64,000 nt of DNA from Pusillibacter faecalis (GTDB taxonomy: Bacteria > Bacillota > Clostridia > Oscillospirales > Oscillospiraceae). A model generated the notes under the pieces. The model was not told the DNA's origin. It was given only the letters and a program-made list of their open reading frames with translations, and made no database searches. Location of the stretch: assembly GCF_018408705.1 (NCBI RefSeq), contig NZ_AP023421.1:434001-498000 (forward strand). Direction: 5' to 3'. Numbering within the stretch: the stretch's first letter is position 1; every line of letters begins with the position of its first letter. A program made the position numbers and the translations under genes. Shown piece after piece: positions 1 through 64,000 of the stretch.

Positions 1-1419
1 TACAATGACAGCCGGAACCAGCAGCGCCAGCAGGTTCCCCACAAACCAGTTGATATCCTCGTTGGGGATCACGAAGAACGCAATCAGACCGGAAGCCAGT
101 CCGCAGACAATGGAGAAGACGGCAATCTTCGGAGAAGTCCGCTTGCAGTACATGCCCGCAATCAGGGAACTGGTGGGTGCGGCGAACAAAATGCCGCTGA
201 AGATGTCCATCATCAAAAGGGACTTGCCCTTGAGCAGGATCACAACCACCATCACAATGCCGCTGACTACAAAGGTGATCTTACGGCCGAATTTCATCTG
301 CTGCTCCTCCGTCGCGGTGGGATTGACATATTTCTTGTAGAAGTCCGCAGTAAAGAGCGCCTGGGCGCCGGAAAGACAGCCGCCTCCAGTGGTCATGCCG
401 GCCATAAACACCATAAGCACAAACATCACGCTGCCAAGTCCTCCGCCGTACACCAGCTTCATGATATAGGGAGCCGCCTCGGATGCCAGCGCCAATCCGG
501 CGCCCTCACCCACACCCATGGAGATAACAGAGCAGCCAAACACACCGCCGCAGATGATGGGAATCGGCATCCAGGCCACTACGGTGCCGATGACATACGC
601 CCGTAGCAAAGACTTGGAGCTTGCGGTTGCAATCGCTTTGGAATAGTACCCCTGATCCAGCAAAACCTGTCCCATGGCAACCACCACCGCGGTCAGTCCA
701 TAGCGGAAGCCGCCGCCTGAGGCCAGGGAGAGCGCCTCTGGATTATAGTTGACGTTGTCAGGATTCGTCACCACATCCACAAGACCGTTGTAAATGTTCT
801 CCATTCCCAAATATTGAAGGATCAGGGGAACGGAGACAATCATGATGATAGAGATAATGAAGAATTGAATGACGTCGTTGAAAATAGAGCCCCGTAATCC
901 GGCCTTGGCAATATACACCGTGACGATTGCCAGCGGAATCACCGCTCCCACCTCATATGGAATACCAAACATGGAGTTAAACACAATGCCAATGCCAACA
1001 CCCTGAGCAATCAGTACATATACAATCACGCCGATGCCAAAGATGAAAAACAGCTTAGAAACCCCTGCCCCATAGCGCTGGGTAATGAACTCTGTAAAGG
1101 TTGTGCACTTGGGCATCTTTTTTCTCAGATGCAGCACCAGGGGAATCAGAACGAAAAAGGGGATGCTGTTGCCCCAGGCATAATTCAGGCCGCCGGAGAT
1201 ACCAAAGCTCATGCCTGCCTCCGCCGAGCCCATGATCGTGGTGGTCCACACCCACGAAACCATCACGCTGGCAGCCACCAGAGATGAGGGAATCCCCCGG
1301 CCGGCGGCCACAAAATCATCCACCCCCTCAATAGGAAATTTTTTGGACACAAATATAGAGATTCCTATGAAAATGACTGCAAAAATTGCGAGAATGACAT
1401 AGCCGTAGTAATCACCCAT
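1..1419 (-). CDS. Sodium:solute symporter (SSS family), 3' end outside window
   Basis: This is an integral membrane symporter of the SSS family, which couples uptake of a small solute to sodium. The 473 residues present are a run of hydrophobic segments starting MGDYYGYVILAIF, with the typical N-terminal region containing VAAGRGIPSSLVAASV followed by WVWTTTIMGSAEAG. The ATG at 1419 has GGGAGGA about 9 bases upstream. The C-terminus lies beyond the left edge. The gene sits downstream of a sigma-54 activator gene on the same strand, with a sigma-54 promoter and a palindromic upstream site between them, so its expression is probably controlled by that activator. Substrate cannot be told from sequence; amino acids, organic acids and urea are all possible in this family. 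Confidence 0.88.
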   Translation of the reverse strand, partial: MGDYYGYVILAIFAVIFIGISIFVSKKFPIEGVDDFVAAGRGIPSSLVAASVMVSWVWTTTIMGSAEAGMSFGISGGLNYAWGNSIPFFVLIPLVLHLRKKMPKCTTFTEFITQRYGAGVSKLFFIFGIGVIVYVLIAQGVGIGIVFNSMFGIPYEVGAVIPLAIVTVYIAKAGLRGSIFNDVIQFFIISIIMIVSVPLILQYLGMENIYNGLVDVVTNPDNVNYNPEALSLASGGGFRYGLTAVVVAMGQVLLDQGYYSKAIATASSKSLLRAYVIGTVVAWMPIPIICGGVFGCSVISMGVGEGAGLALASEAAPYIMKLVYGGGLGSVMFVLMVFMAGMTTGGGCLSGAQALFTADFYKKYVNPTATEEQQMKFGRKITFVVSGIVMVVVILLKGKSLLMMDIFSGILFAAPTSSLIAGMYCKRTSPKIAVFSIVCGLASGLIAFFVIPNEDINWFVGNLLALLVPAVIV

Positions 1420-1494
1420 TGTATAGAGTCCTCCCTTTTGTTTTTATCATCACACCGTCTGCGCAGACTTTTCGTGATCGCTTTTAGAATAAAA

Positions 1495-1509
1495 GCAAAA
1501 TTTATGCCA
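1495..1509 (-). promoter_or_regulatory. Sigma-54 (-24/-12) promoter
   Basis: The minus strand reads TGGCAT-AAATT-TTGC, matching the sigma-54 consensus TGGCAC-N5-TTGC with one mismatch and exactly 10 bases between the GG and GC doublets. The -12 element lies 75 bases upstream of the symporter ATG. The neighbouring sigma-54 activator gene supports the reading. Confidence 0.8.
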
Positions 1510-1562
1510 ATTTTAAAACATTCAAAAGTCTGGGTTTTTCAAGGGTTTTGCCGATGGCAACA

Positions 1563-1596
1563 ATTCATGGTGTTCAGATTTCTGAACACCATGAAT
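1563..1596. promoter_or_regulatory. Perfect 16-bp-arm palindrome, probable upstream activator site
   Basis: Left arm ATTCATGGTGTTCAGA and right arm TCTGAACACCATGAAT are perfect inverted repeats separated by TT. The site lies about 55-100 bases upstream of the sigma-54 promoter, the normal position for the enhancer site of a sigma-54 activator, and has no T-run expected of a terminator. The likely binder is the activator encoded at 1724-3229. Confidence 0.72.
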
Positions 1597-1670
1597 CTTC
1601 GTTTCCCTTTTGAACGCTTGGAGCGCAATGGGTTCCACTCACAAAGCAAATATGTAAGAAAATCTTGACA

Positions 1671-1690
1671 CTGTAAGTTTTTTCTTACAG
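1671..1690. repeat. Short inverted repeat downstream of the activator gene
   Basis: CTGTAAG and CTTACAG are 7-bp arms around six T residues. It lies about 35 bases past the activator stop. It may be a weak terminator hairpin or a protein site; no T-run follows it on the minus strand, so the role is open. Confidence 0.35.
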
Positions 1691-1723
1691 ATACGTTCTA
1701 CTTTTTTGAAATTATACACAATT

Positions 1724-3229
1724 TTATTTTGATGAAATATTATATTTTTGCATTTTATCATAAAGCGCGGTTCGAGAAATCTTCAGCAGCCTGGCTGCCA
1801 TGCTTCGGTTGTTCTGTGTCAGCTCCAAAGCCCGCCGAATCGCCGCTGCCTCCGCGTTGGCACGAACCCGCTCCAGCGGAGACTCCGCCGAAAAATCCAC
1901 GGGAACTCGCTTTTCCAGCACTCTGGAAACAAAGCTGTCAAAATGCTCTAGCTTCAGAGTATCGCCCTGGCAGATATTCATCGCATGCTCCAGCACATTG
2001 TTCAGCTCCCGTACGTTTCCCGGCCAGTCATAGCCCATCAGCAGCTCCATGACCTCTTTGGACACACTGCGTACCTCCTTGGTCATCTCCCGGCTGAGCT
2101 TCTTTAGCTGAAAGTTTACCAGCAGAGGAATATCGTCTTTCCGCTCCGTCAATGGGGGGATGTGGACCTCCACTACATTGAGCCGGTAGTACAGGTCTTC
2201 CCGGAAGCGCCCCTCCCTTACCATGTTCCAAAGATCCTTGTTGGTAGCGGCAATGACCCGAATATCCACCGGCTTTGTCTCGCCGCCGATACGGGTAATC
2301 TCTCGCTCCTGCAGAACGCGGAGCAGCTTTGGCTGAATGTGATACGGAAGCTGGTCAATCTCATCCAGAAAAATGGTGCTCTTATCGGCCATCTCAAACT
2401 TTCCAGTTCTTCCGCCCCGCTTTGCACCAGTAAAGGAGCCCTCCTCATAGCCAAAAAGTTCGCTTTCCACCAGGGATTCCGGAATCGCTGCACAGTTGAT
2501 CTCCACCATCGGGTACTTGCAGCGGAGGCTGAGATTGTGGATGGAATGGGCCACCACCTCCTTGCCGACCCCGGTCTTTCCAGTCAGCAGTACCGTGGAG
2601 TTGGATTCACTGATCTTACCGATCTGCATCCGCAGGGAGATCATAGCTTGGCTTTTCCCAATGATATCCGTGACACAGTACTTGATGGCATGCTGCTTTT
2701 TGCTCGTCTCATACATGGACTGAAAGGTATCTTGCAGATTCAGGAAACCTTTTTCAGAATATGCCGCAATCTTATCCAGAAAATCCTTGAGCTCTTGGCC
2801 ATCCGTGAAGATATCGTAGTCGATGGCGCCCACCAGTGTGCCGTCTTTGTATAAATTTTTGATTTTTGCAATGTTGGTCACATCAGACGCAAAATAAAAG
2901 CAGGTCTCGTCAAAACGCCCGCCCCTCACAGCATTCCCGATTTTCGAAGCTGGATGAACCTCACTAATGTGTTTTCCGGCCACCACATCCGGCAGCGCCC
3001 GCTTGTTATAGGCCTCCACCATGGAAAACATGCCAGGTGAAAAGTATTTGATGATTCCCTGGTTATCAATGATAATCAGATTATCAATGGTATCAAATAC
3101 CAGGCGGCACTCATCCAGTGTCATATCGAAATAGTTGGACGGAATTTTTTTCTCTGCCATGCTGCCCTCCGGATGCTTGCTCTTGTGTGATATTTCTATC
3201 GCGCAGCGGGAGATGTCTTCAGCCGCCAT
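1724..3229 (-). CDS. Sigma-54-dependent transcriptional activator (PAS-AAA+-Fis HTH)
   Basis: This is a bacterial enhancer-binding protein that remodels RNA polymerase with sigma-54. From the ATG at 3229 (AGGAG 8 bases upstream) the order is a PAS-like sensor at about residues 40-130, an AAA+ domain with Walker [10 protein letters not shown] near 216, GSFTGA near 264 (the sigma-54-contacting GAFTGA loop with S in place of A), Walker B IFLDEID near 286, an arginine-finger region, and a Fis-type HTH near 475-495 containing [20 protein letters not shown] later ATG at 3160 has GGAGGG four bases upstream and is a credible alternative start. The target is most likely the symporter gene next door, which has a sigma-54 promoter and palindromic site. 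No phosphorylatable receiver domain is seen, so a small ligand probably controls it through the PAS domain. Confidence 0.93.
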
Positions 3230-3665
3230 GGATAGTACTCCTAAAATTATAGCGATTGTCCGAAAGAACGTCAAGGCGTGCTTCTTCCCGTGCTTTCAAA
3301 GGAGGAAGGGACAATATGTAGGTTAAAATGCACCGCCCCCTTGCACACCTGAGGTGCTCGCCACCCGGTGCCTGGACACCAACACCAGCCCGGCCAGGTC
3401 AGGAACAGCATAGATTTTCAGGTGCGCGAACTTGCTGTCCAGTATCATCCCGGACAATGTCAACGCTACCAAGAAAATTCCAAGGGCGCAAGGGAGGCCG
3501 TTCATCACGGGGGACTGCGCCGTGTTCCAGAGCTGCTTATTGGAAGATCGGCAGCTTTAAGACTGGAGCCGGCTCCTATAGCAGGAAAAGAAGGCGCGGC
3601 AGGGACATCAAAAAATGATGTCTCCGCCGCGCCTAGCCACTGATACGAATTGGAAATCCGCAAAT
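3230..3665. other. Intergenic stretch without a supported gene
   Basis: No reading frame here has a convincing start and family. A long imperfect hairpin at 3593-3633 (outer arm GGCGCGGC pairing with GCCGCGCC, inner GACATCA with TGATGTC around an A-rich loop) may end a transcript, although no T-run follows. A minus-strand frame at 3323-3508 has hydrophobic stretches and could be a gene remnant, but has no recognisable relative. Confidence 0.4.
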
Positions 3666-4022
3666 TTACTCCACAGGTAAATTGTGTTGTTTCAAGAAAG
3701 ACAGTTTATCCCAGTAACCTCGTTGAAACAAAATCTTTCCATTTACAACCTGGAAAAAACCACAGCCTCGCAATCCTAAAGGGTCCTTCCATTCTAAAAT
3801 TGCCCATTGCCCATCTTCAAATATATTTTCTACAATGGCAGTCATGTCTGCGGCAGCAAATTCTTCTTTGAACATTGAGTGAATGGCTTCAATTCCTACG
3901 ACGGGAGCATTTGTTACTTGGTGGTTTGTTGCATTTTCATGATAAAGACTGGTAATTGTTTCTACATCATGATTATTAAAAGCATCTACCCACTTGCATA
4001 CTACTTCTTTAGGTCTTAACAT
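3666..4022 (-). CDS. NTF2-like / SnoaL-like domain protein
   Basis: A 118-residue protein with the small cone-shaped NTF2/SnoaL fold signature: an opening helix MLRPKEVVCKWVDAFNNHD, a DVETITSLYHENATNHQ segment, and a C-terminal sheet ending GFFQVVNGKILFQRGYWDK. Members bind small molecules or act as isomerases or cyclases, but many have no known function, and no catalytic residues are certain here. The ATG at 4022 follows AAAGG at a short distance. It is more AT-rich than its chromosomal neighbours and sits next to a tRNA gene, so recent acquisition is possible. It appears to be transcribed alone. Confidence 0.75.
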   Translation of the reverse strand: MLRPKEVVCKWVDAFNNHDVETITSLYHENATNHQVTNAPVVGIEAIHSMFKEEFAAADMTAIVENIFEDGQWAILEWKDPLGLRGCGFFQVVNGKILFQRGYWDKLSFLKQHNLPVE

Positions 4023-4142
4023 AAATACCTTTTACCTCTATCACTTCAAATTGATTTGGCAGATTAATGATACCAGATTATAGGGGAAATAACAAGGGCA
4101 GAGAAATCGTTCTCTGCCTTTACTCGTTAAAGAATAGTTAAT

Positions 4143-4193
4143 AAAAATGATAAATCCGAACCCATTCCCCGTTGGAAAAATGTAGTTCGGATT
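4143..4193 (-). terminator. Terminator of the tRNA-Pro gene
   Basis: On the minus strand AATCCGAAC and GTTCGGATT form 9-bp arms (4185-4193 and 4153-4161) just downstream of the tRNA, followed by a T-rich tract ending at 4143-4147. A second hairpin (GGCAGAGAA with TTCTCTGCC at 4097-4118) lies further on. Confidence 0.7.
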
Positions 4194-4202
4194 ATCTCTG
4201 TT

Positions 4203-4278
<76 letters not shown>

Positions 4279-4298
4279 ATATTTTTATCAGCGTAGAT

Positions 4299-4327
4299 AG
4301 ATTAGCACGCGCCGCCTCAAATTGCAA
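4299..4327 (-). promoter_or_regulatory. Promoter of tRNA-Pro
   Basis: On the minus strand TTGCAA (4322-4327), a 17-base spacer and TAATCT (4299-4304) lie about 20 bases upstream of the tRNA 5' end. Confidence 0.7.
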
Positions 4328-4366
4328 GTCTTTTTTTATTTTTTCTTTTACTTTGGGAAAAGAATC

Positions 4367-4396
4367 TTGACAAACACTATTCCCTTGTGGTAAGGT
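4367..4396 (+). promoter_or_regulatory. Promoter of the tRNA-Ser pair
   Basis: TTGACA at 4367-4372 and TAAGGT at 4391-4396 are 18 bases apart; the first tRNA begins 40 bases downstream. The consensus -35 fits a strong stable-RNA promoter. It is divergent from the tRNA-Pro promoter. Confidence 0.65.
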
Positions 4397-4435
4397 ATAA
4401 AAGTGCCCGCGTGATGGACACTCCTGCAACGCAAT

Positions 4436-4523
4436 GGAGAGATGTCCGAGCGGTTGAAGGAACCGGTCTTGAAAACCGGCGAGGCGCAAGTCTCCGTGGG
4501 TTCGAATCCCACTCTCTCCGCCA
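4436..4523 (+). tRNA. tRNA-Ser (anticodon TGA)
   Basis: Acceptor GGAGAGA pairs with TCTCTCC; the anticodon stem CCGGT/ACCGG encloses loop CTTGAAA (anticodon TGA). A long variable arm, as expected for serine tRNA, precedes the T-arm containing GTTCGAATC. Discriminator G and CCA are encoded. Confidence 0.96.
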
Positions 4524-4539
4524 AAATTTTATAGAGTCT

Positions 4540-4633
4540 GCGGAAGTACCCAAGAGGCCGAAGGGGCTCCCCTGCTAAGGGAGTAGGGTGTCTAATAAAC
4601 GCCGCGAGGGTTCAAATCCCTCCTTCCGCGCCA
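4540..4633 (+). tRNA. tRNA-Ser (anticodon GCT)
   Basis: Acceptor GCGGAAG pairs with CTTCCGC; the stem CTCCC/GGGAG encloses loop CTGCTAA (anticodon GCT). The variable arm is long, the T-arm contains GTTCAAATC, and CCA is encoded. It follows the other serine tRNA after 16 bases, and both probably share one transcript. Confidence 0.96.
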
Positions 4634-4684
4634 AACCCATTGATATGTCAGAGCTTCTGGCATGCCAATGGGTTTGTTATTTAT
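4633..4684 (+). terminator. Terminator of the tRNA-Ser transcript
   Basis: AAACCCATTG (4633-4642) pairs with CAATGGGTTT (4666-4675) directly after the second tRNA, followed by a T-rich stretch. Confidence 0.75.
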
Positions 4685-4706
4685 TTAAGAAAAGGAGCCC
4701 TATGCT

Positions 4707-5366
4707 ATGGAACTGTGCCACTATCTTCCCTTCTTCCAAGCTTTGCCGCCAGCAGAACAGTCCGCTCTCTCCCATGCTGCCGTGAGACGCAGAGTTCCAC
4801 AGGGGACCCTGTTACATAACGGATCTGCAGATTGTTTGGGACTATTGGTGATCGAATTGGGGCAGCTCCGGGCCTATATGACATCAGATGAAGGCCGCGA
4901 GATCACCCTATACCGCCTCTTTGACCGGGATATCTGCTTGTTCTCTGCCTCCTGTATGTTGAGCAGCATCCAGTTTGACATCATCATCTGTGCAGAGAAG
5001 GAGACAGCATTCTGGATGATCCCAGCCGATTTCTATAAGCGCCTGATGGAACGGTCCGTTGCAGTTTCCAACTATACCAACCAGCTGATGGCCTCCCGCT
5101 TTACAGAGGTGATGTGGCTGGTGGAGCAAATTCTCTGGAAAAGCTTCGATCAGCGCCTGGCCCGCTTTTTGGTAGAGGAAAGCGCCCTGGAACAGACTTC
5201 CCTGCTGATAACGACCCATGAGAAAATCGCGGCTCATCTGGGAACAGCCCGGGAGGTTGTCACCCGGATGCTGAAATACTTTCAGTCTGAGGGGATGGTT
5301 CGCCTCACTCGCGGAGCCATTGAGCTTTTAGACCTAAAAAGGCTGGAAATCCTGGCGCAGATTTAA
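4707..5366 (+). CDS. Crp/Fnr family transcriptional regulator
   Basis: A 219-residue regulator with an N-terminal cyclic-nucleotide-binding-like beta-barrel (about residues 10-120) and a C-terminal winged helix of Crp type (about 150-215, with LITTHEKIAAHLGTAREVV as the recognition region). There is no N-terminal cysteine cluster of FNR type, though single cysteines at C4 and in the barrel could take part in redox or haem sensing. AAGGAG precedes the ATG. It is followed by the DUF134-NifX gene, which has its own promoter overlapping a partial inverted repeat; this regulator is a plausible controller. The effector is not evident. Confidence 0.88.
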   Translation: MELCHYLPFFQALPPAEQSALSHAAVRRRVPQGTLLHNGSADCLGLLVIELGQLRAYMTSDEGREITLYRLFDRDICLFSASCMLSSIQFDIIICAEKETAFWMIPADFYKRLMERSVAVSNYTNQLMASRFTEVMWLVEQILWKSFDQRLARFLVEESALEQTSLLITTHEKIAAHLGTAREVVTRMLKYFQSEGMVRLTRGAIELLDLKRLEILAQI

Positions 5367-5455
5367 AATAATAATGTGGAGTATCCAGTTATGTACATTT
5401 CCATGATAGTCTTTTCCATCAAATTTTAATTATCAGTATATGCTAAAAATAATTA

Positions 5456-5483
5456 TTGACATATGCCATAAATATGGTATACT
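5456..5483 (+). promoter_or_regulatory. Promoter of the DUF134-NifX gene with overlapping dyad
   Basis: TTGACA at 5456-5461 and TATACT at 5478-5483 are separated by 16 bases. The spacer contains ATGCCAT-AAAT-ATGGTAT, an inverted repeat with one mismatch, so a dimeric regulator could occlude the promoter. Confidence 0.65.
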
Positions 5484-5531
5484 GAGCCAGAGAGAATTTC
5501 TTTCATCTGAACTGATCAGGAGGTGCTTTCT

Positions 5532-6305
5532 ATCGCAAGACCCAGAAAATGCAGGCGTGTGTGTCAAGTGCCACACGCATCGGGCTTTATACCTGTGGAA
5601 ATGGATACACCGCTTCAAGGCATTACGTTGACTGTTGACGAATATGAGAGCATCCGTCTCATTGATCGAGAGGGACTCTCCCAAGAGGAGTGTGGCCAGC
5701 GCATGGAAATTGCCAGGGCCACCGTGCAGCAAATCTATGCTGGAGCCCGGAAAAAGCTGGCGGATATGCTGGTGGAGGGACTGCCTCTGCGTATTGAGGG
5801 CGGCGACTACCGGCTCTGTGATGGGACGGGATTCACCCACGGCTGCGGCAACTGTATCAAGCACAGATTCCATCAACAATTTAGTAAATCCAAAGGAGAG
5901 CATGTCATGAGAATTGCAGTCACTTATGAAGATGGACAGATTTTTCAGCATTTTGGCCATACGGAACAATTTAAGATCTATGATGTGGCCGACGGCCAGA
6001 TCACCTCTGCGCAGGTAATGAGCACCAATGGAAGCGGACACGGCGCTCTGGCGGACGTCCTGAACGCTGCTCAGGTGGACACGCTGATCTGCGGCGGAAT
6101 CGGCGGCGGTGCCCGCGCAGCTCTCGATGCCGCAGGTATCCAGCTGTACGGCGGAGTTTCCGGGGACGCAGACCAGGCCGTAGCGGCGCTGTTAGACGGA
6201 AAGCTGGATTATGATCCCAATGTCGTGTGCAATCACCACGGTGAGGGACACCACGAAGGCAGCTGTGGAGAACATCACTGCGGAGAGCACCACTGTGGAG
6301 AATGA
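5532..6305 (+). CDS. DUF134 HTH protein fused to a dinitrogenase iron-molybdenum cofactor (NifX/NifB-C) domain
   Basis: The N-terminal part (about residues 1-110) is a DUF134 sigma-70-region-4-like HTH beginning with the family signature ARPRKCRRVC; the C-terminal part (about residues 126-235) is a NifX/NafY-like cofactor-carrier domain beginning MRIAVTYEDGQIFQHFGH, followed by a tail rich in His, Cys and Glu with repeats of HHCGE that could bind metal. The family normally starts with Met directly before RPRKC. Here that codon is ATC at 5532, placed 8 bases after a perfect AGGAGG. The only other in-frame start is GTG at 5523, which overlaps the AGGAGG itself, and a stop lies just upstream. 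An internal ATG at 5907 has AAAGGAG 8 bases upstream and could produce the cofactor domain alone. Function is inferred to be metal or iron-sulfur related regulation. Confidence 0.82.
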   Translation: MARPRKCRRVCQVPHASGFIPVEMDTPLQGITLTVDEYESIRLIDREGLSQEECGQRMEIARATVQQIYAGARKKLADMLVEGLPLRIEGGDYRLCDGTGFTHGCGNCIKHRFHQQFSKSKGEHVMRIAVTYEDGQIFQHFGHTEQFKIYDVADGQITSAQVMSTNGSGHGALADVLNAAQVDTLICGGIGGGARAALDAAGIQLYGGVSGDADQAVAALLDGKLDYDPNVVCNHHGEGHHEGSCGEHHCGEHHCGE

Positions 6306-6321
6306 CGACCGAACGCAGAGG

Positions 6322-6355
6322 GAGGAGCTACCTATTGGCAGCTCCTCTTTTCTTT
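6322..6355 (+). terminator. Intrinsic terminator of the DUF134-NifX gene
   Basis: GAGGAGCT (6322-6329) pairs with AGCTCCTC (6340-6347), followed by TTTTCTTTT. Confidence 0.85.
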
Positions 6356-6819
6356 TGGCACCTTCTCCACGAGGGTTCTGCATCATACGAAATTAGTCCT
6401 CCTGACCGTTGTGAGGCACCCTTAACATGGTTGTATGTATTTTTTGCCGGGTACCCTGCTGCACTCACTCTAGGCCAGATTGCTGAATTCCTTTGACCTC
6501 TGGGACACAGCTATGGTACTTCTTCTTTTCAACGCTGCCGCCAAATGGATGGGAGCGTATACATAACCCCCGTTCTATGCGCCTCCCCCTCCACCGGCGG
6601 CCATCTTTTTTGTTCTTTACTTTTTCAGAGGCATTTTACAAGGGTGGCACCTCTTTTATTTCGACATTTTATGAAAACATATAAAAATACTCTTGCATCT
6701 TTCATTTGGTTGTGCTATATATCAAATTAACAAAAGGAGAAACCAACAGAACGCATTTTGTTTTAATTGGTTTTCCTTGTCGAAGTAGTTGGAATCAACT
6801 CTGGGAAGGATTGATGTGT
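6356..6819 (+). promoter_or_regulatory. Leader and promoter of the nucleoside catabolism operon
   Basis: No gene is seen here. TTGCAT (6693-6698), a 17-base spacer and TATATA (6716-6721) form a good promoter about 100 bases upstream of the aldolase gene. No riboswitch was recognised in the leader. The region upstream of 6690 holds nothing identifiable. Confidence 0.6.
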
Positions 6820-7482
6820 ATGGAGCTCTATGAGAGCATCCGAAATGAAATCTGCGAGGTGTGCCATCTTCTGTATGAGCGGGGGTATGTCGTCAGCAAC
6901 GACGGAAATGTATCCGTCCGCGTGGAGCCAGACAAGGTTCTGATCACGCCGTCCGGGGTTGGCAAGGGCAGGATGACACCGGACATGCTGGTGCTCTGCG
7001 ATCTGCAGGGCAACGTTTTAGCAGGAACCCGCTACCCCTCTTCCGAGAGTAAGATGCACTTGATGATCTATCGGGAGCGGAGCGACGTGATGAGTGTAGT
7101 CCACGCCCACCCCCCTCTCTCCACAGCCTTTTCCATCTGCCGCCGCCCTTTAAAGGAGCGGTATCTCGCTGAGATGATTGTGGGCCTGGGAGAAATCCCT
7201 GTCACGGAGTTCGCCATGCTCTCCACCGATGAGGTCCCTGACAGTGTCCGTCCTTTTGTGCAGGACCACAGCGCCGTGCTGCTGGCGAACCACGGCGCGC
7301 TGGCCTGGGGTCCCTCTCTCTGGTCCGCCTTTGACCGGCTTGAGGTGGTGGAGCAAACTGCCAAGGTCTTTTACTATGTGGACCGGATCGGCGGCGGCGT
7401 GGAAATCACGCAGGAACAGGCAGACACGCTACGCTCCATGACCGGTTTCTATCAAAAGCTGGCCGGAAAACGGGACACATGA
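6820..7482 (+). CDS. Class II aldolase (FucA/AraD family), candidate 5-deoxyribulose- or ribulose-1-phosphate aldolase
   Basis: A zinc-dependent aldolase of the fuculose-phosphate aldolase fold, 220 residues. It has SNDGNVSVR near the N-terminus, the catalytic glutamate in SSESKMH (E76), metal ligands in HAHPP (H95 and H97) and in ANHGALAWG (H158), all in the spacing of FucA. Members cleave ketose-1-phosphates into dihydroxyacetone phosphate and an aldehyde, or dehydrate methylthioribulose-1-phosphate. As first gene of an operon with an MtnA-like isomerase and a nucleoside phosphorylase, cleavage of a (deoxy)ribulose-1-phosphate is the best guess. ATG at 6820 is 9 bases after AAGGA; an ATG at 6814 is also in frame. 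Its stop overlaps the next gene by four bases. Confidence 0.87.
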   Translation: MELYESIRNEICEVCHLLYERGYVVSNDGNVSVRVEPDKVLITPSGVGKGRMTPDMLVLCDLQGNVLAGTRYPSSESKMHLMIYRERSDVMSVVHAHPPLSTAFSICRRPLKERYLAEMIVGLGEIPVTEFAMLSTDEVPDSVRPFVQDHSAVLLANHGALAWGPSLWSAFDRLEVVEQTAKVFYYVDRIGGGVEITQEQADTLRSMTGFYQKLAGKRDT

Positions 7483-8279
7483 GGATGCCGCCGAGTCCCC
7501 AGAGTCTCCTTGCCCCCGAGCGGCGCGCCAAAATTTTGGAGCTAGTGCGCCATGACAAGAGCGTGCTGGTCAAGGATTTATGTGTTCAGTTCGGCGTCAC
7601 AAGTGAGACGATCCGCAAGGACCTGACTCTTTTGGAGCAGGAGGGGCATCTGATCAAAACCTATGGTGGGGCCTATATCCAGGACGGCGTGAAAAACGAG
7701 ATCGATGTCAGCATCCGGAAAATGCTGCTGCCAGAGATCAAAGACGCCATCGGGCAGCGCTGCGCCTCTTTGGTGGAGGAGGGGGACACCGTCTTTCTGG
7801 ATGAAAGCACTACCTGCCTCGCCGTAGCCCGCCATCTGCTGCATAGGGACATCACAGTGGTCACCAACTCCCTGGATATCGCCCAAGTCTTTTCCGACAG
7901 CGGCCAGGGAAAGCTGCTGCTCTCCGGCGGGGAGTTGGATCGGAAAAACCGCTGTTTTGTAGGCGGCAGCGCCGAGGATTTCCTCTCCCGGTACTATATG
8001 GACAAGAGCTTCGTCTCCTGCCGGGGCGCGGACCGCGCCGCAGGCATCACAGACGGCAGCGCCGTCAATGGGCGTATCCGCTCCATGATGCTCCAGCGGG
8101 CCAAACAGCGTTTTTTGGTATTGGACCACACCAAGCTCAATAAAGCCAACTTTTTCCGAATTTGTGATTTTGATGCGATCCACACTGTTGTCGCGGATGC
8201 TTTTCCAGATACCGGCTGGTGGGAATTTTTTCGTCAGAGAGGGATTCAGGTCCTGGAATCCGGGACGCAAGGAGGTTAA
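7479..8279 (+). CDS. DeoR family transcriptional regulator
   Basis: A 266-residue repressor with an N-terminal DeoR-type helix-turn-helix (residues about 12-65, VKDLCVQFGVTSETIRKDL) and a C-terminal sugar-phosphate sensor domain of the ribose-5-phosphate isomerase-like fold (DEGDTVFLDESTT, LSGGELDRKN, FLVLDHTKL). Such regulators respond to phosphorylated sugars, so the inducer may be a sugar phosphate made by this operon. The start codon overlaps the aldolase stop (ATGA), so the two are translationally coupled. It most likely controls the promoter at 6693-6721 and perhaps that at 10683. Confidence 0.92.
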   Translation: MRMPPSPQSLLAPERRAKILELVRHDKSVLVKDLCVQFGVTSETIRKDLTLLEQEGHLIKTYGGAYIQDGVKNEIDVSIRKMLLPEIKDAIGQRCASLVEEGDTVFLDESTTCLAVARHLLHRDITVVTNSLDIAQVFSDSGQGKLLLSGGELDRKNRCFVGGSAEDFLSRYYMDKSFVSCRGADRAAGITDGSAVNGRIRSMMLQRAKQRFLVLDHTKLNKANFFRICDFDAIHTVVADAFPDTGWWEFFRQRGIQVLESGTQGG

Positions 8280-8284
8280 GCACC

Positions 8285-8752
8285 ATGTCATATACCGCTG
8301 CACAGCTCATTGAGCTTTTGCACCTGCTCCCTCATCCAGAGGGCGGCTGGTACGCTTTCCGGGAATCCAGCGGCCAGGTGTTGCCTGCTCTGCTGGGTTT
8401 TCCCGGTCATCGGGAGAGCTGCAGCTACATCTATTACCTGCTCCAGCGAGGCGAAATCTCCCGCTGGCATCAGCTCAAGGCCACCGAGGTTTGGACCTGG
8501 CACCAGGGCGGTAGCCTGGAGATGACCCTGGGCGGCACGGGGACCCTCCCGGTACCAGAGAGCACACTGACCCTGGGGCCCCGCCTGGAGGCGGGAGAGC
8601 AGTTCCAGCGGATGACGCCTGCAAACTGCTGGCAGACCACCCGCGTGGTGGACGGGGACTTCGTTTTGGTATCCTGCGTAGTCTCACCGGCTTTCCAGGG
8701 CGAGGACTGCCTGCTTCCCTTGGAGCCTTTAGACAATGAGATTTATGAATAA
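8285..8752 (+). CDS. Cupin-fold protein of the DUF985/Cupin_5 family
   Basis: A 155-residue beta-barrel protein with the Cupin_5 signature: LLPHPEGGWYAFRES near the N-terminus, then SYIYYLLQRGEISRWHQL and EVWTWHQGGSLE, ending PAFQGEDCLLPLEPLDNE. The histidines in RWHQL and TWHQG lie where cupins bind metal. Family members have no firmly established reaction; some act on sugars. The ATG at 8285 has AAGGAGG nine bases upstream; the reading frame is open further upstream but without a better start. In this operon it may act on the sugar or aldehyde released by the pathway. Confidence 0.82.
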   Translation: MSYTAAQLIELLHLLPHPEGGWYAFRESSGQVLPALLGFPGHRESCSYIYYLLQRGEISRWHQLKATEVWTWHQGGSLEMTLGGTGTLPVPESTLTLGPRLEAGEQFQRMTPANCWQTTRVVDGDFVLVSCVVSPAFQGEDCLLPLEPLDNEIYE

Positions 8753-8765
8753 AGGGGGAATTTCC

Positions 8766-9524
8766 ATGGACCTCTCACTCTTCTCCCTGGAGGGAAAAAC
8801 GGCGCTGGTCACAGGCGTAAGCCGGGGGCTTGGACAGGCCATGGCCATTGCCCTGGCAAGGGCTGGGGCCGACATTGTGGGCGTTGGGCTGCGCGGTATG
8901 GGCGACACCCAAGCCTTGGTGGAAGCCGAGGGCCGCCGCACCTATGAAATCTGCGCGGACCTTTCTCAGCGAAACGCGGCAGAGCGTGTTGCAAAGGAGG
9001 CTCTCGCCGCCTTCGGCAAGGTGGATATCCTGGTCAACAACGCCGGCATCATCAAGCTCTCCCCGGCAGAGAACCACACGATGGAGGACTTTGATGCCGT
9101 GATGGAGGTGAACCTTCGCTCCCTGTTCCTTCTCACTCGGGAGATTGCCCGTCAGATGATTTCTCTGGGGCATGGTAAGATCATCAACACCTGCTCCGTC
9201 CAGTCCATGAAAGGCGGCAGCGGCGATGCGGCGTATGTCGCCAGCAAGCACGCCGTTCACGGCCTGACCCGGGCCTGGGCCAACGAGTGGGGCCGGTACA
9301 ACATCCAGGTCAACGGCATCGCCCCAGGCTACATGGTGACAGATAACACCGCCAAGCTCCGGCAGAACCGCGAGGCGGTGGCCGCCATCACCGCCCAGAT
9401 TCCCCTAGGCCGCTGGGGAAAGCCGGAGGATCTGATGGGGCCGGTGGTCTTTCTGGCCTCCAACGCCTCAAACTTTGTAAACGGCCACCTGCTGGTGGCG
9501 GACGGCGGATACCTCAACGCATAA
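8766..9524 (+). CDS. Short-chain dehydrogenase/reductase (KduD-like)
   Basis: A 252-residue classical SDR. The NAD(P)-binding motif TGVSRGLG is at residues about 16-23, NNAG at about 90, the catalytic serine in INTCSVQSMKGG, and YVASK (Tyr-x-x-x-Lys) at about 158, with PGYMVTDNT after the active site. It resembles 2-deoxy-D-gluconate/5-keto-4-deoxyuronate dehydrogenases. AAAGGGGG precedes the ATG at 8766. In this operon it could oxidise or reduce the aldehyde or sugar intermediate; the substrate is inferred only from context. Confidence 0.9.
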   Translation: MDLSLFSLEGKTALVTGVSRGLGQAMAIALARAGADIVGVGLRGMGDTQALVEAEGRRTYEICADLSQRNAAERVAKEALAAFGKVDILVNNAGIIKLSPAENHTMEDFDAVMEVNLRSLFLLTREIARQMISLGHGKIINTCSVQSMKGGSGDAAYVASKHAVHGLTRAWANEWGRYNIQVNGIAPGYMVTDNTAKLRQNREAVAAITAQIPLGRWGKPEDLMGPVVFLASNASNFVNGHLLVADGGYLNA

Positions 9525-9560
9525 TCAAACATACGTAAATTTTAGATAGGAGTGAATCCC

Positions 9561-10634
9561 ATGTCAGAAGAGCTTAAGCAAGTAACCCACATCGACAACG
9601 TGCGGCTGGGAGAGGACGAAAAAAGTGTGGTCATCATCGATCAAACTCAGCTCCCCAACCGGACCGTCTACCTGACCCTCCGCACCCCGGAGGAGATGTA
9701 TGACGCTATCAAGCTTCTACAGGTCCGGGGCGCCCCCGCCATTGGTATCTGTGCAGGCTACAGCATTTATGCCCTGGCCCGCCAGTGGGAGATCGGCAGC
9801 TACACCGAATTTGCCCAGAAATTCCACGAGCAAAAGGAGTACCTCAACTCTTCCCGCCCCACCGCCGTCAACCTCAGTTGGGCGCTGAACCGGATGGAGG
9901 GCCTGGTGACTGCCAACGCGGGCAAGCCTGTGAGTGAAATTCTGGATCTGCTCGGCAAGGAGTGCCGCGCCATCCATGAAGAGGACATCGCCATGTGCCG
10001 GGCTATCTCCGAATACGGCCTGAGCCTCATCAAGGAGGGCGACGGTGTTCTGACCCACTGCAACGCCGGGCCTCTGGCTACCTCCCGCTACGGCACTGCT
10101 CTAGGCCCCTTGTTCCTGGGCAAAGAGCGGGGCATGAACTTCCACGTGTTCTCTGATGAGACCCGCCCTCTGCTGCAGGGCGCCCGCCTGACCTCTTATG
10201 AGCTGCAAAAGGCTGGGATTGATGTGACGCTGATCTGCGACAATATGGCCTCCATTGTCATGAAGAACGGCTGGGTACAGGCCTGCTTCGTAGGCTGCGA
10301 CCGGGTGGCCGCCAACGGTGATGCCGCCAACAAAATCGGTACCAGCGGCGTGGCGATTCTAGCCAAGCACTACGGGATTCCCTTCTATGTTCTGGGCCCC
10401 ACCTCCACCATTGACCTGAACTGCCCTGACGGAGACCACATCCCCATTGAACTGCGGGATCCCGCGGAAATCCGGGAGAAGTGGTACGCCGAGCCCATGG
10501 CTCTGCCGGAGGTCAAGTGCTATAACCCAGCCTTTGATGTTACCGACCACACCCTGATCTCCGGCATTGTCACGGAGAAAGGGATCTGCCGCGCCCCCTA
10601 TACGGAGAGTCTGGCCGCGCTGTTCAAGAAGTGA
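9561..10634 (+). CDS. MtnA-like aldose-1-phosphate isomerase (5-methylthioribose- or 5-deoxyribose-1-phosphate isomerase)
   Basis: A 357-residue member of the MtnA/eIF2B-like isomerase family, which converts an aldose-1-phosphate to the ketose-1-phosphate. Seen are [23 protein letters not shown], the catalytic cysteine in LTHCNAG (C167) and the catalytic aspartate in [17 protein letters not shown] (D247). These match MtnA rather than the regulatory eIF2B subunits. ATG at 9561 has AGGAG 8 bases upstream. Usually the partner is a kinase (MtnK), but here a nucleoside phosphorylase is present and no kinase, so the substrate is probably a sugar-1-phosphate made by phosphorolysis. No other methionine-salvage genes (MtnC, MtnD) are nearby. 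Confidence 0.9.
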
Positions 10635-10682
10635 CGGAGGATATTTGTGCCGGTTTTTGACGGATTCTGTTCAGATTTCGTC

Positions 10683-10711
10683 TTGCAATGACGCAGCGCA
10701 GATAGTATGAT
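10683..10711 (+). promoter_or_regulatory. Internal promoter before the nucleoside transporter genes
   Basis: In the 187-base gap after the isomerase gene, TTGCAA (10683-10688), a 17-base spacer and TATGAT (10706-10711) make a good promoter. It could give separate expression of the binding protein and transporter. Confidence 0.6.
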
Positions 10712-10821
10712 AGAGGTGTTCTACAGGCTTGGCCTGTTCACACAGCGGAAAATCTGTGAAACTGTTTGTCCAGCGGGCAATTTGGCTTCACACCGCCAAT
10801 TCATGAGGAGGAATGAATGAG

Positions 10822-11979
10822 ATGAAAGTAAGCAAGAAACTCGCAGCACTGTTCCTGTCCCTTGCAATGGTTCTGTCTCTGGCTGCCTGTGGCAGCGGTA
10901 CAGACACCACAGAGGATGACACCACCGGAGATGACGCCACCGCCACGGAAACCGGCCTGAAGATCTGTATCATCACCACCTCCGGCATTGACGATGGTTC
11001 CTTCAACCAGAACTGCTATGAGGGTATCCAGGCCTTCCTGGCAGATCATGCAGACTGCACAGTGACCGACATCAAGGAAGGAGACTACAACAAGCTGGTT
11101 CCCACCGTGGAGGAGATGGCAGGCGATTATGACGTCTTTGTCCTGCCCGGCTTCAACTTCTCCAACGTGGGCGACGTGGCTGCCGCCAACCCTGACACGT
11201 ATTTCATCGTGGTGGACTCCACCATCACCGACAGCGAGGGCAACCCCATGAGCCTGGACAATGTGTACACCATGACCTTCTCCGAGCAGGAGAGCGGCTT
11301 CTTCGCCGGCGTTGCCGCCGCGATGGAGACCAAGACCGGTAAGGTGGCTGTGGTTAACGGCATGGCTTATCCCTCTAATGTCAACTATCAGTATGGCTTC
11401 ATGTCCGGCGTGAACTACGCCAACAAGCACTACGGCACCACCGCGCAGTGTGTGGAACTGCCCTCCTACGCCGGTGTGGACCTGGCTGGCACCAACGTGG
11501 GCGGTAACTACATCGGCGACTTCGCGGATGAGGCCACCGGCAAGGTTGTGGGTGACGCTCTGGTAGCCGAGGGCTGCGATGTGCTGTTCGTGGCTGCGGG
11601 CAACGCTGGCAACGGCACCTTTACCGCCGCGAAGGAGGCTGACGGTGTTTGGCTGATCGGCTGTGATATCGACCAGTATGACGACGGCGCCAAGGGCAGC
11701 GAGAATATTATGCTCACCTCCACCCTGAAGAAGATGGACACCCATGTGCAAAAGCAGCTGACCGCCATCTATGACGGTACCTTCGTAGGCGAGGACGCCT
11801 TCCTGAGCGTCTCCACCGATGGTGTTGGCTATGTCTCGGAAGATGGCCGCCAGCAGCTCTCCGAGGAAACTCTGGAAAAGCTGGCTGAGTGCTATGAGCT
11901 GGTAAAGGACGGCACCATCGTCCCTGCCGCTGACGCCACTGTGAACGACTATACCCCCGATAATTTCCCCGGCCTGTAA
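10822..11979 (+). CDS. BMP family nucleoside-binding lipoprotein
   Basis: The substrate-binding protein of an ABC nucleoside importer, 385 residues. The N-terminus MKVSKKLAALFLSLAMV with lipobox LAAC (lipidated Cys23) marks a lipoprotein, followed by an acidic Thr/Asp linker. The mature part carries BMP/PnrA features: TTSGIDDGSFNQNCYEG, FSEQESGFFAGVAA, and DVLFVAAGNAGNGTF near the nucleoside site. ATG at 10822 is 10 bases after AGGAGG; an ATG at 10813 is too close. It is followed by a phosphorylase and the matching ATPase and permeases, supporting purine nucleoside uptake. Confidence 0.94.
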   Translation: MKVSKKLAALFLSLAMVLSLAACGSGTDTTEDDTTGDDATATETGLKICIITTSGIDDGSFNQNCYEGIQAFLADHADCTVTDIKEGDYNKLVPTVEEMAGDYDVFVLPGFNFSNVGDVAAANPDTYFIVVDSTITDSEGNPMSLDNVYTMTFSEQESGFFAGVAAAMETKTGKVAVVNGMAYPSNVNYQYGFMSGVNYANKHYGTTAQCVELPSYAGVDLAGTNVGGNYIGDFADEATGKVVGDALVAEGCDVLFVAAGNAGNGTFTAAKEADGVWLIGCDIDQYDDGAKGSENIMLTSTLKKMDTHVQKQLTAIYDGTFVGEDAFLSVSTDGVGYVSEDGRQQLSEETLEKLAECYELVKDGTIVPAADATVNDYTPDNFPGL

Positions 11980-12003
11980 GCTTCAGAAAGGACGTGACCT
12001 ATC

Positions 12004-12732
12004 ATGACGAAAACCTCTGTTTCCGCCAGCATCAGTGTCAAGGACGCTGAGATTGCCAAAATTGTTCTCATGCCCGGCGACCCCCTGCGGGCCAAGCACG
12101 TGGCAGAGCGCTATCTGGAAACCCCCGTCTGCTTTAATACCGTGCGCAATATGCTAGGCTATACCGGCACTTACAAGGGGAAGAAAATCTCCGTGATGGG
12201 CAGCGGCATGGGCATTCCCTCCATGGGGCTCTATGCTACCGAGCTGTACACCCAGTTTGACGTGGACGCCATCATCCGAATTGGTTCCGCCGGCGGCCTG
12301 GTGGACGAGGTGCATATGCGGGACGTGGTGATCGCCATGGCCGCGTCCTCGAACTCCAGCTACGGTGATGCGTTCGGCCTGCCCGGACATCTGACTCCCG
12401 TTGCGAACTATGGCATGCTTGCCAACGCCGTAGAGTCTGCCCAGCAGCTGGGTGTGCATGCCAAGGTCGGCCCCGTCTACACCAGCGATCACTTCTACTA
12501 CCCCACCACCGAGGTCAATGACAAGGCCCGGGAACTTGGGCATCTGGCTGTTGAAATGGAGACCGCCGGCCTCTATTGGACCGCCGCCGCCTGCCATAAG
12601 AAAGCGCTGAGCATCCTGACCATCTCCGATCATATCTATACGGGAGAGGCACTTTCTGCCGAAGACCGGCAGGAGTCCTTCCATGAGATGATGGAAGTGG
12701 CGTTGGAGACTGCCTGGCGGTGCGTTGAATAA
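12004..12732 (+). CDS. deoD: Purine nucleoside phosphorylase (DeoD type)
   Basis: A 242-residue hexameric-type phosphorylase that splits purine nucleosides with phosphate to base and (deoxy)ribose-1-phosphate. The phosphate-binding MPGDPLRAKHVAERYL and NTVRNMLGYTGTYKGK, the MGSGMGIPSMG segment, the nucleoside site VEMETAGLYWTA and the catalytic aspartate in ISDHI are all present. The gene lies between the binding protein and the ATPase, so import and phosphorolysis are genetically linked. The related 5'-deoxy and methylthio nucleosides are known alternate substrates in this superfamily. Confidence 0.94.
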   Translation: MTKTSVSASISVKDAEIAKIVLMPGDPLRAKHVAERYLETPVCFNTVRNMLGYTGTYKGKKISVMGSGMGIPSMGLYATELYTQFDVDAIIRIGSAGGLVDEVHMRDVVIAMAASSNSSYGDAFGLPGHLTPVANYGMLANAVESAQQLGVHAKVGPVYTSDHFYYPTTEVNDKARELGHLAVEMETAGLYWTAAACHKKALSILTISDHIYTGEALSAEDRQESFHEMMEVALETAWRCVE

Positions 12733-12740
12733 ACACGATC

Positions 12741-12782
12741 TGCGCCGCCCCTCCCGCCAATTGTGACGGAAGGGGCGGCGCA
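12741..12782 (+). terminator. Strong hairpin between phosphorylase and ABC ATPase genes
   Basis: TGCGCCGCCCCT (12741-12752) pairs with AGGGGCGGCGCA (12771-12782). No real T-run follows, so it probably stabilises upstream mRNA or gives partial termination inside the operon. Confidence 0.5.
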
Positions 12783-12814
12783 TCCTAATTTCAAAAACCG
12801 ATGGGGGTAGGGCC

Positions 12815-14347
12815 ATGGAAGACTACATTGTGGAAATGCGCCATATTACCAAGCGCTTTCCAGGCATTGTCGCCAACGACGATGTCAGCATCCAGATTCA
12901 GCGCGGCGAAGTCTATGCGCTGCTGGGCGAAAACGGCGCCGGAAAGAGCACACTCATGAGTATGCTCTTTGGCATGTATGAGCCGGACAGCGGGGAGATC
13001 TATATTCAGGGGGAGAAGGTGACATTCCGCTCCTCCAATGATGCCAGCGCGCACAACATCGGCATGGTGCATCAGCACTTCAAGCTGGTGGACAACTATA
13101 CAGTTGCGGAAAATATCATCCTGGGTATGGAGCCTATGAAAAGATTTCTGGGTGTGCTCCCCTGTGTGGATATGAAAACAGCGAACCGCCAAATCGCAGA
13201 GCTGTCTAAGCGGTATGGCCTGGAGGTGAATCCCACCGACAAGATTGAGGACCTTCCGGTTTCCGTCCGACAGCGGGTGGAAATCCTGAAGATGCTCTAT
13301 CGGGAGGCTGACATCCTGATCTTTGACGAGCCTACCGCCGTCCTGACACCCCAAGAAATTGAGTTTTTGTTGAAAATCATCGGTGAGCTGCGGAAAAATG
13401 GAAAAACCATTATCCTCATCACCCACAAAATTGAGGAGATCAAGAAAATTGCCGACCGCTGCGCCATCCTCCACCGCGGCAAGCTGGTGGATGTGTTGGA
13501 TGTGGCGTCCACCTCCTCTCAGACCATGGCCAATATGATGGTGGGCCGCCAGGTGGAGTTTTCTGCTGATAAGTCCTCTCCGCACTATCGGGACACCATC
13601 TTGGAGGTAGACCATCTGACTGTCCGTAACGCCAACAAATTCGATGTGGTAAAAGACGTTTCCTTCCGGATTCGGGGCGGCGAGATTTTTGCCATTGCCG
13701 GCGTCTCCGGAAATGGGCAGGGCGAGCTGGCCGACGCCATTGCCGGTATGCTGAAGGCCCACAGCGGTTCCATCAAGCTCTGTGGAACCGACATTACGGA
13801 GGCCACCATCCGCCAGCGCACAGAAGCCGGCATCTCTTACATCCCAGAGGACCGGCAGGGCGTCGGCGTCTTTATGGACTTCACACTGTCCCAGAACCTG
13901 GCGCTGCGTAAATACTATCGGGAACCGTTTGCCAAAAAGGGCATCCTGGATTTCGGTCAGTTTGACCGCTACGCGGAGAGCTTGATCGGCACCTATGACA
14001 TCCGCAGCGGTCAGGGCGGCAAAACCATCCTGCGCTCCATGAGCGGCGGCAACCAGCAAAAGGCCATCGTCGCCCGGGAGATTGAAGAGCATTCCAAGCT
14101 GATTATTTTTGTCCAGCCCACCCGGGGTCTGGACATCGGTGCTATTGAAAATATTCATCGTCAGATCATCGCGGAGCGGGATAAGGGTGTCGCCATCCTG
14201 CTGATCTCTCTGGAGCTGGATGAAATCATGGAGCTGGCTGATACGATCGGTGTCATCTACAACGGCCAGCTTCTGAAAATCGCCGACGCTTCCACCATGA
14301 CCTCTCACGATGTGGGCAAATATATGATGGGGGTGAAAGAGGCATGA
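12815..14347 (+). CDS. Nucleoside ABC transporter, double ATPase subunit (NupO-like)
   Basis: A 510-residue duplicated ATPase. The first domain has Walker [10 protein letters not shown] and Walker [14 protein letters not shown], with a weak signature [11 protein letters not shown]. The second has the altered Walker [10 protein letters not shown], intact signature [12 protein letters not shown] and Walker [12 protein letters not shown] where Gln replaces the catalytic Glu, as is usual in the BMP/sugar transporter subfamily. It energises import with the two permeases downstream. The start follows GGGGGTAGGGCC, and the stop overlaps the permease start by four bases. Confidence 0.93.
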
Positions 14348-15522
14348 AGAAACCGCTGAACAAGCTGGCGTCCATTTTGGACGGCAACCGCCATTCCTCT
14401 ATTTTCGTCTCCCTCCTCAGTATTCTGCTGAGTCTGATCTGCGCCAGCATCATTCTGCTCATCCTTGGGAAAAATCCCCTGGCGGCCTTCCAGAGCTTTT
14501 TGCAGGGAGCGGGTTTCTGGCCCAAGGCAAAATATGGCGGCGGAAGCGGCATGCTGACCGATCTGTTCTCCTTTTTGAATGTTCTGGCGCCCATGATTCT
14601 GGCTGCTCTGAGCTTTATCGTGGGCTTCAAGGCGGGCCTTTTCAACATTGGCATCTCTGGGCAGATGCTGGCCGCTGGGTTCCTGGCCACCTCCATCGTG
14701 GGTTACAGCGACCTCAATGCGGTGCTGGCAAAGCCCCTGGTGATTCTAATCGGCATCCTGGCTGGTGGCGCCCTTGGCGCGTTTGTTGGATTTCTCAAGT
14801 ACAAATTCAACATCCATGAGGTGGTTTCCACCATCATGATCAACTACATCATAAACTACTTAACAGGATTTTTCATCAATACCTATTTCGCAGATATGCT
14901 GACCCGCTCCATGAAGATTTGCGGCAGCAACGCCCGCCTGACCTGGACCAGCGTTCAGCTGGCCGGGGTGAAGTGCGATATTCCACTGGGAATTGTGTTG
15001 GCAGTAGCAGCGGCCTTTGTGGTCAAATTCATCTTTGATAAAACGGTGTTCGGCTTTGAGCTCCGGGCCGTGGGCATGAATCCAAAGTGTGCCCGGTATT
15101 CTGGCATCAAGGTAGGAAACCGGATCATTGCCTCCATGGTGATCTCCGGCATGCTGGCCGGCCTTGCCGGTGTGACCTATTACTGCGGTTATTATAACAC
15201 CATTGTTCCCAAAACACTGCCAGATCTTGGTTATGATGCCATCGCTGTGGCGCTTCTCGGAAATTCCAGCCCGATCGGCGCCATTTTCGCCGGCGGCCTC
15301 ATCAGTATCTTCCAGACCGGCAGCAACTATATGAGCTCCAGTCTGGGCGTCGCCAAGGAAATTGCCTCTTTGATCACCGGCATTTTGCTGCTGTTCTCAG
15401 CCTGCGGCGGCTACTTCCGATATCTGGCCCGCCGCCGTCTGGATCGGATGGCGGACGAGGCCGCTCAGCTGGCTGAGACACAGGCAGGTCCCGGAAAGGA
15501 GGACGAGCCCCATGTTGGATAA
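14344..15522 (+). CDS. Nucleoside ABC transporter permease (NupP-like)
   Basis: A 392-residue permease of the BPD_transp_2 family with eight or more hydrophobic segments, the family motif VVSTIMINYI in the middle (helix before the cytoplasmic coupling loop) and GFELRAVGMNPKCARYSGIK as the coupling region contacting the ATPase. It begins inside the ATPase stop codon and overlaps the next permease by 11 bases, so all three are translationally coupled. Confidence 0.92.
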   Translation: MKKPLNKLASILDGNRHSSIFVSLLSILLSLICASIILLILGKNPLAAFQSFLQGAGFWPKAKYGGGSGMLTDLFSFLNVLAPMILAALSFIVGFKAGLFNIGISGQMLAAGFLATSIVGYSDLNAVLAKPLVILIGILAGGALGAFVGFLKYKFNIHEVVSTIMINYIINYLTGFFINTYFADMLTRSMKICGSNARLTWTSVQLAGVKCDIPLGIVLAVAAAFVVKFIFDKTVFGFELRAVGMNPKCARYSGIKVGNRIIASMVISGMLAGLAGVTYYCGYYNTIVPKTLPDLGYDAIAVALLGNSSPIGAIFAGGLISIFQTGSNYMSSSLGVAKEIASLITGILLLFSACGGYFRYLARRRLDRMADEAAQLAETQAGPGKEDEPHVG

Positions 15523-16477
15523 GGTCTTTATTGACGGACTCTCCTTTGCAGCGCCTCTGCTGGTCATGGCCATCGGTGCCATTTACTCGGAAAAGAGCGG
15601 CGTTACCAATCTGGCCGTGGAGGGTTTCCAGGGCTTTGGCGCCTTTGTGGGCGCGTTGGTAGCGGTAATTCTGATGCCCACCATGGGCGACGGATCTCAG
15701 GCAGTGATCTATATTGCCATGCTGGCGGCCTTCATTGGCGGCGGCATTTACGCCTGCATTCACGCTCTGCTGTGCGTGAAGTTCCGCGCTAACCAGGTCA
15801 TCAGTGGCGTGGTGGTCAATATTTTGGCGGTTGCGCTGACCACCTTTCTCACAACCGCGATGAATAAGGCCTTGACCGGAGGGCAATCGTCCAACAAGTT
15901 CATTTTGGGAATTTCCGACCGCTTTGACATTCCCGGCCTGTCCCAGATCCCGGTCATCGGAGCCCTGTTCCAGAATATGTATCCTTTTGAGTGGATCATC
16001 CTGGCCATCGCTGTGGTGTCGTGGTACCTGATGTACAAGACCCGCTTCGGCATGCATCTGCGGGCCTGCGGTGAAAATCCCCAGTCCGTGGACGCTGCCG
16101 GCGGCAATGTGGAGCGCACCCGTTTCATTGCTGTGATGCTCTCGGGCGCCTTATCAGGTGTTGGCGGCATCTGTTTTGCCTATTCTATCTCAGCCAACTT
16201 CTCTCCCAACATCTATATGGGCTATGGATATCTGGCCATCGCCGCCATGATCTTTGGCAACTGGAACATCCCCTTTACCGCGCTGGTCTGCCTGTTCTTT
16301 GGCCTAGCCAAATCCGGCGGCTACCAGCTCTGTTTGAACATGGGGCTGCCCAGTAATTACTCCGATCTATTTATGATGCTGCCCTATATTCTCACACTTT
16401 TGCTGCTGGCCTTCTTCTCCAAGAAGAACCATCCTCCTGCTGCGGCCGGCGAGGCCTACGACAAGGGCAAGCGGTAA
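15512..16477 (+). CDS. Nucleoside ABC transporter permease (NupQ-like)
   Basis: The second permease, 321 residues and all hydrophobic segments. It has KSGVTNLAVEGFQGFGAF at the N-terminus, NQVISGVVVNILA, and the coupling loop GMHLRACGENPQSVDAAG. GGAGG precedes the ATG inside the upstream permease gene. Together with the partner permease, ATPase and lipoprotein it completes a nucleoside importer. Confidence 0.92.
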   Translation: MLDKVFIDGLSFAAPLLVMAIGAIYSEKSGVTNLAVEGFQGFGAFVGALVAVILMPTMGDGSQAVIYIAMLAAFIGGGIYACIHALLCVKFRANQVISGVVVNILAVALTTFLTTAMNKALTGGQSSNKFILGISDRFDIPGLSQIPVIGALFQNMYPFEWIILAIAVVSWYLMYKTRFGMHLRACGENPQSVDAAGGNVERTRFIAVMLSGALSGVGGICFAYSISANFSPNIYMGYGYLAIAAMIFGNWNIPFTALVCLFFGLAKSGGYQLCLNMGLPSNYSDLFMMLPYILTLLLLAFFSKKNHPPAAAGEAYDKGKR

Positions 16478-16482
16478 ATTCT

Positions 16483-16507
16483 GGCGCGCCGGTTTCGCCG
16501 GCGCGCC
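16483..16507 (+). terminator. Hairpin after the second permease gene
   Basis: GGCGCGCCGG (16483-16492) pairs perfectly with CCGGCGCGCC (16498-16507) around TTTCG. It has no long T-run and lies only 30 bases before the next gene, so readthrough into the deaminase-like gene is likely. Confidence 0.5.
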
Positions 16508-16536
16508 TTCCATACTATCATTCAAGGAGGTTCACG

Positions 16537-17925
16537 ATGAAGACCCTGATCCGAAATGCGAAAGCGATTGTCACCTGTGACGCCCAGGACCATGTCTATT
16601 GGAATGCAGACCTGCTGATTGACGGTCCCCGAATTTTGAAAATTGGCTCTCAGCTGCCCGACCCCTATGACGAAGTCCTCGATGCCAGCGGTATGTTTAT
16701 TTATCCAGGCCTGATCAACACTCATCATCACTTCTTCCAGACCTTCGTCCGGAATCTCAAAACCATTGACTATCCCAATATGACAGTGCCAGAGTGGTTG
16801 GACAAGGCGTATCGTGTCTTCCAGCTGATCAACGACGAGGTGATCTTTTACTCCTCCCTGACCGCTATGGGGGACCTGCTCAAGCACGGATGCACCTGCG
16901 CCTTTGACCACCAGTACTGCTATACCAAATCCACTGGAAAGGCACCGGTGGACCGGCAGATGGAGGCGGCCCGGATGCTGGGCATTCGCTACCATGCCGG
17001 CCGGGGCGTCAACACCCTGCCCCGGGAGAAAGGCAGCACCATCCCTGAAAACATGCTGGAGACCACGGAGGAATATCTGCAGGACTGCGAACGCATCATC
17101 CAGCTCTACCACGACCCGAATCCCTACGCCATGTCCCAAATCGTCCTGGCCCCCTGCCAGCCCATCAACAGCTATCCCGAAACCTTCACGGAGACGGTGA
17201 AGCTGGCCCGTGCCAAAGGCGTGCGGATGCACACGCACCTGGGCGAGGGAGAGAACGAGATCATGCTGGCGCGGTGGGGAAAGCGCACGTTGGACTGGTG
17301 TCAGGACATCGGCTTCATCGGCGAGGACGTGTGGTACGCCCACGGCTGGGAGCTGACGCCGGAGGAATACACGGTTCTCGGCCGCTTTGGGTCCGGCGTG
17401 TCCCACTGTCCCGGACCGGCTATTCTGGGGGGCTTTCCCATCCTGCCCATGAGGGAGATGATGGAAGCTGGCGTGTGCCTCAGTCTGGGCTGCGACGGCT
17501 CCGCCACCAATGACAGCTCCAGTCTCCTGGACTCCATGCGCACCGCCTGGATGATGCAGGCTTGGCACAGCAAGGCCCGGAGCGGCTGTATTTCCCCCTA
17601 TGAAATGTTGAAAATCGCCACCGTGGGCGGCGCCAAGACTCTGGGCCGGACAGATCTGGGGTCTCTGGAGCCGGAGAAGGGCGCAGACCTCTTTATGATC
17701 GACGCCGGAAAGCTGGAGCTGACCGGTACCCTCCACGATCCCCGGAACCTGCTGGCCCGGGCGGGCGTCACTGGCGAGACGGCTCTGACCATGGTCAATG
17801 GGAACGTAGTCTTCCGGGACGGCGTGCTCACCGGCGTGGACGAATATGCCCTGGCCCAGGAAGGCGAGGCCGTCTGCACTCGGGTTTTGCGGGAGCCCTG
17901 CGAGGCCTTTTGGAACCTCTGCTGA
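16537..17925 (+). CDS. Amidohydrolase, purine or purine-nucleoside deaminase-like (8-oxoguanine deaminase/AtzB group)
   Basis: A 462-residue metal-dependent hydrolase. The metal ligands are seen in NTHHHFFQTFVRN, HTHLGEGENE, YAHGWEL and GCDGSATNDSS, the last giving the catalytic aspartate. The HHHFFQ and CDGSATND sequences are typical of the group containing 8-oxoguanine deaminase and hydroxyatrazine hydrolase. AAGGAGG precedes the ATG. As last gene of an operon with a nucleoside importer and phosphorylase, deamination of an adenine-type nucleoside or base is the likely role; 5'-deoxyadenosine, methylthioadenosine or an oxidised purine are candidates. The exact substrate is inference. Confidence 0.88.
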   Translation: MKTLIRNAKAIVTCDAQDHVYWNADLLIDGPRILKIGSQLPDPYDEVLDASGMFIYPGLINTHHHFFQTFVRNLKTIDYPNMTVPEWLDKAYRVFQLINDEVIFYSSLTAMGDLLKHGCTCAFDHQYCYTKSTGKAPVDRQMEAARMLGIRYHAGRGVNTLPREKGSTIPENMLETTEEYLQDCERIIQLYHDPNPYAMSQIVLAPCQPINSYPETFTETVKLARAKGVRMHTHLGEGENEIMLARWGKRTLDWCQDIGFIGEDVWYAHGWELTPEEYTVLGRFGSGVSHCPGPAILGGFPILPMREMMEAGVCLSLGCDGSATNDSSSLLDSMRTAWMMQAWHSKARSGCISPYEMLKIATVGGAKTLGRTDLGSLEPEKGADLFMIDAGKLELTGTLHDPRNLLARAGVTGETALTMVNGNVVFRDGVLTGVDEYALAQEGEAVCTRVLREPCEAFWNLC

Positions 17926-17941
17926 ATTTCAAATATGAAAA

Positions 17942-17979
17942 AGAGGCTGACATCAAAATTGGTGTCAGCCTCTCTTTTT
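17942..17979. terminator. Bidirectional terminator closing the nucleoside operon
   Basis: AGAGGCTGACA (17942-17952) pairs with TGTCAGCCTCT (17963-17973), followed by a T5 run on the plus strand; the complementary A-rich side serves the convergent minus-strand gene. Confidence 0.88.
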
Positions 17980-18424
17980 ACTCCTCGTACTTTCTGCGCA
18001 GACGACGGAAAATCACTTGTCCCAGAATCACCTCCAGGAGCATGAACGCCCCCAGATATCCTACCAACAGACGGCTGTTCAGCACCCCCAGCGCATCCAA
18101 AACCGAGAACGCCACAATAGAAACCGACAGCACGGCGAGGCCGATGAGATAGGCGCAGCGCCCACTACGGTCACTAAGCTTCTGGTTCAGCTCGTCTTGC
18201 AGGTCAATCCGCTCCTGCTCCACCCTTTCTGCGTATCGCTCCCGGTTCCGCGGCGAGGTCCAGTATACGTATTTTCCAATCATCACCGCTCCCGGAACCG
18301 CCCCGGCAAATCCAAAGGCAAACAGGAGGCTCCCCAGTCTCCCCTCCGTCAGCGATGAGAGCGCCAGCAACAGGATACCAACTGCCACATATACGATCCC
18401 AGTCATCAGGTGTCCTCGTTTCAT
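17978..18424 (-). CDS. Small membrane protein paired with an Xre regulator
   Basis: A 148-residue protein with four predicted membrane segments in two hairpins (about residues 8-50 and 92-138) and a charged loop with NRERYAERVEQERIDLQDEL between. No family function is recognised. Its ATG overlaps the stop of the upstream Xre gene by one base (TGATG), a typical arrangement of small Xre regulators with a membrane partner that may act as sensor. Convergent with the nucleoside operon. Confidence 0.75.
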   Translation of the reverse strand: MKRGHLMTGIVYVAVGILLLALSSLTEGRLGSLLFAFGFAGAVPGAVMIGKYVYWTSPRNRERYAERVEQERIDLQDELNQKLSDRSGRCAYLIGLAVLSVSIVAFSVLDALGVLNSRLLVGYLGAFMLLEVILGQVIFRRLRRKYEE

Positions 18425-18627
18425 CAGTCCGCTCCCCTCTCGTGAATAAAAACTTCCTCTATCGGTCTTTCAAAAAAATCCGAGATGGCAAAGGCCAGTT
18501 CCAGCGAGGGGTTGTATTTGCCCGTCTCAATAGAGCTCACCGTCTGCCGGGATACCCGGATCACCCTTGCGAATGCCTCTTGGCTCAGCCCCCGCTGCTT
18601 TCTGAGCGCCTCCACCCTGTTCTCCAT
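18424..18627 (-). CDS. Xre family HTH regulator
   Basis: A 67-residue protein that is almost entirely one Xre-type helix-turn-helix: LRKQRGLSQEAFARVIRVSRQTVSSIETGKYNPSLELA. The ATG at 18627 is 8 bases after AAAGGAG; a TTG at 18633 is too close. Its promoter carries a perfect palindrome and an extra half-site, so it probably represses itself and its membrane-protein partner. Confidence 0.9.
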   Translation of the reverse strand: MENRVEALRKQRGLSQEAFARVIRVSRQTVSSIETGKYNPSLELAFAISDFFERPIEEVFIHERGAD

Positions 18628-18649
18628 CCGCAACGCTCCTTTCGCGCTC

Positions 18650-18715
18650 TTGTAAAGGTTCCTTTACAACTCTAGAATATCATACCCACCAGTCATTGTC
18701 AAGTTTCCTTTACAA
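18650..18715 (-). promoter_or_regulatory. Promoter and operator of the Xre/membrane protein pair
   Basis: On the minus strand TTGACA (18697-18702), a 17-base spacer and TATTCT (18674-18679). Just downstream of the -10 is the palindrome TTGTAAAGG-N2-CCTTTACAA (18650-18669), and a third half-site TTGTAAAGG lies upstream of the -35 (18707-18715). Three copies of one 9-mer around the promoter indicate autoregulation. Confidence 0.8.
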
Positions 18716-18753
18716 AAAAATAAGAGGACGGCAAGCGTCCTCCTGTTTTTCTC

Positions 18754-19842
18754 TTATGCATCCTGCTTCTGGTCCGTCGACCCAAAGTCCTGCTCCGTGC
18801 TGGCGGTATCCCAGCGTAGCATGGTCTCCATCACCCGGATGTCACTGTCCACATCCAGGGCGTCGGACTGGTAGAGCTCGTCCAGCTGGTGCTCAAAGCC
18901 TCGGATGATGCTGTCCATTGTGGCCTCAATCCGCTGCTTTGCCTGACGCAGATTCTCTCCCTCCACTCCGGCTGCCTCAAATTCCGCGTAGGAGTCCAGC
19001 AGTTTCTGCGTGGTGGGCAGATAATAGTTTAAAAAAGTGTCAATCCGGCCGAGCTTCTTCGGATCTGCCTCCACCGCCCGGAAAATCTTCGCCGCGATCT
19101 CTTCCAGCCGGTCAATCTTGGCGGAGAGAATGGGGTCTGCAATGCAGTCATTCGCCCGCCGTATCTTCCGCAGGATGCCGGAGTAGCCCTCCTCTGCCTC
19201 CTTGGGGGTCTCTATCTTCTGTCTGCGCAACGCCTGGTCTGCCTCGCCGCTGCGGAAGAGATAGCCCATCTCCACATTCAGATATGCTTTGCCGCCAAAG
19301 TACCCTTTATCAATCATCCGCTGTAAATCCCGCTCTGTTCGGCGCTCCGGATAGCCCAGGGTTCTCGCCAGTTCTTCCACCGGCATGGCGTCCCGGTCTC
19401 CAAGTACTGCCAGATACTTGGAAAAGCGTCCCAGCTGGCGGTCCATGAAATATCCCTTGCCCAGCATCGCAATACCAGCCACGGCCATGGCAAGGCCTGC
19501 TAAGAAGTCCTCCAGCCAAAGACCGATCCAGTCTGAGGAGTAAAAGAGCGCATCCAGTGGGTCCAGGGCTCCCAGAACGCCCACCACCGCAACCAGGGCG
19601 CCGATAATCTGTAGCCACCTGGCGGTGGACTTCTTTGGGATCGGTGAGCGGGTCATCCGTTTCGCTGCTGCTCTGGCCTGACTGGGAGACTTCTCTGGCG
19701 GCAGCTCCTTGTTCCGGTCCTTGCCAAATAGCTTTGCCAGGAGGAGAATCAGCGCAATCGGCCAGAGCTCCACCAGAAACAAAAAGACAATCAGCGCCCA
19801 GGAGAACCAGTCGCTGTCCTCTTTCTTTTTTGGGCTTGCCAC
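18754..19842 (-). CDS. XpaC-like protein (5-bromo-4-chloroindolyl phosphate hydrolysis family)
   Basis: A 362-residue membrane-anchored protein: a hydrophobic segment at about 12-35, a basic linker, two further membrane segments at about 75-130, then a cytoplasmic part with a winged-helix-like DAMPVEELARTLGYPERRTERDLQRMIDKGYF and a long helical C-terminus (IRRANDCIADPILSAKIDRL onward) typical of the XpaC/TelA-neighbour family. The biochemical role of the family is unclear. It is followed at the 3' side by the Xre operon and preceded closely by the DUF896 gene. Confidence 0.78.
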   Translation of the reverse strand: MASPKKKEDSDWFSWALIVFLFLVELWPIALILLLAKLFGKDRNKELPPEKSPSQARAAAKRMTRSPIPKKSTARWLQIIGALVAVVGVLGALDPLDALFYSSDWIGLWLEDFLAGLAMAVAGIAMLGKGYFMDRQLGRFSKYLAVLGDRDAMPVEELARTLGYPERRTERDLQRMIDKGYFGGKAYLNVEMGYLFRSGEADQALRRQKIETPKEAEEGYSGILRKIRRANDCIADPILSAKIDRLEEIAAKIFRAVEADPKKLGRIDTFLNYYLPTTQKLLDSYAEFEAAGVEGENLRQAKQRIEATMDSIIRGFEHQLDELYQSDALDVDSDIRVMETMLRWDTASTEQDFGSTDQKQDA

Positions 19843-19845
19843 GGC

Positions 19846-20055
19846 TTACTCCCCCTTTTTCTTCAGCTTGTGCTTTTGCCCCTTCTCATCCACAAGATAC
19901 GTGTTGTCCAGCTGCCCCCGCAGGCTGCCCAGCACGGAATCAATGTACTCCCGGCGCAGTGCGGCGCGCTCCATCTCCTCCCACTCCGTCAGTCCCTCCG
20001 GGGTTTTGGCCTTGCGGGCCAGCTCGTTGATCCGGTCGATCTGCTTTTGTTCCAT
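19846..20055 (-). CDS. DUF896 family protein (YnzC-like)
   Basis: A 69-residue, highly charged, mostly helical protein with the family signature INELARKAKTPEGLTEWE followed by EERAALRREYIDSV-like sequence and a lysine-rich tail. In Bacillus a member is part of the SOS operon, but most have no assigned role. GGAGG precedes the ATG. It lies 3 bases from the next gene. Confidence 0.88.
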   Translation of the reverse strand: MEQKQIDRINELARKAKTPEGLTEWEEMERAALRREYIDSVLGSLRGQLDNTYLVDEKGQKHKLKKKGE

Positions 20056-20069
20056 GGTTTTCCCTCCTG

Positions 20070-20291
20070 TCAGGTCTCCGGGCGCTCACGCTCAAAGACC
20101 AGGTCTATTGTCTCCATATATCCGCCGGCTCTCTGGCGCTTGGGGATAAACCCCGTATAGCGCCACCCCTCCGCTGCTCGACAGAGAATGACTTCCTGAT
20201 GGGCCAGGGTCTCCCAGCCGATGCCGCCGAATAAACTGTATCCGCCTCCGCCGTCATCACAGTGAATCTCCTCAAATTCATATTCCCACAA
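20070..20291 (-). CDS. Small DUF4177-like protein
   Basis: A 73-residue protein read from a TTG at 20291 that follows GAGGGGAG by 8 bases; it begins MWEYEFEEIHCDDGGGG and contains WRYTGFIPKRQRAGGYMETIDLVFER. The pattern of a short strand, a Trp-containing strand and a basic tail is like DUF4177 proteins. A longer version from an ATG at 20315 is possible. Function unknown. Confidence 0.65.
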   Translation of the reverse strand: MWEYEFEEIHCDDGGGGYSLFGGIGWETLAHQEVILCRAAEGWRYTGFIPKRQRAGGYMETIDLVFERERPET

Positions 20292-20307
20292 GGTTCTTTC
20301 TCCCCTC

Positions 20308-21099
20308 TCACACATACCGCTTCACTACGATGGCGGTGCGGCCCTTTTTCGTCACGCCGCCCACCTCCGCCAACTGAAATTTCCCAAAGCCCCGGGCGGA
20401 AACCGTGTCCCCTTCCACGAGGAGCTTGTCCGGTTTTGTACACTCCCTCCAGTTCACCTGCACCCGGCCGGAGGCGATCAGGTCCGCCGCTTTGCTCCGG
20501 GCCATCCGGAAGCCTGTGGAGGCCACTGCGTCCAGCCGCAGAGACGAGACGGTGTCCCGCACCTCCTCGCACTTGATCTCCGGCATGTGGAGGTGACTGG
20601 GATCGATCTCCGCCACCGTCAGCTTTGCCCGTCCGGCGGAGGTCCAACTGCTCAGGAGGAAATCCGTCACCGTGTCCAGCACCAGCAGATCCGCGCTGTC
20701 CGGCCCCACCAGGATGTCCCCGACCTTCTCCCGCACGATGCCAAGGCCCATGAGACTTCCCAGAAGATCCCGGTGGTTCACCTTCTCCTCCACCCGGAAC
20801 ACCGTCCGCAGACAGCGGATGGGGCTCTCGGTGCTCTCCGGCTCCATCCAGTCCGGCAGGAAAAGGATGAGCGCCCGCTCCGCGCCGTCATACCCGCCTG
20901 TCCGGAGATAGGCGCTCTCCGGTACGCCGGCGCGCCGGAGCAGGTCCAGTGCCAGCGTCTGCTGCTGCGGGCTGAGAAAATCCGTGGCTGTGGGGATGTT
21001 GCGCCGCGCCGCCTGCTCGGCTCGGTCCAGGACCTTTGCCAGCAACATCCGGTCCTCACCCAGGGCTCCCGATTGATCCAACAGTTTCGACTTATCCAT
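20308..21099 (-). CDS. S4-domain RNA-binding protein (YlmH-like)
   Basis: A 263-residue protein: an N-terminal and central domain of the YlmH type (FLSPQQQTLALDLLRRAGV, GYDGAERALILFLPDW, HRDLLGSLMGLGIVREKVGDI) and a C-terminal S4 RNA-binding domain (about residues 185-245, LDAVASTGFRMARSKAADLIASGRVQVN). YlmH homologues act in ribosome rescue and are usually near division genes; here that neighbourhood is absent. ATG at 21099 follows CAGGAG; the start overlaps the end of the ABC exporter gene by 8 bases. Confidence 0.9.
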   Translation of the reverse strand: MDKSKLLDQSGALGEDRMLLAKVLDRAEQAARRNIPTATDFLSPQQQTLALDLLRRAGVPESAYLRTGGYDGAERALILFLPDWMEPESTESPIRCLRTVFRVEEKVNHRDLLGSLMGLGIVREKVGDILVGPDSADLLVLDTVTDFLLSSWTSAGRAKLTVAEIDPSHLHMPEIKCEEVRDTVSSLRLDAVASTGFRMARSKAADLIASGRVQVNWRECTKPDKLLVEGDTVSARGFGKFQLAEVGGVTKKGRTAIVVKRYV

Positions 21100-22843
21100 G
21101 TCCCAGCTCCTGTGTACGGACCAGCTCCGCATAAGCTCCTTCTCTCTTCATCAGCTCCTCGTGATTTCCCAGCTCTACGATACGGCCATCCTCTACTACA
21201 GCAATCCGGTCGGCGTGGCGGACGGTGGAAAGGCGATGGGCAATGATCACGGTAGTGCGCCCCCGGGAGAGCTTTTCAAAGGTATCCTGAAGGCGGGCCT
21301 CCGTTACGCTGTCCAGCGCGGAGGTGGCCTCGTCCAGAATCAGCACCGGGGGATTTTTCAAAAAGATGCGGGCAATCGAAATTCTCTGCTTCTGCCCGCC
21401 GGAGAGCAGAGTACCCCGCTCCCCTACATAGGTGTCAAAGCCATCAGGCATGGCCGCAATGTCGTCATAGATCTCCGCCATCTTGGCCGCCTGGACTACC
21501 TCTTCCTCCGTGGCGCCGGGCTTTCCGTAGCGAATATTCTCCAGGATGCTGGCGGCAAAGAGAAATACGTCTTGCTGCACCACGCCCACATTCTGCCGCA
21601 GGGACTCCTGGGTGACATCCCGTACATCCTGCCCATCCAGGCGGATGGCACCGGCAGTCACGTCGTAAAACCGCGGGATCAACTGGCAAAGGGTGGACTT
21701 TCCTCCGCCGGAGGGACCCACCACCGCCACGGTCTCGCCAGGACGGATGTGCAGGTCCACATCGTGCAGAACCTCCACCCCATCCTGATAGGTAAAGCGG
21801 ACATGGTCCACGTCAATCCGGCCCTCCACCCGTTGAAGTGCTTTTGCGTTGGGGGCATCCTGCATGGCGGGCTCCTCCCGCATCAGCTCGATAAAGCGGC
21901 CCAGGCCCGCAGTCCCGTTGGCAAAGAGTTCTGCAAAGTTGGAAAGCTTGCGCACCGGGTTGACAAAGGTTGTAATATACAGGCTGAAGGTGATGAGGTC
22001 CACGGTGTTCATCCGGCCCTGCATGATAAAGATTCCGCCGGCAGTGATCACCACCACGGAGAGGATACACAGGAAGAATTCCATAGAGGCGTTAAACCGT
22101 CCCATCGCTCTGTGGAATGCCCGCTTGGAAGTCTTGAAGCTGTTGTTGGAGGTCTCAAACTTTCGCAGCTCCTCCCGCTCGTTGGCAAATGCCTTGGCGG
22201 TACGGATGCCGGAGAGTCCAGATTCAATGTCAGTGTTGATCACCGCGGTACGCTGTTTGACCTGCCGGGACGCCTCCTGCATAGAGGCGCGGCAACGCCA
22301 CACCACCGCGAAAAAGACCGGCAAAATCAGAGCAATCACCAGCGCCAGCCGCCACTGGATGGAGAACATAATGCCAAGCGCCCCCACAATGGTGACACCA
22401 GAGATAAAAACATCCTCCGGCCCATGGTGGGCCAGCTCTGTGATATCAAAGAGGTCTGCGGTCAGACGGCTCATGAGCTGTCCGGTGCGGTTGCGGTCAT
22501 AGTAGTCAAAGGACAACTCCTGCATATGGCGGAACAGGTCTCGGCGGATATCCGCCTCCACCAGGATGCCAAAGGTATGCCCCCAGTAGCAGATTACATA
22601 CGTCAGCATCGCCCGCAACAAAAAAGCTGCGAACACCACTGCCATTACCGCGAAAAAGGTCCCGTAGGCGCGCTCCGGAAGCAACTGATGCATGCACCAG
22701 CGAGATACCGCCGGAAATGCCAGGTCAATCAAAGAGATCATCAGCGCACAGACAAGGTCCATGGCGAACAGCTTCCAATGCGGCCTGAAATAGGAGAGAA
22801 AAATCTGCAGAGAGGATTTCTTTCGGAATTCTTGGGTCGTCAT
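21092..22843 (-). CDS. ABC exporter, fused permease-ATPase (MsbA/MdlB-like)
   Basis: A 583-residue half-transporter. Six membrane segments fill residues 1-310, with the coupling region FDYYDRNRTGQLMSRLTADLFDI, then an ATPase domain with Walker A VGPSGGGKST, Q-loop VVQQDVFLF, signature LLSGGQKQRI and Walker B VLILDEATSALD. It probably works as a homodimer exporting lipids, peptides or drugs. AAAGGAG precedes the ATG. Confidence 0.93.
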   Translation of the reverse strand: MTTQEFRKKSSLQIFLSYFRPHWKLFAMDLVCALMISLIDLAFPAVSRWCMHQLLPERAYGTFFAVMAVVFAAFLLRAMLTYVICYWGHTFGILVEADIRRDLFRHMQELSFDYYDRNRTGQLMSRLTADLFDITELAHHGPEDVFISGVTIVGALGIMFSIQWRLALVIALILPVFFAVVWRCRASMQEASRQVKQRTAVINTDIESGLSGIRTAKAFANEREELRKFETSNNSFKTSKRAFHRAMGRFNASMEFFLCILSVVVITAGGIFIMQGRMNTVDLITFSLYITTFVNPVRKLSNFAELFANGTAGLGRFIELMREEPAMQDAPNAKALQRVEGRIDVDHVRFTYQDGVEVLHDVDLHIRPGETVAVVGPSGGGKSTLCQLIPRFYDVTAGAIRLDGQDVRDVTQESLRQNVGVVQQDVFLFAASILENIRYGKPGATEEEVVQAAKMAEIYDDIAAMPDGFDTYVGERGTLLSGGQKQRISIARIFLKNPPVLILDEATSALDSVTEARLQDTFEKLSRGRTTVIIAHRLSTVRHADRIAVVEDGRIVELGNHEELMKREGAYAELVRTQELGHG

Positions 22844-23218
22844 GACAGGGCTCCTTTTGATTTCAGATCAATATGATATGATAGCACGAATTTTGTCTGG
22901 GTGCAATGTCAGTTTCTCTTCTCCCGCTGATGCCTCTCTTCTCAGACGAGCGGCTTTCTTGTATAGGGACTCTCCATGTGGTACAATCAGAATATCCGGA
23001 ACTCTCGGTATCTGGCTGGATATCACTGCTTCCATTCACATTCGAGTGGTCTCTAAGCGTCCCCGCATTGGGATGCCCAATCAGGCACATCCTGTTGATA
23101 CATTGTTTTTTGTAGCCTGAGCATGTGTGGGATTTGCTGTGTGGACGGAGATCGTTATCCATGGCTGAAAGACTTCCTGCTTTGGCCGCAGACTCTAAAC
23201 AAGAAATGAGGAGTTTTG
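22844..23218. other. Intergenic region between divergent genes
   Basis: This 375-base stretch separates the exporter from the acetyltransferase gene and must contain both promoters. The frames present have no family resemblance or proper ribosome sites. No RNA element was recognised. Confidence 0.5.
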
Positions 23219-23887
23219 ATGGATATCACCTTAAGGCAAGAGGCCTCTGGAGACTATGAACAATCAGAGTCCGTCACCCGGGAAGCCTTTTGGAATCAAT
23301 ACGCCCCTGGCTGTATGGAGCACTATCTGCTGCATATCATGCGGACGTGTCCGGCTTTTATACCGGAGCTGGACATCGTGGCTCTCTCCCAGAACATGGT
23401 AGTCGGCCATGCCATCTGCCTGCGGGCCGTGATTCATGCGGATTCCGGCCGGGAACATTCGGTCTTGACTCTGGGGCCGCTCTCCGTGCTTCCCGCATAT
23501 CAGCACCGCGGCATCGGCGGGCGGATGATTGCAGAGCTCAAGGACCGGGCCAAAACACTGGGGTTTCCTGCCATCCTCCTGTGCGGTGATCCGGATTACT
23601 ACAAGCGGCAGGGGTTTCTTCCCGCAGAGGTATTTGGTATCCGCACGGCGGACAACCTGTATCTCACAGCGCTCCAGGCCTGCGAGCTATCGGAGCACGC
23701 GCTTCGCGGCGCAGAGGGGCGCTACTGTGAGGACGCGGTCTACGCCGTGGACCCATCCGCCGCGCTGGCATTCGACCGGCATTTCCCGCCCAAGACTCCG
23801 CTTAACGGTACGCCTTCTCAAAAGCGATTCCAGACACTTGCTGCCATGTACCGTGAAGCAGATACGAAACTGCGCGCAGATGGCTGA
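23219..23887 (+). CDS. GNAT family N-acetyltransferase
   Basis: A 222-residue acetyltransferase. The acetyl-CoA binding motif is LGPLSVLPAYQHRGIGGRMI at about residues 82-101, followed by LCGDPDYYKRQGFLPAEVFGI, the pattern seen in YhbS-like enzymes. GAGGAG is 5 bases before the ATG at 23219. Substrate unknown. Confidence 0.9.
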   Translation: MDITLRQEASGDYEQSESVTREAFWNQYAPGCMEHYLLHIMRTCPAFIPELDIVALSQNMVVGHAICLRAVIHADSGREHSVLTLGPLSVLPAYQHRGIGGRMIAELKDRAKTLGFPAILLCGDPDYYKRQGFLPAEVFGIRTADNLYLTALQACELSEHALRGAEGRYCEDAVYAVDPSAALAFDRHFPPKTPLNGTPSQKRFQTLAAMYREADTKLRADG

Positions 23888-24078
23888 CCTCGGCTTCTCT
23901 CCTTTAAAAATGCCGACAGGCGCAGTAGCGAAGTTCTCTACGGCTATCTCAAAAAAATCAACGCCAGCCGATGTACCCGCCTGTGGCGGGGATCGGCCTA
24001 CGGGAGAGCTTCGATCTCCGCGCCGTCTGAGCAGGCTGCTTTCAGCTATGGTGTTCCTTTGTACTGATCAATCATCAA

Positions 24079-24115
24079 TCAAGCGGCGGAACTTTTGAAA
24101 AGTTCCGCCGCTTGA
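24079..24115. terminator. Bidirectional terminator between convergent genes
   Basis: TCAAGCGGCGGAACTTTT pairs with AAGTTCCGCCGCTTGA around a short loop; it lies between the acetyltransferase and the TlpA gene. Confidence 0.8.
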
Positions 24116-24159
24116 TCTGTCAAAACCAGCTCCTGGCCATCCTCCCACAGGCAGGAGGC

Positions 24160-24723
24160 TCAGGAGAGAATCATATCGATCCCCTGCTGGAGCGTATCTG
24201 CATCCAGGGCACCTGTGGCCCGAGCAATCATATAGCCCTCCGCATCAATAAAATAGGTGGTTGGAAGCGAATAGGCCTGATAGGAGATGGCCGCATCCGA
24301 CTCCGTATCATAGAGCACCGGGAAGGAATAGCCCGCCTCCTCTATGAAAGCTGTGGCAGTTTCCACGGTCTCCCGGCTGCCATCGGTCATGTTGACCATG
24401 AGGAAATGAATGTCCTCGCCCAGTTCCTCATAGGCCGCGTCAAATTCCGGCATCTCGCTTTGGCAGGGACCGCACCAACTAGCCCAGAAATTCAACACAA
24501 TCGGCTTGCCCACATAATCTGAGAGCCGGACTTCCGTTCCAGTGCCATCATATACTGTAAAATCCGGGGCCGCTACCTTCTCAGGCTCTGCGTCCTCTGT
24601 GGAGGCTGCCATTTGATCAGGCGGCAGCATCTCTCCGCTCAACTTCCCGTAGAGAATGGATGCCCCGCCGATCAGCACCACCAAAGCCAGAGCCAGTACC
24701 GCCCATGTTTTATGATTTCTCAT
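24160..24723 (-). CDS. TlpA/ResA-like membrane-anchored thioredoxin
   Basis: A 187-residue extracytoplasmic thiol oxidoreductase. An uncleaved or lipoprotein-free signal anchor occupies residues 8-28, followed by the thioredoxin fold with active site WASWCGPC and the cis-proline loop YSLPTTYFID. It would receive electrons across the membrane from CcdA, encoded immediately upstream. GGAGG precedes the ATG and overlaps the ccdA stop region. It is the last gene of a six-gene redox operon. Confidence 0.92.
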   Translation of the reverse strand: MRNHKTWAVLALALVVLIGGASILYGKLSGEMLPPDQMAASTEDAEPEKVAAPDFTVYDGTGTEVRLSDYVGKPIVLNFWASWCGPCQSEMPEFDAAYEELGEDIHFLMVNMTDGSRETVETATAFIEEAGYSFPVLYDTESDAAISYQAYSLPTTYFIDAEGYMIARATGALDADTLQQGIDMILS

Positions 24724-24731
24724 AATGCCTC

Positions 24732-25391
24732 CTAGCTCAGTAGATTCAGGAGCCGCCCCAGTGTTCCTGTGGCCATCAGCACACCCACCAGAATCAGCAG
24801 ACTTCCGCTGATGAGATTGATCACGCGGTAGTTCCGCTTGATCCAGTCAAAGGCTGATTTCAATTTGTCAATCAGCACTGCACTGACCAAAAAGGGAATC
24901 CCCAGCCCCAGGGAGTAGGCCAGCAGCATCAGCATACCGCTCCCCACGTGCCCTTGCTGGGAGGCCAGCGCCAGAGCAGAACCCAGAAATGCCCCCACAC
25001 AGGGCGTCCACCCCAGAGAGAAGATCACCCCGAACACGACCGCGGAAAAAAAGCCCATCTCACCATTCACCGCTCTGCCGCTGCCGCGGAACAGATTCCA
25101 CTTGAAAACGCCCAGGAACTGCAGTCCAAAGAGAATCACCACCAGACCAGAGAGGAGATTCACCGCCGTCTGGTGTTGTTTGAAAAAGCTCCCTACCGTC
25201 CCGGCTAACGCCCCCATGGCAACAAAGACCAGGGTAAAGCCCAGCACGAAGCCCAGCGCGTTCTTCACGGTCCGAGCGGTGGTACGCTCTCCGCCGCCGG
25301 CAAAGTAGGAGATGTAGATCGGCAGCATCGGTAGCAGACAGGGCGAGACAAAGGTGATGATCCCCTCCAGACAGGAAATCACATACTGCAT
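24732..25391 (-). CDS. ccdA: CcdA-type thiol-disulfide electron transporter
   Basis: A 219-residue membrane protein with six membrane helices. The two cysteines that carry electrons are in SPCLLPMLPIYISYF (helix 1) and GWTPCVGAFLGS (helix 4), each in the proline-rich context of the CcdA/DsbD family. It passes electrons from cytoplasmic thioredoxin to the extracytoplasmic TlpA protein encoded next. AAAGGAG precedes the ATG. No cytochrome c genes are in the window, so its role may be disulfide reduction rather than cytochrome maturation. Confidence 0.93.
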   Translation of the reverse strand: MQYVISCLEGIITFVSPCLLPMLPIYISYFAGGGERTTARTVKNALGFVLGFTLVFVAMGALAGTVGSFFKQHQTAVNLLSGLVVILFGLQFLGVFKWNLFRGSGRAVNGEMGFFSAVVFGVIFSLGWTPCVGAFLGSALALASQQGHVGSGMLMLLAYSLGLGIPFLVSAVLIDKLKSAFDWIKRNYRVINLISGSLLILVGVLMATGTLGRLLNLLS

Positions 25392-25398
25392 GGGTTTA

Positions 25399-25632
25399 TC
25401 ACTCCTTTCCGTCGAAGGCCTGGGACAACAGCCATCCGATCAAGGCCATGTACGCCATAGCTCGAAGTGGGCTGGACGCAATCGCACAGCCGCTCCCACA
25501 CCCGAAAAAGCGGAAATACACCGCGCCCATAGCGGCACCGGCCAGCGCAAACGCTGCGCCCCGGAGCCAGGGTCTCCAGGTTCGCCGCTTCGCTGCTTCC
25601 CTCCTATGGTTCTCTTTGCGCTCTCTGATCAT
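25399..25632 (-). CDS. Small membrane protein of the redox operon
   Basis: A 77-residue protein from the ATG at 25632: a basic N-terminus MIRERKENHRREAAKRR, a hydrophobic segment AAFALAGAAMGAVYF, a FFGCGSGCAIASSP motif with two cysteines, and a second hydrophobic segment. The CGSGC pair is reminiscent of small YgaP-like or sulfur-trafficking membrane proteins, but no function is established. It overlaps the stop of the reductase gene by three bases. Confidence 0.7.
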   Translation of the reverse strand: MIRERKENHRREAAKRRTWRPWLRGAAFALAGAAMGAVYFRFFGCGSGCAIASSPLRAMAYMALIGWLLSQAFDGKE

Positions 25633-27317
25633 CGTTTGTCCATGCCGCAGGGAAATGCCTCCTCCGCGGCGCAACGGTCCAGCATCACGCTCTCATAGAG
25701 CCGGTAGCCGCCGGCAAGGTTCCTGCACGCAAAGCCATTCTGCTCCAGGATGCGGCAGGCGATATAGCTGCGCAGACCACTCTGGCAGATCACGTAGACC
25801 AGCTTTCCCGTTTCCAGCTCGTTCATCCGCTCCCTCAGCTCATCCACCGGAATATGAATCGTACCCTCGATATGGCCACTCTGGTACTCCTCTGCCGTCC
25901 GGGTGTCCAGCAGCGTCACACTGCCGTCCCGGGGCAGTGCGTCCACCTCGTCCCAGTGGAACTGCCGCACAGTGCCGTTCGCCAGATTCTCAATCATGAA
26001 GCCCGCCATATTCACCGGGTCCTTTGCGGAGGAATAGGGCGGCGCATAGGCAAGGTCCAGGTCCTTCAGATCCAGGGCAGTCAGGCCCGCCCGGATAGCG
26101 GTTGCCAACACGTCGATGCGTTTGTCCACGCCCTCGCTGCCTACAATCTGTGCCCCTAACAGGCGATAGGTGTTTTTCTCAAAAAGTACCTTCATATTCA
26201 AGAGCCTTCCGCCGGGATAATAGCCGGCGTGGCTGGCCGGAGAGAGATAGACCTTATCGCACTCAATGCCGGCTTTGCGGGCGGCCTGCTCATTGATGCC
26301 AGTGGCGGCGGCGGTCATATCAAAAACCTTAACTACCGAGGAGCCCTGGGACCCCTGATAGCGGCTGTTCCCACCGCAGATGTTGTCCGCCGCGATGCGT
26401 CCCTGCTTGTTGGCGGGGCCCGCCAGAGAAATCAGGGTGTGCTCTCCAGTGACAAAATGCTGCACCTGCACCGCGTCACCAACAGCATAGATATCCGGCA
26501 CAGAGGTCTCCATCCGATCGTTCACCGCGATGCTACCCTTGACGCCAAGCTCCAGCCCTGCCTCTTTCGCCAGCTGCGTGTCTGGTGTGACGCCGATGGC
26601 CAGAACCACCAGCTCCGCCTCCAGCGGCTCTGCTCCTTTGAGCAGGACCCTGACGCCGCCGGGCGCCTCCTCAAAGCCTTCCACAGTATGGCCCAGCAGC
26701 AGACGGACGCCTTTTTTCCGCATTTTTGCGTGAATGAAGGATGCCATCTCCGGGTCAAAGGGGTTCATGAGCTGCTTCGGGCGCTGGACCATAGTGACCT
26801 CCATCCCCAGTTCCCGCAGATTCTCAGCCATCTCCAGACTGATGAAGCCGCCGCCAGCCAGCACTACGGACCTGGGGTGATGGGTTTTCACAAATTCGTG
26901 AATCCGCAGGGTATCCTCCACCGTGCGCAGGGTGAACACCTGCCCAACGCCGGGCAGCTCCGGCTGGGTGGGCTTCGCGCCGGGAGAGAGTAAAAGCTTA
27001 TCATAGCTCTCCTCAAACGTCTCGCCAGTAGACAGATTCCGCACGGAAACCGCCTTCCGCTCCGGATGGATGGCAATCACCTCATGCCGCACCCGCATAT
27101 CTACACGGAACCGCTGCCAAAAGCTCTCCGGTGTTTGGAGAGTCAGCTCTGCCTGATCGGTGATGACGCCGCCGATATAATAGGGCAGGCCGCAGTTGGC
27201 GTAAGAGATATACCCAGAGCGCTCAAAGGCAACGATCTCCGCCTGCTCATCCAGCCGGCGGATTCTCGCCGCCGCAGTGGCTCCGCCTGCCACACCGCCT
27301 ACAATCACAACCTTCAT
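25629..27317 (-). CDS. CoA-disulfide reductase / NADH-dependent persulfide reductase with C-terminal rhodanese domain
   Basis: A 562-residue flavoprotein. FAD-binding VIVGGVAGGATAAARIRR is at the N-terminus; the single active cysteine is in SYANCGLPYYIGG (C43); the NAD-binding VVLAGGGFISLEMAENL is near 150; the dimerisation domain follows; residues about 470-550 form a rhodanese domain with the catalytic cysteine in VYVICQSGLRS. This is the CoADR-Rhd architecture, whose members reduce CoA persulfide or polysulfide. It lies in an operon with thioredoxin, a rhodanese, CcdA and TlpA. ATG follows GGTGGAG. Confidence 0.92.
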   Translation of the reverse strand: MKVVIVGGVAGGATAAARIRRLDEQAEIVAFERSGYISYANCGLPYYIGGVITDQAELTLQTPESFWQRFRVDMRVRHEVIAIHPERKAVSVRNLSTGETFEESYDKLLLSPGAKPTQPELPGVGQVFTLRTVEDTLRIHEFVKTHHPRSVVLAGGGFISLEMAENLRELGMEVTMVQRPKQLMNPFDPEMASFIHAKMRKKGVRLLLGHTVEGFEEAPGGVRVLLKGAEPLEAELVVLAIGVTPDTQLAKEAGLELGVKGSIAVNDRMETSVPDIYAVGDAVQVQHFVTGEHTLISLAGPANKQGRIAADNICGGNSRYQGSQGSSVVKVFDMTAAATGINEQAARKAGIECDKVYLSPASHAGYYPGGRLLNMKVLFEKNTYRLLGAQIVGSEGVDKRIDVLATAIRAGLTALDLKDLDLAYAPPYSSAKDPVNMAGFMIENLANGTVRQFHWDEVDALPRDGSVTLLDTRTAEEYQSGHIEGTIHIPVDELRERMNELETGKLVYVICQSGLRSYIACRILEQNGFACRNLAGGYRLYESVMLDRCAAEEAFPCGMDKR

Positions 27318-27318
27318 T

Positions 27319-27639
27319 TTAGCACTCCACCTTTCCGCGGTATCGGTTGATCCCGCCGATATTCGTCACATTGCAATAGCCCATGCGCCGCAGAACCGCC
27401 GCCGCGTGGCTGCTTCTGGCCCCGCTCAGGCAGTAGACAAACAGCGGTGTGCCCAGGTCTGCCGGCAGTCCATCGACAGACGGCAGCGCATCCACTGGGA
27501 TGTTTCGGCTGCCAGGGAGATGGCCTTCTTGGTATTCCGCGCCTGTGCGCACATCCAGAAGCACAGCGTCCGGTGTTGCAACGCAGCGTTCCATTCCCTC
27601 ATTGATGTCGGGACCTTTCAGAAAATCAAAAAAGCCCAT
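27319..27639 (-). CDS. Single-domain rhodanese
   Basis: A 106-residue sulfurtransferase starting MGFFDFLKGPDINEG. The domain has DVRTGAEYQEGHLPGSRNIPV and the active loop FVYCLSGARSSHAA, whose cysteine would carry a persulfide. GGGGG precedes the ATG, one base after the thioredoxin stop. It probably supplies sulfane sulfur to the reductase downstream. Confidence 0.9.
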   Translation of the reverse strand: MGFFDFLKGPDINEGMERCVATPDAVLLDVRTGAEYQEGHLPGSRNIPVDALPSVDGLPADLGTPLFVYCLSGARSSHAAAVLRRMGYCNVTNIGGINRYRGKVEC

Positions 27640-27640
27640 A

Positions 27641-27958
27641 TCAGTTCCCCCTATCCAGCATGGCCAAAATCTGCTCCTTAGGCCGTAATCCAACTACTTG
27701 CTGCGTCACCTTTCCGTCTTGCATCACCACCAGCGTGGGAATACTCATGATCTGGAAGGCGGCAGCCAGCTCCCGCTGCTCATCCACGTCGATCTTGCCC
27801 ACCTTGACATCGGGCCGCTCCTGAGCAATCTCCTCCACCACTGGGCCCACCATCCTGCAGGGTCCGCACCAGTTGGCCCAAAAATCCAGTAGCACAGGCT
27901 GGTCACTCTGGATGACTTCCTCTTGAAAATTATTCTTCGTAACATGCATGATCGCCAT
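27641..27958 (-). CDS. Thioredoxin
   Basis: A 105-residue thioredoxin: FWANWCGPCRMVGPVVEEIA active site, KIDVDEQRELAAAFQIMSIPTLVV with the cis-proline. The ATG at 27958 is preceded by GGAGG 8 bases upstream and gives the normal family length. The frame remains open a further 55 codons to an ATG at 28123, which also has an upstream GGAGAG; that extension has three cysteines but no recognised domain, so the longer form is less likely. First gene of the redox operon. Confidence 0.9.
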   Translation of the reverse strand: MAIMHVTKNNFQEEVIQSDQPVLLDFWANWCGPCRMVGPVVEEIAQERPDVKVGKIDVDEQRELAAAFQIMSIPTLVVMQDGKVTQQVVGLRPKEQILAMLDRGN

Positions 27959-28208
27959 ATCCGGTTCCTCCATTGTTCTTGGTTTGTTGGAAACAGCATA
28001 GCACACTCCTTCCGCCTCTTCCGTGACCTTGTCACAAAGCAGCGTCCCCTGCCGGTAAAAGCACATAAGCTTTGCCATTCGGTTCATCTGTTTTCCAGAA
28101 ATACCGTGCGCAAGCATTTTCATAACATGCCACTCTCCATTGATGACATTTTCTTGGAAGTACCATCAAACACTCTCCCACTTGCGGATTTGCTGCTGTG
28201 GATAGAGG

Positions 28209-28239
28209 AAGCGGGAGCGGATAAAATCCGCTCCCGCTT
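28209..28239. terminator. Strong hairpin between the redox operon and the Ig-like protein gene
   Basis: AAGCGGGAGCGGAT (28209-28222) and ATCCGCTCCCGCTT (28226-28239) are perfect arms. It lies downstream of the Ig-like-domain gene on the minus strand; no clear T-run follows. Confidence 0.6.
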
Positions 28240-28288
28240 GGGATCAGCCTAATAGCGCCGCAGCGGCTGAAAGGTGAGCCTGTCACAG

Positions 28289-29254
28289 TTATCCGGGAAC
28301 CCGTACAATGCAGGACAGGGACTGGCCATCCCAGGAGGCGGTAATGGTGGCCGTACCGGCTCCTACCGGAGTCACCAAACCGGTGCTGGAGACCGTTGCT
28401 ACGCTGGTATCGGAGCTGGTCCAGGTGATGGCCGTAGTGACGCCAGAGACCTTGAGCTGATAAGGACCCTCGCGAACGGGACGGGTGAAATCCTCTTGAT
28501 TGAGCTTGTGGGCGCCGCCGGAACCGTTATCCCCGCCAGAGGGCGCCGCCGGGAGACTGCCGGAGGCCGTAACCCGCACAATGCATACCCCCTTCTTGGT
28601 CCCATCCGTCACCAACACATGAATGGTGCCTCCGGATACGGCAGTGACCTTTCCACTGCTGTCCACCGAGGCAATCCCGTCATCCTCACTGACCCAGGTA
28701 TAGCTGCCGCTTCCCCCAGAAGTCACCTTAATCGTGGCGGTCTCTCCCAGATTTTTCAGAGTAAAGTCTGTTGTGCTCAGCACCAGACCACTGGGCAGTG
28801 CGTTGACCGTTTCATAATCCAGCGCATCCGGTTCCTCATCTGCCCCCTGGCTGCCGGCGGCAGTATCACTGCCATCCGGTTCCGAGCCGGCATCCGGCTC
28901 TGCGTCGCTGTCTGTTCCAGTCTCATCCTCTGGTATGGTTCCGTCCTCTGGTTCTGTGGTGTCGGGAGGAACGACATCCTCTGTGTTCGGTTCCTCTTGG
29001 CTGCCGCCAAAGCGCTCCGCCAGCTGGCTGCCATAAAGCAAATAAATCAGCAGCGCCGCCATGATGATAATCAACACAATCAGCGTGGGCGTAATCAGGT
29101 TGAACTGACGGCTGCGGGAGACCCGCTTGCCATGGCGGGAGCCACGGCGAAGATCCCCCCCCTCCTGCAGGGCGGCCTCCTCTTCGCAGAAGGGGCAATT
29201 TTTATAGGTCTCGGAGTATTTCTCCCCACAGATGGGGCAGCGCTTCATGGCCAT
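28289..29254 (-). CDS. Zinc-ribbon, membrane-anchored protein with two Ig-like (BIG_2) domains
   Basis: A 321-residue protein: an N-terminal zinc ribbon CPICGEKYSETYKNCPFC, a membrane segment near residues 53-72, an acidic Pro/Thr/Asp-rich linker of about 80 residues, then two bacterial Ig-like domains recognised from SEDDGIASVDSSGKVTAVSGGTIHV and SDTSVATVSSTGLVTPVGAGTATI. The ribbon would be cytoplasmic and the Ig-like domains outside. Function unknown; perhaps surface sensing or adhesion. GGAGG precedes the ATG. Confidence 0.85.
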   Translation of the reverse strand: MAMKRCPICGEKYSETYKNCPFCEEEAALQEGGDLRRGSRHGKRVSRSRQFNLITPTLIVLIIIMAALLIYLLYGSQLAERFGGSQEEPNTEDVVPPDTTEPEDGTIPEDETGTDSDAEPDAGSEPDGSDTAAGSQGADEEPDALDYETVNALPSGLVLSTTDFTLKNLGETATIKVTSGGSGSYTWVSEDDGIASVDSSGKVTAVSGGTIHVLVTDGTKKGVCIVRVTASGSLPAAPSGGDNGSGGAHKLNQEDFTRPVREGPYQLKVSGVTTAITWTSSDTSVATVSSTGLVTPVGAGTATITASWDGQSLSCIVRVPG

Positions 29255-29599
29255 GGTCGATCCTCCAGAACAAGCTTTATATGCTTTACATAATACCGCC
29301 CTTTCCCATATCCGTCAAGACCGGGTTGTCGTTTTTTTGAAAAAAATGTCGCTTTTTATGAACAGAAAAAGCGGGCGCTTCCGTCGCCCGCTTTATTGAA
29401 CGCCTTAAACAACATGGTACTCCTGCCCAGGCCCACATGCCAAGCCAGCCAGCACCCTGTCCCACCGTCTTCCGGGAATGGGATGAATATCAGGCAGCCC
29501 AAGCCTTCCGCTATGGCGGAATATGCGGCTTCTTTGCCGCGTCAATACCTAAACCACGGTAAACGTGTTTTTTTAGCGGCAGGGCACCCTCTCCGACTG
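29255..29599. other. Intergenic stretch with terminator
   Basis: No supported gene. It carries the terminator described at 29366-29391 and promoter sequence for the Ig-like protein gene. Confidence 0.5.
29366..29391 (-). terminator. Terminator of the chromate transporter genes
   Basis: On the minus strand GCGGGCG and CGCCCGC form a hairpin followed by TTTTTC. Confidence 0.7.
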
Positions 29600-30205
29600 T
29601 CACACCCCGCCAAAATGGAAGATCACGCCGACCACCGCGGAGAGGCCGATAAAGACAATGGGATGCCACTCTTTCACCTTTTTCACCCAGTTGGTCAGCA
29701 CCAGCAAAACCGCCGCCAGTGCCAAAGCGGGTAGGTTGAAGATCTGTCCTCCTTCCAGCCCAAACGTATTGACAATGCCGCCCGCCGAGATATGAACAAA
29801 GGTCAACACCTCCAGCATCACCGCAACGCAAGCACCACCGATCAGGCCTGTGGAGGCCGGACGCAGCCCATAGAACGCCCAGTTGACATATTGGTTATCC
29901 TGAAAGTTTTTCAGAAGGACCGCTATCAGCAAAATCACGATAATGGATGGCGTCACCTCTCCCAACGTCGCGATGACTGCCCCGGGAAGCCCGCCCACGA
30001 GATAGCCCACATAGGTGGCCATATTGATGCCAATCGGCCCGGGCGTGGACTCAGAGACCGCCAGCATATTCATCAGATCGCTATAGGTATACCATCCGGT
30101 AGAGGCGCCGATGTCCTTCAAAAAGGGCAGGGTAGCCATGCCCCCGCCGATGGCAAAAAGGCCCGTTTTGAAAAACTCCCAGTAGAGCTGCAAATAAATG
30201 GTCAT
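29600..30205 (-). CDS. Chromate transporter family protein, second half
   Basis: A 201-residue half of a split ChrA-type transporter: FFKTGLFAIGGGMATLPFL and SESTPGPIGINMATYVGY are the family hallmarks. Six or so hydrophobic segments follow. The start overlaps the stop of the first half (ATGA), so the two are made together. Real substrate is uncertain, since many short-chain ChrA pairs have not been tested with chromate. Confidence 0.9.
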   Translation of the reverse strand: MTIYLQLYWEFFKTGLFAIGGGMATLPFLKDIGASTGWYTYSDLMNMLAVSESTPGPIGINMATYVGYLVGGLPGAVIATLGEVTPSIIVILLIAVLLKNFQDNQYVNWAFYGLRPASTGLIGGACVAVMLEVLTFVHISAGGIVNTFGLEGGQIFNLPALALAAVLLVLTNWVKKVKEWHPIVFIGLSAVVGVIFHFGGV

Positions 30206-30747
30206 ACCCGCCGCACCTCCAGATTCTTCAGCAGAATTCCCGCCAGGGCGGAGGCCAATACAAACCACACTGGTGAGAGATTCAGTACCACACTCCCCGC
30301 CAAAACCAGCAGGAAGATGCCCGCGGTGCAGCCATCCACCACTGATTTTTTCAAAAGCTTCACTGTTGCGTTAAATATCAGCACACAGACACAGACCTGA
30401 ATGCCCGCAAAGGCGTTCTCCACCCAAGGCAGGTGGGAAAAATTCGTAATCAGGCCCGCCAGCATGGAGATGATCACCAGAGATGGAAAGACCACCCCCA
30501 GCGTGGCGACAATCCCGCCTGCTACTCCCTGTCTCTTTTGCCCCACAAAGGTGGCGGTATTGACCGCAATAATGCCGGGCGTACACTGCCCAATCGCAAA
30601 GTAATCTGCCAGTTCTTCTTCCGTGGTCCAGCCGCGGGTCTCTACCACCTCTCTCTGGAGGATCGGCAGCATAGCATAGCCTCCTCCAAAGGTCATTACT
30701 CCCATCTTTGCAAAGATCCAAAATAGCTTCCAGAGTTCCTTCAACAC
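30202..30747 (-). CDS. Chromate transporter family protein, first half
   Basis: A 181-residue half of the same transporter: FAKMGVMTFGGGYAMLPIL and IGQCTPGIIAVNTATFVG. It starts with GTG at 30747, five bases after GGAGG. Lies 13 bases downstream of the biotin ligase gene. Confidence 0.9.
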   Translation of the reverse strand: MLKELWKLFWIFAKMGVMTFGGGYAMLPILQREVVETRGWTTEEELADYFAIGQCTPGIIAVNTATFVGQKRQGVAGGIVATLGVVFPSLVIISMLAGLITNFSHLPWVENAFAGIQVCVCVLIFNATVKLLKKSVVDGCTAGIFLLVLAGSVVLNLSPVWFVLASALAGILLKNLEVRRV

Positions 30748-30760
30748 TTACGCCTCCGTT

Positions 30761-31549
30761 TTATTCCACATAGCCATAAAGCCCCCGAACAGATACCTCC
30801 CCAGAGCGGACCGTCCGCATCCTTCCCCTCGCGTCCCGGACCACAAGTCCAAACTCCTCATCAATGTCCACGGCATCCGCCGTTTCCCAGACTCCGTCGG
30901 ACAAGAGCCGCACCGTCCGCCCCAAGTTCACGCAGACCTTCCGGTAAAATGCCAGATCACCTGCCAAATCTCCCGCCCGGAGCGCCGCATACATCTGGTC
31001 CAGCTCTTCAATCAGCGCCGCTGCCAGCTCAGCCTTGGACACCGCGCGTCCCAGCTCCATCTGGAGCGATGTGGCAACCTCCGCCACAGCAGGTGAAAAA
31101 TCTACGGAAGTCTGTGCCACATTGATTCCAATTCCCAGCACCACATCCAGCCCTGCTGTCAGCTCTGTCAGAATCCCGCAGATCTTTTTCCCGCCAAGGA
31201 CCGGATCATTCGGCCATTTCAGGCCCAGCTGCGCTCCACAAACGCGTTTTACCGCACGGCATACCGCTACGCCCGCCAGCGCTGTCACCGGGATCAGACG
31301 CTCCGCCGGAAGCCGCGGCCGGAGGAGAAGTGACAGATAAAGTCCCTTTCCCTGTGGAGACTGGAAGGAACGTCCCTGTCGGCCGCGCCCCGCCGTCTGG
31401 CAGCCGGCAATTACCACGGTACCATCCATCCCGCCGGCTTTGGCGAGCCGTTTAACATCGTTGTTGGTGGAATCAGTCTCCTTCAAATAGATCAGCTCGT
31501 GTCCAACGACCTCCGTGTTCTTTAAGAAACGTCGAATTTCCCTCTCCAT
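30761..31549 (-). CDS. birA: Biotin-[acetyl-CoA-carboxylase] ligase, without HTH domain
   Basis: A 262-residue biotin protein ligase that attaches biotin to carboxylase carrier domains. Biotinyl-AMP loop GRGRQGRSFQSPQGKGLYLS, LKWPNDPVLGGKKICGILTE and GIGINV are all present, with the small C-terminal domain at the end. GAGGAGG precedes the ATG at 31549. The N-terminal DNA-binding domain of bifunctional BirA is absent, so it is not a repressor. Confidence 0.93.
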   Translation of the reverse strand: MEREIRRFLKNTEVVGHELIYLKETDSTNNDVKRLAKAGGMDGTVVIAGCQTAGRGRQGRSFQSPQGKGLYLSLLLRPRLPAERLIPVTALAGVAVCRAVKRVCGAQLGLKWPNDPVLGGKKICGILTELTAGLDVVLGIGINVAQTSVDFSPAVAEVATSLQMELGRAVSKAELAAALIEELDQMYAALRAGDLAGDLAFYRKVCVNLGRTVRLLSDGVWETADAVDIDEEFGLVVRDARGRMRTVRSGEVSVRGLYGYVE

Positions 31550-31696
31550 AAAACGCCTCCTCGCAAAGCCGAGTGTACCACGTTTTTCCTCAGATGTAAA
31601 CCAAGGGCAGGAAAATGCCGGCAAATGTCCGGTGCGTGGCCCACCTGCTCCTGGGACTCGTTTTTTACAGGATCGGTTTCACCTTTCAAGGGACGG

Positions 31697-31726
31697 AAAA
31701 AGCGGGAAGGGCAGCGCCCTTCCCGC
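31697..31726 (-). terminator. Terminator of the NhaC-family gene
   Basis: GCGGGAAGGGC and GCCCTTCCCGC are perfect arms, followed on the minus strand by TTTTT. Confidence 0.88.
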
Positions 31727-31766
31727 AAAAGAACATCAACCGGAAAGCAAAATCTGTATACGCGAT

Positions 31767-33506
31767 TCAGGCTCTCTTGCCAGTTGCCTGGCGGATCACA
31801 AATAGCGTGCCCAGCATCAGAACAATCCCGATGGGCAGAGCAATCATTCCGGTAATTCCGAAATGCACCAGGAGGCCCGCAATTAGATAAGTGACACCGG
31901 AGACTGCCGCACAGGTGATGGCATAGGGCAGCTGCGTGGACACATGGTTCACATGGTCGCACTGTGCGCCTGCAGAGGCCATGATCGTAGTATCGGAGAT
32001 GGGGGAGCAGTGATCGCCACAGACGGCACCTGCCATACAGGCGGAGATGCAAACAATGGCCATGGGATCATCCATGGAGAATACATTCTGCACAATGGGA
32101 ATCAAAATCCCGAAGGTGCCCCAGGAGGTGCCAGTGGCAAAGGCCAACAAGCAGCCAATGGCAAATACGATCACCGGCAGCAGCATCTGTACACCCGTGG
32201 CGGAGGTCTGCACGAAATCCCGGACGAAGTACTTCGCCCCCAGAGAATCTGTCATTCCCTTCAGGCTCCAGGCAAACGTCAGAATCAAGATTGCAGGAAC
32301 CATGGCCTTAAAGCCCTCGGGCACACAAGCCATCATGTCCTTAAAAGACATGGAGCGGCGAATCTGATAGTAGATGAACGCCACCACAAGAGCGAAGGCA
32401 GAGCCCAGCATCAGACCCACAGAGGCATCCGAATTGGAGAAAGCCTCGATAAAGCCCACTCCAGAGAAGAACCCACCGGAGTATAGCATGCCAATGACGC
32501 AGAATACCACCAAAACAATCACAGGGAACACCAGATCCGCAACAGCCCCCTTGCCATCCATGTCCTCTTCCTTGACAGATGCATAGGGGTTCGCTCCTGA
32601 GAAGAGATCGCCCTTCTCCCTGGCGTTCTTCTCAAATCTGGCCATAGGACCGTAGTCTGCCTTCATCAGCACCAGACCTACCATCATTACAATGGTCAGC
32701 AGTGCGTAATAATTATAGGGGATTGCACGCAGAAACAGGCTAAAGCCCTGCCCGTCCTCCGCGAAGCCAGCCACAGCGGCGGCCCAGGAGCTGATCGGGG
32801 CGATGATGCACACCGGGGCAGCGGTGGCGTCAATGATGTAAGCCAGCTTTACCCGGGAGATGTTGTGCTTGTCGGTAATAGGCCGCATAACGCTGCCCAC
32901 CGTGAGGCAGTTAAAGTAATCGTCAATAAAAATCAAACAGCCCAAGAGGATGGAGGCCAACTGCGCACCCACCCTGGATTTGATATGAACCTTGGCCCAG
33001 CGGCCGAAGGCCGCGGAGCCGCCGGCCTTGTTCATCAGGCACACCATGGCACCCAGGATCACCAGGAAGATCAGGATACCCATGTTATAGCTGTCCGTGA
33101 CAGAGGCAACAATTCCGTCATTGAACACATGAAGCACCGTGGCCTCAAAGGCAAAGTTGGAGTACAGCAGGCCGCCCACCACAATACCGATGAAAAGGGA
33201 GCTGTACACCTCCTTCGTGATGAGGGCCAGCGCGATGGCAATGATCGGCGGCAGCAGGGACCAGAAGGTGTTGAAGAAGCGGCTGGAGGACTCCACATAG
33301 CCGGTGCCGCCGCAACTGTCGCAGGCGGCGGCGGTGCCCTCGTCGGTGAGGACGACGCCCACAGCCCCGCAGTCGGGACACTCAATCATCTTCGTCCCGA
33401 TTTCCTCTGTGGGGTCATCGGCGGCGAAGGCATTGACGGTCATGACGCCACACAGCAGGACCAACAGGGCCAGCAGAGGGACGACCCGTCGTCTCAGGTT
33501 TTTCAT
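31767..33506 (-). CDS. NhaC-family transporter with signal-like N-terminus and zinc-finger-like insert, candidate lysine transporter
   Basis: A 579-residue membrane protein. Residues 1-30 (MKNLRRRVVPLLALLVLLCG...NAFA) look like a signal peptide; residues about 38-70 contain two CxxCG motifs (CPDCGAVG and CDSCGGTG) like half a DnaJ zinc finger; then about 11 membrane segments of the NhaC antiporter superfamily, with FIDDYFNCLTVG, GDHCSPISDTTIMAS and TSWGTFGI typical of the family. A lysine riboswitch precedes it, and NhaC-type proteins in lysine regulons are predicted lysine transporters, so lysine or sodium/lysine exchange is a better guess than sodium/proton exchange. ATG at 33506 follows AAAGGAG. 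Confidence 0.86.
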   Translation of the reverse strand: MKNLRRRVVPLLALLVLLCGVMTVNAFAADDPTEEIGTKMIECPDCGAVGVVLTDEGTAAACDSCGGTGYVESSSRFFNTFWSLLPPIIAIALALITKEVYSSLFIGIVVGGLLYSNFAFEATVLHVFNDGIVASVTDSYNMGILIFLVILGAMVCLMNKAGGSAAFGRWAKVHIKSRVGAQLASILLGCLIFIDDYFNCLTVGSVMRPITDKHNISRVKLAYIIDATAAPVCIIAPISSWAAAVAGFAEDGQGFSLFLRAIPYNYYALLTIVMMVGLVLMKADYGPMARFEKNAREKGDLFSGANPYASVKEEDMDGKGAVADLVFPVIVLVVFCVIGMLYSGGFFSGVGFIEAFSNSDASVGLMLGSAFALVVAFIYYQIRRSMSFKDMMACVPEGFKAMVPAILILTFAWSLKGMTDSLGAKYFVRDFVQTSATGVQMLLPVIVFAIGCLLAFATGTSWGTFGILIPIVQNVFSMDDPMAIVCISACMAGAVCGDHCSPISDTTIMASAGAQCDHVNHVSTQLPYAITCAAVSGVTYLIAGLLVHFGITGMIALPIGIVLMLGTLFVIRQATGKRA

Positions 33507-33526
33507 CTTTCCTCTCTCCTTTAAGA

Positions 33527-33559
33527 AAACAAATGAAGTCATGACAGTGTCATGACTTC
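33527..33559 (-). terminator. Riboswitch expression-platform terminator
   Basis: On the minus strand GAAGTCATGACA pairs with TGTCATGACTTC, then ATTTGTTTT. It lies between the lysine aptamer and the ribosome site, so lysine binding would favour termination. A smaller hairpin (ATACG with CGTAT at 33560-33579) lies between. Confidence 0.8.
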
Positions 33560-33587
33560 ATACGGCGCACACAGCGTATGGACTCAC

Positions 33588-33754
33588 GACAGCGCTCCGT
33601 CCCCAATAAAGGGACGACAGTCCGTGAGATCTTCTCCCACGACCCGACTCCGCGCCTCCAGGCTGAGACGTCCGGAACCTCGGCGAAAGCCCCTTTCTCC
33701 CTTCCCTGTGCCTGTCATATGGGAAGAAATACTCTTGACGTTCGCACCTCTATC
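33588..33754 (-). ncRNA. Lysine riboswitch (L box) aptamer
   Basis: Read on the minus strand, the conserved elements come in order: GATAGAGGTGCGAAC, CAAGAGTA, GAAAGGGG, TCGCCGAGG, GACTGTC and a closing GGAGCGCTGTC. The first GATAG pairs with the last CTGTC as P1. Order and spacing match the lysC leader aptamer. It controls the NhaC-family gene downstream. Confidence 0.93.
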
Positions 33755-33767
33755 ATGCTTGTCCACC

Positions 33768-33795
33768 ATTATATAAGAATCCTCTGAAATGTCAA
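33768..33795 (-). promoter_or_regulatory. Promoter of the lysine-riboswitch transcript
   Basis: TTGACA (33790-33795) and TATAAT (33768-33773), both perfect consensus, are 16 bases apart on the minus strand, with transcription starting just upstream of the aptamer. Confidence 0.85.
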
Positions 33796-34121
33796 CCGTA
33801 TTTTCCCATTTTCGGAGGGTTGGATAAAAAATACTCTGGTCTTGCGAATCTGATTGTCACCGGTTTTCAAGCCGCCTCCCGCCATTGGTGTCTCCCTCCC
33901 ATAAGTCGCATGGGTGCTGCAAATCCAGTCTGCAATCAGCGCAACCTCCTCCGCAGTGTTCAGAAGAATCAAAGCGCTGAAAGAATTTCTGGACGGCGCT
34001 TTGCTCCTATGATACAATCGTAAAAGAAGAAGCTGCAACTTTTGCCCCTATTCCGCAACAGCCCTTCATACCTGTGGCTGGGCAGGTGCAGCTATCTGCA
34101 AGCTTGGGAGGTATGTCTCAA
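33796..34121. other. Intergenic region between divergent genes
   Basis: No gene is supported. It should hold the promoter of the downstream YoaK-like gene; a TACAAT-like -10 lies near 34013, but no convincing -35 accompanies it. Confidence 0.4.
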
Positions 34122-34847
34122 ATGGAGGAGTCTGCACGTCCATACGTGCTTGTCTGCGAGAGGATTTGGCTCTACCGTACCCTCACTGCTGTGGCCGGTT
34201 TCTTCGGTGCCTTCACCTATCTTCTTCGTGGAAATGTCTTTTGCAACGCCCAGACCGGGAATGTGGTGCTTATGGGTATGGCCCTTGGCTCCGGCCAGTG
34301 GTGGCACGCACTTTACTATCTCATTCCCATTTCCGCCTACATCGGCGGAGCATTTCTCTCCGAAATCCTACCAACCCCTGTCAAGCGCCATCTGCCCATG
34401 CGGTGGGAAACCATGCTCATCGCCATTGAGATCGCCGCAGTGCTGTTTCTGGGCCTGCTGCCGGAGTCCGCGCCGGTGCAGATTTCCCAGGTGACGATCA
34501 ACTTCATCGCCTCCATGCAATACAATACCTTCCGCCAGTCCGAGGGGGTGTCCATGGCTACCACGTTCGCCACCAACCACATCCGTCAGATCGGCGTCGG
34601 GCTGGCCCATGAGCTCCGGCGTCTGCGTACTGGAAACACGGCCCATCGGAAAAAGCTCCTGACTCACTTTGAGATTCTGTTGTTCTTTTTCGCCGGTACA
34701 GTGGTGGGAACCGTCGCCTGCAACACCATATCCGGCTCCGCCATCCTCCTGACCCTGCTTCCCCTGGGGATTATCTTCGCCCGCCTGCTCCATGCAGACC
34801 TGACCACGGAGAAGGCCCTCCTGGAAAAAAAGCCCGCGGGACACTAA
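34122..34847 (+). CDS. YoaK/DUF1275 family membrane protein
   Basis: A 241-residue protein with six membrane segments and the DUF1275 features AFTYLLRGNVFCNAQTGNVVL and NFIASMQYNTFRQSEGV with ATTFATNHIR. Function in the family is unknown (small-molecule transport has been suggested). ATG at 34122 is 10 bases after GGAGG; ATG at 34113 is also in frame. Confidence 0.88.
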   Translation: MEESARPYVLVCERIWLYRTLTAVAGFFGAFTYLLRGNVFCNAQTGNVVLMGMALGSGQWWHALYYLIPISAYIGGAFLSEILPTPVKRHLPMRWETMLIAIEIAAVLFLGLLPESAPVQISQVTINFIASMQYNTFRQSEGVSMATTFATNHIRQIGVGLAHELRRLRTGNTAHRKKLLTHFEILLFFFAGTVVGTVACNTISGSAILLTLLPLGIIFARLLHADLTTEKALLEKKPAGH

Positions 34848-34869
34848 GTGTCCTTTTTCTCAAAAATAA

Positions 34870-34894
34870 GAGCGCCGCACATGCGGCGCTCTTT
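34870..34894. terminator. Bidirectional terminator
   Basis: GAGCGCCGC and GCGGCGCTC form a tight hairpin with loop ACAT, followed by TTTG, between two convergent genes. Confidence 0.8.
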
Positions 34895-34895
34895 G

Positions 34896-35327
34896 TCATT
34901 TCAGCAGTTCTTCCAGCTGGGACTCTCCATAAACCCGGATACCGTGAGATCCCAGCAGCTCCGCAGTCACCCCGTCTCCTTTGGAAAGCGTAGCCGTGAA
35001 GGTCCCATCATAAATCTGACCATGCCCGCAGGAGGGACTTCGCTCTTTCAGAACCGCAGCCTGGCAGTTCAAAGCCTTGCACAGACGCAATGTCTCCGCC
35101 GCTCCCCGGCAGTAGGCCTCCGTCACATCTGTGCCTGACCGAGTAACCACACGGTTCCCTTGCCGTTCTGCCGGCGGACGGGGTGTTGCCAGTCCACCCA
35201 GCTGTTCCGGACAGACCGGCACCAACTCGTGGCACCTGGCCAGCGCCGCTGCCAGAGAATGGGGCTTAGAGGCACCGTCATACCGGCAGGACACCCCCAA
35301 AAGACACGCAGAAATCAGCACACGCAT
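34896..35327 (-). CDS. DUF523 family protein
   Basis: A 143-residue protein beginning MRVLISACLLGVSCRYDG, with VPVCPEQLGGLATPRPP, CKALNCQAAVLKERSPSCG and YDGTF, which are the DUF523 signature. The conserved cysteines (SACLLG, CRYDG, VCPE, SPSCG) suggest an iron-sulfur or metal role; DUF523-type domains are reported as desulfidase-like. GAGGA precedes the ATG. Last gene of a four-gene operon. Confidence 0.9.
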   Translation of the reverse strand: MRVLISACLLGVSCRYDGASKPHSLAAALARCHELVPVCPEQLGGLATPRPPAERQGNRVVTRSGTDVTEAYCRGAAETLRLCKALNCQAAVLKERSPSCGHGQIYDGTFTATLSKGDGVTAELLGSHGIRVYGESQLEELLK

Positions 35328-35337
35328 CGTTGCTTCC

Positions 35338-35721
35338 TCACACGCCCTGCATGGCCTGCCGCTCCCGCTGAAGCTCTGCATACAGTGTCAGCGCGTTCCA
35401 GCCCCGGTTATGTGCCGTCAGCACTGCTTTCAGACACTCCGGCCCGGCCCCAGCGCGGCTGAGAGCCGGCAGCAGCTCATCCAGCTGATCGTCCAATCCG
35501 CACAGCACCAGCATCCGCCCCCCCAGCGGTCCGCCTGCATAGGGCTGCATTGGACCGGCTGCGGCATCCAACGTATCCAGCCCTGCCAGCACCGCCATGG
35601 GCTTATTGTAATCTGTCCGTCCCACCGGCACCAGCTCCACCTGAAAGGGCTTCACGGCTCCCTCCAGCGCCAGAATATTCAGCAGTGACTCAAACCCGAA
35701 TAACAGCAGTTTTCCGCTCAT
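35338..35721 (-). CDS. DUF3783 domain protein
   Basis: A 127-residue protein starting MSGKLLLFGFESLLNILA, with LVLCGLDDQLDELLPALSRAG and LKAVLTAHNRGWNALTLYAELQRE, as in DUF3783 proteins. AGGAGG precedes the ATG at 35721, which overlaps the acetyltransferase stop. Function unknown. Confidence 0.78.
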   Translation of the reverse strand: MSGKLLLFGFESLLNILALEGAVKPFQVELVPVGRTDYNKPMAVLAGLDTLDAAAGPMQPYAGGPLGGRMLVLCGLDDQLDELLPALSRAGAGPECLKAVLTAHNRGWNALTLYAELQRERQAMQGV

Positions 35722-36227
35722 AGGCATTCCTCCTCTTGATTGCCGAAAGATCGCAGATACTCCCAGATAGCCAGCCGTCCGCAGCCGCCGTCTGGCGCGC
35801 TGGTGCGCACCCGGCGAAAGCCCAGCCCTTCCAAAATCCGGATGCTGGCGGTGTTTTCCGCCACCACATCCGCGCAAACTGTGGCTGACGGCGACAGCCG
35901 GCGCAACGCCTCCAATACCATCTCTGCGGCGGCTCGGCCTACCCCCTGCCCCCAATAGGACGGCAGCAGCTGATAGAAAAGGCCAAAAGTTTCCTCCTCT
36001 GCCGGCAGACATCCCGCCACGCCGCAAAATTTCCCCGCGTGCAGTACGGCAAATACCGTAGGCCGTCCCGACAGATTGCTTAGCCTCTCGGCTGCGGCTT
36101 CCCGGGTGCATGGCGTCCGGATACTGGTGTAGCGGATCACCGCCGGATCGCTCCACAGCCGTTCCACCTGATTCAGGTACGCGGCGCTCAGCGGCTCTAG
36201 AGTCACATCAAGCTTACATTGCGGCAT
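35718..36227 (-). CDS. GNAT family N-acetyltransferase (RimJ/RimL-like)
   Basis: A 169-residue acetyltransferase with GLFYQLLPSYWGQGVGRAAAEMV as the acetyl-CoA loop and VVAENTASIRILEGLGFRRV, the typical RimJ/RimL sequence; GAGGAGG precedes the ATG. It probably acetylates a protein N-terminus or an amino compound; the target is unknown. Confidence 0.9.
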   Translation of the reverse strand: MPQCKLDVTLEPLSAAYLNQVERLWSDPAVIRYTSIRTPCTREAAAERLSNLSGRPTVFAVLHAGKFCGVAGCLPAEEETFGLFYQLLPSYWGQGVGRAAAEMVLEALRRLSPSATVCADVVAENTASIRILEGLGFRRVRTSAPDGGCGRLAIWEYLRSFGNQEEECL

Positions 36228-36243
36228 ACAGCCTCCTCTTCGG

Positions 36244-36711
36244 TCACACGATACGCTCTCCATTGAGTACCGCCAAAACCAGATCGTCTCCCTCATACTG
36301 GAGCTTCAAGGAGAAAAATGGCGTGTTCCGGTCCAGAAGGTCCAGAAAAATCTGATCCCCCTTCCACAGCGGAAGAGACAATAGATCTGCCTTTTTGATC
36401 CAGGCTAGCTCTCCCTCGTCGCAGGGGTGTGGCTCCCCCGTCCAGCCGTCTGCCGTGAACAGATGCATATACTCTGTCGGCCATAGGTTGGAGATGAACG
36501 TCACCAGCCCGCGATAACGGTAGCTGGTCAGCGTCAGCCCCGTCTCCTCCCAGGTCTCCCGCAGCAAACAGTCCTCTGGGCTCTCTTTGTCCTGAAACTT
36601 GCCGCCAACGCCGATCCACTTATCATGGTTGAGATCATTCTCTTTTTTCGTCCGGTGCAGCATGAGATATTCCTCTCCACGCTCCAGATAGCAGAGGGTG
36701 GTATTGATCAT
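36244..36711 (-). CDS. NUDIX hydrolase (8-oxo-dGTP diphosphatase-like)
   Basis: A 155-residue protein with a complete Nudix box: GGKFQDKESPEDC followed by LLRETWEETGL (GX5EX7REUXEEXGU). TLCYLERGEEYLMLHRTKKENDLN at the start is like MutT/YtkD 8-oxo-dGTPases of Firmicutes. First gene of the operon with the acetyltransferase, DUF3783 and DUF523 genes. Confidence 0.9.
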   Translation of the reverse strand: MINTTLCYLERGEEYLMLHRTKKENDLNHDKWIGVGGKFQDKESPEDCLLRETWEETGLTLTSYRYRGLVTFISNLWPTEYMHLFTADGWTGEPHPCDEGELAWIKKADLLSLPLWKGDQIFLDLLDRNTPFFSLKLQYEGDDLVLAVLNGERIV

Positions 36712-36823
36712 CGTTCATCTCTCCTTTTTTTCATTATACCTGGATTTTGAAGAAAAGAAAAGCCCTATCTTCTCCACCGGTTTATGATTCCTGGATTTTG
36801 AACAATTTTTTTGCAGATTTTCC

Positions 36824-36854
36824 TTGACTTTGACGCAGCGTCATGGTCTACACT
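36824..36854 (+). promoter_or_regulatory. MerR-type promoter with 19-base spacer and operator dyad
   Basis: TTGACT (36824-36829) and TACACT (36849-36854) are 19 bases apart, the long spacer typical of MerR-regulated promoters. Between them lies the perfect dyad TGACGC-A-GCGTCA (36831-36843). The gene it drives encodes a MerR-family regulator, so autoregulation is expected. Confidence 0.82.
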
Positions 36855-36879
36855 TCATGTTGTCAGGAGGGATTATCTC

Positions 36880-37641
36880 ATGGAATACACAGTCAAGGCC
36901 CTGGCGGAGCTCTCAGGCGTCACAGCGCGCACACTGCGCTGGTACGACCAGAAGGGCCTGCTCAAGCCGCTGCGGGTAAGCGACGCAGGCTACCGCATCT
37001 ATGGTCCGGAGCAGGTGGACCGCCTGCAGCTCATTTTATTCTATCGGGCACTGGGACTGGAGCTCTCCGCGATCCGCTCGATTCTGGATGACCCGGGCTT
37101 CGACCGCCTAGCGGCGCTGCAGAGCCACCTGGCGGAGCTGGTGGGCAGACGGGAGCAACTGGAGAAATTGATCCTGACGGTCCGAAAAACGATTGAAGAA
37201 GCAAAAGGAGGAACTGCCATGTCAGATCAGGAAAAATTTGAGGCCTTCAAGCGGCGTACAGTAGAAGCAAACGAGCGCGCCTACGGTGCGGAGATTCGTG
37301 CACAATACGGCGACACAGAGGTAGACCGGGCCAATGCGTGCGTCCTCTCTCTGACCCAGGAAGAATACGACCAGTGGAAATCTTTGGGAGATGAGATTCT
37401 CGCGGCTCTGGCCGCCGCCGTCCGCTCCGGTGAAGCCCCTTCCGGTCTGGAGGGACAGCGGATCGCCGCCCTCCATCGCCGGTGGCTGTCCTATTCCTGG
37501 GAGGCCTATACCCCCCAAGCCCACGCGGGTCTTGCGGAGCTGTATGTGTGTGACTCCAGGTTCACCGCCTACTATGACCGGGAGGTTTCCGGCTGCGCCG
37601 CCTTTCTGCGGGATGCCATCTTGGCCTACACAAAGCACTGA
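36880..37641 (+). CDS. MerR family regulator with TipAS antibiotic-recognition domain
   Basis: A 253-residue regulator. Residues 1-70 form the MerR winged HTH (EYTVKALAELSGVTARTLRWYD, YRIYGPEQVDRLQLI), residues about 75-112 a coiled coil, and residues about 125-250 a TipAS-like helical domain, which binds small molecules or antibiotics. GGAGG precedes the ATG at 36880. An internal ATG (about residue 114, MSDQEKFEAF, with AAAGGAGG upstream at 37204) could make the TipAS domain alone, as known for TipA. Confidence 0.92.
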   Translation: MEYTVKALAELSGVTARTLRWYDQKGLLKPLRVSDAGYRIYGPEQVDRLQLILFYRALGLELSAIRSILDDPGFDRLAALQSHLAELVGRREQLEKLILTVRKTIEEAKGGTAMSDQEKFEAFKRRTVEANERAYGAEIRAQYGDTEVDRANACVLSLTQEEYDQWKSLGDEILAALAAAVRSGEAPSGLEGQRIAALHRRWLSYSWEAYTPQAHAGLAELYVCDSRFTAYYDREVSGCAAFLRDAILAYTKH

Positions 37642-37645
37642 ACCG

Positions 37646-37685
37646 GCAGGCCGGCGGGAATTCCCGCCGGCCTGCTGCCGTTTTT
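37646..37685. terminator. Terminator between convergent genes
   Basis: GCAGGCCGGCGGGAA pairs with TTCCCGCCGGCCTGC, then a short stretch and TTTTT on the plus strand. Confidence 0.88.
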
Positions 37686-37702
37686 CCCACAGGACGATGC
37701 CC

Positions 37703-38326
37703 CTATCCCCTCTCCTTGATAGGGTGGCGGATTACGGTCTTCCACTTCTCTGGTGCGACTTTTCTTGCGTCGGACATATAAATTTCGTGGTGCAGCCGCT
37801 CCTCGGTAAAATCCGTTTGGTAGCCGCGCTCTCTCAGGTATGCCTCCATCCGGGCAATTGTTTGAGGCTCCTCGTTAAATGGGCCGATATGCAGGCTCTG
37901 CACGCACAGGCCCTCCTCCACCGTCATAAACTCCGCAGCGGAGCAGTTCATCTTTTTCTTTTCCTCCGCCGTCCGAACCGCCCAGTCAAGGTCCTTCCGA
38001 GTGACAAAGTCCGGCAGGCGGATCACAGAAATCCATTGAAAGGCATCCTTGGCCTCCACTCCGGCTTCCGTCTGCCAGAAGCCCTCCAGCGGCGGTACCA
38101 CATAGTCAAAGAAGCCTTCGATCCTGTAGCCCGTTTTATAGCTCATTTTCAGCGTATAGGCCACCGCGTACAGAATCCCGATGGCCTGCTGATAGGCCCC
38201 GTCCTCCGTGTTGGGATTGCCCTGTCCCCGCACCGCGATGTAGTTCATCGGCGGAACGTGGATGATCTCCGGTTGATCCTTAGGCATGTAGAACTCCCGA
38301 TATTCCCTCTTAAAATCAAACGCCAT
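37703..38326 (-). CDS. GyrI-like small-molecule-binding domain protein
   Basis: A 207-residue protein: MAFDFKREYREFYMPKDQPEIIHVPPMNYIAVRG and VPPLEGFWQTEAG, then EFMTVEEGLCVQSLHIGPFNEEP, the pattern of stand-alone GyrI-like (SBD) proteins. Such domains bind hydrophobic compounds, in line with the adjacent TipAS-type regulator. GGAGAG precedes the ATG at 38326. Confidence 0.85.
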   Translation of the reverse strand: MAFDFKREYREFYMPKDQPEIIHVPPMNYIAVRGQGNPNTEDGAYQQAIGILYAVAYTLKMSYKTGYRIEGFFDYVVPPLEGFWQTEAGVEAKDAFQWISVIRLPDFVTRKDLDWAVRTAEEKKKMNCSAAEFMTVEEGLCVQSLHIGPFNEEPQTIARMEAYLRERGYQTDFTEERLHHEIYMSDARKVAPEKWKTVIRHPIKERG

Positions 38327-38457
38327 AGCTCTCTCCATCCAGTACAAGATTCCTCCCCTGCAGATCGAGGGGTGTCATACCGCTATTATAGAATGCCTGG
38401 CGGACCCTGGCAAGGCAAACCGTGCTGCTTTCTTCGTTCAGGCCGCAGCCTTTCCCC

Positions 38458-38486
38458 TTGTCAAAGGGGCGGCGGCACCGTATAAT
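38458..38486 (+). promoter_or_regulatory. Promoter of the AtzF-C-like gene cluster
   Basis: TTGTCA (38458-38463), 17-base spacer, TATAAT (38481-38486). Confidence 0.78.
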
Positions 38487-38520
38487 AGAACCATCCAACA
38501 TGGAGAAAGGCTGTGATGAT

Positions 38521-38916
38521 ATGTCCTCTGTTCTGCTAGCAGTCAACGGCACTTTGATGCGTGGCCTGGAGCTGGAGAAAAACCTGCTGGATGTGGGCGC
38601 GGTGTTCCGCTATGAGGCCAAAACCCGGCGGTGTTACCGTCTCTGGAGCATCCGGGATATCCACCCGGCCATGATCCGTGTGGAGCCGGGCGCGGAGGGC
38701 GCCGCCCAAGTGGATGTAGAGGTCTGGGAAATTCCGGCGGAGGGCCTTGCATCCGTTCTTCAAAAAGAACCCGAAGGGCTGACCATCGGCAAGGTGACGC
38801 TGGAGGACGGTGAGACCGTCCTAGGCGTGGTAGGCGAGCCGGCGCTGGTCCGTGGGATGCGTGAGATCACCTCTTACGGCGGCTGGCGGAACTATCTAAA
38901 GTCCCTGGAGAAGTAA
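38521..38916 (+). CDS. Stand-alone allophanate-hydrolase C-terminal-like protein
   Basis: A 131-residue protein resembling the C-terminal domain of allophanate hydrolase/gamma-glutamylcyclotransferase-like proteins: VLLAVNGTLMRGLELEKNLL, AKTRRCYRLWSIRD, PAMIRVEPGAEGAAQVDVEVWE, ITSYGGWRNY. No amidase partner is next to it, but a nitrilase-type amidase follows. ATG at 38521 has AAAGG 10 bases upstream; an ATG at 38500 is also in frame. Confidence 0.78.
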   Translation: MSSVLLAVNGTLMRGLELEKNLLDVGAVFRYEAKTRRCYRLWSIRDIHPAMIRVEPGAEGAAQVDVEVWEIPAEGLASVLQKEPEGLTIGKVTLEDGETVLGVVGEPALVRGMREITSYGGWRNYLKSLEK

Positions 38917-38929
38917 GGGAGGCATGAAA

Positions 38930-39745
38930 ATGCGCACAGCACTCATTCAAATGTCCGTGGCGGCGGATCGGGAGGAAAACATTGCCCGGGCCTGCGCCTT
39001 TTTGCGGGAGGCAGCCGCCCGGGACACTGACGTGGCAGTGCTGCCGGAGATGTTTTGTTGTCCCTATCAAAATCATTGCTTCCGTCCCTATGGTGAGGCG
39101 GCGAACGGGCCTGCCCAGGCGGCGCTGTCCGCTCTCGCGGCGGAGCTCGGCATGTACGTGGTGGGCGGCTCTCTCCCGGAGCTCTCGGAGGGCCGGGTCT
39201 ATAACACCAGCTATGTCTACGACCGCCAGGGCCGTGAGATCGCCAAGCACCGCAAGGTCCATCTCTTTGATATCGACGTTGCCGGCGGGCAGCGCTTCCG
39301 GGAGTCGGACACCCTCTCCCCCGGCGATCAGATTACCACCTTTGAGACGGAGTTTGGCATCCTGGGGCTTTGTATCTGCTTTGACCTGCGCTTTGAGGAA
39401 CTCTCCCGCTGCATGTGCCTGCGGGGTGCCCGGGTCATTTTCGTCCCGGCGGCCTTCAACATGACCACTGGCCCCGCCCACTGGGAGTTGTTGTTCCGGC
39501 AGCGGGCGGTGGATAATCAATGCTTTTTTGTAGGCGTCTCTCCTGCCAGGGACGAGAGTGCCTCCTACGTGGCCTATGGCAACTCCTTGGTAACGGACCC
39601 CTGGGGCACAGTACTCTGCCGTGCGGCTGGGGAAGAAACGATTTTGTACTCGGATCTGGACTTATCCAGGGTGGATGCCGTGCGGCATCAGCTCCCGATT
39701 CTCTCCGCCCGCCGGACGGACCTCTATGAGGTACGGGAGAAATGA
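38930..39745 (+). CDS. Nitrilase-superfamily amidase (omega-amidase/YafV-like)
   Basis: A 271-residue carbon-nitrogen hydrolase with the triad Glu in VLPEMFCCPYQ, Lys in KHRKVHLFDID and Cys in LGLCICFDLRFEEL. It resembles omega-amidase (Nit2/YafV), which releases ammonia from 2-oxoacid amides. GGGAGG is at a good distance for the ATG at 38930. The gene is co-transcribed with its neighbours. Confidence 0.9.
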   Translation: MRTALIQMSVAADREENIARACAFLREAAARDTDVAVLPEMFCCPYQNHCFRPYGEAANGPAQAALSALAAELGMYVVGGSLPELSEGRVYNTSYVYDRQGREIAKHRKVHLFDIDVAGGQRFRESDTLSPGDQITTFETEFGILGLCICFDLRFEELSRCMCLRGARVIFVPAAFNMTTGPAHWELLFRQRAVDNQCFFVGVSPARDESASYVAYGNSLVTDPWGTVLCRAAGEETILYSDLDLSRVDAVRHQLPILSARRTDLYEVREK

Positions 39746-40059
39746 GCGTCTTTGGAGTCTTTTACGCCATCGTCCGCCAAATTCCCGCCGGGAAAGTGGC
39801 CACCTATGGCCAGATCGCTCGCCTTGCTGGGATGCCCCGCTGTGCCAGGACCGTGGGCTATGCCATGGCCGGATGTCAGGACGCTACCGTTCCATGTCAT
39901 CGGGTGGTGGACCGCTTTGGAGGCACGAAAGCCTGCTTTGATACCCACTCCCCCGGTACCCAGCGAGCGCTGCTGGAGGCAGAGGGAGTGCTTTTTCGCC
40001 TGGACGGGACCGTGGACCTGGAACGGTGTCAGTGGGCGCCGTCCGTCTCCGTACTCTGA
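39742..40059 (+). CDS. Short MGMT-family DNA alkyltransferase domain protein
   Basis: A 105-residue protein consisting only of the DNA-binding/active-site domain: AIVRQIPAGKVATYGQIARLAG and the active-site VPCHRVV. The cysteine is retained, in contrast to alkyltransferase-like (ATL) proteins where it is replaced by tryptophan. The N-terminal ribonuclease-H-like domain of Ada/Ogt is absent. Start overlaps the preceding stop (ATGA). Confidence 0.87.
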   Translation: MSVFGVFYAIVRQIPAGKVATYGQIARLAGMPRCARTVGYAMAGCQDATVPCHRVVDRFGGTKACFDTHSPGTQRALLEAEGVLFRLDGTVDLERCQWAPSVSVL

Positions 40060-40208
40060 GAACATCGGAGGTCTGCTCACAAGTGCCACAGTCTCTGCGA
40101 GCGCGGTTTCAATACCCCGGAAGCCTCCCTTCTCATGGGAGGTTTCCCCCTTTCCCATGCAAAATCAACTTGTAACCCTGTGGTTTTCTTGGGCAGGTAG
40201 ACAAATTT

Positions 40209-40234
40209 TGCAAGATAGGTTACTTTATCTTGCA
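40209..40234. promoter_or_regulatory. Dyad upstream of the aconitase promoter
   Basis: TGCAAGATA and TATCTTGCA are perfect 9-bp arms around 8 bases, ending just before the -35 (TTTTCA 40242-40247) of a promoter with TATAGT at 40265-40270. The position is that of a LysR-type activator or repressor site. Confidence 0.6.
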
Positions 40235-40315
40235 GAATTACTTTTCAAAGGCACTTTCTTATGATATAGTACAAGTAAGAAACGCGGAAGTCCCGCGGGT
40301 ACAGGAGGTCCCTCC

Positions 40316-42553
40316 ATGATCAAACTGCATGATACCGGCGTGTTTCTCGCAAACGGCGCGCCCGATTCCGCCGCCTCCCTCTCTCCAGAGGAGGGGCGCC
40401 AAAAGACCATGGCCTGGTCTATTCTCCAGGCGCACAATACCTCCGGCAATCCAGAGCATCTGCAAATCCGCTTTGACGCCATGGTGTCCCACGACATCAC
40501 GTATGTAGGCATTATTCAGCAGGCTCGGGCCTCCGGGATGAAGGAGTTCCCCATTCCATACGCCCTCACCAACTGTCACAACAGCCTGTGCGCCGTGGGC
40601 GGCACCATCAACGAGGACGACCACGTGTTCGGCCTCTCCGCGGCGAAAAAATACGGCGGCATTTACGTCCCTGCCAACCAGAGCGTCATCCACTCCTACG
40701 CGAGAGAACAGATGGCCGGGTGCGGGAAGATGATTCTCGGCTCCGACTCCCACACCCGCTACGGAGCCCTGGGTACCATGGCCGTGGGCGAAGGCGGGCC
40801 GGAGCTTGCCAAGCAGCTTTTGAAGAACACCTGGGACATCCCCTACCCAAAGGTGGTGTTGGTCTATCTCACCGGCACGCCAAAGCGGGGCGTGGGGCCC
40901 CATGACGTGGCCATTGCCCTGGTGAAGGCCACCTTTGCCTCCGGCTTTGTGAATAACTGCGTGCTGGAGTTTGCCGGCCCTGGCATCGCGGCGCTGCCTA
41001 TGGACTTCCGCAACGGCATCGACGTGATGACCACGGAGACCACCTGCCTCTCCTCCATCTGGGAGACGGACAGCGAGACGGAGCGGTTCCTGAAAACGCA
41101 TCAGCGCCTGGAGGACTTCCGAGAGCTGCACCCGGACGAGGGCGCGTATTACGACAAGTACATCGAGATTGACCTGAGCCGGATAGAACCCATGATCGCC
41201 CTGCCCTTCCATCCCTCCAACGCCTGGACCATCCGCGAGTTCCTGGAAAACGCCACCGACATCCTCGCGGCAGTGGATGCGGACGCGAAGCAGCGCTTTC
41301 CCAAGGCCACTCCCCACCTTTTTGGGAAGGTACATGACGGCGGCGTGTGGGCGGACCAGGGCGTGATTGCCGGGTGCGCGGGTGGGCTTTTTGACAATAT
41401 TGACGAGGCGGCAACGATTCTTCGGGGCGGCAGCTGCGGCAACGGCTACTTCTCTTTGGACGTGTATCCCACCAGTGTGCCCGTCAGCCTGGAGCTGACG
41501 AAGATCGGCGCCACCGCCGCGCTGCTGGAGAGCGGCGCCCTCATCAAGCCCAGCTTCTGCGGGCCGTGCTTCGGCGCCGGGGACGTGCCTGCCAACAACG
41601 GCCTTTCTCTGCGGCACACCACGCGGAACTTCCCCAATCGGGAAGGCTCCAAGCCCGCAGAGGGCCAGTTTGCTGGCGTGTGTCTGATGGATGCCCGGTC
41701 CATTGCCGCCACCGCCCTGCACGGCGGAAAGATCACCGCTGCCACGGACATCAACTACGAGCCCGTTCACCATGAGTATCACTTTGACAAGGGCGTTTAT
41801 GACCGGCGGCTGTACAACGGCTTTGGGAAGCCGGCGCCGGACACGGAGCTGATCCTGGGCCCCAACATCACGGACTGGCCGAAGATGGAGCCCCTGGCGG
41901 AAAACCTGCTGGTAGAGCTGGCCGCCGTGCTTCGGGACGACGTGACCACCACCGACGAGCTCATCCCCTCCGGCGAGACCTCCTCCTACCGCTCCAATCC
42001 CCTGCGGCTGGCGGAGTTCACTCTCTCCCGCCGGGAGCCGGCCTATGTAGGCCGGGCCAAAGCCGCGGCAATGCTGGAAGCGGAGCGGCTGGCTGGAAAA
42101 GCGCCGGAGGCCCTTACTGCCATTTTGAACCGAGTGGGCGACGGTCCCGAATTGCTAAACACCACGCAATTCGGCTCCTGTGTCTTTGCCAACAAGCCAG
42201 GCGACGGCTCCGCCCGGGAACAGGCCGCCAGCTGCCAAAAGGTTTTGGGCGGATTTGCTAATATATGCTACAATTTTGCCACTAAACGCTACCGCTCTAA
42301 CTGCATCAATTGGGGTATTCTGCCTTTTACCTTGGATGAAGGTGCGCCCTTCCCCTATGAGGCAGGGGACTTTGTGTTCGTTCCCGACATTCGCGGCGCT
42401 GTGGATGCCGGTGTGGAGGATATCCCCGCCAAGGTCATCCGGAAGGACGGCAACGTGGATGATATTTTACTTCATATCCAGGGGCTGACGGAGGATGAAA
42501 AAGAGATTCTTCTGGATGGCTGCCTGATGAATTACTATGCAAGGCGCGCTTGA
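40316..42553 (+). CDS. Aconitate hydratase family protein
   Basis: A 745-residue [4Fe-4S] hydratase. LGSDSHTRYGALGTMAVGEGG, GSCGNGYFSLDVYPTS and FCGPCFGAGDVPANNG (iron-sulfur cysteines) are family features, with the swivel domain at about 620-740. With isocitrate dehydrogenase downstream, citrate to isocitrate is the likely reaction. Starts after ACAGGAGG. Confidence 0.9.
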   Translation: MIKLHDTGVFLANGAPDSAASLSPEEGRQKTMAWSILQAHNTSGNPEHLQIRFDAMVSHDITYVGIIQQARASGMKEFPIPYALTNCHNSLCAVGGTINEDDHVFGLSAAKKYGGIYVPANQSVIHSYAREQMAGCGKMILGSDSHTRYGALGTMAVGEGGPELAKQLLKNTWDIPYPKVVLVYLTGTPKRGVGPHDVAIALVKATFASGFVNNCVLEFAGPGIAALPMDFRNGIDVMTTETTCLSSIWETDSETERFLKTHQRLEDFRELHPDEGAYYDKYIEIDLSRIEPMIALPFHPSNAWTIREFLENATDILAAVDADAKQRFPKATPHLFGKVHDGGVWADQGVIAGCAGGLFDNIDEAATILRGGSCGNGYFSLDVYPTSVPVSLELTKIGATAALLESGALIKPSFCGPCFGAGDVPANNGLSLRHTTRNFPNREGSKPAEGQFAGVCLMDARSIAATALHGGKITAATDINYEPVHHEYHFDKGVYDRRLYNGFGKPAPDTELILGPNITDWPKMEPLAENLLVELAAVLRDDVTTTDELIPSGETSSYRSNPLRLAEFTLSRREPAYVGRAKAAAMLEAERLAGKAPEALTAILNRVGDGPELLNTTQFGSCVFANKPGDGSAREQAASCQKVLGGFANICYNFATKRYRSNCINWGILPFTLDEGAPFPYEAGDFVFVPDIRGAVDAGVEDIPAKVIRKDGNVDDILLHIQGLTEDEKEILLDGCLMNYYARRA

Positions 42554-42688
42554 AACAGGGATTTCATCCTCCCTTTTTCCCCCACCTAATAACCTCGGTC
42601 ATGGGTGCGCACCACCTTGGGCGGTTGAAGCTGTATGTCCGCCGCATACCTGCCGCGGCGAATCCACATCGTAATTTTGGAGGTTTCC

Positions 42689-43906
42689 ATGGAGAAAATC
42701 AAAATGACCACGCCCATCGTGGAGATGGACGGCGACGAAATGACCCGGGTTCTCTGGGGATGGATCAAGCAAAAGTTGATTCTACCCTTTGTGGATTTGA
42801 AAACGGAATACTATGACCTGGGGCTGCTGCATCGGAATGAGACGAGAGATCAGGTGACTGTGGAGGCCGCCAAAGCTACACAGCGCTTAGGCGTTGCAGT
42901 AAAGTGCGCTACCATTACACCTAACCGGCAGCGGATGGAGGAATATCCGCAGCTTACGGAGATGTGGAAGTCCCCCAACGGCACCATCCGGGCCTATCTG
43001 GATGGAACTGCCTTCCGCGCCCCCATCCTGCTATCCTGTATCAGGCCGGTAGTGAAAAACTGGGAACATCCCATCACCATTGCCCGGCACGCCTATGGGG
43101 ATATGTACAAGGCCGTGGATATGGCCACGGAGGAACCAGGGACTGCCACGCTCACTTTCCGAAGCGAGAGTGGCAAGGAAAAAACCTTAACTGTCCAGAG
43201 TGTGCAAGGTCCCGCTATCTGGCAAGGCCAGCACAATACAGAGAAGAGCATTCGTGCCTTTGCCCGCAGCTGCTTTCAGTACGCCATCAGCCAGCGGCAG
43301 GACCTATGGTTCTCCACCAAGGATACCATCTCCAAGATCTATGACGGGGAGTTCAAGCGAATTTTTGAAGAGGAATATGAGAACACCTACCGGGTGGAAT
43401 TTGAAAAGCTGGGCCTCACCTATTTCTACACCCTGATTGACGATGCGGTGGCGCGGGTTATCCGTTCCAAGGGCGGCTTCATCTGGGCGCTGAAAAACTA
43501 TGACGGCGACGTGATGAGCGACATGGTGGCCACCGCCTTCGGAAGCCTTGCCATGATGACCAGCGTGCTGGTTTCCCCGGACGGTACCATGGAGTTTGAA
43601 GCCAGCCACGGCACCGTCACCCGGCACTACTACCGCTATTTGAAGGGTGAAAAAACTTCTACCAACCCCATTGCCACGATCTTTGCCTGGTCCGGCGCCC
43701 TGAAGCGCCGGGGCCAGCTGGACTGCCTTCCGGACCTCACGCGGTTTGGCGAGGCGCTGGAGTCCGCCTCTCTGGAGACGCTGGAGAGCGGTGTGATGAC
43801 CGGGGATCTGGCGGGCCTGGTGGAGGAGGGCTTCCAGACCACCGTTGTGGACAGCGAGAGATTCTTGGACGCCATCGCCCAAAGGCTCGCGGAAAAGCTG
43901 GTCTGA
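42689..43906 (+). CDS. icd: NADP-dependent isocitrate dehydrogenase
   Basis: A 405-residue enzyme of the homodimeric eukaryotic-like type: PIVEMDGDEMTRVLW at the start, SPNGTIRAYLDGTAFRAPI, KTIEAEAAHGTVTRHYR-like FEASHGTVTRHYYRYL. It converts isocitrate to 2-oxoglutarate. GGAGG precedes the ATG. With the upstream aconitase it forms the oxidative branch leading to glutamate; no citrate synthase is in the window. Confidence 0.95.
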   Translation: MEKIKMTTPIVEMDGDEMTRVLWGWIKQKLILPFVDLKTEYYDLGLLHRNETRDQVTVEAAKATQRLGVAVKCATITPNRQRMEEYPQLTEMWKSPNGTIRAYLDGTAFRAPILLSCIRPVVKNWEHPITIARHAYGDMYKAVDMATEEPGTATLTFRSESGKEKTLTVQSVQGPAIWQGQHNTEKSIRAFARSCFQYAISQRQDLWFSTKDTISKIYDGEFKRIFEEEYENTYRVEFEKLGLTYFYTLIDDAVARVIRSKGGFIWALKNYDGDVMSDMVATAFGSLAMMTSVLVSPDGTMEFEASHGTVTRHYYRYLKGEKTSTNPIATIFAWSGALKRRGQLDCLPDLTRFGEALESASLETLESGVMTGDLAGLVEEGFQTTVVDSERFLDAIAQRLAEKLV

Positions 43907-43927
43907 CCCCGATCCGGAAACGCAAAC

Positions 43928-43962
43928 AAGGCCGCGCATCCTCTTGGATGCGCGGCCTTGTT
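43928..43962. terminator. Bidirectional terminator
   Basis: AAGGCCGCGCATCC and GGATGCGCGGCCTT around TCTT, followed by GTTT; between the isocitrate dehydrogenase and the truncated regulator. Confidence 0.85.
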
Positions 43963-44617
43963 TAAAATTGGTTGGAGAACACCGGACGGATAGCGTAGTG
44001 ATAGTCCGAGATCAGCAGTGGCACGTAGGATTCATCCGTTGCGATGAGGGTGCCGTCCTCTAGCCGGAGGCCGAAGGACTTCATGCTCTCCGTGATATAA
44101 AGCAGTCGCTCCACCCCCAAGGTGAGAAACTCTCCCGACCGGCAGTACAGGATGTCCTGAAAGCCCTCGACATCCATGGCATCCCACTGGATTTGGGCTG
44201 TCACACCCTCCCGGCAGGTGCCCTCCACGGCCTCGATAGCGAAGCGGCCCACGAAGCTCTGGTCTCCAAGAGTCTGCCGCTCCCCCTCCATTGTGACGGT
44301 GGTCTCTCCCGCAGGCTCACCCGCTGGGGTGTAGACGGCGGCCGTCACCGTCAATGACACCGGCCGCAGGAATGCCCCACTGTAATCCAAAATCCCGAAC
44401 AGGACAAAGCCCGTCATAGCGAGGAGCAGCACGCTTCCAAAAATTTCTCCCCACCGTCGCCGGGTCCTCTCCCGGGCCTGACGGACCAGCAAAGAAACGG
44501 CATGGCGAACCGTCATCTCCGGCATCTCCTGCTCCTCACCCCGCAGCAGTTCCAGCACCTGGAGTCCCAAAGCGTCCGCCAGTGGTTCCAACAGTGAAAC
44601 ATCTGGAAATCCCGCGC
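43962..44617 (-). pseudogene. Xre-type membrane regulator, 5' end cut off by element insertion
   Basis: The remaining 3' part of an HTH-type regulator. Continuous reading gives AGFPDVSLLEPLADALGLQVLELLRGEE, the last helices of an Xre domain as in ...WERGAGFPDVSLLEPLADALG, then a linker, one membrane segment (about GEIFGSVLLLAMTGFVLFGIL) and an extracytoplasmic domain of about 130 residues. Upstream of GAGFPD the sequence changes to unrelated DNA with the mobile element, so the recognition helix and start are missing. The 5' part should lie at the far end of the element. Confidence 0.82.
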
Positions 44618-44649
44618 CGGTATCACATAGTTAAAGATATTGGTATCAT

Positions 44650-46089
44650 TCAATCAATTTTGCCGATAAAGCGGTAGAAGATTTCTACCTCCTGTTCCCG
44701 GCTTCCGTCCTCACCTTTGACCGCTTCATGGACAACGATTTTTTCAATCAGCATATTCAAAAGTTCGGCGGTCAGTTCTGTTGGATTGACGCACTCTTTC
44801 ATCAAGGCAATCCATTTTTCTGCGTCTACGGCGTTCTGGCTTTCAGTGGCGATAGCGGATTGAAGCTGTTCAATCTTTTCGTCCAGTTCAGCCTGTTCGC
44901 TTTGGTACTTCCCGGACAGCATAGAGAAGTTGTATTCCGTGATACGCCCCGCCGCCCAGTCCTCATACATCCGGGCAAACAAAGTATCGACTTCGGCTTT
45001 TCGCTTCTCTGCCTTTTTCAGTTCTGCGGCCTGCTTCTTTCTTGCGGCAGCCTGTCCCTTATCAGTGGCATTTAACAGCTGCTTCAAGAGCCGTTCTTCA
45101 TCATGCTGTACCAGCCCCGACCAGTATTGCAGACGGGAGAGGACATAGGCATAAAGCACATCATAACGGATATAGTGCATGGAGCATTGGCGTGTGCCCT
45201 GCCCGTACTTGCTACAATGATAATGGCCGTAAGGCTTGCTGTTCTGCCTGTTCTCCCCATAGGACAGCGACCAGCCGCAATCCGCACATTTTACCAATCC
45301 GGAAAAAATCTGCGTTGTACCATCCTTGCACTTCCTGCGGCGGTTTGCTATCTGCTCCTGTACCTGCCGGAAAACCTGCTCGCTGATAATCGGCTCCTGC
45401 GTGTTCTCCACCCGCACCCATTCACTTTGGGGCTTGCGTACCCTCCGCTTGTTCTTAAAGGAAATGTTCGTTTCCCGGTAATGAATGGTATGGCCGATAT
45501 AGGTTTCGTCTTTCATAATGCTCTTGACCTGGGCTATCGTCCATGCGTAGCTTTTTTCCTCCGGCGCACCCGCATAGATGTTTGCAAAAGTCCCGTCACG
45601 CTGGAAGTTGATAAATCCCGGTGTGGGAACCTTTTCCGCAATCAGTATTCTTGTGATACTGGCCGCCCCTCTGCCATGAATAGCAAGGTCAAAAATCTTC
45701 TCCACTATCCAGCGGGTTTCCTCGTCGATTATCAGCTTGTTTTTGATTTCCGGGTGTTTCCTGTACCCGATGGGAGCATAGGCGCCGATACGCTGTCCTG
45801 TGGCAAACTTTGCTTTGAAAGCGGCCTTTACCTTGCGGCTTGTATCTTTCGCAAACCATTCATTGAACAGGTTTTTGAACGGGACAAAATCGGAAAGCCC
45901 TTTCTCTGTGTCCTCATTCTCCGCAACGGCGATGTAGCGAACCCGTTTCTCCGGGAACAGAAATTCCAGATAGTAGTCCATCATCACATGTTCCCGCCCG
46001 AAACGGGACAGGTCTTTCGTGACAATGCAGTTTACTTTTCCGGCTTCCATATCGTCCATCATGCGCTGAAAATCCGGCCGTTCAAAAGA
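44650..46089 (-). pseudogene. Large serine recombinase, N-terminal catalytic domain missing
   Basis: Recognisable from SFERPDFQRMMDDMEAGKVN to the end: remainder of the resolvase domain (IVTKDLSRFGREHVMMDYYLE), the recombinase domain, a zinc ribbon (CADCGWSLSYGENRQN), coiled coil and DUF4368-type end (REQEVEIFYRFIGKID). The first about 60 residues, with the catalytic serine and YCRLS motif, are absent; the frame instead continues to an unrelated 20-residue stretch with an ATG at 46152. A 12-bp dyad (CGTTA-GA-TAACG, 46093-46104) lies at the break. The gene ends 30 bases from the element border, as expected for the integrase of this element, but the product cannot be active as it stands. Confidence 0.82.
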
Positions 46090-46187
46090 TGACGTTAGAT
46101 AACGATACTTTTGAAAACACTGGAAAATCAAGGTTTTTCGAGCGACGGACAAGCAGGGTATTGTACTAAAAACTGAATACGACGCAG

Positions 46188-46237
46188 AAGCGGCGTTTCT
46201 TACTCTCTACATGGGAGAACAGGAACGCCGCTTTTTT
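46188..46237 (+). terminator. Terminator or attenuator before the rep gene
   Basis: AAGCGGCGTT (46188-46197) and AACGCCGCTT (46224-46233) are perfect arms followed by T6. Confidence 0.7.
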
Positions 46238-46386
46238 CATGCCCTTTGTTACGCAGTAGGGGCAGAAAAAGCCTTGCTACAAGCGGTTTTGCGGGTGTGT
46301 ATCTGGCGCGGCAAGGGATTTATACCTTATCCCCCGAAACTGCGCTTCTACTGCGTAACAAATCCAAAGCAAAGGAGCTATGAACT

Positions 46387-47370
46387 ATGGCAGTTTTCAG
46401 AGTGGAACGGAACAAGGGCTACACCGTAATGAGCAACCACCACCTACGCAACAAGGAGCTTTCCTTAAAGGCAAAAGGGCTGTTGTCGCAAATGCTGTCA
46501 CTCCCCGAAGATTGGGACTACACCTTGAAAGGCTTATCCCTTATCAACCGGGAGAAGATAGACGCTATCCGCGAAGCCATTAAGGAGCTTGAACGCGCCG
46601 GGTATATCGTCCGGTCAAGGGAGCGTGACGAGAAAGGACGCTTGCGGGGCGCGGACTATGTGATATTCGAGCAGCCGCAGCCGCCTACGCCGGATTTACC
46701 TACATTGGAAAATCCAACATTGGATAATCCAACGCAGGAAAAACCAACATTGGAAAAACCTACGTTGGAAAATCCAACGCAATTAAATAAAGATATACAA
46801 AGAACTGACTTACCAAAAAAAGAAAAAATAATTACTGATGAACAAAGTACCCATTCCATTCCTATCCTTTCCCCTAACCCCTCACCTTGCAGAGAAGCGG
46901 CTGCGCCGCCGGAACGGAAAGGAAAGGAAGCGGCAGCACAGAGCGCAGTTGATATATACCGGGAAATCATCAAGGACAATATCGACTACCACATTCTCAA
47001 ACAGGACATGAAGTTTGACGGGGACAGGCTGGACGAGATTGTAGACCTCATGCTTGAAACCGTATGCACCGCCAGAAAGCGGGTACGGATTGCGGGGGAC
47101 GACTACCCGGCAGAGCTTGTGAAGTCAAAGTTTATGAAACTGGACGGCGAACATATCCGCTTTGTGCTTGACTGTATGCGGGAGAACACAACCAAAATCC
47201 GCAACATCAAGCAATATCTGAAAGCAGCCCTTTTCAACGCCCCGTCCACTATCGGCAATTATTACACTTCCCTTGTCGCCCATGACATGGCAAGCGGCGC
47301 ACTGTCACCGAAAAAGCCGCAGTACGGCGACCCGGACTATTATTCATGCAACGAGGGCGAAAGCCTGTAA
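46387..47370 (+). CDS. Replication initiator/replisome organizer-like protein (DUF6017)
   Basis: A 327-residue protein with an N-terminal winged helix (VMSNHHLRNKELSLKAKGLL, LPEDWDYTLKGLS, AIKELERAGYIVRSR), a linker with six pentapeptide repeats of the form PT-L/Q-x-N/K (residues about 105-134), and a C-terminal DUF6017 domain. Such proteins are the replication initiators of conjugative elements and phages. AAAGGAG precedes the ATG. First gene of the plus-strand transfer operon. Confidence 0.88.
   Translation: MAVFRVERNKGYTVMSNHHLRNKELSLKAKGLLSQMLSLPEDWDYTLKGLSLINREKIDAIREAIKELERAGYIVRSRERDEKGRLRGADYVIFEQPQPPTPDLPTLENPTLDNPTQEKPTLEKPTLENPTQLNKDIQRTDLPKKEKIITDEQSTHSIPILSPNPSPCREAAAPPERKGKEAAAQSAVDIYREIIKDNIDYHILKQDMKFDGDRLDEIVDLMLETVCTARKRVRIAGDDYPAELVKSKFMKLDGEHIRFVLDCMRENTTKIRNIKQYLKAALFNAPSTIGNYYTSLVAHDMASGALSPKKPQYGDPDYYSCNEGESL
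46699..46788 (+). repeat. Six 15-bp iteron-like repeats inside the rep gene
   Basis: Six successive 15-bp units of the form CC-W-AC-x-TTGGAAAAT; several contain the self-complementary TTGGA-AAA-TCCAA. An AT-rich stretch (about 46780-46850) follows directly. Repeats next to AT-rich DNA inside an initiator gene are the layout of lambda-O-type replication origins. Confidence 0.65.
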
Positions 47371-47401
47371 CCACCCACAACCACAAAAGGAGGATTTTAT
47401 T

Positions 47402-47623
47402 ATGGCACAGAAAATGACAGGAGCATTGGTATTTGACGAGCGCACCGACCGTTACGACATTCGCTTTGACTTAAACAGCTACTACGGGGGCTTGCATTGC
47501 GGTGAGTGCTTTGACGTATTCGTGCGGGGCAAGTGGAAGCCGACCCGGATTGAGTACGGCGACAACTGGTATCTTGTGGGTATCAGAGCCGAGGACTTGA
47601 ACGGGCTGCGGGTGCGTATCTGA
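47402..47623 (+). CDS. DUF5348 protein
   Basis: A 73-residue protein: MAQKMTGALVFDERTDRYDIRF and YGDNWYLVGIRAEDLNGLRVRI. It is a usual neighbour in transfer operons of this ICE group; function unknown. AAAGGAGG precedes the ATG. Confidence 0.88.
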   Translation: MAQKMTGALVFDERTDRYDIRFDLNSYYGGLHCGECFDVFVRGKWKPTRIEYGDNWYLVGIRAEDLNGLRVRI

Positions 47624-47664
47624 CCGCCACCCCATAAAGAAACGCGAAAGGAGGACGCGACAAA

Positions 47665-48141
47665 TTGCAGGACGAAGTAAACGAAAAGACCATAGCCCTT
47701 TACATCAAGACCGGGAAACTGACAGCGCAGACGCTCCAAAAGGCAATGAAAGCCATACTGTCAAAGGGCAAAAAGCAGCTTGCAAAACCGCCACAGGGCA
47801 AGCAGAGCTTAAAGCAGCTTATGAAGCAGAACGCGGGCGTTTCCAACATTGAGATTACCGAGGGCAATATCAAAGCCTTTGAGAGTACGGCGAAAAAGTA
47901 CGGTATCGACTTTGCACTGAAAAAGGACGCGACGGAAAGCCCGCCCCGCTATCTGGTTTTCTTCAAGGGGCGGGACGCGGACGTGCTGACCGCCGCCTTT
48001 AAGGAATTTTCCGCAAAAAAGCTGACACAGGAGAAAAAGCCCTCAATCCGAAAGCTGCTCTCTACCCTCAAAGAAGCTGCACAGGGCAAGAACGCGGAAC
48101 GGGCAAAGGTCAAGAACAAAGACAGGGAGGTATCGCTATGA
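47665..48141 (+). CDS. PcfB family conjugation protein (DUF3801)
   Basis: A 158-residue, basic protein of the PcfB family, which binds the coupling protein or relaxosome. It has KTIALYIKTGKLTAQTLQKA and GISFALKKD-like GIDFALKKDATESPPRYLVFFKG. It starts with TTG at 47665, 10 bases after AAAGGAGG, and overlaps the virD4 start (ATGA). Confidence 0.88.
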   Translation: MQDEVNEKTIALYIKTGKLTAQTLQKAMKAILSKGKKQLAKPPQGKQSLKQLMKQNAGVSNIEITEGNIKAFESTAKKYGIDFALKKDATESPPRYLVFFKGRDADVLTAAFKEFSAKKLTQEKKPSIRKLLSTLKEAAQGKNAERAKVKNKDREVSL

Positions 48142-49105
48142 AGCCGGAAATCAAGAAGCTGCTTATCTTAAATCTCCCGTATCTGCTCTTTGTCTGGCTC
48201 TTTGATAAAGTGGGCGCGGCTGTCCGTCTATCCCCCGGCGCGGACGCAAGCGCAAAGCTGCTACATCTTGGGGACGGTTTTACCGCCGCCTTTTCCAGTA
48301 TCGCGCCGAGCTTCCACCCGGCAGACTTAGCTTTAGGCATTGCGGGGGCGGTCATTGTCCGGCTGATTATCTACACCAAAGGCAAGAACGCGAAGAAATA
48401 CCGCCGCGGGACAGAATACGGTTCGGCGCGTTGGGGCGGGGCTGACGACATAAAGCCGTACACCGACCCGGTATTTGAGAACAATATCCCCCTAACGCAG
48501 ACGGAACGGCTCACCATGAACAGCCGCCCGAAGCAGCCGAAATACGCAAGAAACAAAAATATCCTTGTAATCGGCGGTTCCGGCAGCGGCAAGACCCGGT
48601 TCTTTGTGAAACCGTCGCTCATGCAATGTACGTCAAAGGATTTTCCAACGTCGTATATCGTCACTGACCCGAAAGGAACACTGATTTTGGAAACCGGGAA
48701 AATGTTACAGCGGTACAAATACCGTATCAAAGTGCTAAATACGATTAACTTCAAAAAATCCATGAAATACAATCCCTTTGCCTATCTGCGGAGCGAAAAG
48801 GACATTTTGAAGTTAGTCAATACCATTATCGCCAACACCAAAGGCGACGGGGAAAAATCCGGCGAGGATTTCTGGGTGAAAGCGGAAAAGCTCTACTACA
48901 CCGCGCTAATCGGCTATATCTGGTATGAAGCCCCGGAGGACGAGAAGAACTTCACGACGCTGCTTGAAATGATAAATGCGTCGGAAGCCCGCGAGGACGA
49001 CGAGGATTTCCAGAACCCGGTTGACCTCATGTTTGAACGTCTGGAAGAAAAAGACCCGGAGCATTTTGCAGTCAAGCAGTACAAAAAATACAAACTTGCG
49101 GCGGG
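48138..49105 (+). pseudogene. VirD4-type coupling protein, N-terminal half
   Basis: 322 residues up to KKYKLAAG: two membrane segments (about 7-28 and 72-92), then KKYRRGTEYGSARWG and Walker A VIGGSGSGKTRFF. The rest of the protein continues at 58640 after a 9,536-bp insertion. Without the C-terminal half, which carries the Walker B, this protein should not function. Its frame reads on into the inserted element and, by chance, in frame into the recombinase start. Confidence 0.93.
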
Positions 49106-49106
49106 T

Positions 49107-49162
49107 GTTGTATGCTCTAAAAGACTTCTTAATCAAGCGGTTGGGAAGTCTCTTAGAACACA
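49107..49162. repeat. Nested dyad at the left end of the nested element
   Basis: GTTGT, TCTAA and AAGACTTC on the left are matched by GAAGTCT, TTAGA and ACAAC on the right around a central loop. It is a likely binding site for the element's serine recombinase and may also contain the promoter. Confidence 0.65.
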
Positions 49163-49193
49163 CAACCTAAAACCGAAGAAAGGAGCGCAAGTT

Positions 49194-51081
49194 ATGAGAA
49201 AAAATGAGAAAATCACAGCTCTGTACGAACGACTGAGCCGTGATGACTTTGGCAAAGATGATGACCAACAGCGTGAGAGCAATTCCATATCCAATCAAAA
49301 GGCAATGTTGGAGGAGTTCGCCGCACGGCAGGGCTTTACAAACATTGTCCATTTCACGGACGATGGCATTAGTGGTACTTGCTTTGACCGTCCCGGATTT
49401 TTTAGCAATGATGAAAGAAGTGGAAGCCGGGAATGTGGAGTATTTGTGCATCAAGGACATGAGCCGCATGGGTCGTGACTATCTGAAAGTCGGTCAGATT
49501 ATGGAAATCCTGCGTCAGCGTGGCGTTCGCCTTATCGCCATCAATGACGGCGTGGACAGTGCCAGAGGGGACGATGATTTTACCCCTTTCCGCAACATTA
49601 TGAACGAATACTACGCCAGAGACACCAGCCGTAAAATCCGTTCCACTTTCCAGTCCAAAGGCAAGTCCGGCAAGCACCTCACAGGCACGGTCATTTACGG
49701 CTATCTTTGGAACGAAGCCAGAGACCAATGGTTGGTTGACCCCGAAGCCGCCGAGGTGGTCAAGCGCATCTTTGCCATGACGATTGACGGCTACGGTCCG
49801 TATCAGATCGCCAGCAAGCTGAAAGAAGAAAAAGTCCTCATTCCGTCCGCTTACCTTGCCCGGCACGGCGAGGGCGTGAACAAAAATAAGACCTTCAAAG
49901 ATGTGTACGGCTGGGGTTCTTCCACCATCTGCAACATTCTTGAAAAGCGTGAATATCTGGGACACACCATCAACTTCAAGACCCGAAAGCACTTCAAGGA
50001 CAAGAAAAGCCATTATGTCCCGGAGGACGAATGGACAATTTTCGAGAATACCCATGAAGCTATCATTGACCAGCAGACCTTTGACCTTGTGCAGAAAATC
50101 CGTGGGAATGTCAGACGCTACCCGGACGGCTGGGGCGAAGCAGCTCCCCTCACAGGCTTGCTTTATTGTGCCGATTGCGGCGGCAAGATGTATGTCCACC
50201 GTACCAACAACGGCAAGCGTATTTCTCAATATACCTGTTCCCAATACAGCAAAGTCCCAGTTGGAAAGCTCTGCACGACACAGCACCGTATCAATGAAGA
50301 TGTGGTACTGTCCCTTGTTTCCGAAATGCTCAAAGCTATTGCCGAGTATGCGAAGCATGACAGAGCCGAGTTTGTCCGAGTGGTGCAGGAAGCGCAGTCC
50401 AGCCAGCAGACGGCAGAGGTCAAGAAACAGCGGATACGCCTTGCCACCGCAAAGCAGAGAGTTTCCGAGCTGGAAGTCCTGCTCTGCAAAATCTATGAGG
50501 ACAACATTTTAGGAAAGCTGTCTGACAGCAGATATGCCACTCTGGACGCTCAATATGAAAAGGAGCAGACCGAGCTTACCGCTGAAATCTCTGTTCTGGA
50601 AAAGGCTATCAAGAGCTACGAGAAGCACGAAAAGGACGCTGACCGTTTTATCGCTCTGATTGACAAGTATGAGAACTTCGACAAGCTGACGATTGCCATG
50701 CTCAATGAGTTTATTGAGAAAATCCTTGTGCATGAGCGTGACCGCAAGGGCAGTATTCAGACCACACAGGAGGTCGAGATTTACTTCAATTTCGTGGGTC
50801 GTTTCGTTCCCCCTGCGTTTGGCGAAGTGGAGCTTACCCCGGAGGAATTAGAGGAAATCCGCAAGCGTGAGGAACGCAAGGACAGGCTCCACCAGAACTA
50901 CTTGAAGCGGAAAGCCAGCGGAGCACAGAAGCGATACGAGGACAAAATCAAAAAGCGGAAAAAGGCAGAAATCGAAGCCAAGAAAGCCGCCATTCGTGCG
51001 GAGGACATTGCAAAGGGCGTGTTCGTCCCTGTCAGCAGTTTACCGCAGAGAGAGCCGATGAAAGGAGTACAAACAGCATGA
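49194..51081 (+). pseudogene. tnpX: Large serine recombinase TnpX/TndX-like, frameshifted
   Basis: Starts MRKNEKITALYERLSRDDFG with the catalytic serine in YERLSRDD. The N-terminal part reads to FDRPGF; the next base in a T6 run (49398-49403) puts the ribosome out of frame and the coherent sequence LAMMKEVEAGN resumes in another frame and continues to the C-terminal DUF4368. One T too many explains it. The remainder has IKDMSRMGRDYLKVGQ, a zinc ribbon CADCGGKMYVHRTNNG, coiled coil and the end QTTQEVEIYFNFVGRFV. AAAGGAG precedes the ATG. Reading the run as T5 gives a normal-length recombinase. Confidence 0.9.
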
Positions 51082-51422
51082 ATATCACTTACACACAGAA
51101 CGGCGATTATCTTATCCCAAACATCATTATCCGCAAGACCAAGCCCCTCGGACACTACGGCAGACTTCGCAAGGCGTATCTGGAAATGCACCGTCCGATA
51201 CTGTTCAATGAGCTGGTGCTATCCGACAAGCTCTTTGAGCATTGCGCCGAGATTGACGAAACAGCACGAAACCGCATGGAGCTGATCGTGCGGTCACTGG
51301 CAGAGCAAAACGGCGTGACCGAGCAACTGAAAGCCGAAAACCAAATGGAATGGGTGCGGCAGATGAACGCTTGCAAGGCACAGGCAGAGGAGATTGTGAA
51401 AGTGGAATTGATTTATGATTGA
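51078..51422 (+). CDS. tnpV: TnpV-like small protein
   Basis: A 114-residue protein overlapping the recombinase stop (ATGA). Sequence starts MNITYTQNGDYLIPNIII and has LGHYGRLRKAYLEMHRP, the pattern of TnpV in Tn4451-type elements; C-terminal part is a helical region. Role in transposition is not established. Confidence 0.85.
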   Translation: MNITYTQNGDYLIPNIIIRKTKPLGHYGRLRKAYLEMHRPILFNELVLSDKLFEHCAEIDETARNRMELIVRSLAEQNGVTEQLKAENQMEWVRQMNACKAQAEEIVKVELIYD

Positions 51423-51428
51423 GCGAGG

Positions 51429-51460
51429 AAGTCCGGGCAGAAAACTGTTCGGACTTTTCT
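51429..51460 (+). terminator. Terminator of the tnpX-tnpV transcript
   Basis: AAGTCCG (51429-51435) pairs with CGGACTT (51450-51456) followed by TTTCT. Confidence 0.75.
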
Positions 51461-51504
51461 CATGTAGTCCAAAGTTGCGGTAGAATTGTTCACGAGTTTT
51501 ATGG

Positions 51505-51510
51505 TACAAT
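51505..51510 (+). promoter_or_regulatory. Candidate -10 element for the ABC transporter operon
   Basis: TACAAT preceded by ATGG; no good -35 is seen, so this is tentative. Confidence 0.35.
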
Positions 51511-51563
51511 TTATGCGAATAAAGAAAACGGAAAATTAGAATCTAACAAGAGAATGTGGTTGT

Positions 51564-51641
51564 ATGAAAAAATCCATATTAGTATTTTGGGCAATCGTGT
51601 GTCTGTTACCTATTCAAAGGAGGTTTAAGAATTTTAAATGA
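51564..51641 (+). CDS. Possible small peptide before the ABC permease
   Basis: A 25-codon frame, MKKSILVFWAIVCLLPI then QRRFKNFK, looks like a signal-peptide or membrane anchor. Its stop overlaps the permease ATG by four bases, but no ribosome site is evident before its own ATG. It could be a leader peptide, or the remnant of a secreted bacteriocin precursor. Confidence 0.3.
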   Translation: MKKSILVFWAIVCLLPIQRRFKNFK

Positions 51642-53605
51642 AACATATAAGAAATATATTGCTGTTGATTACGATTATTTTTGCTTTTGTTATGCAAGCT
51701 GAAGTATATCAAAATATGCTCTGGAACTTTAATGGTGCTTATTATTTATCGTCCAGATACACAACTACTAATGACGATATGGATTCATTTTTTAGCCAAT
51801 GCAGAAGATACAGCTGAGAAGCATGGTGTTCATATTTTTTCGACTTTTAATCAGAGAGTTTCTAATTATCAGACAAGACTTTATATTTATGGTGATGATA
51901 CCGTTGTTCGGGATAGTCTTAAAAGCACAATGGATATTGAGGAAAAAACATATACGGCTTTGATAGGCGGAATCACCGTAATAGAATTTGAAGATTTTAG
52001 AGAAGCAAAAAACACAGGCAATGGACAGGAAATAATGGTCAGCTATATCGGTGACGATGATGACATTATTGCCACATATCAAGATTTGGCAAAAGAATAT
52101 TCTATATCGCAGCCAGAGTTTTGGCAATCAACCGAAACTGATATGATGTTCATTGTTTGGGGCCTGGTTGCCATATTGATGATTGTACTTAATATGATTG
52201 AGGTGATACGCAGACAAAAGGAAGTAGTTGTACGAGCTTCTCTGGGCGAAAATGCTGCTGTGATTGCTCTAAAAGCTGTAGTGGCTGATATGATTTCATA
52301 TGCTGCATTATTCGTCTTAGCAAAGTTGCTTGTTTCTCAATTTATATCGGGAGCGTATGAAGATCATCTCATTTTGGCAGTGTATTGTGCCGGAGCAGTT
52401 CTTTCCGTAATTCCTTATGCTGCTTTTGTCCGCTTTGATGTAAAAAAAGCCTTTGCCAATGCTTCAGATAAAAAAGGTATGTTTTATCTTCTGAACGGTC
52501 TTAAAGTATTTGCTACTGCTATGACGATTTTTACAATAACTACAAATCTCAGTAGCATTCAAGGTAATTTACTTACAAACACTACTCTTTTAGAAAATCA
52601 TTATAATGATTACTATTTTGGAGTTATGCAGATTGAACCTCCTTTTGAAGAAAATGAGGAGGAATCCAAAGAGAGCGAATTTTGGAATGACCTTTACGAA
52701 AATGAATACAACACTATAAATCCGGTGGTCTGCATAGGCAGCCGGATAAGCGATACGGATAATTATATTTTTGTAAATCATAATGCCAGAGATATGCTGC
52801 AAGGGTTTTCTGATATGCTTACTGAAGATGATGAAAAAAGAGGATATCGTGGTCTTCGTGCCAAAGGGAAAAAATGCGGAATCATACAAAGATATCGCAA
52901 AAGAGGAAATTGACTCTCTTACCCAAAATGCAGAAGAACTGCGTGTTGTTTATAAAGAATATTCTGGCAGAGAGCAATTTTATTATCTCAATTCGAACAG
53001 AGAAGAGGCTATTGACGGATTGTCAAGAGCAACAAATCCGATTGTTATTTATCAGGCAAATGAGGCTGTTGCTTTGAATGGAAGTTATATCGAAACAGGA
53101 ACATATAATGGTGAGGTGATCTACGGATGCGATGAAAGCACAATTCGTAATGCTGCGAAAAAATATGCAGAACAGCTTGGTCCACACTATTTTATGCTGA
53201 CGAATGTCGGGGAGGATTATACTTATAGTCATAGTTTCCTCGTGAAACTGATTGGCTTTATAAGCTCTCTTTGCGTATTAGTATTGCTGTTAGATATCGC
53301 TATCATCATATCTGAAGTGAAAATGGAATTTAGACTTAATGCGATGGAAATCTCCCTCAAAAAGGTTTTGGGCTATCGCTTTTATGAAAGGCACAAAAGA
53401 TTTATTTCCGTTAATCTCTTAGAAAATATAGCCGTTGTGATATTGATTTGCATTGTTTCGCTTTTTATATCTAACGCAAGTGTCGGGATTGCTTTACTGG
53501 TTGGAGCATTGCTCACCATTATTGAAATGGCAATCATTTTCACAAATGTTATGTGGGTTGAAAAAAACAAATATCTCAAAGTCCTTGAAAGGTGGATGTT
53601 TATGA
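51638..53605 (+). pseudogene. Bacteriocin-associated ABC permease (DUF1430/bact_immun_7tm-like), frameshifted
   Basis: Begins MKHIRNILLLITIIFAFV (signal/TM anchor). The frame breaks at a T6 run (51788-51793), where one T less gives DDMDSFLANAEDTAEKHG, and again at an A6 run (52834-52839), where one A less gives DDEKEDIVVFVPKG. The total would be about 655 residues, with an extracytoplasmic domain, three membrane segments and a second extracytoplasmic domain followed by four more membrane segments, as in the lactococcin-972-type immunity/export permeases. A third possible extra base near 53587 fuses the permease to the ATPase; without it the permease would end at an ATGA overlap at 53602-53605. 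The gene is much richer in AT than the rest of the element, so it was probably acquired as cargo. Confidence 0.82.
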
Positions 53606-54210
53606 TTATAATTCGTGGCTTAAATAAAGCATTTGGAGAGAAAATAATTTTCTCCAACTTTAATTTGGAAATTCCGGATGGAAGTTTTGTAGTAATCAGC
53701 GGGGATAGCGGCAGTGGAAAAAGCACTTTGCTCAATATGATTGGTGGTATCGAAAAGCCGGATAGCGGCAGTATCATAATCGAAGGGCTGAATATTACCC
53801 GGCTTAAAAATAAAAACAGTTTTTTTGCGGATACAGTGGGGTTTCTTTTTCAGAATTTTGCACTGCTTGAAAATAAGACAGTTAAAGAAAATTTAAGTTT
53901 GATTAAAAAATCAAGCCGAACTAAAGTATCACTTAAAGAAGCTCTTAATCGTGTGGGGTTATCAAAGGAAGTTAACAAAAAAGTTTATCAGCTTTCCGGT
54001 GGTGAACAACAGAGAGTTGCTTTAGCTCGTCTTATGATGAAAAAATGTTCTGTTGTTTTGGCAGATGAACCTACTGGCTCACTTGACAAGAAAAATAGAG
54101 ATATTGTTATGAGGTTATTGCACGAACTCAATGAAGAAGGTAAAACGGTTATCATTGTTACCCACGATCAGGGTATTATTGAAGATGAACCTTATGTTGT
54201 GAAAATCTGA
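53602..54210 (+). CDS. Bacteriocin-type ABC transporter ATPase
   Basis: A 202-residue ATPase: Walker A ISGDSGSGKST, Q-loop LFQNFALLENKTV, signature LSGGEQQRVALAR, Walker B VVLADEPTGSLD, H-loop IIVTHD. It is of the MacB/lactococcin-972 export type that partners FtsX-like permeases. AAAGGTGG lies upstream of the ATG. The pair may protect the host from bacteriocins or other peptides. Confidence 0.9.
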   Translation: MIIIRGLNKAFGEKIIFSNFNLEIPDGSFVVISGDSGSGKSTLLNMIGGIEKPDSGSIIIEGLNITRLKNKNSFFADTVGFLFQNFALLENKTVKENLSLIKKSSRTKVSLKEALNRVGLSKEVNKKVYQLSGGEQQRVALARLMMKKCSVVLADEPTGSLDKKNRDIVMRLLHELNEEGKTVIIVTHDQGIIEDEPYVVKI

Positions 54211-54594
54211 GAGTACCTCTTAGAAATGTCTTGATCTACATTTTATGTAATTTGGGTCAGAAGAAAATCCCTTTAGGAACTAAAGGGCGCACTTCTATAC
54301 TCTCCTATCGGGAGTATCGTGCGTCCTGCGGAGCTTCATTCTCCGTCAGCAGAAGAAAACTGCTTGACCGAGAATGTTGCGTCACTTCGTTCCGTCAAGG
54401 TGGCTACACCCCCTTGCGCCGCTAAAGCGGCTATCCCTTGTGGACTTGCCGTCCGCAAACAGCATAAAATGCTGTTCGCCGCCAGCAAGTTTGAAAAAAC
54501 TGAATACCGAAAAACTGACCGTTGACTGGTCGCACTATGCGAAAAGTTGACGGTCTTTTTTTATCCCAAAAATCAAAAAAGGAGGTCAATCACA
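54211..54594 (+). other. Non-coding region with hairpins, candidate oriT of the nested element
   Basis: Between the ABC transporter and the mobilization genes lie an imperfect hairpin at 54287-54324 (GCGCAC and GTGCG outside, ATACTC and GAGTAT inside), a hairpin CTTGAC/GTCAAG at 54363-54399, and a two-hairpin module at 54402-54500: CCGCTAAAGCGG, then ACTTGC-N5-GCAA, ACAGCAT-AAA-ATGCTGT, and TTCGC-N5-GCAAG. The last module resembles one at 59851-59957. Lying beside the relaxase gene, this is the best place for an origin of transfer. A terminator-like GACCGT/ACGGTC stem with T7 ends at 54562. Confidence 0.6.
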
Positions 54595-54954
54595 ATGACA
54601 AAACCGAAAACCCTTGAACAGCTCCGAGCCGAAAAGGAACGAGCCGAGACGCAGCTTGCACAGGAGAAGCACAAGCTCAACCGTCTTGAGAACAGAAAGA
54701 AATATCTGGAGAAAGGCGAAAGGCAGAAACGCACCCATCGTCTTTGCAATCTGGGCGGCACGATTGAGAGCCTTGCCCCGGAGGTCAAAGATCTCACACG
54801 CACCGAAATGACAGAGCTGATGGAGTACATCTTTTCTCTGTCCGAAGTCCAGCGAGCCGTCCGTCACATGGCGATTACTCACACCAACCAAGCGAACAGA
54901 GAAAAGGAGTTGAAAGCCGATGGCACTATTTCATCTGAGCGTCACGCAGACTAA
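54595..54954 (+). CDS. DUF3847 protein
   Basis: A 119-residue, charged, coiled-coil protein starting MTKPKTLEQLRAEKERAE with LCNLGGTIESLAPEV, which are DUF3847 features. It regularly precedes MobA/MobL relaxases and may be a relaxosome accessory factor. AAAGGAGG precedes the ATG; it overlaps the relaxase start. Confidence 0.85.
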   Translation: MTKPKTLEQLRAEKERAETQLAQEKHKLNRLENRKKYLEKGERQKRTHRLCNLGGTIESLAPEVKDLTRTEMTELMEYIFSLSEVQRAVRHMAITHTNQANREKELKADGTISSERHAD

Positions 54955-56416
54955 GCGAAGCGCAGGACAGTCCGCTATTGCTTCTGCCGCCTACCGTGCC
55001 GGGGAGCGATTGTATAGCGAGTATTACGGCGAATACAGCGACTACACCCGCAAGGGCGGCGTGATCTGCTCTGACATTCTCTTGCCGTCCCATGCACCGC
55101 CAGAATACGCAGACCGCCAGACCCTATGGAACGCCGTGGAAAAAGCCGAGCGTGGAAAGAACGCCCAGCTTGCATACAGCTTTGACATTGCCTTGCAGAA
55201 TGAATTTTCCCTTGAGGAAAACATCGCTCTTGCAAGGCGATTTTTATTGGAGAACTTTGTGAGCCGTGGCATGGTGGTTGACTTCGCCGTACACCAGCCA
55301 GACTGGGAGGACGGCGGCATACCAAACCCACACTTCCATGTGCTTTGTCCCATCCGCCCCATCGAGCAGGACGGTAAATGGGGGCTAAAGCAACGACGAG
55401 TGTACGAGCTGGACGAGGACGGAAATCGTATCAGAGACCAGAACGGCGAGTATGTTTTCAATGCCGTTCCCACTACCGACTGGGGCAGTCCCGAAACGCT
55501 GGAACATTGGCGGCAGACATGGGCGGAACTATGCAACGCCAAGTTTGCGGAGAAAGGGCTTGATGTTCGTATCGACCACCGAAGCTATGAGCGTCAGGGC
55601 GTGGAGCTTCTTCCCACCGTCCATGAGGGCGCAACCGTCCGGGCAATGGAGAAGAAAGGCATACGCACCGAGAAAGGCGAGTTCAACCGCTGGATCAGAG
55701 CAACCAATGCCGTTATCCGGGACATCAAGAAGAAAATCGCTCTCCTGTTTGATTGGATTGCCGAAGCAAAAGCGGAGCTTGCCAAGCCGCAGGCACCCAA
55801 CCTTGTTTCTCTGCTGAACGCCTACTACACCCAGCGCAAAGCCGGGGCTTATTCCCAGAAAGGCAAAATCAGCAACCTAAAGGAGATGAACGAGACTTTC
55901 AATTATCTCCGGGCAAACGGCATTTACAACCTTGAAGATTTGGAAAGCCGTGTCAATGAACACAGCTCCACCACAGAGAGCTTGAAGAAAACGCTGGACG
56001 GGCAGACCGCACGAATGAAAGAAATCAAGCAGCTCTATGACAGCTCCGCTGCTTTCCAGAACTTGAAGCCTGTCTATGACGGCTTGCAGAAAATCAAGTT
56101 TGAGAAGCCCAGAGCCAAGTACAAGGCAGAGCATGAAGCGGAACTGATACAGTTCTACGCCGCCAGACGAAAGCTGACCGGGGAGTTCCCAGACGGCAAG
56201 GTGGATATGAAAAAGCTGTCCGACGAGTATGACGAGCTGGAACAGGCGCACGAAACCACCTATGGCGAGTTTAAGGCTGTCAGAGACGATTTACACCGCC
56301 TTTGGAAGGTCAAGTCATGTGTAGATACTGCCGCCCGATTTAACGAGCGCACAGAGGAACAAAAGCTCCAAAATCGACCCCAAACACGACAGAAAAAGGA
56401 GGAACTATCCCGATGA
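54920..56416 (+). CDS. MobA/MobL family relaxase
   Basis: A 498-residue relaxase that nicks the transfer origin. The N-terminus MALFHLSVTQTKRSAGQSAIASAAYRAGERL and the metal-binding NPHFHVLCPIRP (with FAVHQPDWEDGG before it) define the family; the catalytic tyrosine is probably in SAAYRAG. The C-terminal half is helical. AAGGAG precedes the ATG. Confidence 0.92.
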   Translation: MALFHLSVTQTKRSAGQSAIASAAYRAGERLYSEYYGEYSDYTRKGGVICSDILLPSHAPPEYADRQTLWNAVEKAERGKNAQLAYSFDIALQNEFSLEENIALARRFLLENFVSRGMVVDFAVHQPDWEDGGIPNPHFHVLCPIRPIEQDGKWGLKQRRVYELDEDGNRIRDQNGEYVFNAVPTTDWGSPETLEHWRQTWAELCNAKFAEKGLDVRIDHRSYERQGVELLPTVHEGATVRAMEKKGIRTEKGEFNRWIRATNAVIRDIKKKIALLFDWIAEAKAELAKPQAPNLVSLLNAYYTQRKAGAYSQKGKISNLKEMNETFNYLRANGIYNLEDLESRVNEHSSTTESLKKTLDGQTARMKEIKQLYDSSAAFQNLKPVYDGLQKIKFEKPRAKYKAEHEAELIQFYAARRKLTGEFPDGKVDMKKLSDEYDELEQAHETTYGEFKAVRDDLHRLWKVKSCVDTAARFNERTEEQKLQNRPQTRQKKEELSR

Positions 56417-58285
56417 ATTACACCCAAGCACAGATTGACCGGGCAAACGCCGTCAGTCTGGAAGATTTTCTCCGCACACAGGGAGAGACACTTATCAAAA
56501 GCGGACGGGAATACCGTTGGAAAGAACATGACAGCCTGACCGTCCGGGGAAACAAGTGGTTTCGCCACAGCCAGAGCAAGGGCGGCTATCCCATTGATTT
56601 CGTCATGGAGTTTTACGGCAAGTCCTTTCCCGAAGCTGTTCAGATGTTGACAGGCGAAAACGGCGAGGGACAGACCGAAGCCACCACAGCACCGCCCACA
56701 GCGTTCCACTTGCCCTTGCACAACCGAACAGCCGACAGAGCAATTCAATATCTTTGCGAAAGCCGAGGTCTCAACCCGAAACTGGTTGAGGCTTTTCTTC
56801 TTTCCGGGGATATTTACGAGGACGCAAAGCGGCACAATGTTGTGTTTGTCGGCAGAGACCGAAACGGCACACCGAGATACGCCCATGTGCGAGGAACGGC
56901 AGACTCATTCAGACAGGACATTGCCGGATCTGACAAGTCCTATCCGTTCCGATATGAGGGAAACGGCAACCAGCTCTTTGTCTTTGAAGCACCGATTGAC
57001 CTTTTGTCCTTTATCTGCCTTTATCCGCAGGACTGGCAGACAAGGAGCTACCTTGCCCTGGGCGGCGTTTCAGGCAAAGCCCTTGACCGTTTTCTTTCTG
57101 AACGCAAGGACACCAAAAAAGTGATCCTCTGCCTTGACAGCGACACCGCAGGAAGCGAAGCCTGTACCCGACTGGCACAGTCCATTCCCGGCGAGATCGC
57201 CGTCATTCGCCTTGTCCCGGCAAGGAAAGACTGGAACGATGTTCTCCGTCAGCAAGGGGACATTCCGAGCCGCAAATTCATAGCCGAGACAATCACGCTG
57301 CGAGAGCTGCCCACCGCCCAGCCTGTCCCAATGCTCCGTATGGCTGATGTGGAGCTGACGAGCGTGGAATGGCTATGGTTTCCCTATATCCCATTTGGAA
57401 AGCTGACAATTATTCAGGGCAATCCCGGCGAGGGCAAGACCTACTTTGCCATGCGCCTTGCGGCGGCTTGCACCAATCGAAAGCCTTTGCCCGGTATGGA
57501 GACACTTGAGCCTTTCAATATCATCTATCAGACCGCCGAGGACGGTCTGGGTGATACCGTCAAGCCCCCGACTGATAGAAGCAGACGCAGACCTTGAAAG
57601 AGTGCTTGTCATTGACGATAGGGACACACCGCTGACCCTTGCCGATGAGCGCATAGCAAGGGCAATCCGTGAGAACAACGCAAGGTTGGTTATCATTGAC
57701 CCGGTACAGGCGTTTCTGGGTGCAGATGTGGACATGAACAGAGCAAACGAGGTGCGCCCGATATTCCGCAGTCTGGGAGACATTGCACAGGCTACCGGGT
57801 GCGCTATCATGCTGATCGGACACCTCAACAAAGCCGCAGGAACGCAAAGCACCTACCGGGGATTAGGGTCTATCGACATTACGGCGGCAGTCCGCAGTCT
57901 GCTCTTTATCGGCAAGCTGAAGGACAGCCCCACAATGAGGGTGCTTATCCATGAGAAAAGCTCCCTTGCGCCGCCCGGACAGTCCCTTGCCTTTTCTCTG
58001 GGAGACGAGAAAGGCTTTGAGTGGATAGGAGCTTATGACATTACCGCTGACGAGCTTCTTGCTGGGACGGACTCCGGCAAGACCGAGAGTAAGACCGCAC
58101 AGGCGCAAATGCTCATTCTGGAACTGCTTGCGGACGGAAAGCGTATGCCGAGCGCAGAGCTGGAAAAAGCGGTCAATGAGCGTGGGATTTCCTCACGCAC
58201 CATGAGAACGGCAAAGAGCCGTATCGGGGACAGACTTGTGACCGAGAAAGACGGCACAGCATGGGTCTGCTATCTCCGAGACTGA
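56413..58285 (+). pseudogene. Toprim/DUF3991 primase-RepA-type helicase, frameshifted
   Basis: N-terminal CHC2-like and DUF3991 region (RANAVSLEDFLRTQGETLIKSGREYRWKEHD), a Toprim domain (VILCLDSDTAGSEACTRLAQ) and a RepA/RecA-like ATPase with Walker A GNPGEGKTYFAMRLAA. The frame breaks in a C5 run at 57565-57569: with four C residues it reads VKPRLIEADADLERVLVIDD and continues to the end. The second part has RLVIIDPVQAFLGADVDMN (Walker B) and IMLIGHLNKAAG. It was probably a replication protein of the element. Start overlaps the relaxase stop. Confidence 0.9.
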
Positions 58286-58289
58286 CAAC

Positions 58290-58363
58290 GGGAACACGGC
58301 AAGCGTGGCAAAGACGGCAAAGGTTTTATAGATACCTTAATGTTGCCGCCTTGCCTTGTTCCC
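58290..58363 (+). other. Imperfect long hairpin between helicase gene and tnpW
   Basis: GGGAACA-CGGCAAG on the left pairs with CTTGCC-TTGTTCCC on the right, about 70 bases in all. It may terminate or attenuate transcription. Confidence 0.4.
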
Positions 58364-58427
58364 TCATACCGACACCGCCCGATGATGAACAGTCACCGGG
58401 CATTTTTCATTTACAGGAGGATTTTGA

Positions 58428-58595
58428 ATGAACAATACCGCAACCCACAGCACCACCAACACCCCTTGCCCGACTGTCAGAAAGCAGATCGGCAAGACCA
58501 CCTATATCGTCCGTGTGCATTTCAGCCAGACCGCAAAAGAGACGATGGAGGACAAAATCAAGCGTCTGCTCCGTGAGGAAGTCCGCAAAATGTGA
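58428..58595 (+). CDS. tnpW: TnpW-like small protein
   Basis: A 55-residue protein starting MNNTATHSTTNTPCP with RKQIGKTTYIVRVHFSQTAKE and a basic tail, typical of the last gene of Tn4451-type elements. AGGAGG precedes the ATG. Role not established. Confidence 0.82.
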   Translation: MNNTATHSTTNTPCPTVRKQIGKTTYIVRVHFSQTAKETMEDKIKRLLREEVRKM

Positions 58596-58639
58596 CTGCT
58601 TTTTGAATTTGATGAAAAAGTCCTTGACTTTTCGTCTCT

Positions 58640-59482
58640 GGCAAGACCGCAAAAAGCATACTTATCTCATGCGGCGCGAGGTTAGCCCCATTCGACATTA
58701 AGGAGCTGCGGGAGCTTATGGAAACCGACGAAATGGAGCTTGACACCATAGGCGACAGAAAGACCGCCCTTTTCGTGATTATCAGCGACACCGACGACAC
58801 CTTTAACTTTGTCGTGAGTATTCTCTACACACAGCTATTCAACCTCTTGTGCGACAAAGCAGATGATGAATACGGCGGGCGGCTTCCCGTCCATGTTAGG
58901 TGCTTACTTGATGAATTTGCGAATATCGGGCAGATACCAAAGTTTGAAAAGCTCATTGCAACGATACGAAGCCGGGAAATATCCGCGTCAATCATCTTGC
59001 AGAGCCAGTCACAGCTAAAAGCCATTTACAAAGACAACGCCGATACCATAGTCGGCAACTGCGACACCACGCTTTTCTTGGGCGGCAAGGAGAAAACCAC
59101 CCTTAAAGAAATATCGGAAATTTTAGGAAAAGAAACGATAGACAGCTTCAACACTTCCGAAACAAGGGGGCGGGAGCTTTCGCATGGGCTGAACTATCAG
59201 AAATTGGGAAAGCAGCTCATGACGGAAGATGAAATCGCAGTCATGGACGGAGGGAAATGTATCTTGCAGCTACGCGGGGTGCGCCCGTTCTTTTCGGACA
59301 AATTCGACATAACGAAGCACCCGAAATACAAGTACCTGTCCGACGCAGACCCGAAGAACGCCTTTGACATGGAAAAGCACCTTAAACGCCGCCCCGCCAT
59401 TGTCAAGCCCGACGAGGTTTTTGACTATTACGAGATTGACGCGGCAGACTTACAGGAGGACGCAGACCATGAGGAAACGTAG
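58640..59482 (+). pseudogene. VirD4-type coupling protein, C-terminal half
   Basis: 280 residues starting GKTAKSILISCGARLAPF, with the Walker B LLDEFANIGQI and the HPKY end. It joins in frame to the N-terminal half at 49105. It has no start codon or ribosome site of its own in the right place; expression would need the element to leave. Confidence 0.93.
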
Positions 59483-59666
59483 CGCAGAGGAAAAACAAAA
59501 GCAGCTTGAACGGTTTTTAATGAATGTTGCGGAAGCCGCCGACGCTGCATTATGGGAGTATTGGCGGGAAAAGGAAGCGGAACACCGCCGTTTTGCAACG
59601 GAGTATGTCACGCGCCGGGGGCTTATCCCCATTTGCACTAACTTTCCTGGAATGCTGGTAAATTAA
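59469..59666 (+). CDS. Small charged protein, 3' end altered by a MITE
   Basis: A 65-codon frame starting MRKRSAEEKQKQLERFLMN, overlapping the virD4 stop. Codons up to RRGLIP are native; after that the insert at 59630 adds ICTNFPGMLVN. Without the insert the frame would read RRGLIPQQ and stop. Function unknown; helical. Confidence 0.7.
   Translation: MRKRSAEEKQKQLERFLMNVAEAADAALWEYWREKEAEHRRFATEYVTRRGLIPICTNFPGMLVN
59619..59629 (+). repeat. Left copy of the 11-bp target duplication GGGCTTATCCC
   Basis: Matches the copy at 59800-59810 exactly and fits the form GGG-N5-CCC. Confidence 0.88.
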
Positions 59667-59799
59667 GGGCTTTGAGCTTTTCCTTTTGCCTGGATATTGC
59701 AAAAACAATGCCAATCAATAGATAAAAATGATTTCTGCATTAAGAAGATTCCTGACAAACGCCCGCTATAAGCTGCTTTCAGTTAAGTTAATGCATATG
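59630..59799. mobile_element. 170-bp MITE with IS231-like ends
   Basis: Left end CATTTGCACTAACTTTCCTG; right end, read inward on the minus strand, CATATGCATTAACTTAACTG: 16 of 20 positions agree. It is AT-rich, encodes nothing, and is flanked by the 11-bp repeats. Terminal CAT...AACTTA and the GGG-N5-CCC target are features of the IS231 group of the IS4 family. Confidence 0.82.
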
Positions 59800-59810
59800 G
59801 GGCTTATCCC
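59800..59810 (+). repeat. Right copy of the 11-bp target duplication GGGCTTATCCC
   Basis: Exact copy of 59619-59629. After it the original gene continues CGCAACAGTGA. Confidence 0.88.
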
Positions 59811-59850
59811 GCAACAGTGACAGCATGGCAGACCGCCGGGGGACAGGGGA

Positions 59851-59957
59851 AGCTACACTTCCCCTACGCTGCCTGGCGGCAGCTACCCCTTTGTGAACTT
59901 GCGGGAAGCGAACACCTTGCTACGCAAGCTATTCACTTCCCGCAAGTCTGAAAAAAA
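59851..59957. other. Two-hairpin non-coding module resembling the one in the nested element
   Basis: First hairpin GCTGCC-TGGCGGCAGC region at 59869-59883; second, nested: CTTGCGGGAAG (59898-59908) with CTTCCCGCAAG (59936-59946) outside, CTTGC-TAC-GCAAG (59916-59928) inside, then TCTGAAAAAAA. Order and context match 54402-54500. It may be an origin of transfer or an RNA regulatory element of the ICE. Confidence 0.6.
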
Positions 59958-60127
59958 CGTCCGGCAGCACAGCGGGACACAGAAAGGAGCGATTGAAGCA
60001 ATCACATCTATCCATACCGGCTACATGATACGCGCCCCCACTTTCCGGCGCAGTACACAGCGGCAGGAGCCGCACCCCTTACAACTGAATACCGCCGCGC
60101 CGCAGGACTTACGCAGCGCGGGGACAG

Positions 60128-60154
60128 CCGCCTTTACCAGAGGGCGGTTTTTTT
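60128..60154 (+). terminator. Terminator before the Maff2 gene
   Basis: CCGCC and GGCGG with T7 following. Confidence 0.65.
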
Positions 60155-60231
60155 GTGCGGCGGCGACCATACGCTGACCGCCTTTTGTCCGCTTGCCGGA
60201 CAGCCGCAGACGCGGCAGAAAGGATATATTT

Positions 60232-60447
60232 ATGGCATTTTTCAATAGCGCAGTAGACGTTTTGCAGACCCTTGTTGTAGCACTTGGAGCCGGGCTTGGT
60301 ATCTGGGGCGTAATCAATCTGATGGAGGGCTACGGCAATGACAATCCGGGCGCGAAAAGCCAGGGCATGAAGCAGCTTATGGCGGGCGGCGGCGTTGCCC
60401 TTATCGGCATGACCCTTGTACCGCTGCTTTCCGGGCTGTTCGGTTAA
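60232..60447 (+). CDS. Maff2 family membrane protein
   Basis: A 71-residue protein with two membrane segments and the Maff2 signature MAFFNSAVDVLQTLVVALG, NLMEGYGNDNPGAKSQGMKQL. A pilin-like or pore component in these conjugation systems is likely (VirB2/TrbC-like), but not proven. AAAGGA precedes the ATG. Confidence 0.9.
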   Translation: MAFFNSAVDVLQTLVVALGAGLGIWGVINLMEGYGNDNPGAKSQGMKQLMAGGGVALIGMTLVPLLSGLFG

Positions 60448-60466
60448 GAAGCGCGGGTAAAGGCTT

Positions 60467-61336
60467 ATGCAGAGCATACTTGACGCGATTAACGAATGGA
60501 TAAAGGAAATCCTCATAGGAGCCATAAACGGTAATCTGTCAACTATGTTCGGGGACGTAAACGAAAAAGTCGGCACTATCGCCGCAGAGGTAGGGCAGAC
60601 CCCGCAAGGGTGGAACGCAAATATATTCTCCATGATACAGACCCTTAGTGAGAATGTAATCGTACCCATTGCGGGGCTTGTCATTACCTACGTCCTATGC
60701 TATGAGCTTATCAGCATGGTAACGGAAAAGAACAATATGCACGACGTTGACACTTCCATGTTCTTCAAGTGGGTGTTCAAGGCGTTTGTGGCAGTCTACC
60801 TTGTGACGCACACCTTTGACATCACTATGGCGGTGTTCGATATGGCGCAGCACGTTGTTTCCGGCGCGGCGGGGGTAATCGGCGGCAGCACAGAGATTGA
60901 TGTTGCCGCCGCCCTTGCTTCCATGCAGGACGGGCTTGACGCTATGGAAATCCCCGAACTGCTCTTACTTGTCATGGAAACAAGCCTTGTGAGCTTGTGC
61001 ATGAAAATCATGTCCGTACTGATAACCGTTATCCTCTACGGGCGTATGATAGAAATTTACCTTTACTGTTCGGTATCGCCTATCCCGTTTGCAACTATGA
61101 CTAACCGGGAATGGGGGCAGATAGGAAACAACTACCTAAAATCCCTGTTCGCTATCGGTTTTCAAGGCTTCCTCATTATGATATGCGTCGGCATTTACGC
61201 CGTACTGGTGAACAACATGATAATAGCGGACAATCTGCACAGCGCGATATTCTCCCTTGCAGCCTACACCGTTATCCTCTGTTTCTCCCTGTTCAAATCC
61301 GGCGCACTGGCGAAGTCGATATTCTCCGCGCATTAG
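60467..61336 (+). CDS. VirB6/TrbL-like conjugation membrane protein
   Basis: A 289-residue protein with about six membrane segments (VIVPIAGLVITYVLCYELIS, FKAFVAVYLVTHTFDI, LLLVMETSLVSLCMK and others), in the position and size of the VirB6-like subunit of Tn916/Tn1549-type systems. AAAGG precedes the ATG. Confidence 0.87.
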   Translation: MQSILDAINEWIKEILIGAINGNLSTMFGDVNEKVGTIAAEVGQTPQGWNANIFSMIQTLSENVIVPIAGLVITYVLCYELISMVTEKNNMHDVDTSMFFKWVFKAFVAVYLVTHTFDITMAVFDMAQHVVSGAAGVIGGSTEIDVAAALASMQDGLDAMEIPELLLLVMETSLVSLCMKIMSVLITVILYGRMIEIYLYCSVSPIPFATMTNREWGQIGNNYLKSLFAIGFQGFLIMICVGIYAVLVNNMIIADNLHSAIFSLAAYTVILCFSLFKSGALAKSIFSAH

Positions 61337-61513
61337 CGGCGTGTCAAGGGTAGGGTGGAGATTTTCAGAGCGAAGCGGCGAAAATACGACCCGACCTTGA
61401 CGCGGGAAAACCCCATAGAATAGGGACGGGCAAAGGGCAGAAATTGACCTTTGCCTTGATTACCCTTATGGGAACTTACAGCAGCACAAAACCCAGAGAA
61501 AGGAGGTTTTTAC

Positions 61514-61915
61514 TTGGCGTATGTACCCGTACCCAAAGACTTATCCAAAGTCAAGACAAAAGTAGCTTTCAACCTTACCAAACGGCAGATTGTATGTTTT
61601 GCGGCGGCTCTTCTGTTCGGCTTGCCGCTTTTCTTTCTGCTCAAAGACAGCACAGGCACAAGCCTTGCGTCTATGGCTATGATTGCCGTCATGCTGCCCT
61701 GTTTCCTCTTTGCCATGTATGAGAAGCATGGACAGCCCCTTGAAGTGGTGGTGAAGAACATCATTCAGACGAAATTCATAGCCCCCAAAGAACGACCATA
61801 CAGGACAGACAACTTTTATTCCGTCTTAGAACGGCAGAGAAAACTTGAAAAGGAGGTATCAGCGATTGCAAAAGGAAACACGAAGAAACAGCGCGGCGGG
61901 AAGCGCAAAGCCTAA
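61514..61915 (+). CDS. PrgI family conjugation protein
   Basis: A 133-residue protein that starts with TTG at 61514, about 9 bases after AAAGGAGG. Two membrane segments (ALLFGLPLFFLLKD, MAMIAVMLPCFLFAMYE) and a basic C-terminus. PrgI is the VirB3-like partner of VirB4, encoded next. It overlaps the VirB4 start by 50 bases. Confidence 0.9.
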   Translation: MAYVPVPKDLSKVKTKVAFNLTKRQIVCFAAALLFGLPLFFLLKDSTGTSLASMAMIAVMLPCFLFAMYEKHGQPLEVVVKNIIQTKFIAPKERPYRTDNFYSVLERQRKLEKEVSAIAKGNTKKQRGGKRKA

Positions 61916-64000
61916 CCCGCCCCGCAAGCTCACCCGCGCCGAGAAAAAGCAGATTGCAGAAATCATCAGACAGGCAAAGGGCGACGGGAAAGCGCATACC
62001 GCACAGCAGACAATCCCCTATATCCAGATGTACCCGGACGGTATCTGCAAGGTTACGGAGCGCAAATACTCAAAGACCGTCGCCTTTGAAGATATTAACT
62101 ATCAGCTTGCACAGGCAGACGACAAGACCGCCATTTTTGAGAACTGGTGCGACTTCCTCAACTACTTTGACGCTTCCGTTTCGGTGCAGCTCTCTTTCAT
62201 CAATCAGGGGACGCAGCGGGGCGAAGCGGAAAAAGCGGTCAATATCCCGGCACAGGAGGACGCTTTCAATTCTATCCGCACAGAATACCGGGATATGCTG
62301 AAAAACCAGCTTGCAAAGGGCAACAACGGGCTTGTCAAAGCAAAATATATCACCTTTGCCATTGAAGCCGACAGTCTGGGCGCGGCGAAATCCCGCCTTG
62401 CCCGTATCGAAACGGACGTGCTGAACAACTTTAAGCTCTTAGGCGTGTCTGCCCGCCCCATGACAGGCTATGAACGCCTTAAAATGCTGCATGGCATTTT
62501 CCACCCGGAGGGCGGGCAGTTTTCCTTTGATTTTTCTTGGCTTGCCCCGTCCGGGCTTTCCACAAAGGACTTTATCGCCCCGTCCTCTTTCCGTTTTGGC
62601 GAGGGGCGGTATTTCCGCATGGGGCGCAAAATCGGCGCGGTTTCATTCCTTGAAATCCTTGCGCCGGAATTAAACGACCGTATCTTATCGGATATTCTGG
62701 ACTTGGAAACGGGCGTTATCGTCAATCTGCATATCCACAGTATCGACCAGACCGAAGCCATAAAGACAATCAAGCGGAAAATCACCGACCTTGACAAAAT
62801 GAAAATCGAGGAACAGAAAAAAGCGGTACGCAGCGGCTACGACATGGATATAATCCCGTCCGACCTTGCCACGTTCGGCAGCGAAGCAAAAAATCTCTTA
62901 CAGGACTTGCAGAGCCGGAATGAAAGAATGTTCCTCTTGACGTTCCTTGTGGTGAACATGGCAGACACAAAAAGGAAACTGGAAAATGACGTGTTTGCGG
63001 CGGCGGGCATTGCACAGAAGAACAACTGCGCCTTGACCCGCCTTGACTACCAACAGGAAGCGGGGCTTATGTCCTCTGTACCGCTTGGGGAGAACCTTAT
63101 CCCCATTCAAAGAGGGCTTACCACGTCAAGCACCGCTATCTTTATCCCCTTTATCACACAGGAGCTTTTCCAGACGGGCGCGGCTTTGTACTACGGCTTG
63201 AACGCCCTGTCTAACAACATGATACTCTGCGACCGCAAGCAGCTAAAGAACCCCAACGGCTTAATCTTGGGTACGCCGGGAAGCGGGAAATCCTTTGCAG
63301 CCAAACGGGAAATGACAAACGCTTTCCTCATTACCGACGACGACATTATTATCTGCGACCCGGAAGCAGAGTATTTTTCCCTTGTGCAGCGGCTTGACGG
63401 GCAAGTGATACGGTTATCCCCTACGGGCAAGGGCATTGACGGGAAACCCCAGTATGTGAACCCTATGGATATTAACCTCAACTATTCCGAGGACGACAGC
63501 CCCCTTGCGCTGAAATCCGACTTTATCCTCTCCCTCTGCGAGCTTGTCATAGGCGGCAAGGAGGGCTTGCAGCCCGTCGATAAGACCGTCATTGACCGCG
63601 CCGTTCGGAACGTGTACCGCCCTTTCCTTGCAGACCCCGCCCCGGAAAAAATGCCTATCTTGGGCGACCTCTACGACGAGCTTTTGAAGCAGCCGGAGCC
63701 GGAAGCGGCGCGTATTGCGGCGGCGTTGGAGCTGTATGTTTCCGGGAGCCTTAACGTGTTTAACCACCGTACCAACGTGGAGCTGAACAACCGCCTTGTC
63801 TGCTTTGACATCAAGCAGCTTGGGAAGCAGCTCAAAAAGTTAGGTATGCTCATTGTGCAGGACCAGGTATGGAACCGCGTCACCGTCAACCGGGCAGAAA
63901 GGAAATCCACCCGGTATTTTATGGACGAATTTCATCTTCTCTTGAAAGAGGAACAGACCGCCGCCTATTCCGTTGAAATCTGGAAGCGTTTCAGAAAATG
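61866..64000 (+). CDS. VirB4-type conjugation ATPase, 3' end outside window
   Basis: At least 711 residues. The best start is TTG at 61866, 9 bases after AGGAGG, inside the PrgI gene in another frame. Walker A LILGTPGSGKSFAAKR near residue 465 and Walker B RYFMDEFHLLL near 690 are in place. VirB4 powers assembly of the conjugation channel. The start codon is uncommon but no upstream ATG is in frame. Confidence 0.93.
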   Translation, partial: MQKETRRNSAAGSAKPNPPRKLTRAEKKQIAEIIRQAKGDGKAHTAQQTIPYIQMYPDGICKVTERKYSKTVAFEDINYQLAQADDKTAIFENWCDFLNYFDASVSVQLSFINQGTQRGEAEKAVNIPAQEDAFNSIRTEYRDMLKNQLAKGNNGLVKAKYITFAIEADSLGAAKSRLARIETDVLNNFKLLGVSARPMTGYERLKMLHGIFHPEGGQFSFDFSWLAPSGLSTKDFIAPSSFRFGEGRYFRMGRKIGAVSFLEILAPELNDRILSDILDLETGVIVNLHIHSIDQTEAIKTIKRKITDLDKMKIEEQKKAVRSGYDMDIIPSDLATFGSEAKNLLQDLQSRNERMFLLTFLVVNMADTKRKLENDVFAAAGIAQKNNCALTRLDYQQEAGLMSSVPLGENLIPIQRGLTTSSTAIFIPFITQELFQTGAALYYGLNALSNNMILCDRKQLKNPNGLILGTPGSGKSFAAKREMTNAFLITDDDIIICDPEAEYFSLVQRLDGQVIRLSPTGKGIDGKPQYVNPMDINLNYSEDDSPLALKSDFILSLCELVIGGKEGLQPVDKTVIDRAVRNVYRPFLADPAPEKMPILGDLYDELLKQPEPEAARIAAALELYVSGSLNVFNHRTNVELNNRLVCFDIKQLGKQLKKLGMLIVQDQVWNRVTVNRAERKSTRYFMDEFHLLLKEEQTAAYSVEIWKRFRK

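Follow-up and report, generated by a model that had tools for sequence, protein, structure and literature searches.

Here we describe an operon of eleven co-directional genes in a stretch of 64,000 nucleotides (the window) from Pusillibacter faecalis, a probable gut bacterium, and we tentatively interpret it as a variant of the DHAP shunt that carries its own importer and acts on 5′-altered purine nucleosides. The sequence itself shows to which families the enzymes belong, which motifs they keep, how the genes are ordered and how far they are conserved; the substrate and the order of the steps are inferred.

Operon organization and the proposed pathway

The gene placement given in an earlier note on this DNA was confirmed, all eleven genes being ORFs on the plus strand, with a terminator-like stem behind the last one:

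6820-7482, +, class II (FucA-like) aldolase that would release DHAP from a ketose-1-phosphate (PF00596, 174 bits)
7479-8279, +, DeoR-family regulator (DeoRC, 160.8 bits; HTH_DeoR, 53.9 bits)
8285-8752, +, Cupin_5 (DUF985) protein, cup5 (PF06172, 127 bits)
8736-9524, +, SDR oxidoreductase, KduD-like, with an alternative ATG start at 8766 (PF13561, 198.8 bits)
9552-10634, +, MtnA-like aldose-1-phosphate isomerase (TIGR00512, 399.8 bits, cut-off 279)
10813-11979, +, BMP-type substrate-binding lipoprotein, PnrA-like (PF02608, 153.9 bits)
12004-12732, +, DeoD-type purine nucleoside phosphorylase, PNP (TIGR00107, 291 bits, above the cut-off of 232.25)
12815-14347, +, ABC importer ATPase with two ATPase halves (NCBIfam matches to B6 and sugar importer ATPases)
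14344-15522, +, importer permease 1 (PF02653, 153.1 bits)
15512-16477, +, importer permease 2 (PF02653, 147.4 bits)
16537-17925, +, amidohydrolase of deaminase type, nearest to 8-oxoguanine deaminases (PF01979, 168.2 bits)
17942-17973, +, intrinsic terminator-like stem of 14 pairs followed by a T run, 3′ of the last gene

The intergenic gaps in 5′ to 3′ order are −4, 5, −17, 27, 178, 24, 82, −4, −11 and 59 bases. These short gaps and the domain matches bear out the earlier claim that genes for uptake, deamination, phosphorolysis, isomerisation and aldol cleavage share one operon with an SDR and a cupin. Ten genes were scanned with Pfam, giving best E-values of 6.5e-37 to 8.7e-74; the ABC ATPase was scanned with NCBIfam only and passed no cut-off among the best 25 of 189 matches. 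A second promoter would fit only into the 178-base gap upstream of bmp. This gap does hold one promoter-like match, but the region has 8 of them in total, close to what shuffles give by chance (mean 5.9, s.d. 2.4). The Rfam search for an RNA element in the operon returned none, and a search for a DeoR operator common to both gaps yielded no shared 16-mer at three or fewer mismatches. Since the block recurs in other genomes, and the complete set of eleven genes is found in unchanged order at a locus of Oscillibacter (L093), we do not regard the operon as a chance assembly.

In the pathway that we propose, the BMP-type ABC importer would take up 5′-deoxyadenosine, methylthioadenosine or the inosine forms of these, and the PNP would release the base and 5-X-ribose-1-phosphate, so that a kinase would not be needed. 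The MtnA-like enzyme would then turn 5-X-ribose-1-phosphate into a 1-phosphoketose, and the aldolase would split the latter, releasing DHAP together with either acetaldehyde or methylthioacetaldehyde as the short aldehyde. The SDR may serve as the aldehyde reductase, and the amidohydrolase may deaminate the adenine nucleoside or base; we ascribe none of the steps to the cupin. Use of exogenous 5′-deoxynucleosides through the DHAP shunt is described for E. coli in passages of two papers (PMC10986504, PMC12632272). If our interpretation is right, the Oscillospiraceae that carry this operon use nucleosides as food through a pathway that bypasses ribose-5-phosphate and includes its own importer.

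The isomerase and the aldolase

The aldolase reached no NCBIfam cut-off among the best 25 of 31 models and falls below the ribulose-1-phosphate aldolase equivalog (NF053831, 109.2 against a cut-off of 300). Its nearest solved chains are FucA (4c24/4c25) and 6btd, which we take to be DrdA, and its SSE, HAH and NHG motifs align with them. In the isomerase, Cys170 and Asp250 align with the conserved Cys and Asp of the solved MtnA 2yrf, positions that are presumably catalytic in MtnA; the protein scores far below the ribose-1,5-bisphosphate isomerase model (TIGR00511, 163.9 against a cut-off of 314.1). The operon holds two characteristic enzymes of the DHAP shunt, an MtnA/DrdI-type isomerase and a FucA/DrdA-type class II aldolase, and both keep conserved catalytic motifs by alignment. 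No kinase is among the eleven genes, in agreement with the kinase-free layout that had been proposed.

The 5′ pocket of the phosphorylase

The PNP carries Ser9 at the alignment position of E. coli DeoD His4, which we take to bind the ribose 5′-OH, with Ser9 as the matching site. Entry would thus be through a DeoD-type enzyme with a changed 5′ residue, not through an MTAP. This His is lacking in 25/25 mtnA-linked DeoD copies (17 Cys, 7 Ser, 1 Leu), whereas it is kept in all 30 copies of the family genomes that lie away from mtnA. Among the 120 nearest database homologues of the PNP, one has His and 119, one of them scored by eye, have another residue. L082, with a different importer and a different phosphorylase, also lacks His (Leu); in the tree its branch is very long, and the counts leave out a second phosphorylase-like ORF of this locus. 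In G052, where an MtnA-like gene and DeoB are both present, the DeoD adjoining deoB keeps His. In the tree the contrast is one clade against another and may therefore reflect a single event, and a Ser or Cys at this position could still hold the 5′-OH. Among DeoD copies, a single residue in the 5′ sugar pocket varies with the linked downstream gene (mtnA or, for example, deoB), which makes the substrate range testable by a few assays.

The loss of His argues against a second route, in which ordinary purine ribonucleosides would be the substrate: PNP would yield ribose-1-phosphate, the MtnA-like enzyme ribulose-1-phosphate, the aldolase DHAP and glycolaldehyde, and the SDR ethylene glycol. We consider this possible, if rather doubtful. 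The MtnA match, to a methylthioribose-1-phosphate enzyme, also speaks against it, but the trimeric (PunA-type) PNPs favour it, since all four copies that directly adjoin mtnA (L063, L065, L076, L232) keep the matching His. A convergent loss of this His in PunA, which would have supported 5′-altered substrates, was considered and dropped: although the seven cup5-linked PunA copies all lack it, so do 22 of the 27 copies without cup5 linkage, among them the unlinked L168 of the same genome, and the four mtnA-adjacent copies keep it. Two further PunA copies, L224 and L229, lie near a weak MtnA-family gene (111 and 105 bits) and lack His.

DeoB and the rest of the genome

The ribonucleoside route would stand in for a missing DeoB and would amount to the haloarchaeal pathway without its kinase; in that pathway a FucA-type enzyme makes and cleaves ribulose-1-phosphate ahead of a glycolaldehyde reductase, according to passages of one paper (PMC9700705). 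In its favour, no TIGR01696 (DeoB) match was found in the P. faecalis genome, which is 97.65% complete, and family genomes tend to have either an MtnA-like gene or DeoB but not both. Across 300 family genomes, 13 had both, 149 only the MtnA-like gene, 39 only DeoB and 99 neither (p = 5.6e-6); by genus the counts were 9, 61, 15 and 21 (p = 0.0013), incomplete genomes being able to mimic the absence of either gene. However, the genome also encodes a phosphosugar mutase of 575 aa (L173), presumably PGM2/PgcA-like, which could do the work of DeoB; the anti-correlation is then no proof that one route substitutes for the other. The genome further encodes an MTA/SAH nucleosidase that scores over its cut-off (L169), and disposal of 5′-deoxyadenosine therefore need not depend on the operon.

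The block in relatives

An MtnA-like match was present in 162 genomes; in 59 of them gene order was inspected, covering 60 loci. Some contigs were reached twice (L032/L096, L033/L095, L034/L101, L037/L103, L041/L111), the pairs L042/L043 and L109/L123 are nearly identical, L099 is incomplete, and contig ends truncate some of the cup5 loci. The 29 cup5 loci included four with a DeoD, seven with a PunA-type and two with a Udp-like phosphorylase. A block of aldolase, cup5, sometimes SDR, mtnA, bmp, ABC ATPase and permeases occurs with no phosphorylase at L094, L097, L098 and L101-L103; mtnA is missing from the block at L105, L106, L110 and L113; and cup5 and the SDR gene stand by themselves at L117-L119. 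These variants would suit a block that serves a different imported sugar or derivative, with the phosphorylase and deaminase as late additions. We regard this as unlikely, because the phosphorylases, where present, belong to three nucleoside types (DeoD, PunA and Udp-like), which points to nucleosides as the substrate.

The earlier note named a kinase-dependent route in the same operon of relatives as evidence against its reading. No kinase was seen inside the block of the relatives' loci compared, where matched ORFs lie no more than 300 bases apart, with a single exception of 1467 bases in L115. Relatives also have an ORF of about 490 aa behind the importer genes; suspected from its length to be a kinase, it was rejected, as by eye these are secreted proteins and not sugar kinases. 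In Treponema, cup5 is preceded by ORFs of about 640 and 340 aa that look by eye like parts of a TRAP transporter, and a reversed ORF of 278 aa there had hidden a PunA-type PNP. All 16 genomes searched had an MtnA match, which in four Treponema genomes lies outside the block. Three of these four adjoin a phosphorylase-like gene of 252 aa, one of which was scanned and scored over the MTAP cut-off; the fourth is followed by a weak PunA-like match.

The deaminase

Oxidised purine nucleosides such as 8-oxoguanosine were also weighed: phosphorolysis would give 8-oxoguanine, the deaminase would convert it to urate, and the sugar would go to DHAP. The amidohydrolase scores higher as an 8-oxoguanine deaminase (PRK08203, 379.6 bits) than as a 5′-deoxyadenosine deaminase (205.7), and its nearest solved chains, 3hpa and 7ww2, are of the 8-oxoguanine deaminase group. 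The score is nevertheless below the cut-off of 532 bits, the change in the PNP affects the sugar and not the base, and a similar deaminase occurs in only one of the 29 cup5 loci (L093), which makes it an improbable guide to the main substrate of the operon. We therefore judge this option very improbable. The deaminases adjoining mtnA at L046, L052, L065 and L076 best matched N-ethylammeline chlorohydrolase or TRZ/ATZ hydrolase models, none over the cut-off, with 5′-deoxyadenosine deaminase ranking behind in the three of four where it is listed; these matches were given no weight.

The cupin and the SDR

The AF2 model of the cupin (pLDDT 93.8) matches DUF985 structures, one of them titled as GDP-bound, and the four solved chains matched by its sequence are DUF985-type proteins. 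Its best Foldseek match outside DUF985 was the cupin_2 protein 3kgz of R. palustris (TM 0.49, rmsd 8.6). DUF985 proteins of known structure include ones from bacteria, yeast, Leishmania and lancelet. One paper reports a role in pathogenicity for a fungal member (PMC8704077). Among the titles and opening abstract lines of open-licence papers, we found no enzymatic function for DUF985. The SDR has the Ser, Tyr and Lys motifs and scores below the KduD cut-off (TIGR01832, 314.4 against 338.85 bits). It is present in 24 of the 29 cup5 loci, which is consistent with the ribonucleoside route, and is missing at L094, L097, L098 and, within 3.5 kb, at L112.

We also considered that the cupin, with the SDR where present, may act on the imported nucleoside itself to remove or alter its 5′-OH. 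The chemistry would be oxidation, loss of water and reduction, by analogy with sugar-nucleotide 4,6-dehydratases or the cupin Pac13. The cell would then make a 5′-deoxynucleoside on purpose, and for this reason the phosphorylase would no longer need the 5′-OH; ordinary ribonucleosides would yield DHAP and acetaldehyde, not glycolaldehyde. This is a speculative and quite unlikely reading. It is supported by the title of the GDP-bound structure and by the Treponema loci with no mtnA or aldolase in the block, where cup5 still adjoins nucleoside phosphorylases and the BMP importer; it is weakened by the four cup5 loci that lack the SDR and by the fold comparison, which included Pac13 and gave matches that do not discriminate. 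If true, it would to our knowledge be the first enzymatic function for DUF985. The shunt interpretation, if right, likewise places DUF985 in a nucleoside pathway.

Taken together, these results slightly favour 5′-deoxynucleosides over ordinary ribonucleosides. The His4 contrast among DeoD copies, the MtnA cut-off match, the absence and exclusion of DeoB, G052 and L082 support them, while the PunA pattern, the L169 nucleosidase, the deaminase scores, the blocks lacking a phosphorylase and the four cup5 loci lacking the SDR weaken the case. The substrates proposed earlier are narrowed accordingly: the 5′ pocket of DeoD slightly favours 5′-deoxy and methylthio nucleosides, ribonucleosides are a close rival, and the oxidised purine rests on a sub-threshold deaminase match. 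The earlier interpretation as a whole is partly supported.

Comparison with known systems

DeoD-DeoB nucleoside catabolism shares the DeoD-type PNP, and BMP-like genes lie near some control DeoD copies; here, in contrast, the genome has no DeoB match, an MtnA-like enzyme and an aldolase are found instead, and the 5′ pocket residue is changed. The Streptomyces fluorometabolite pathway is also entered through a phosphorylase, but its substrate is fluorinated, and the passages on that pathway name no importer or cupin. The MTA-isoprenoid shunt of Rhodospirillum and Rhodopseudomonas, as far as described in passages of one paper, likewise combines MtnA with a cupin in MTA salvage, but its cupin follows a RuBisCO-like protein (PMC5893883), whereas the cupin here is of the DUF985 type by sequence.

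The haloarchaeal non-carboxylating pentose bisphosphate pathway resembles the operon in phosphorolysis, in an aldolase that yields DHAP and an aldehyde, and in an aldehyde reductase, according to parts of its description (PMC9700705). The same parts show that this ribulose-1-phosphate route, with which the earlier note compares the operon, needs a kinase and a phosphatase. Genes for the R1P kinase, R15P isomerase and RuBP phosphatase are absent from the operon, and the MtnA-like isomerase would act on a monophosphate.

The likeness claimed previously to 5-deoxyribose disposal and the DHAP shunt (DrdK-DrdI-DrdA; MtnP or MtnK-MtnA-Ald2) holds for the isomerase, the class II aldolase and clusters with phosphorylase entry and transporters. 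Import and phosphorylase entry are not new, however: kinase-free clusters of phosphorylase, isomerase and aldolase, some with transporters, were published in 2018 for 5-deoxyribose in the portions consulted of PMC6079011, so this type of pathway was already known. No operon of this kind with a cupin or a BMP importer appeared among titles and first abstract lines of the open-licence literature. In one transcriptional block, the operon additionally brings together an ABC importer of the BMP type, a cupin (DUF985), an SDR and an 8-oxoguanine-deaminase-like enzyme, and it has a DeoD-type PNP in place of the MTA phosphorylase.

Organization of the operon

The operon is real: all the genes from which the earlier note had proposed a kinase-free nucleoside-to-DHAP route were found, in one direction, at 6820-17925, with intergenic gaps between -17 and 178 bases; past the last gene lies a terminator-like stem (17942-17973).

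Genes of the operon (+ strand; assigned by Pfam and NCBIfam)
Class II aldolase (ald), first gene
DeoR regulator (deoR)
Cupin_5 (DUF985) protein (cup5)
KduD-like SDR (sdr)
MtnA (mtnA), TIGR00512 above the curated NCBIfam cut-off
BMP lipoprotein (bmp)
DeoD-type PNP (pnp), TIGR00107 above the curated NCBIfam cut-off
ABC ATPase (abc)
Two permeases (perm)
Amidohydrolase (deaminase)

The best equivalog matches, kduD for the SDR and 8-oxoguanine deaminase for the amidohydrolase, scored below their NCBIfam cut-offs, and the aldolase reached no NCBIfam cut-off among the best 25 of 31 matching models. Cys170 and Asp250 of the window MtnA align to conserved positions in the solved MtnA 2yrf, which we take to be the B. 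subtilis enzyme, while the aldolase aligned with FucA (4c24) and 6btd, presumably DrdA, across the S-S-E, H-x-H and N-H-G motifs. The PNP retains its phosphate- and base-binding motifs.

Upstream, three tRNA genes (4206-4630) lie just before a Crp-family regulator (4707-5366). At the other end, 44650-64000 resembles an integrated mobilisable or conjugative element, with DNA partly of lower GC (0.43-0.52).

Features of the element-like region
44653-46152, serine recombinase
48138-49475, T4SS coupling-type protein
52783-54207, ABC protein with DUF1430
54920-56413, MobA/MobL relaxase
56413-57594, Toprim/DUF3991 protein

Related loci

An MtnA-like protein (E <= 1e-60) is encoded in 162 of 300 Oscillospiraceae genomes, and 60 loci from 59 of these, hand-chosen going down the ranking, included the long block and many mtnA-pnp or mtnA-ald pairs. 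Scanning the cup5 alignment against named genomes gave 47 loci, and neighbours were counted in 29 of them (L092-L119, L123) from Oscillospiraceae, other Clostridia, Gracilibacteraceae or Treponema. By ORF matches above 100 bits, and with some loci truncated at contig ends, cup5 was accompanied by sdr at 24 loci, bmp at 20, ald at 18, mtnA at 15 and a window-like deaminase at one; the phosphorylases were PunA-type PNP (7), DeoD (4) and Udp-like (2). All 11 operon genes are present in Oscillibacter sp. CAG:155 (L093), and at three loci (L094, L097, L098) cup5 lacks the SDR and mtnA is directly next. A relative of the window aldolase (E <= 1e-8) was found in 14 of 17 genomes searched, and an MtnA match in 16 of 16. 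At five loci (L033, L034, L035, L037, L106) a protein of ~490-500 aa follows the second permease; read by eye, its start looks signal-like and a motif is repeated in its N-terminal part.

The Treponema loci L107 and L116 carry PunA-cup5-sdr-bmp-abc-perm-perm, a block without mtnA or aldolase; L115 has the same order apart from a gap of 1467 bases, the loci L108 and L114 are truncated, and L112 has PunA-cup5 only, with no SDR found within 3.5 kb. The four Treponema genomes searched encode MtnA away from the cup5 block, in three of them adjoining a 252-aa gene, one scanned copy of which (L147) scored above the MTA phosphorylase cut-off.

DeoB and other enzymes

DeoB had no match in the own genome. 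Among 17 genomes, the own and 16 that carry cup5 loci, five gave a match at E <= 0.001 and three had one above the cut-off, and 52 of the 300 family genomes had DeoB at E <= 1e-30. MtnA-like protein and DeoB occurred together in 13 genomes, MtnA-like alone in 149, DeoB alone in 39 and neither in 99 (Fisher p 5.6e-6), or 9, 61, 15 and 21 by genus (p 0.0013), these p-values being rough, given the shared ancestry of the genomes and the incompleteness of many. A phosphosugar mutase of 575 aa (L173), which we take to be PGM2/PgcA-like, could be a source of phosphopentomutase activity. The own genome also encodes PunA (L168), Udp (L171) and MTA/SAH nucleosidase (L169), each above a cut-off.

The 5' pocket of the phosphorylases and the substrate

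In hexameric DeoD, a His near the N-terminus (His4 in E. coli), supplied by the neighbouring subunit, binds the ribose 5'-OH. This His was present in all five PDB sequences compared (4d8v, 1xe3, 2ac7, 9qh2, 3uay), while the window PNP carries Ser9 at the position, and it was absent in 25 of 25 DeoD-type PNPs from loci with mtnA (17 Cys, 7 Ser, 1 Leu). As a control, 40 hand-chosen family genomes (28 had DeoB without MtnA-like, 1 the reverse, 5 both and 6 neither) gave 31 DeoD matches in 30 genomes; all 30 for which DNA was obtained have the His by alignment, three of them offset by one residue, and no mtnA match lay in their ~1.5 kb flanks. The two groups form two sides of one branch (support 100/100), so one change could account for the difference. 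Only L082, on a very long branch and with a different importer, hints at a second such change. Among the nearest 120 database proteins, one has the His and 119 lack it (118 read at a fixed offset, one by eye).

Besides mtnA, the L082 locus (genome G078) carries a different BMP importer, two tandem phosphorylase-like ORFs, an aldolase and a DeoR in reverse orientation; it gave neither a cupin nor an SDR match.

This contrast does not extend to trimeric PNPs. The matching His is present in all three solved PunA compared and missing in 7 of 7 cup5-linked PunA, but it is also missing in 22 of 27 copies without a cup5 link, taken from a sample of 40 genomes (31 gave a match, and DNA was obtained for 30 of 32 matches) to which the own L168 was added. 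In L168 and L205-L229 the position varies (Gly, Glu, Ser, Asp, Gln, Thr); these family enzymes may be methylthioinosine or 5'-deoxyinosine phosphorylases. Many of them adjoin a deaminase-like gene.

All four PunA found directly adjoining mtnA (L063, L065, L076, L232) keep the His, which favours ordinary ribonucleosides as the substrate in those genomes. This result lowered our estimate for 5'-modified nucleosides from even to somewhat below even, and moved ordinary ribonucleosides from a little below to a little above one chance in three. For the operon, 5'-modified nucleosides are slightly favoured over ordinary ribonucleosides as the substrate.

Comparison with known pathways

Published 5-deoxyribose clusters combine a phosphorylase or kinase with an MtnA-like isomerase and a FucA-like aldolase, at least four of them include transporters, and in C. 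phytofermentans a phosphorylase directly yields the sugar phosphate (PMC6079011). Haloarchaea convert guanosine to DHAP and ethylene glycol via a kinase, R15P isomerase and phosphatase (PMC9700705), and MTA salvage includes a cupin methylsulfurylase (PMC5893883); PMC6302742 is a review. The E. coli DHAP shunt includes a putative transporter gene (PMC10986504, PMC12632272), and the main text of both papers lacks the terms ribose-1-phosphate, ribulose-1-phosphate and glycolaldehyde. The pathway type of the operon is already known.
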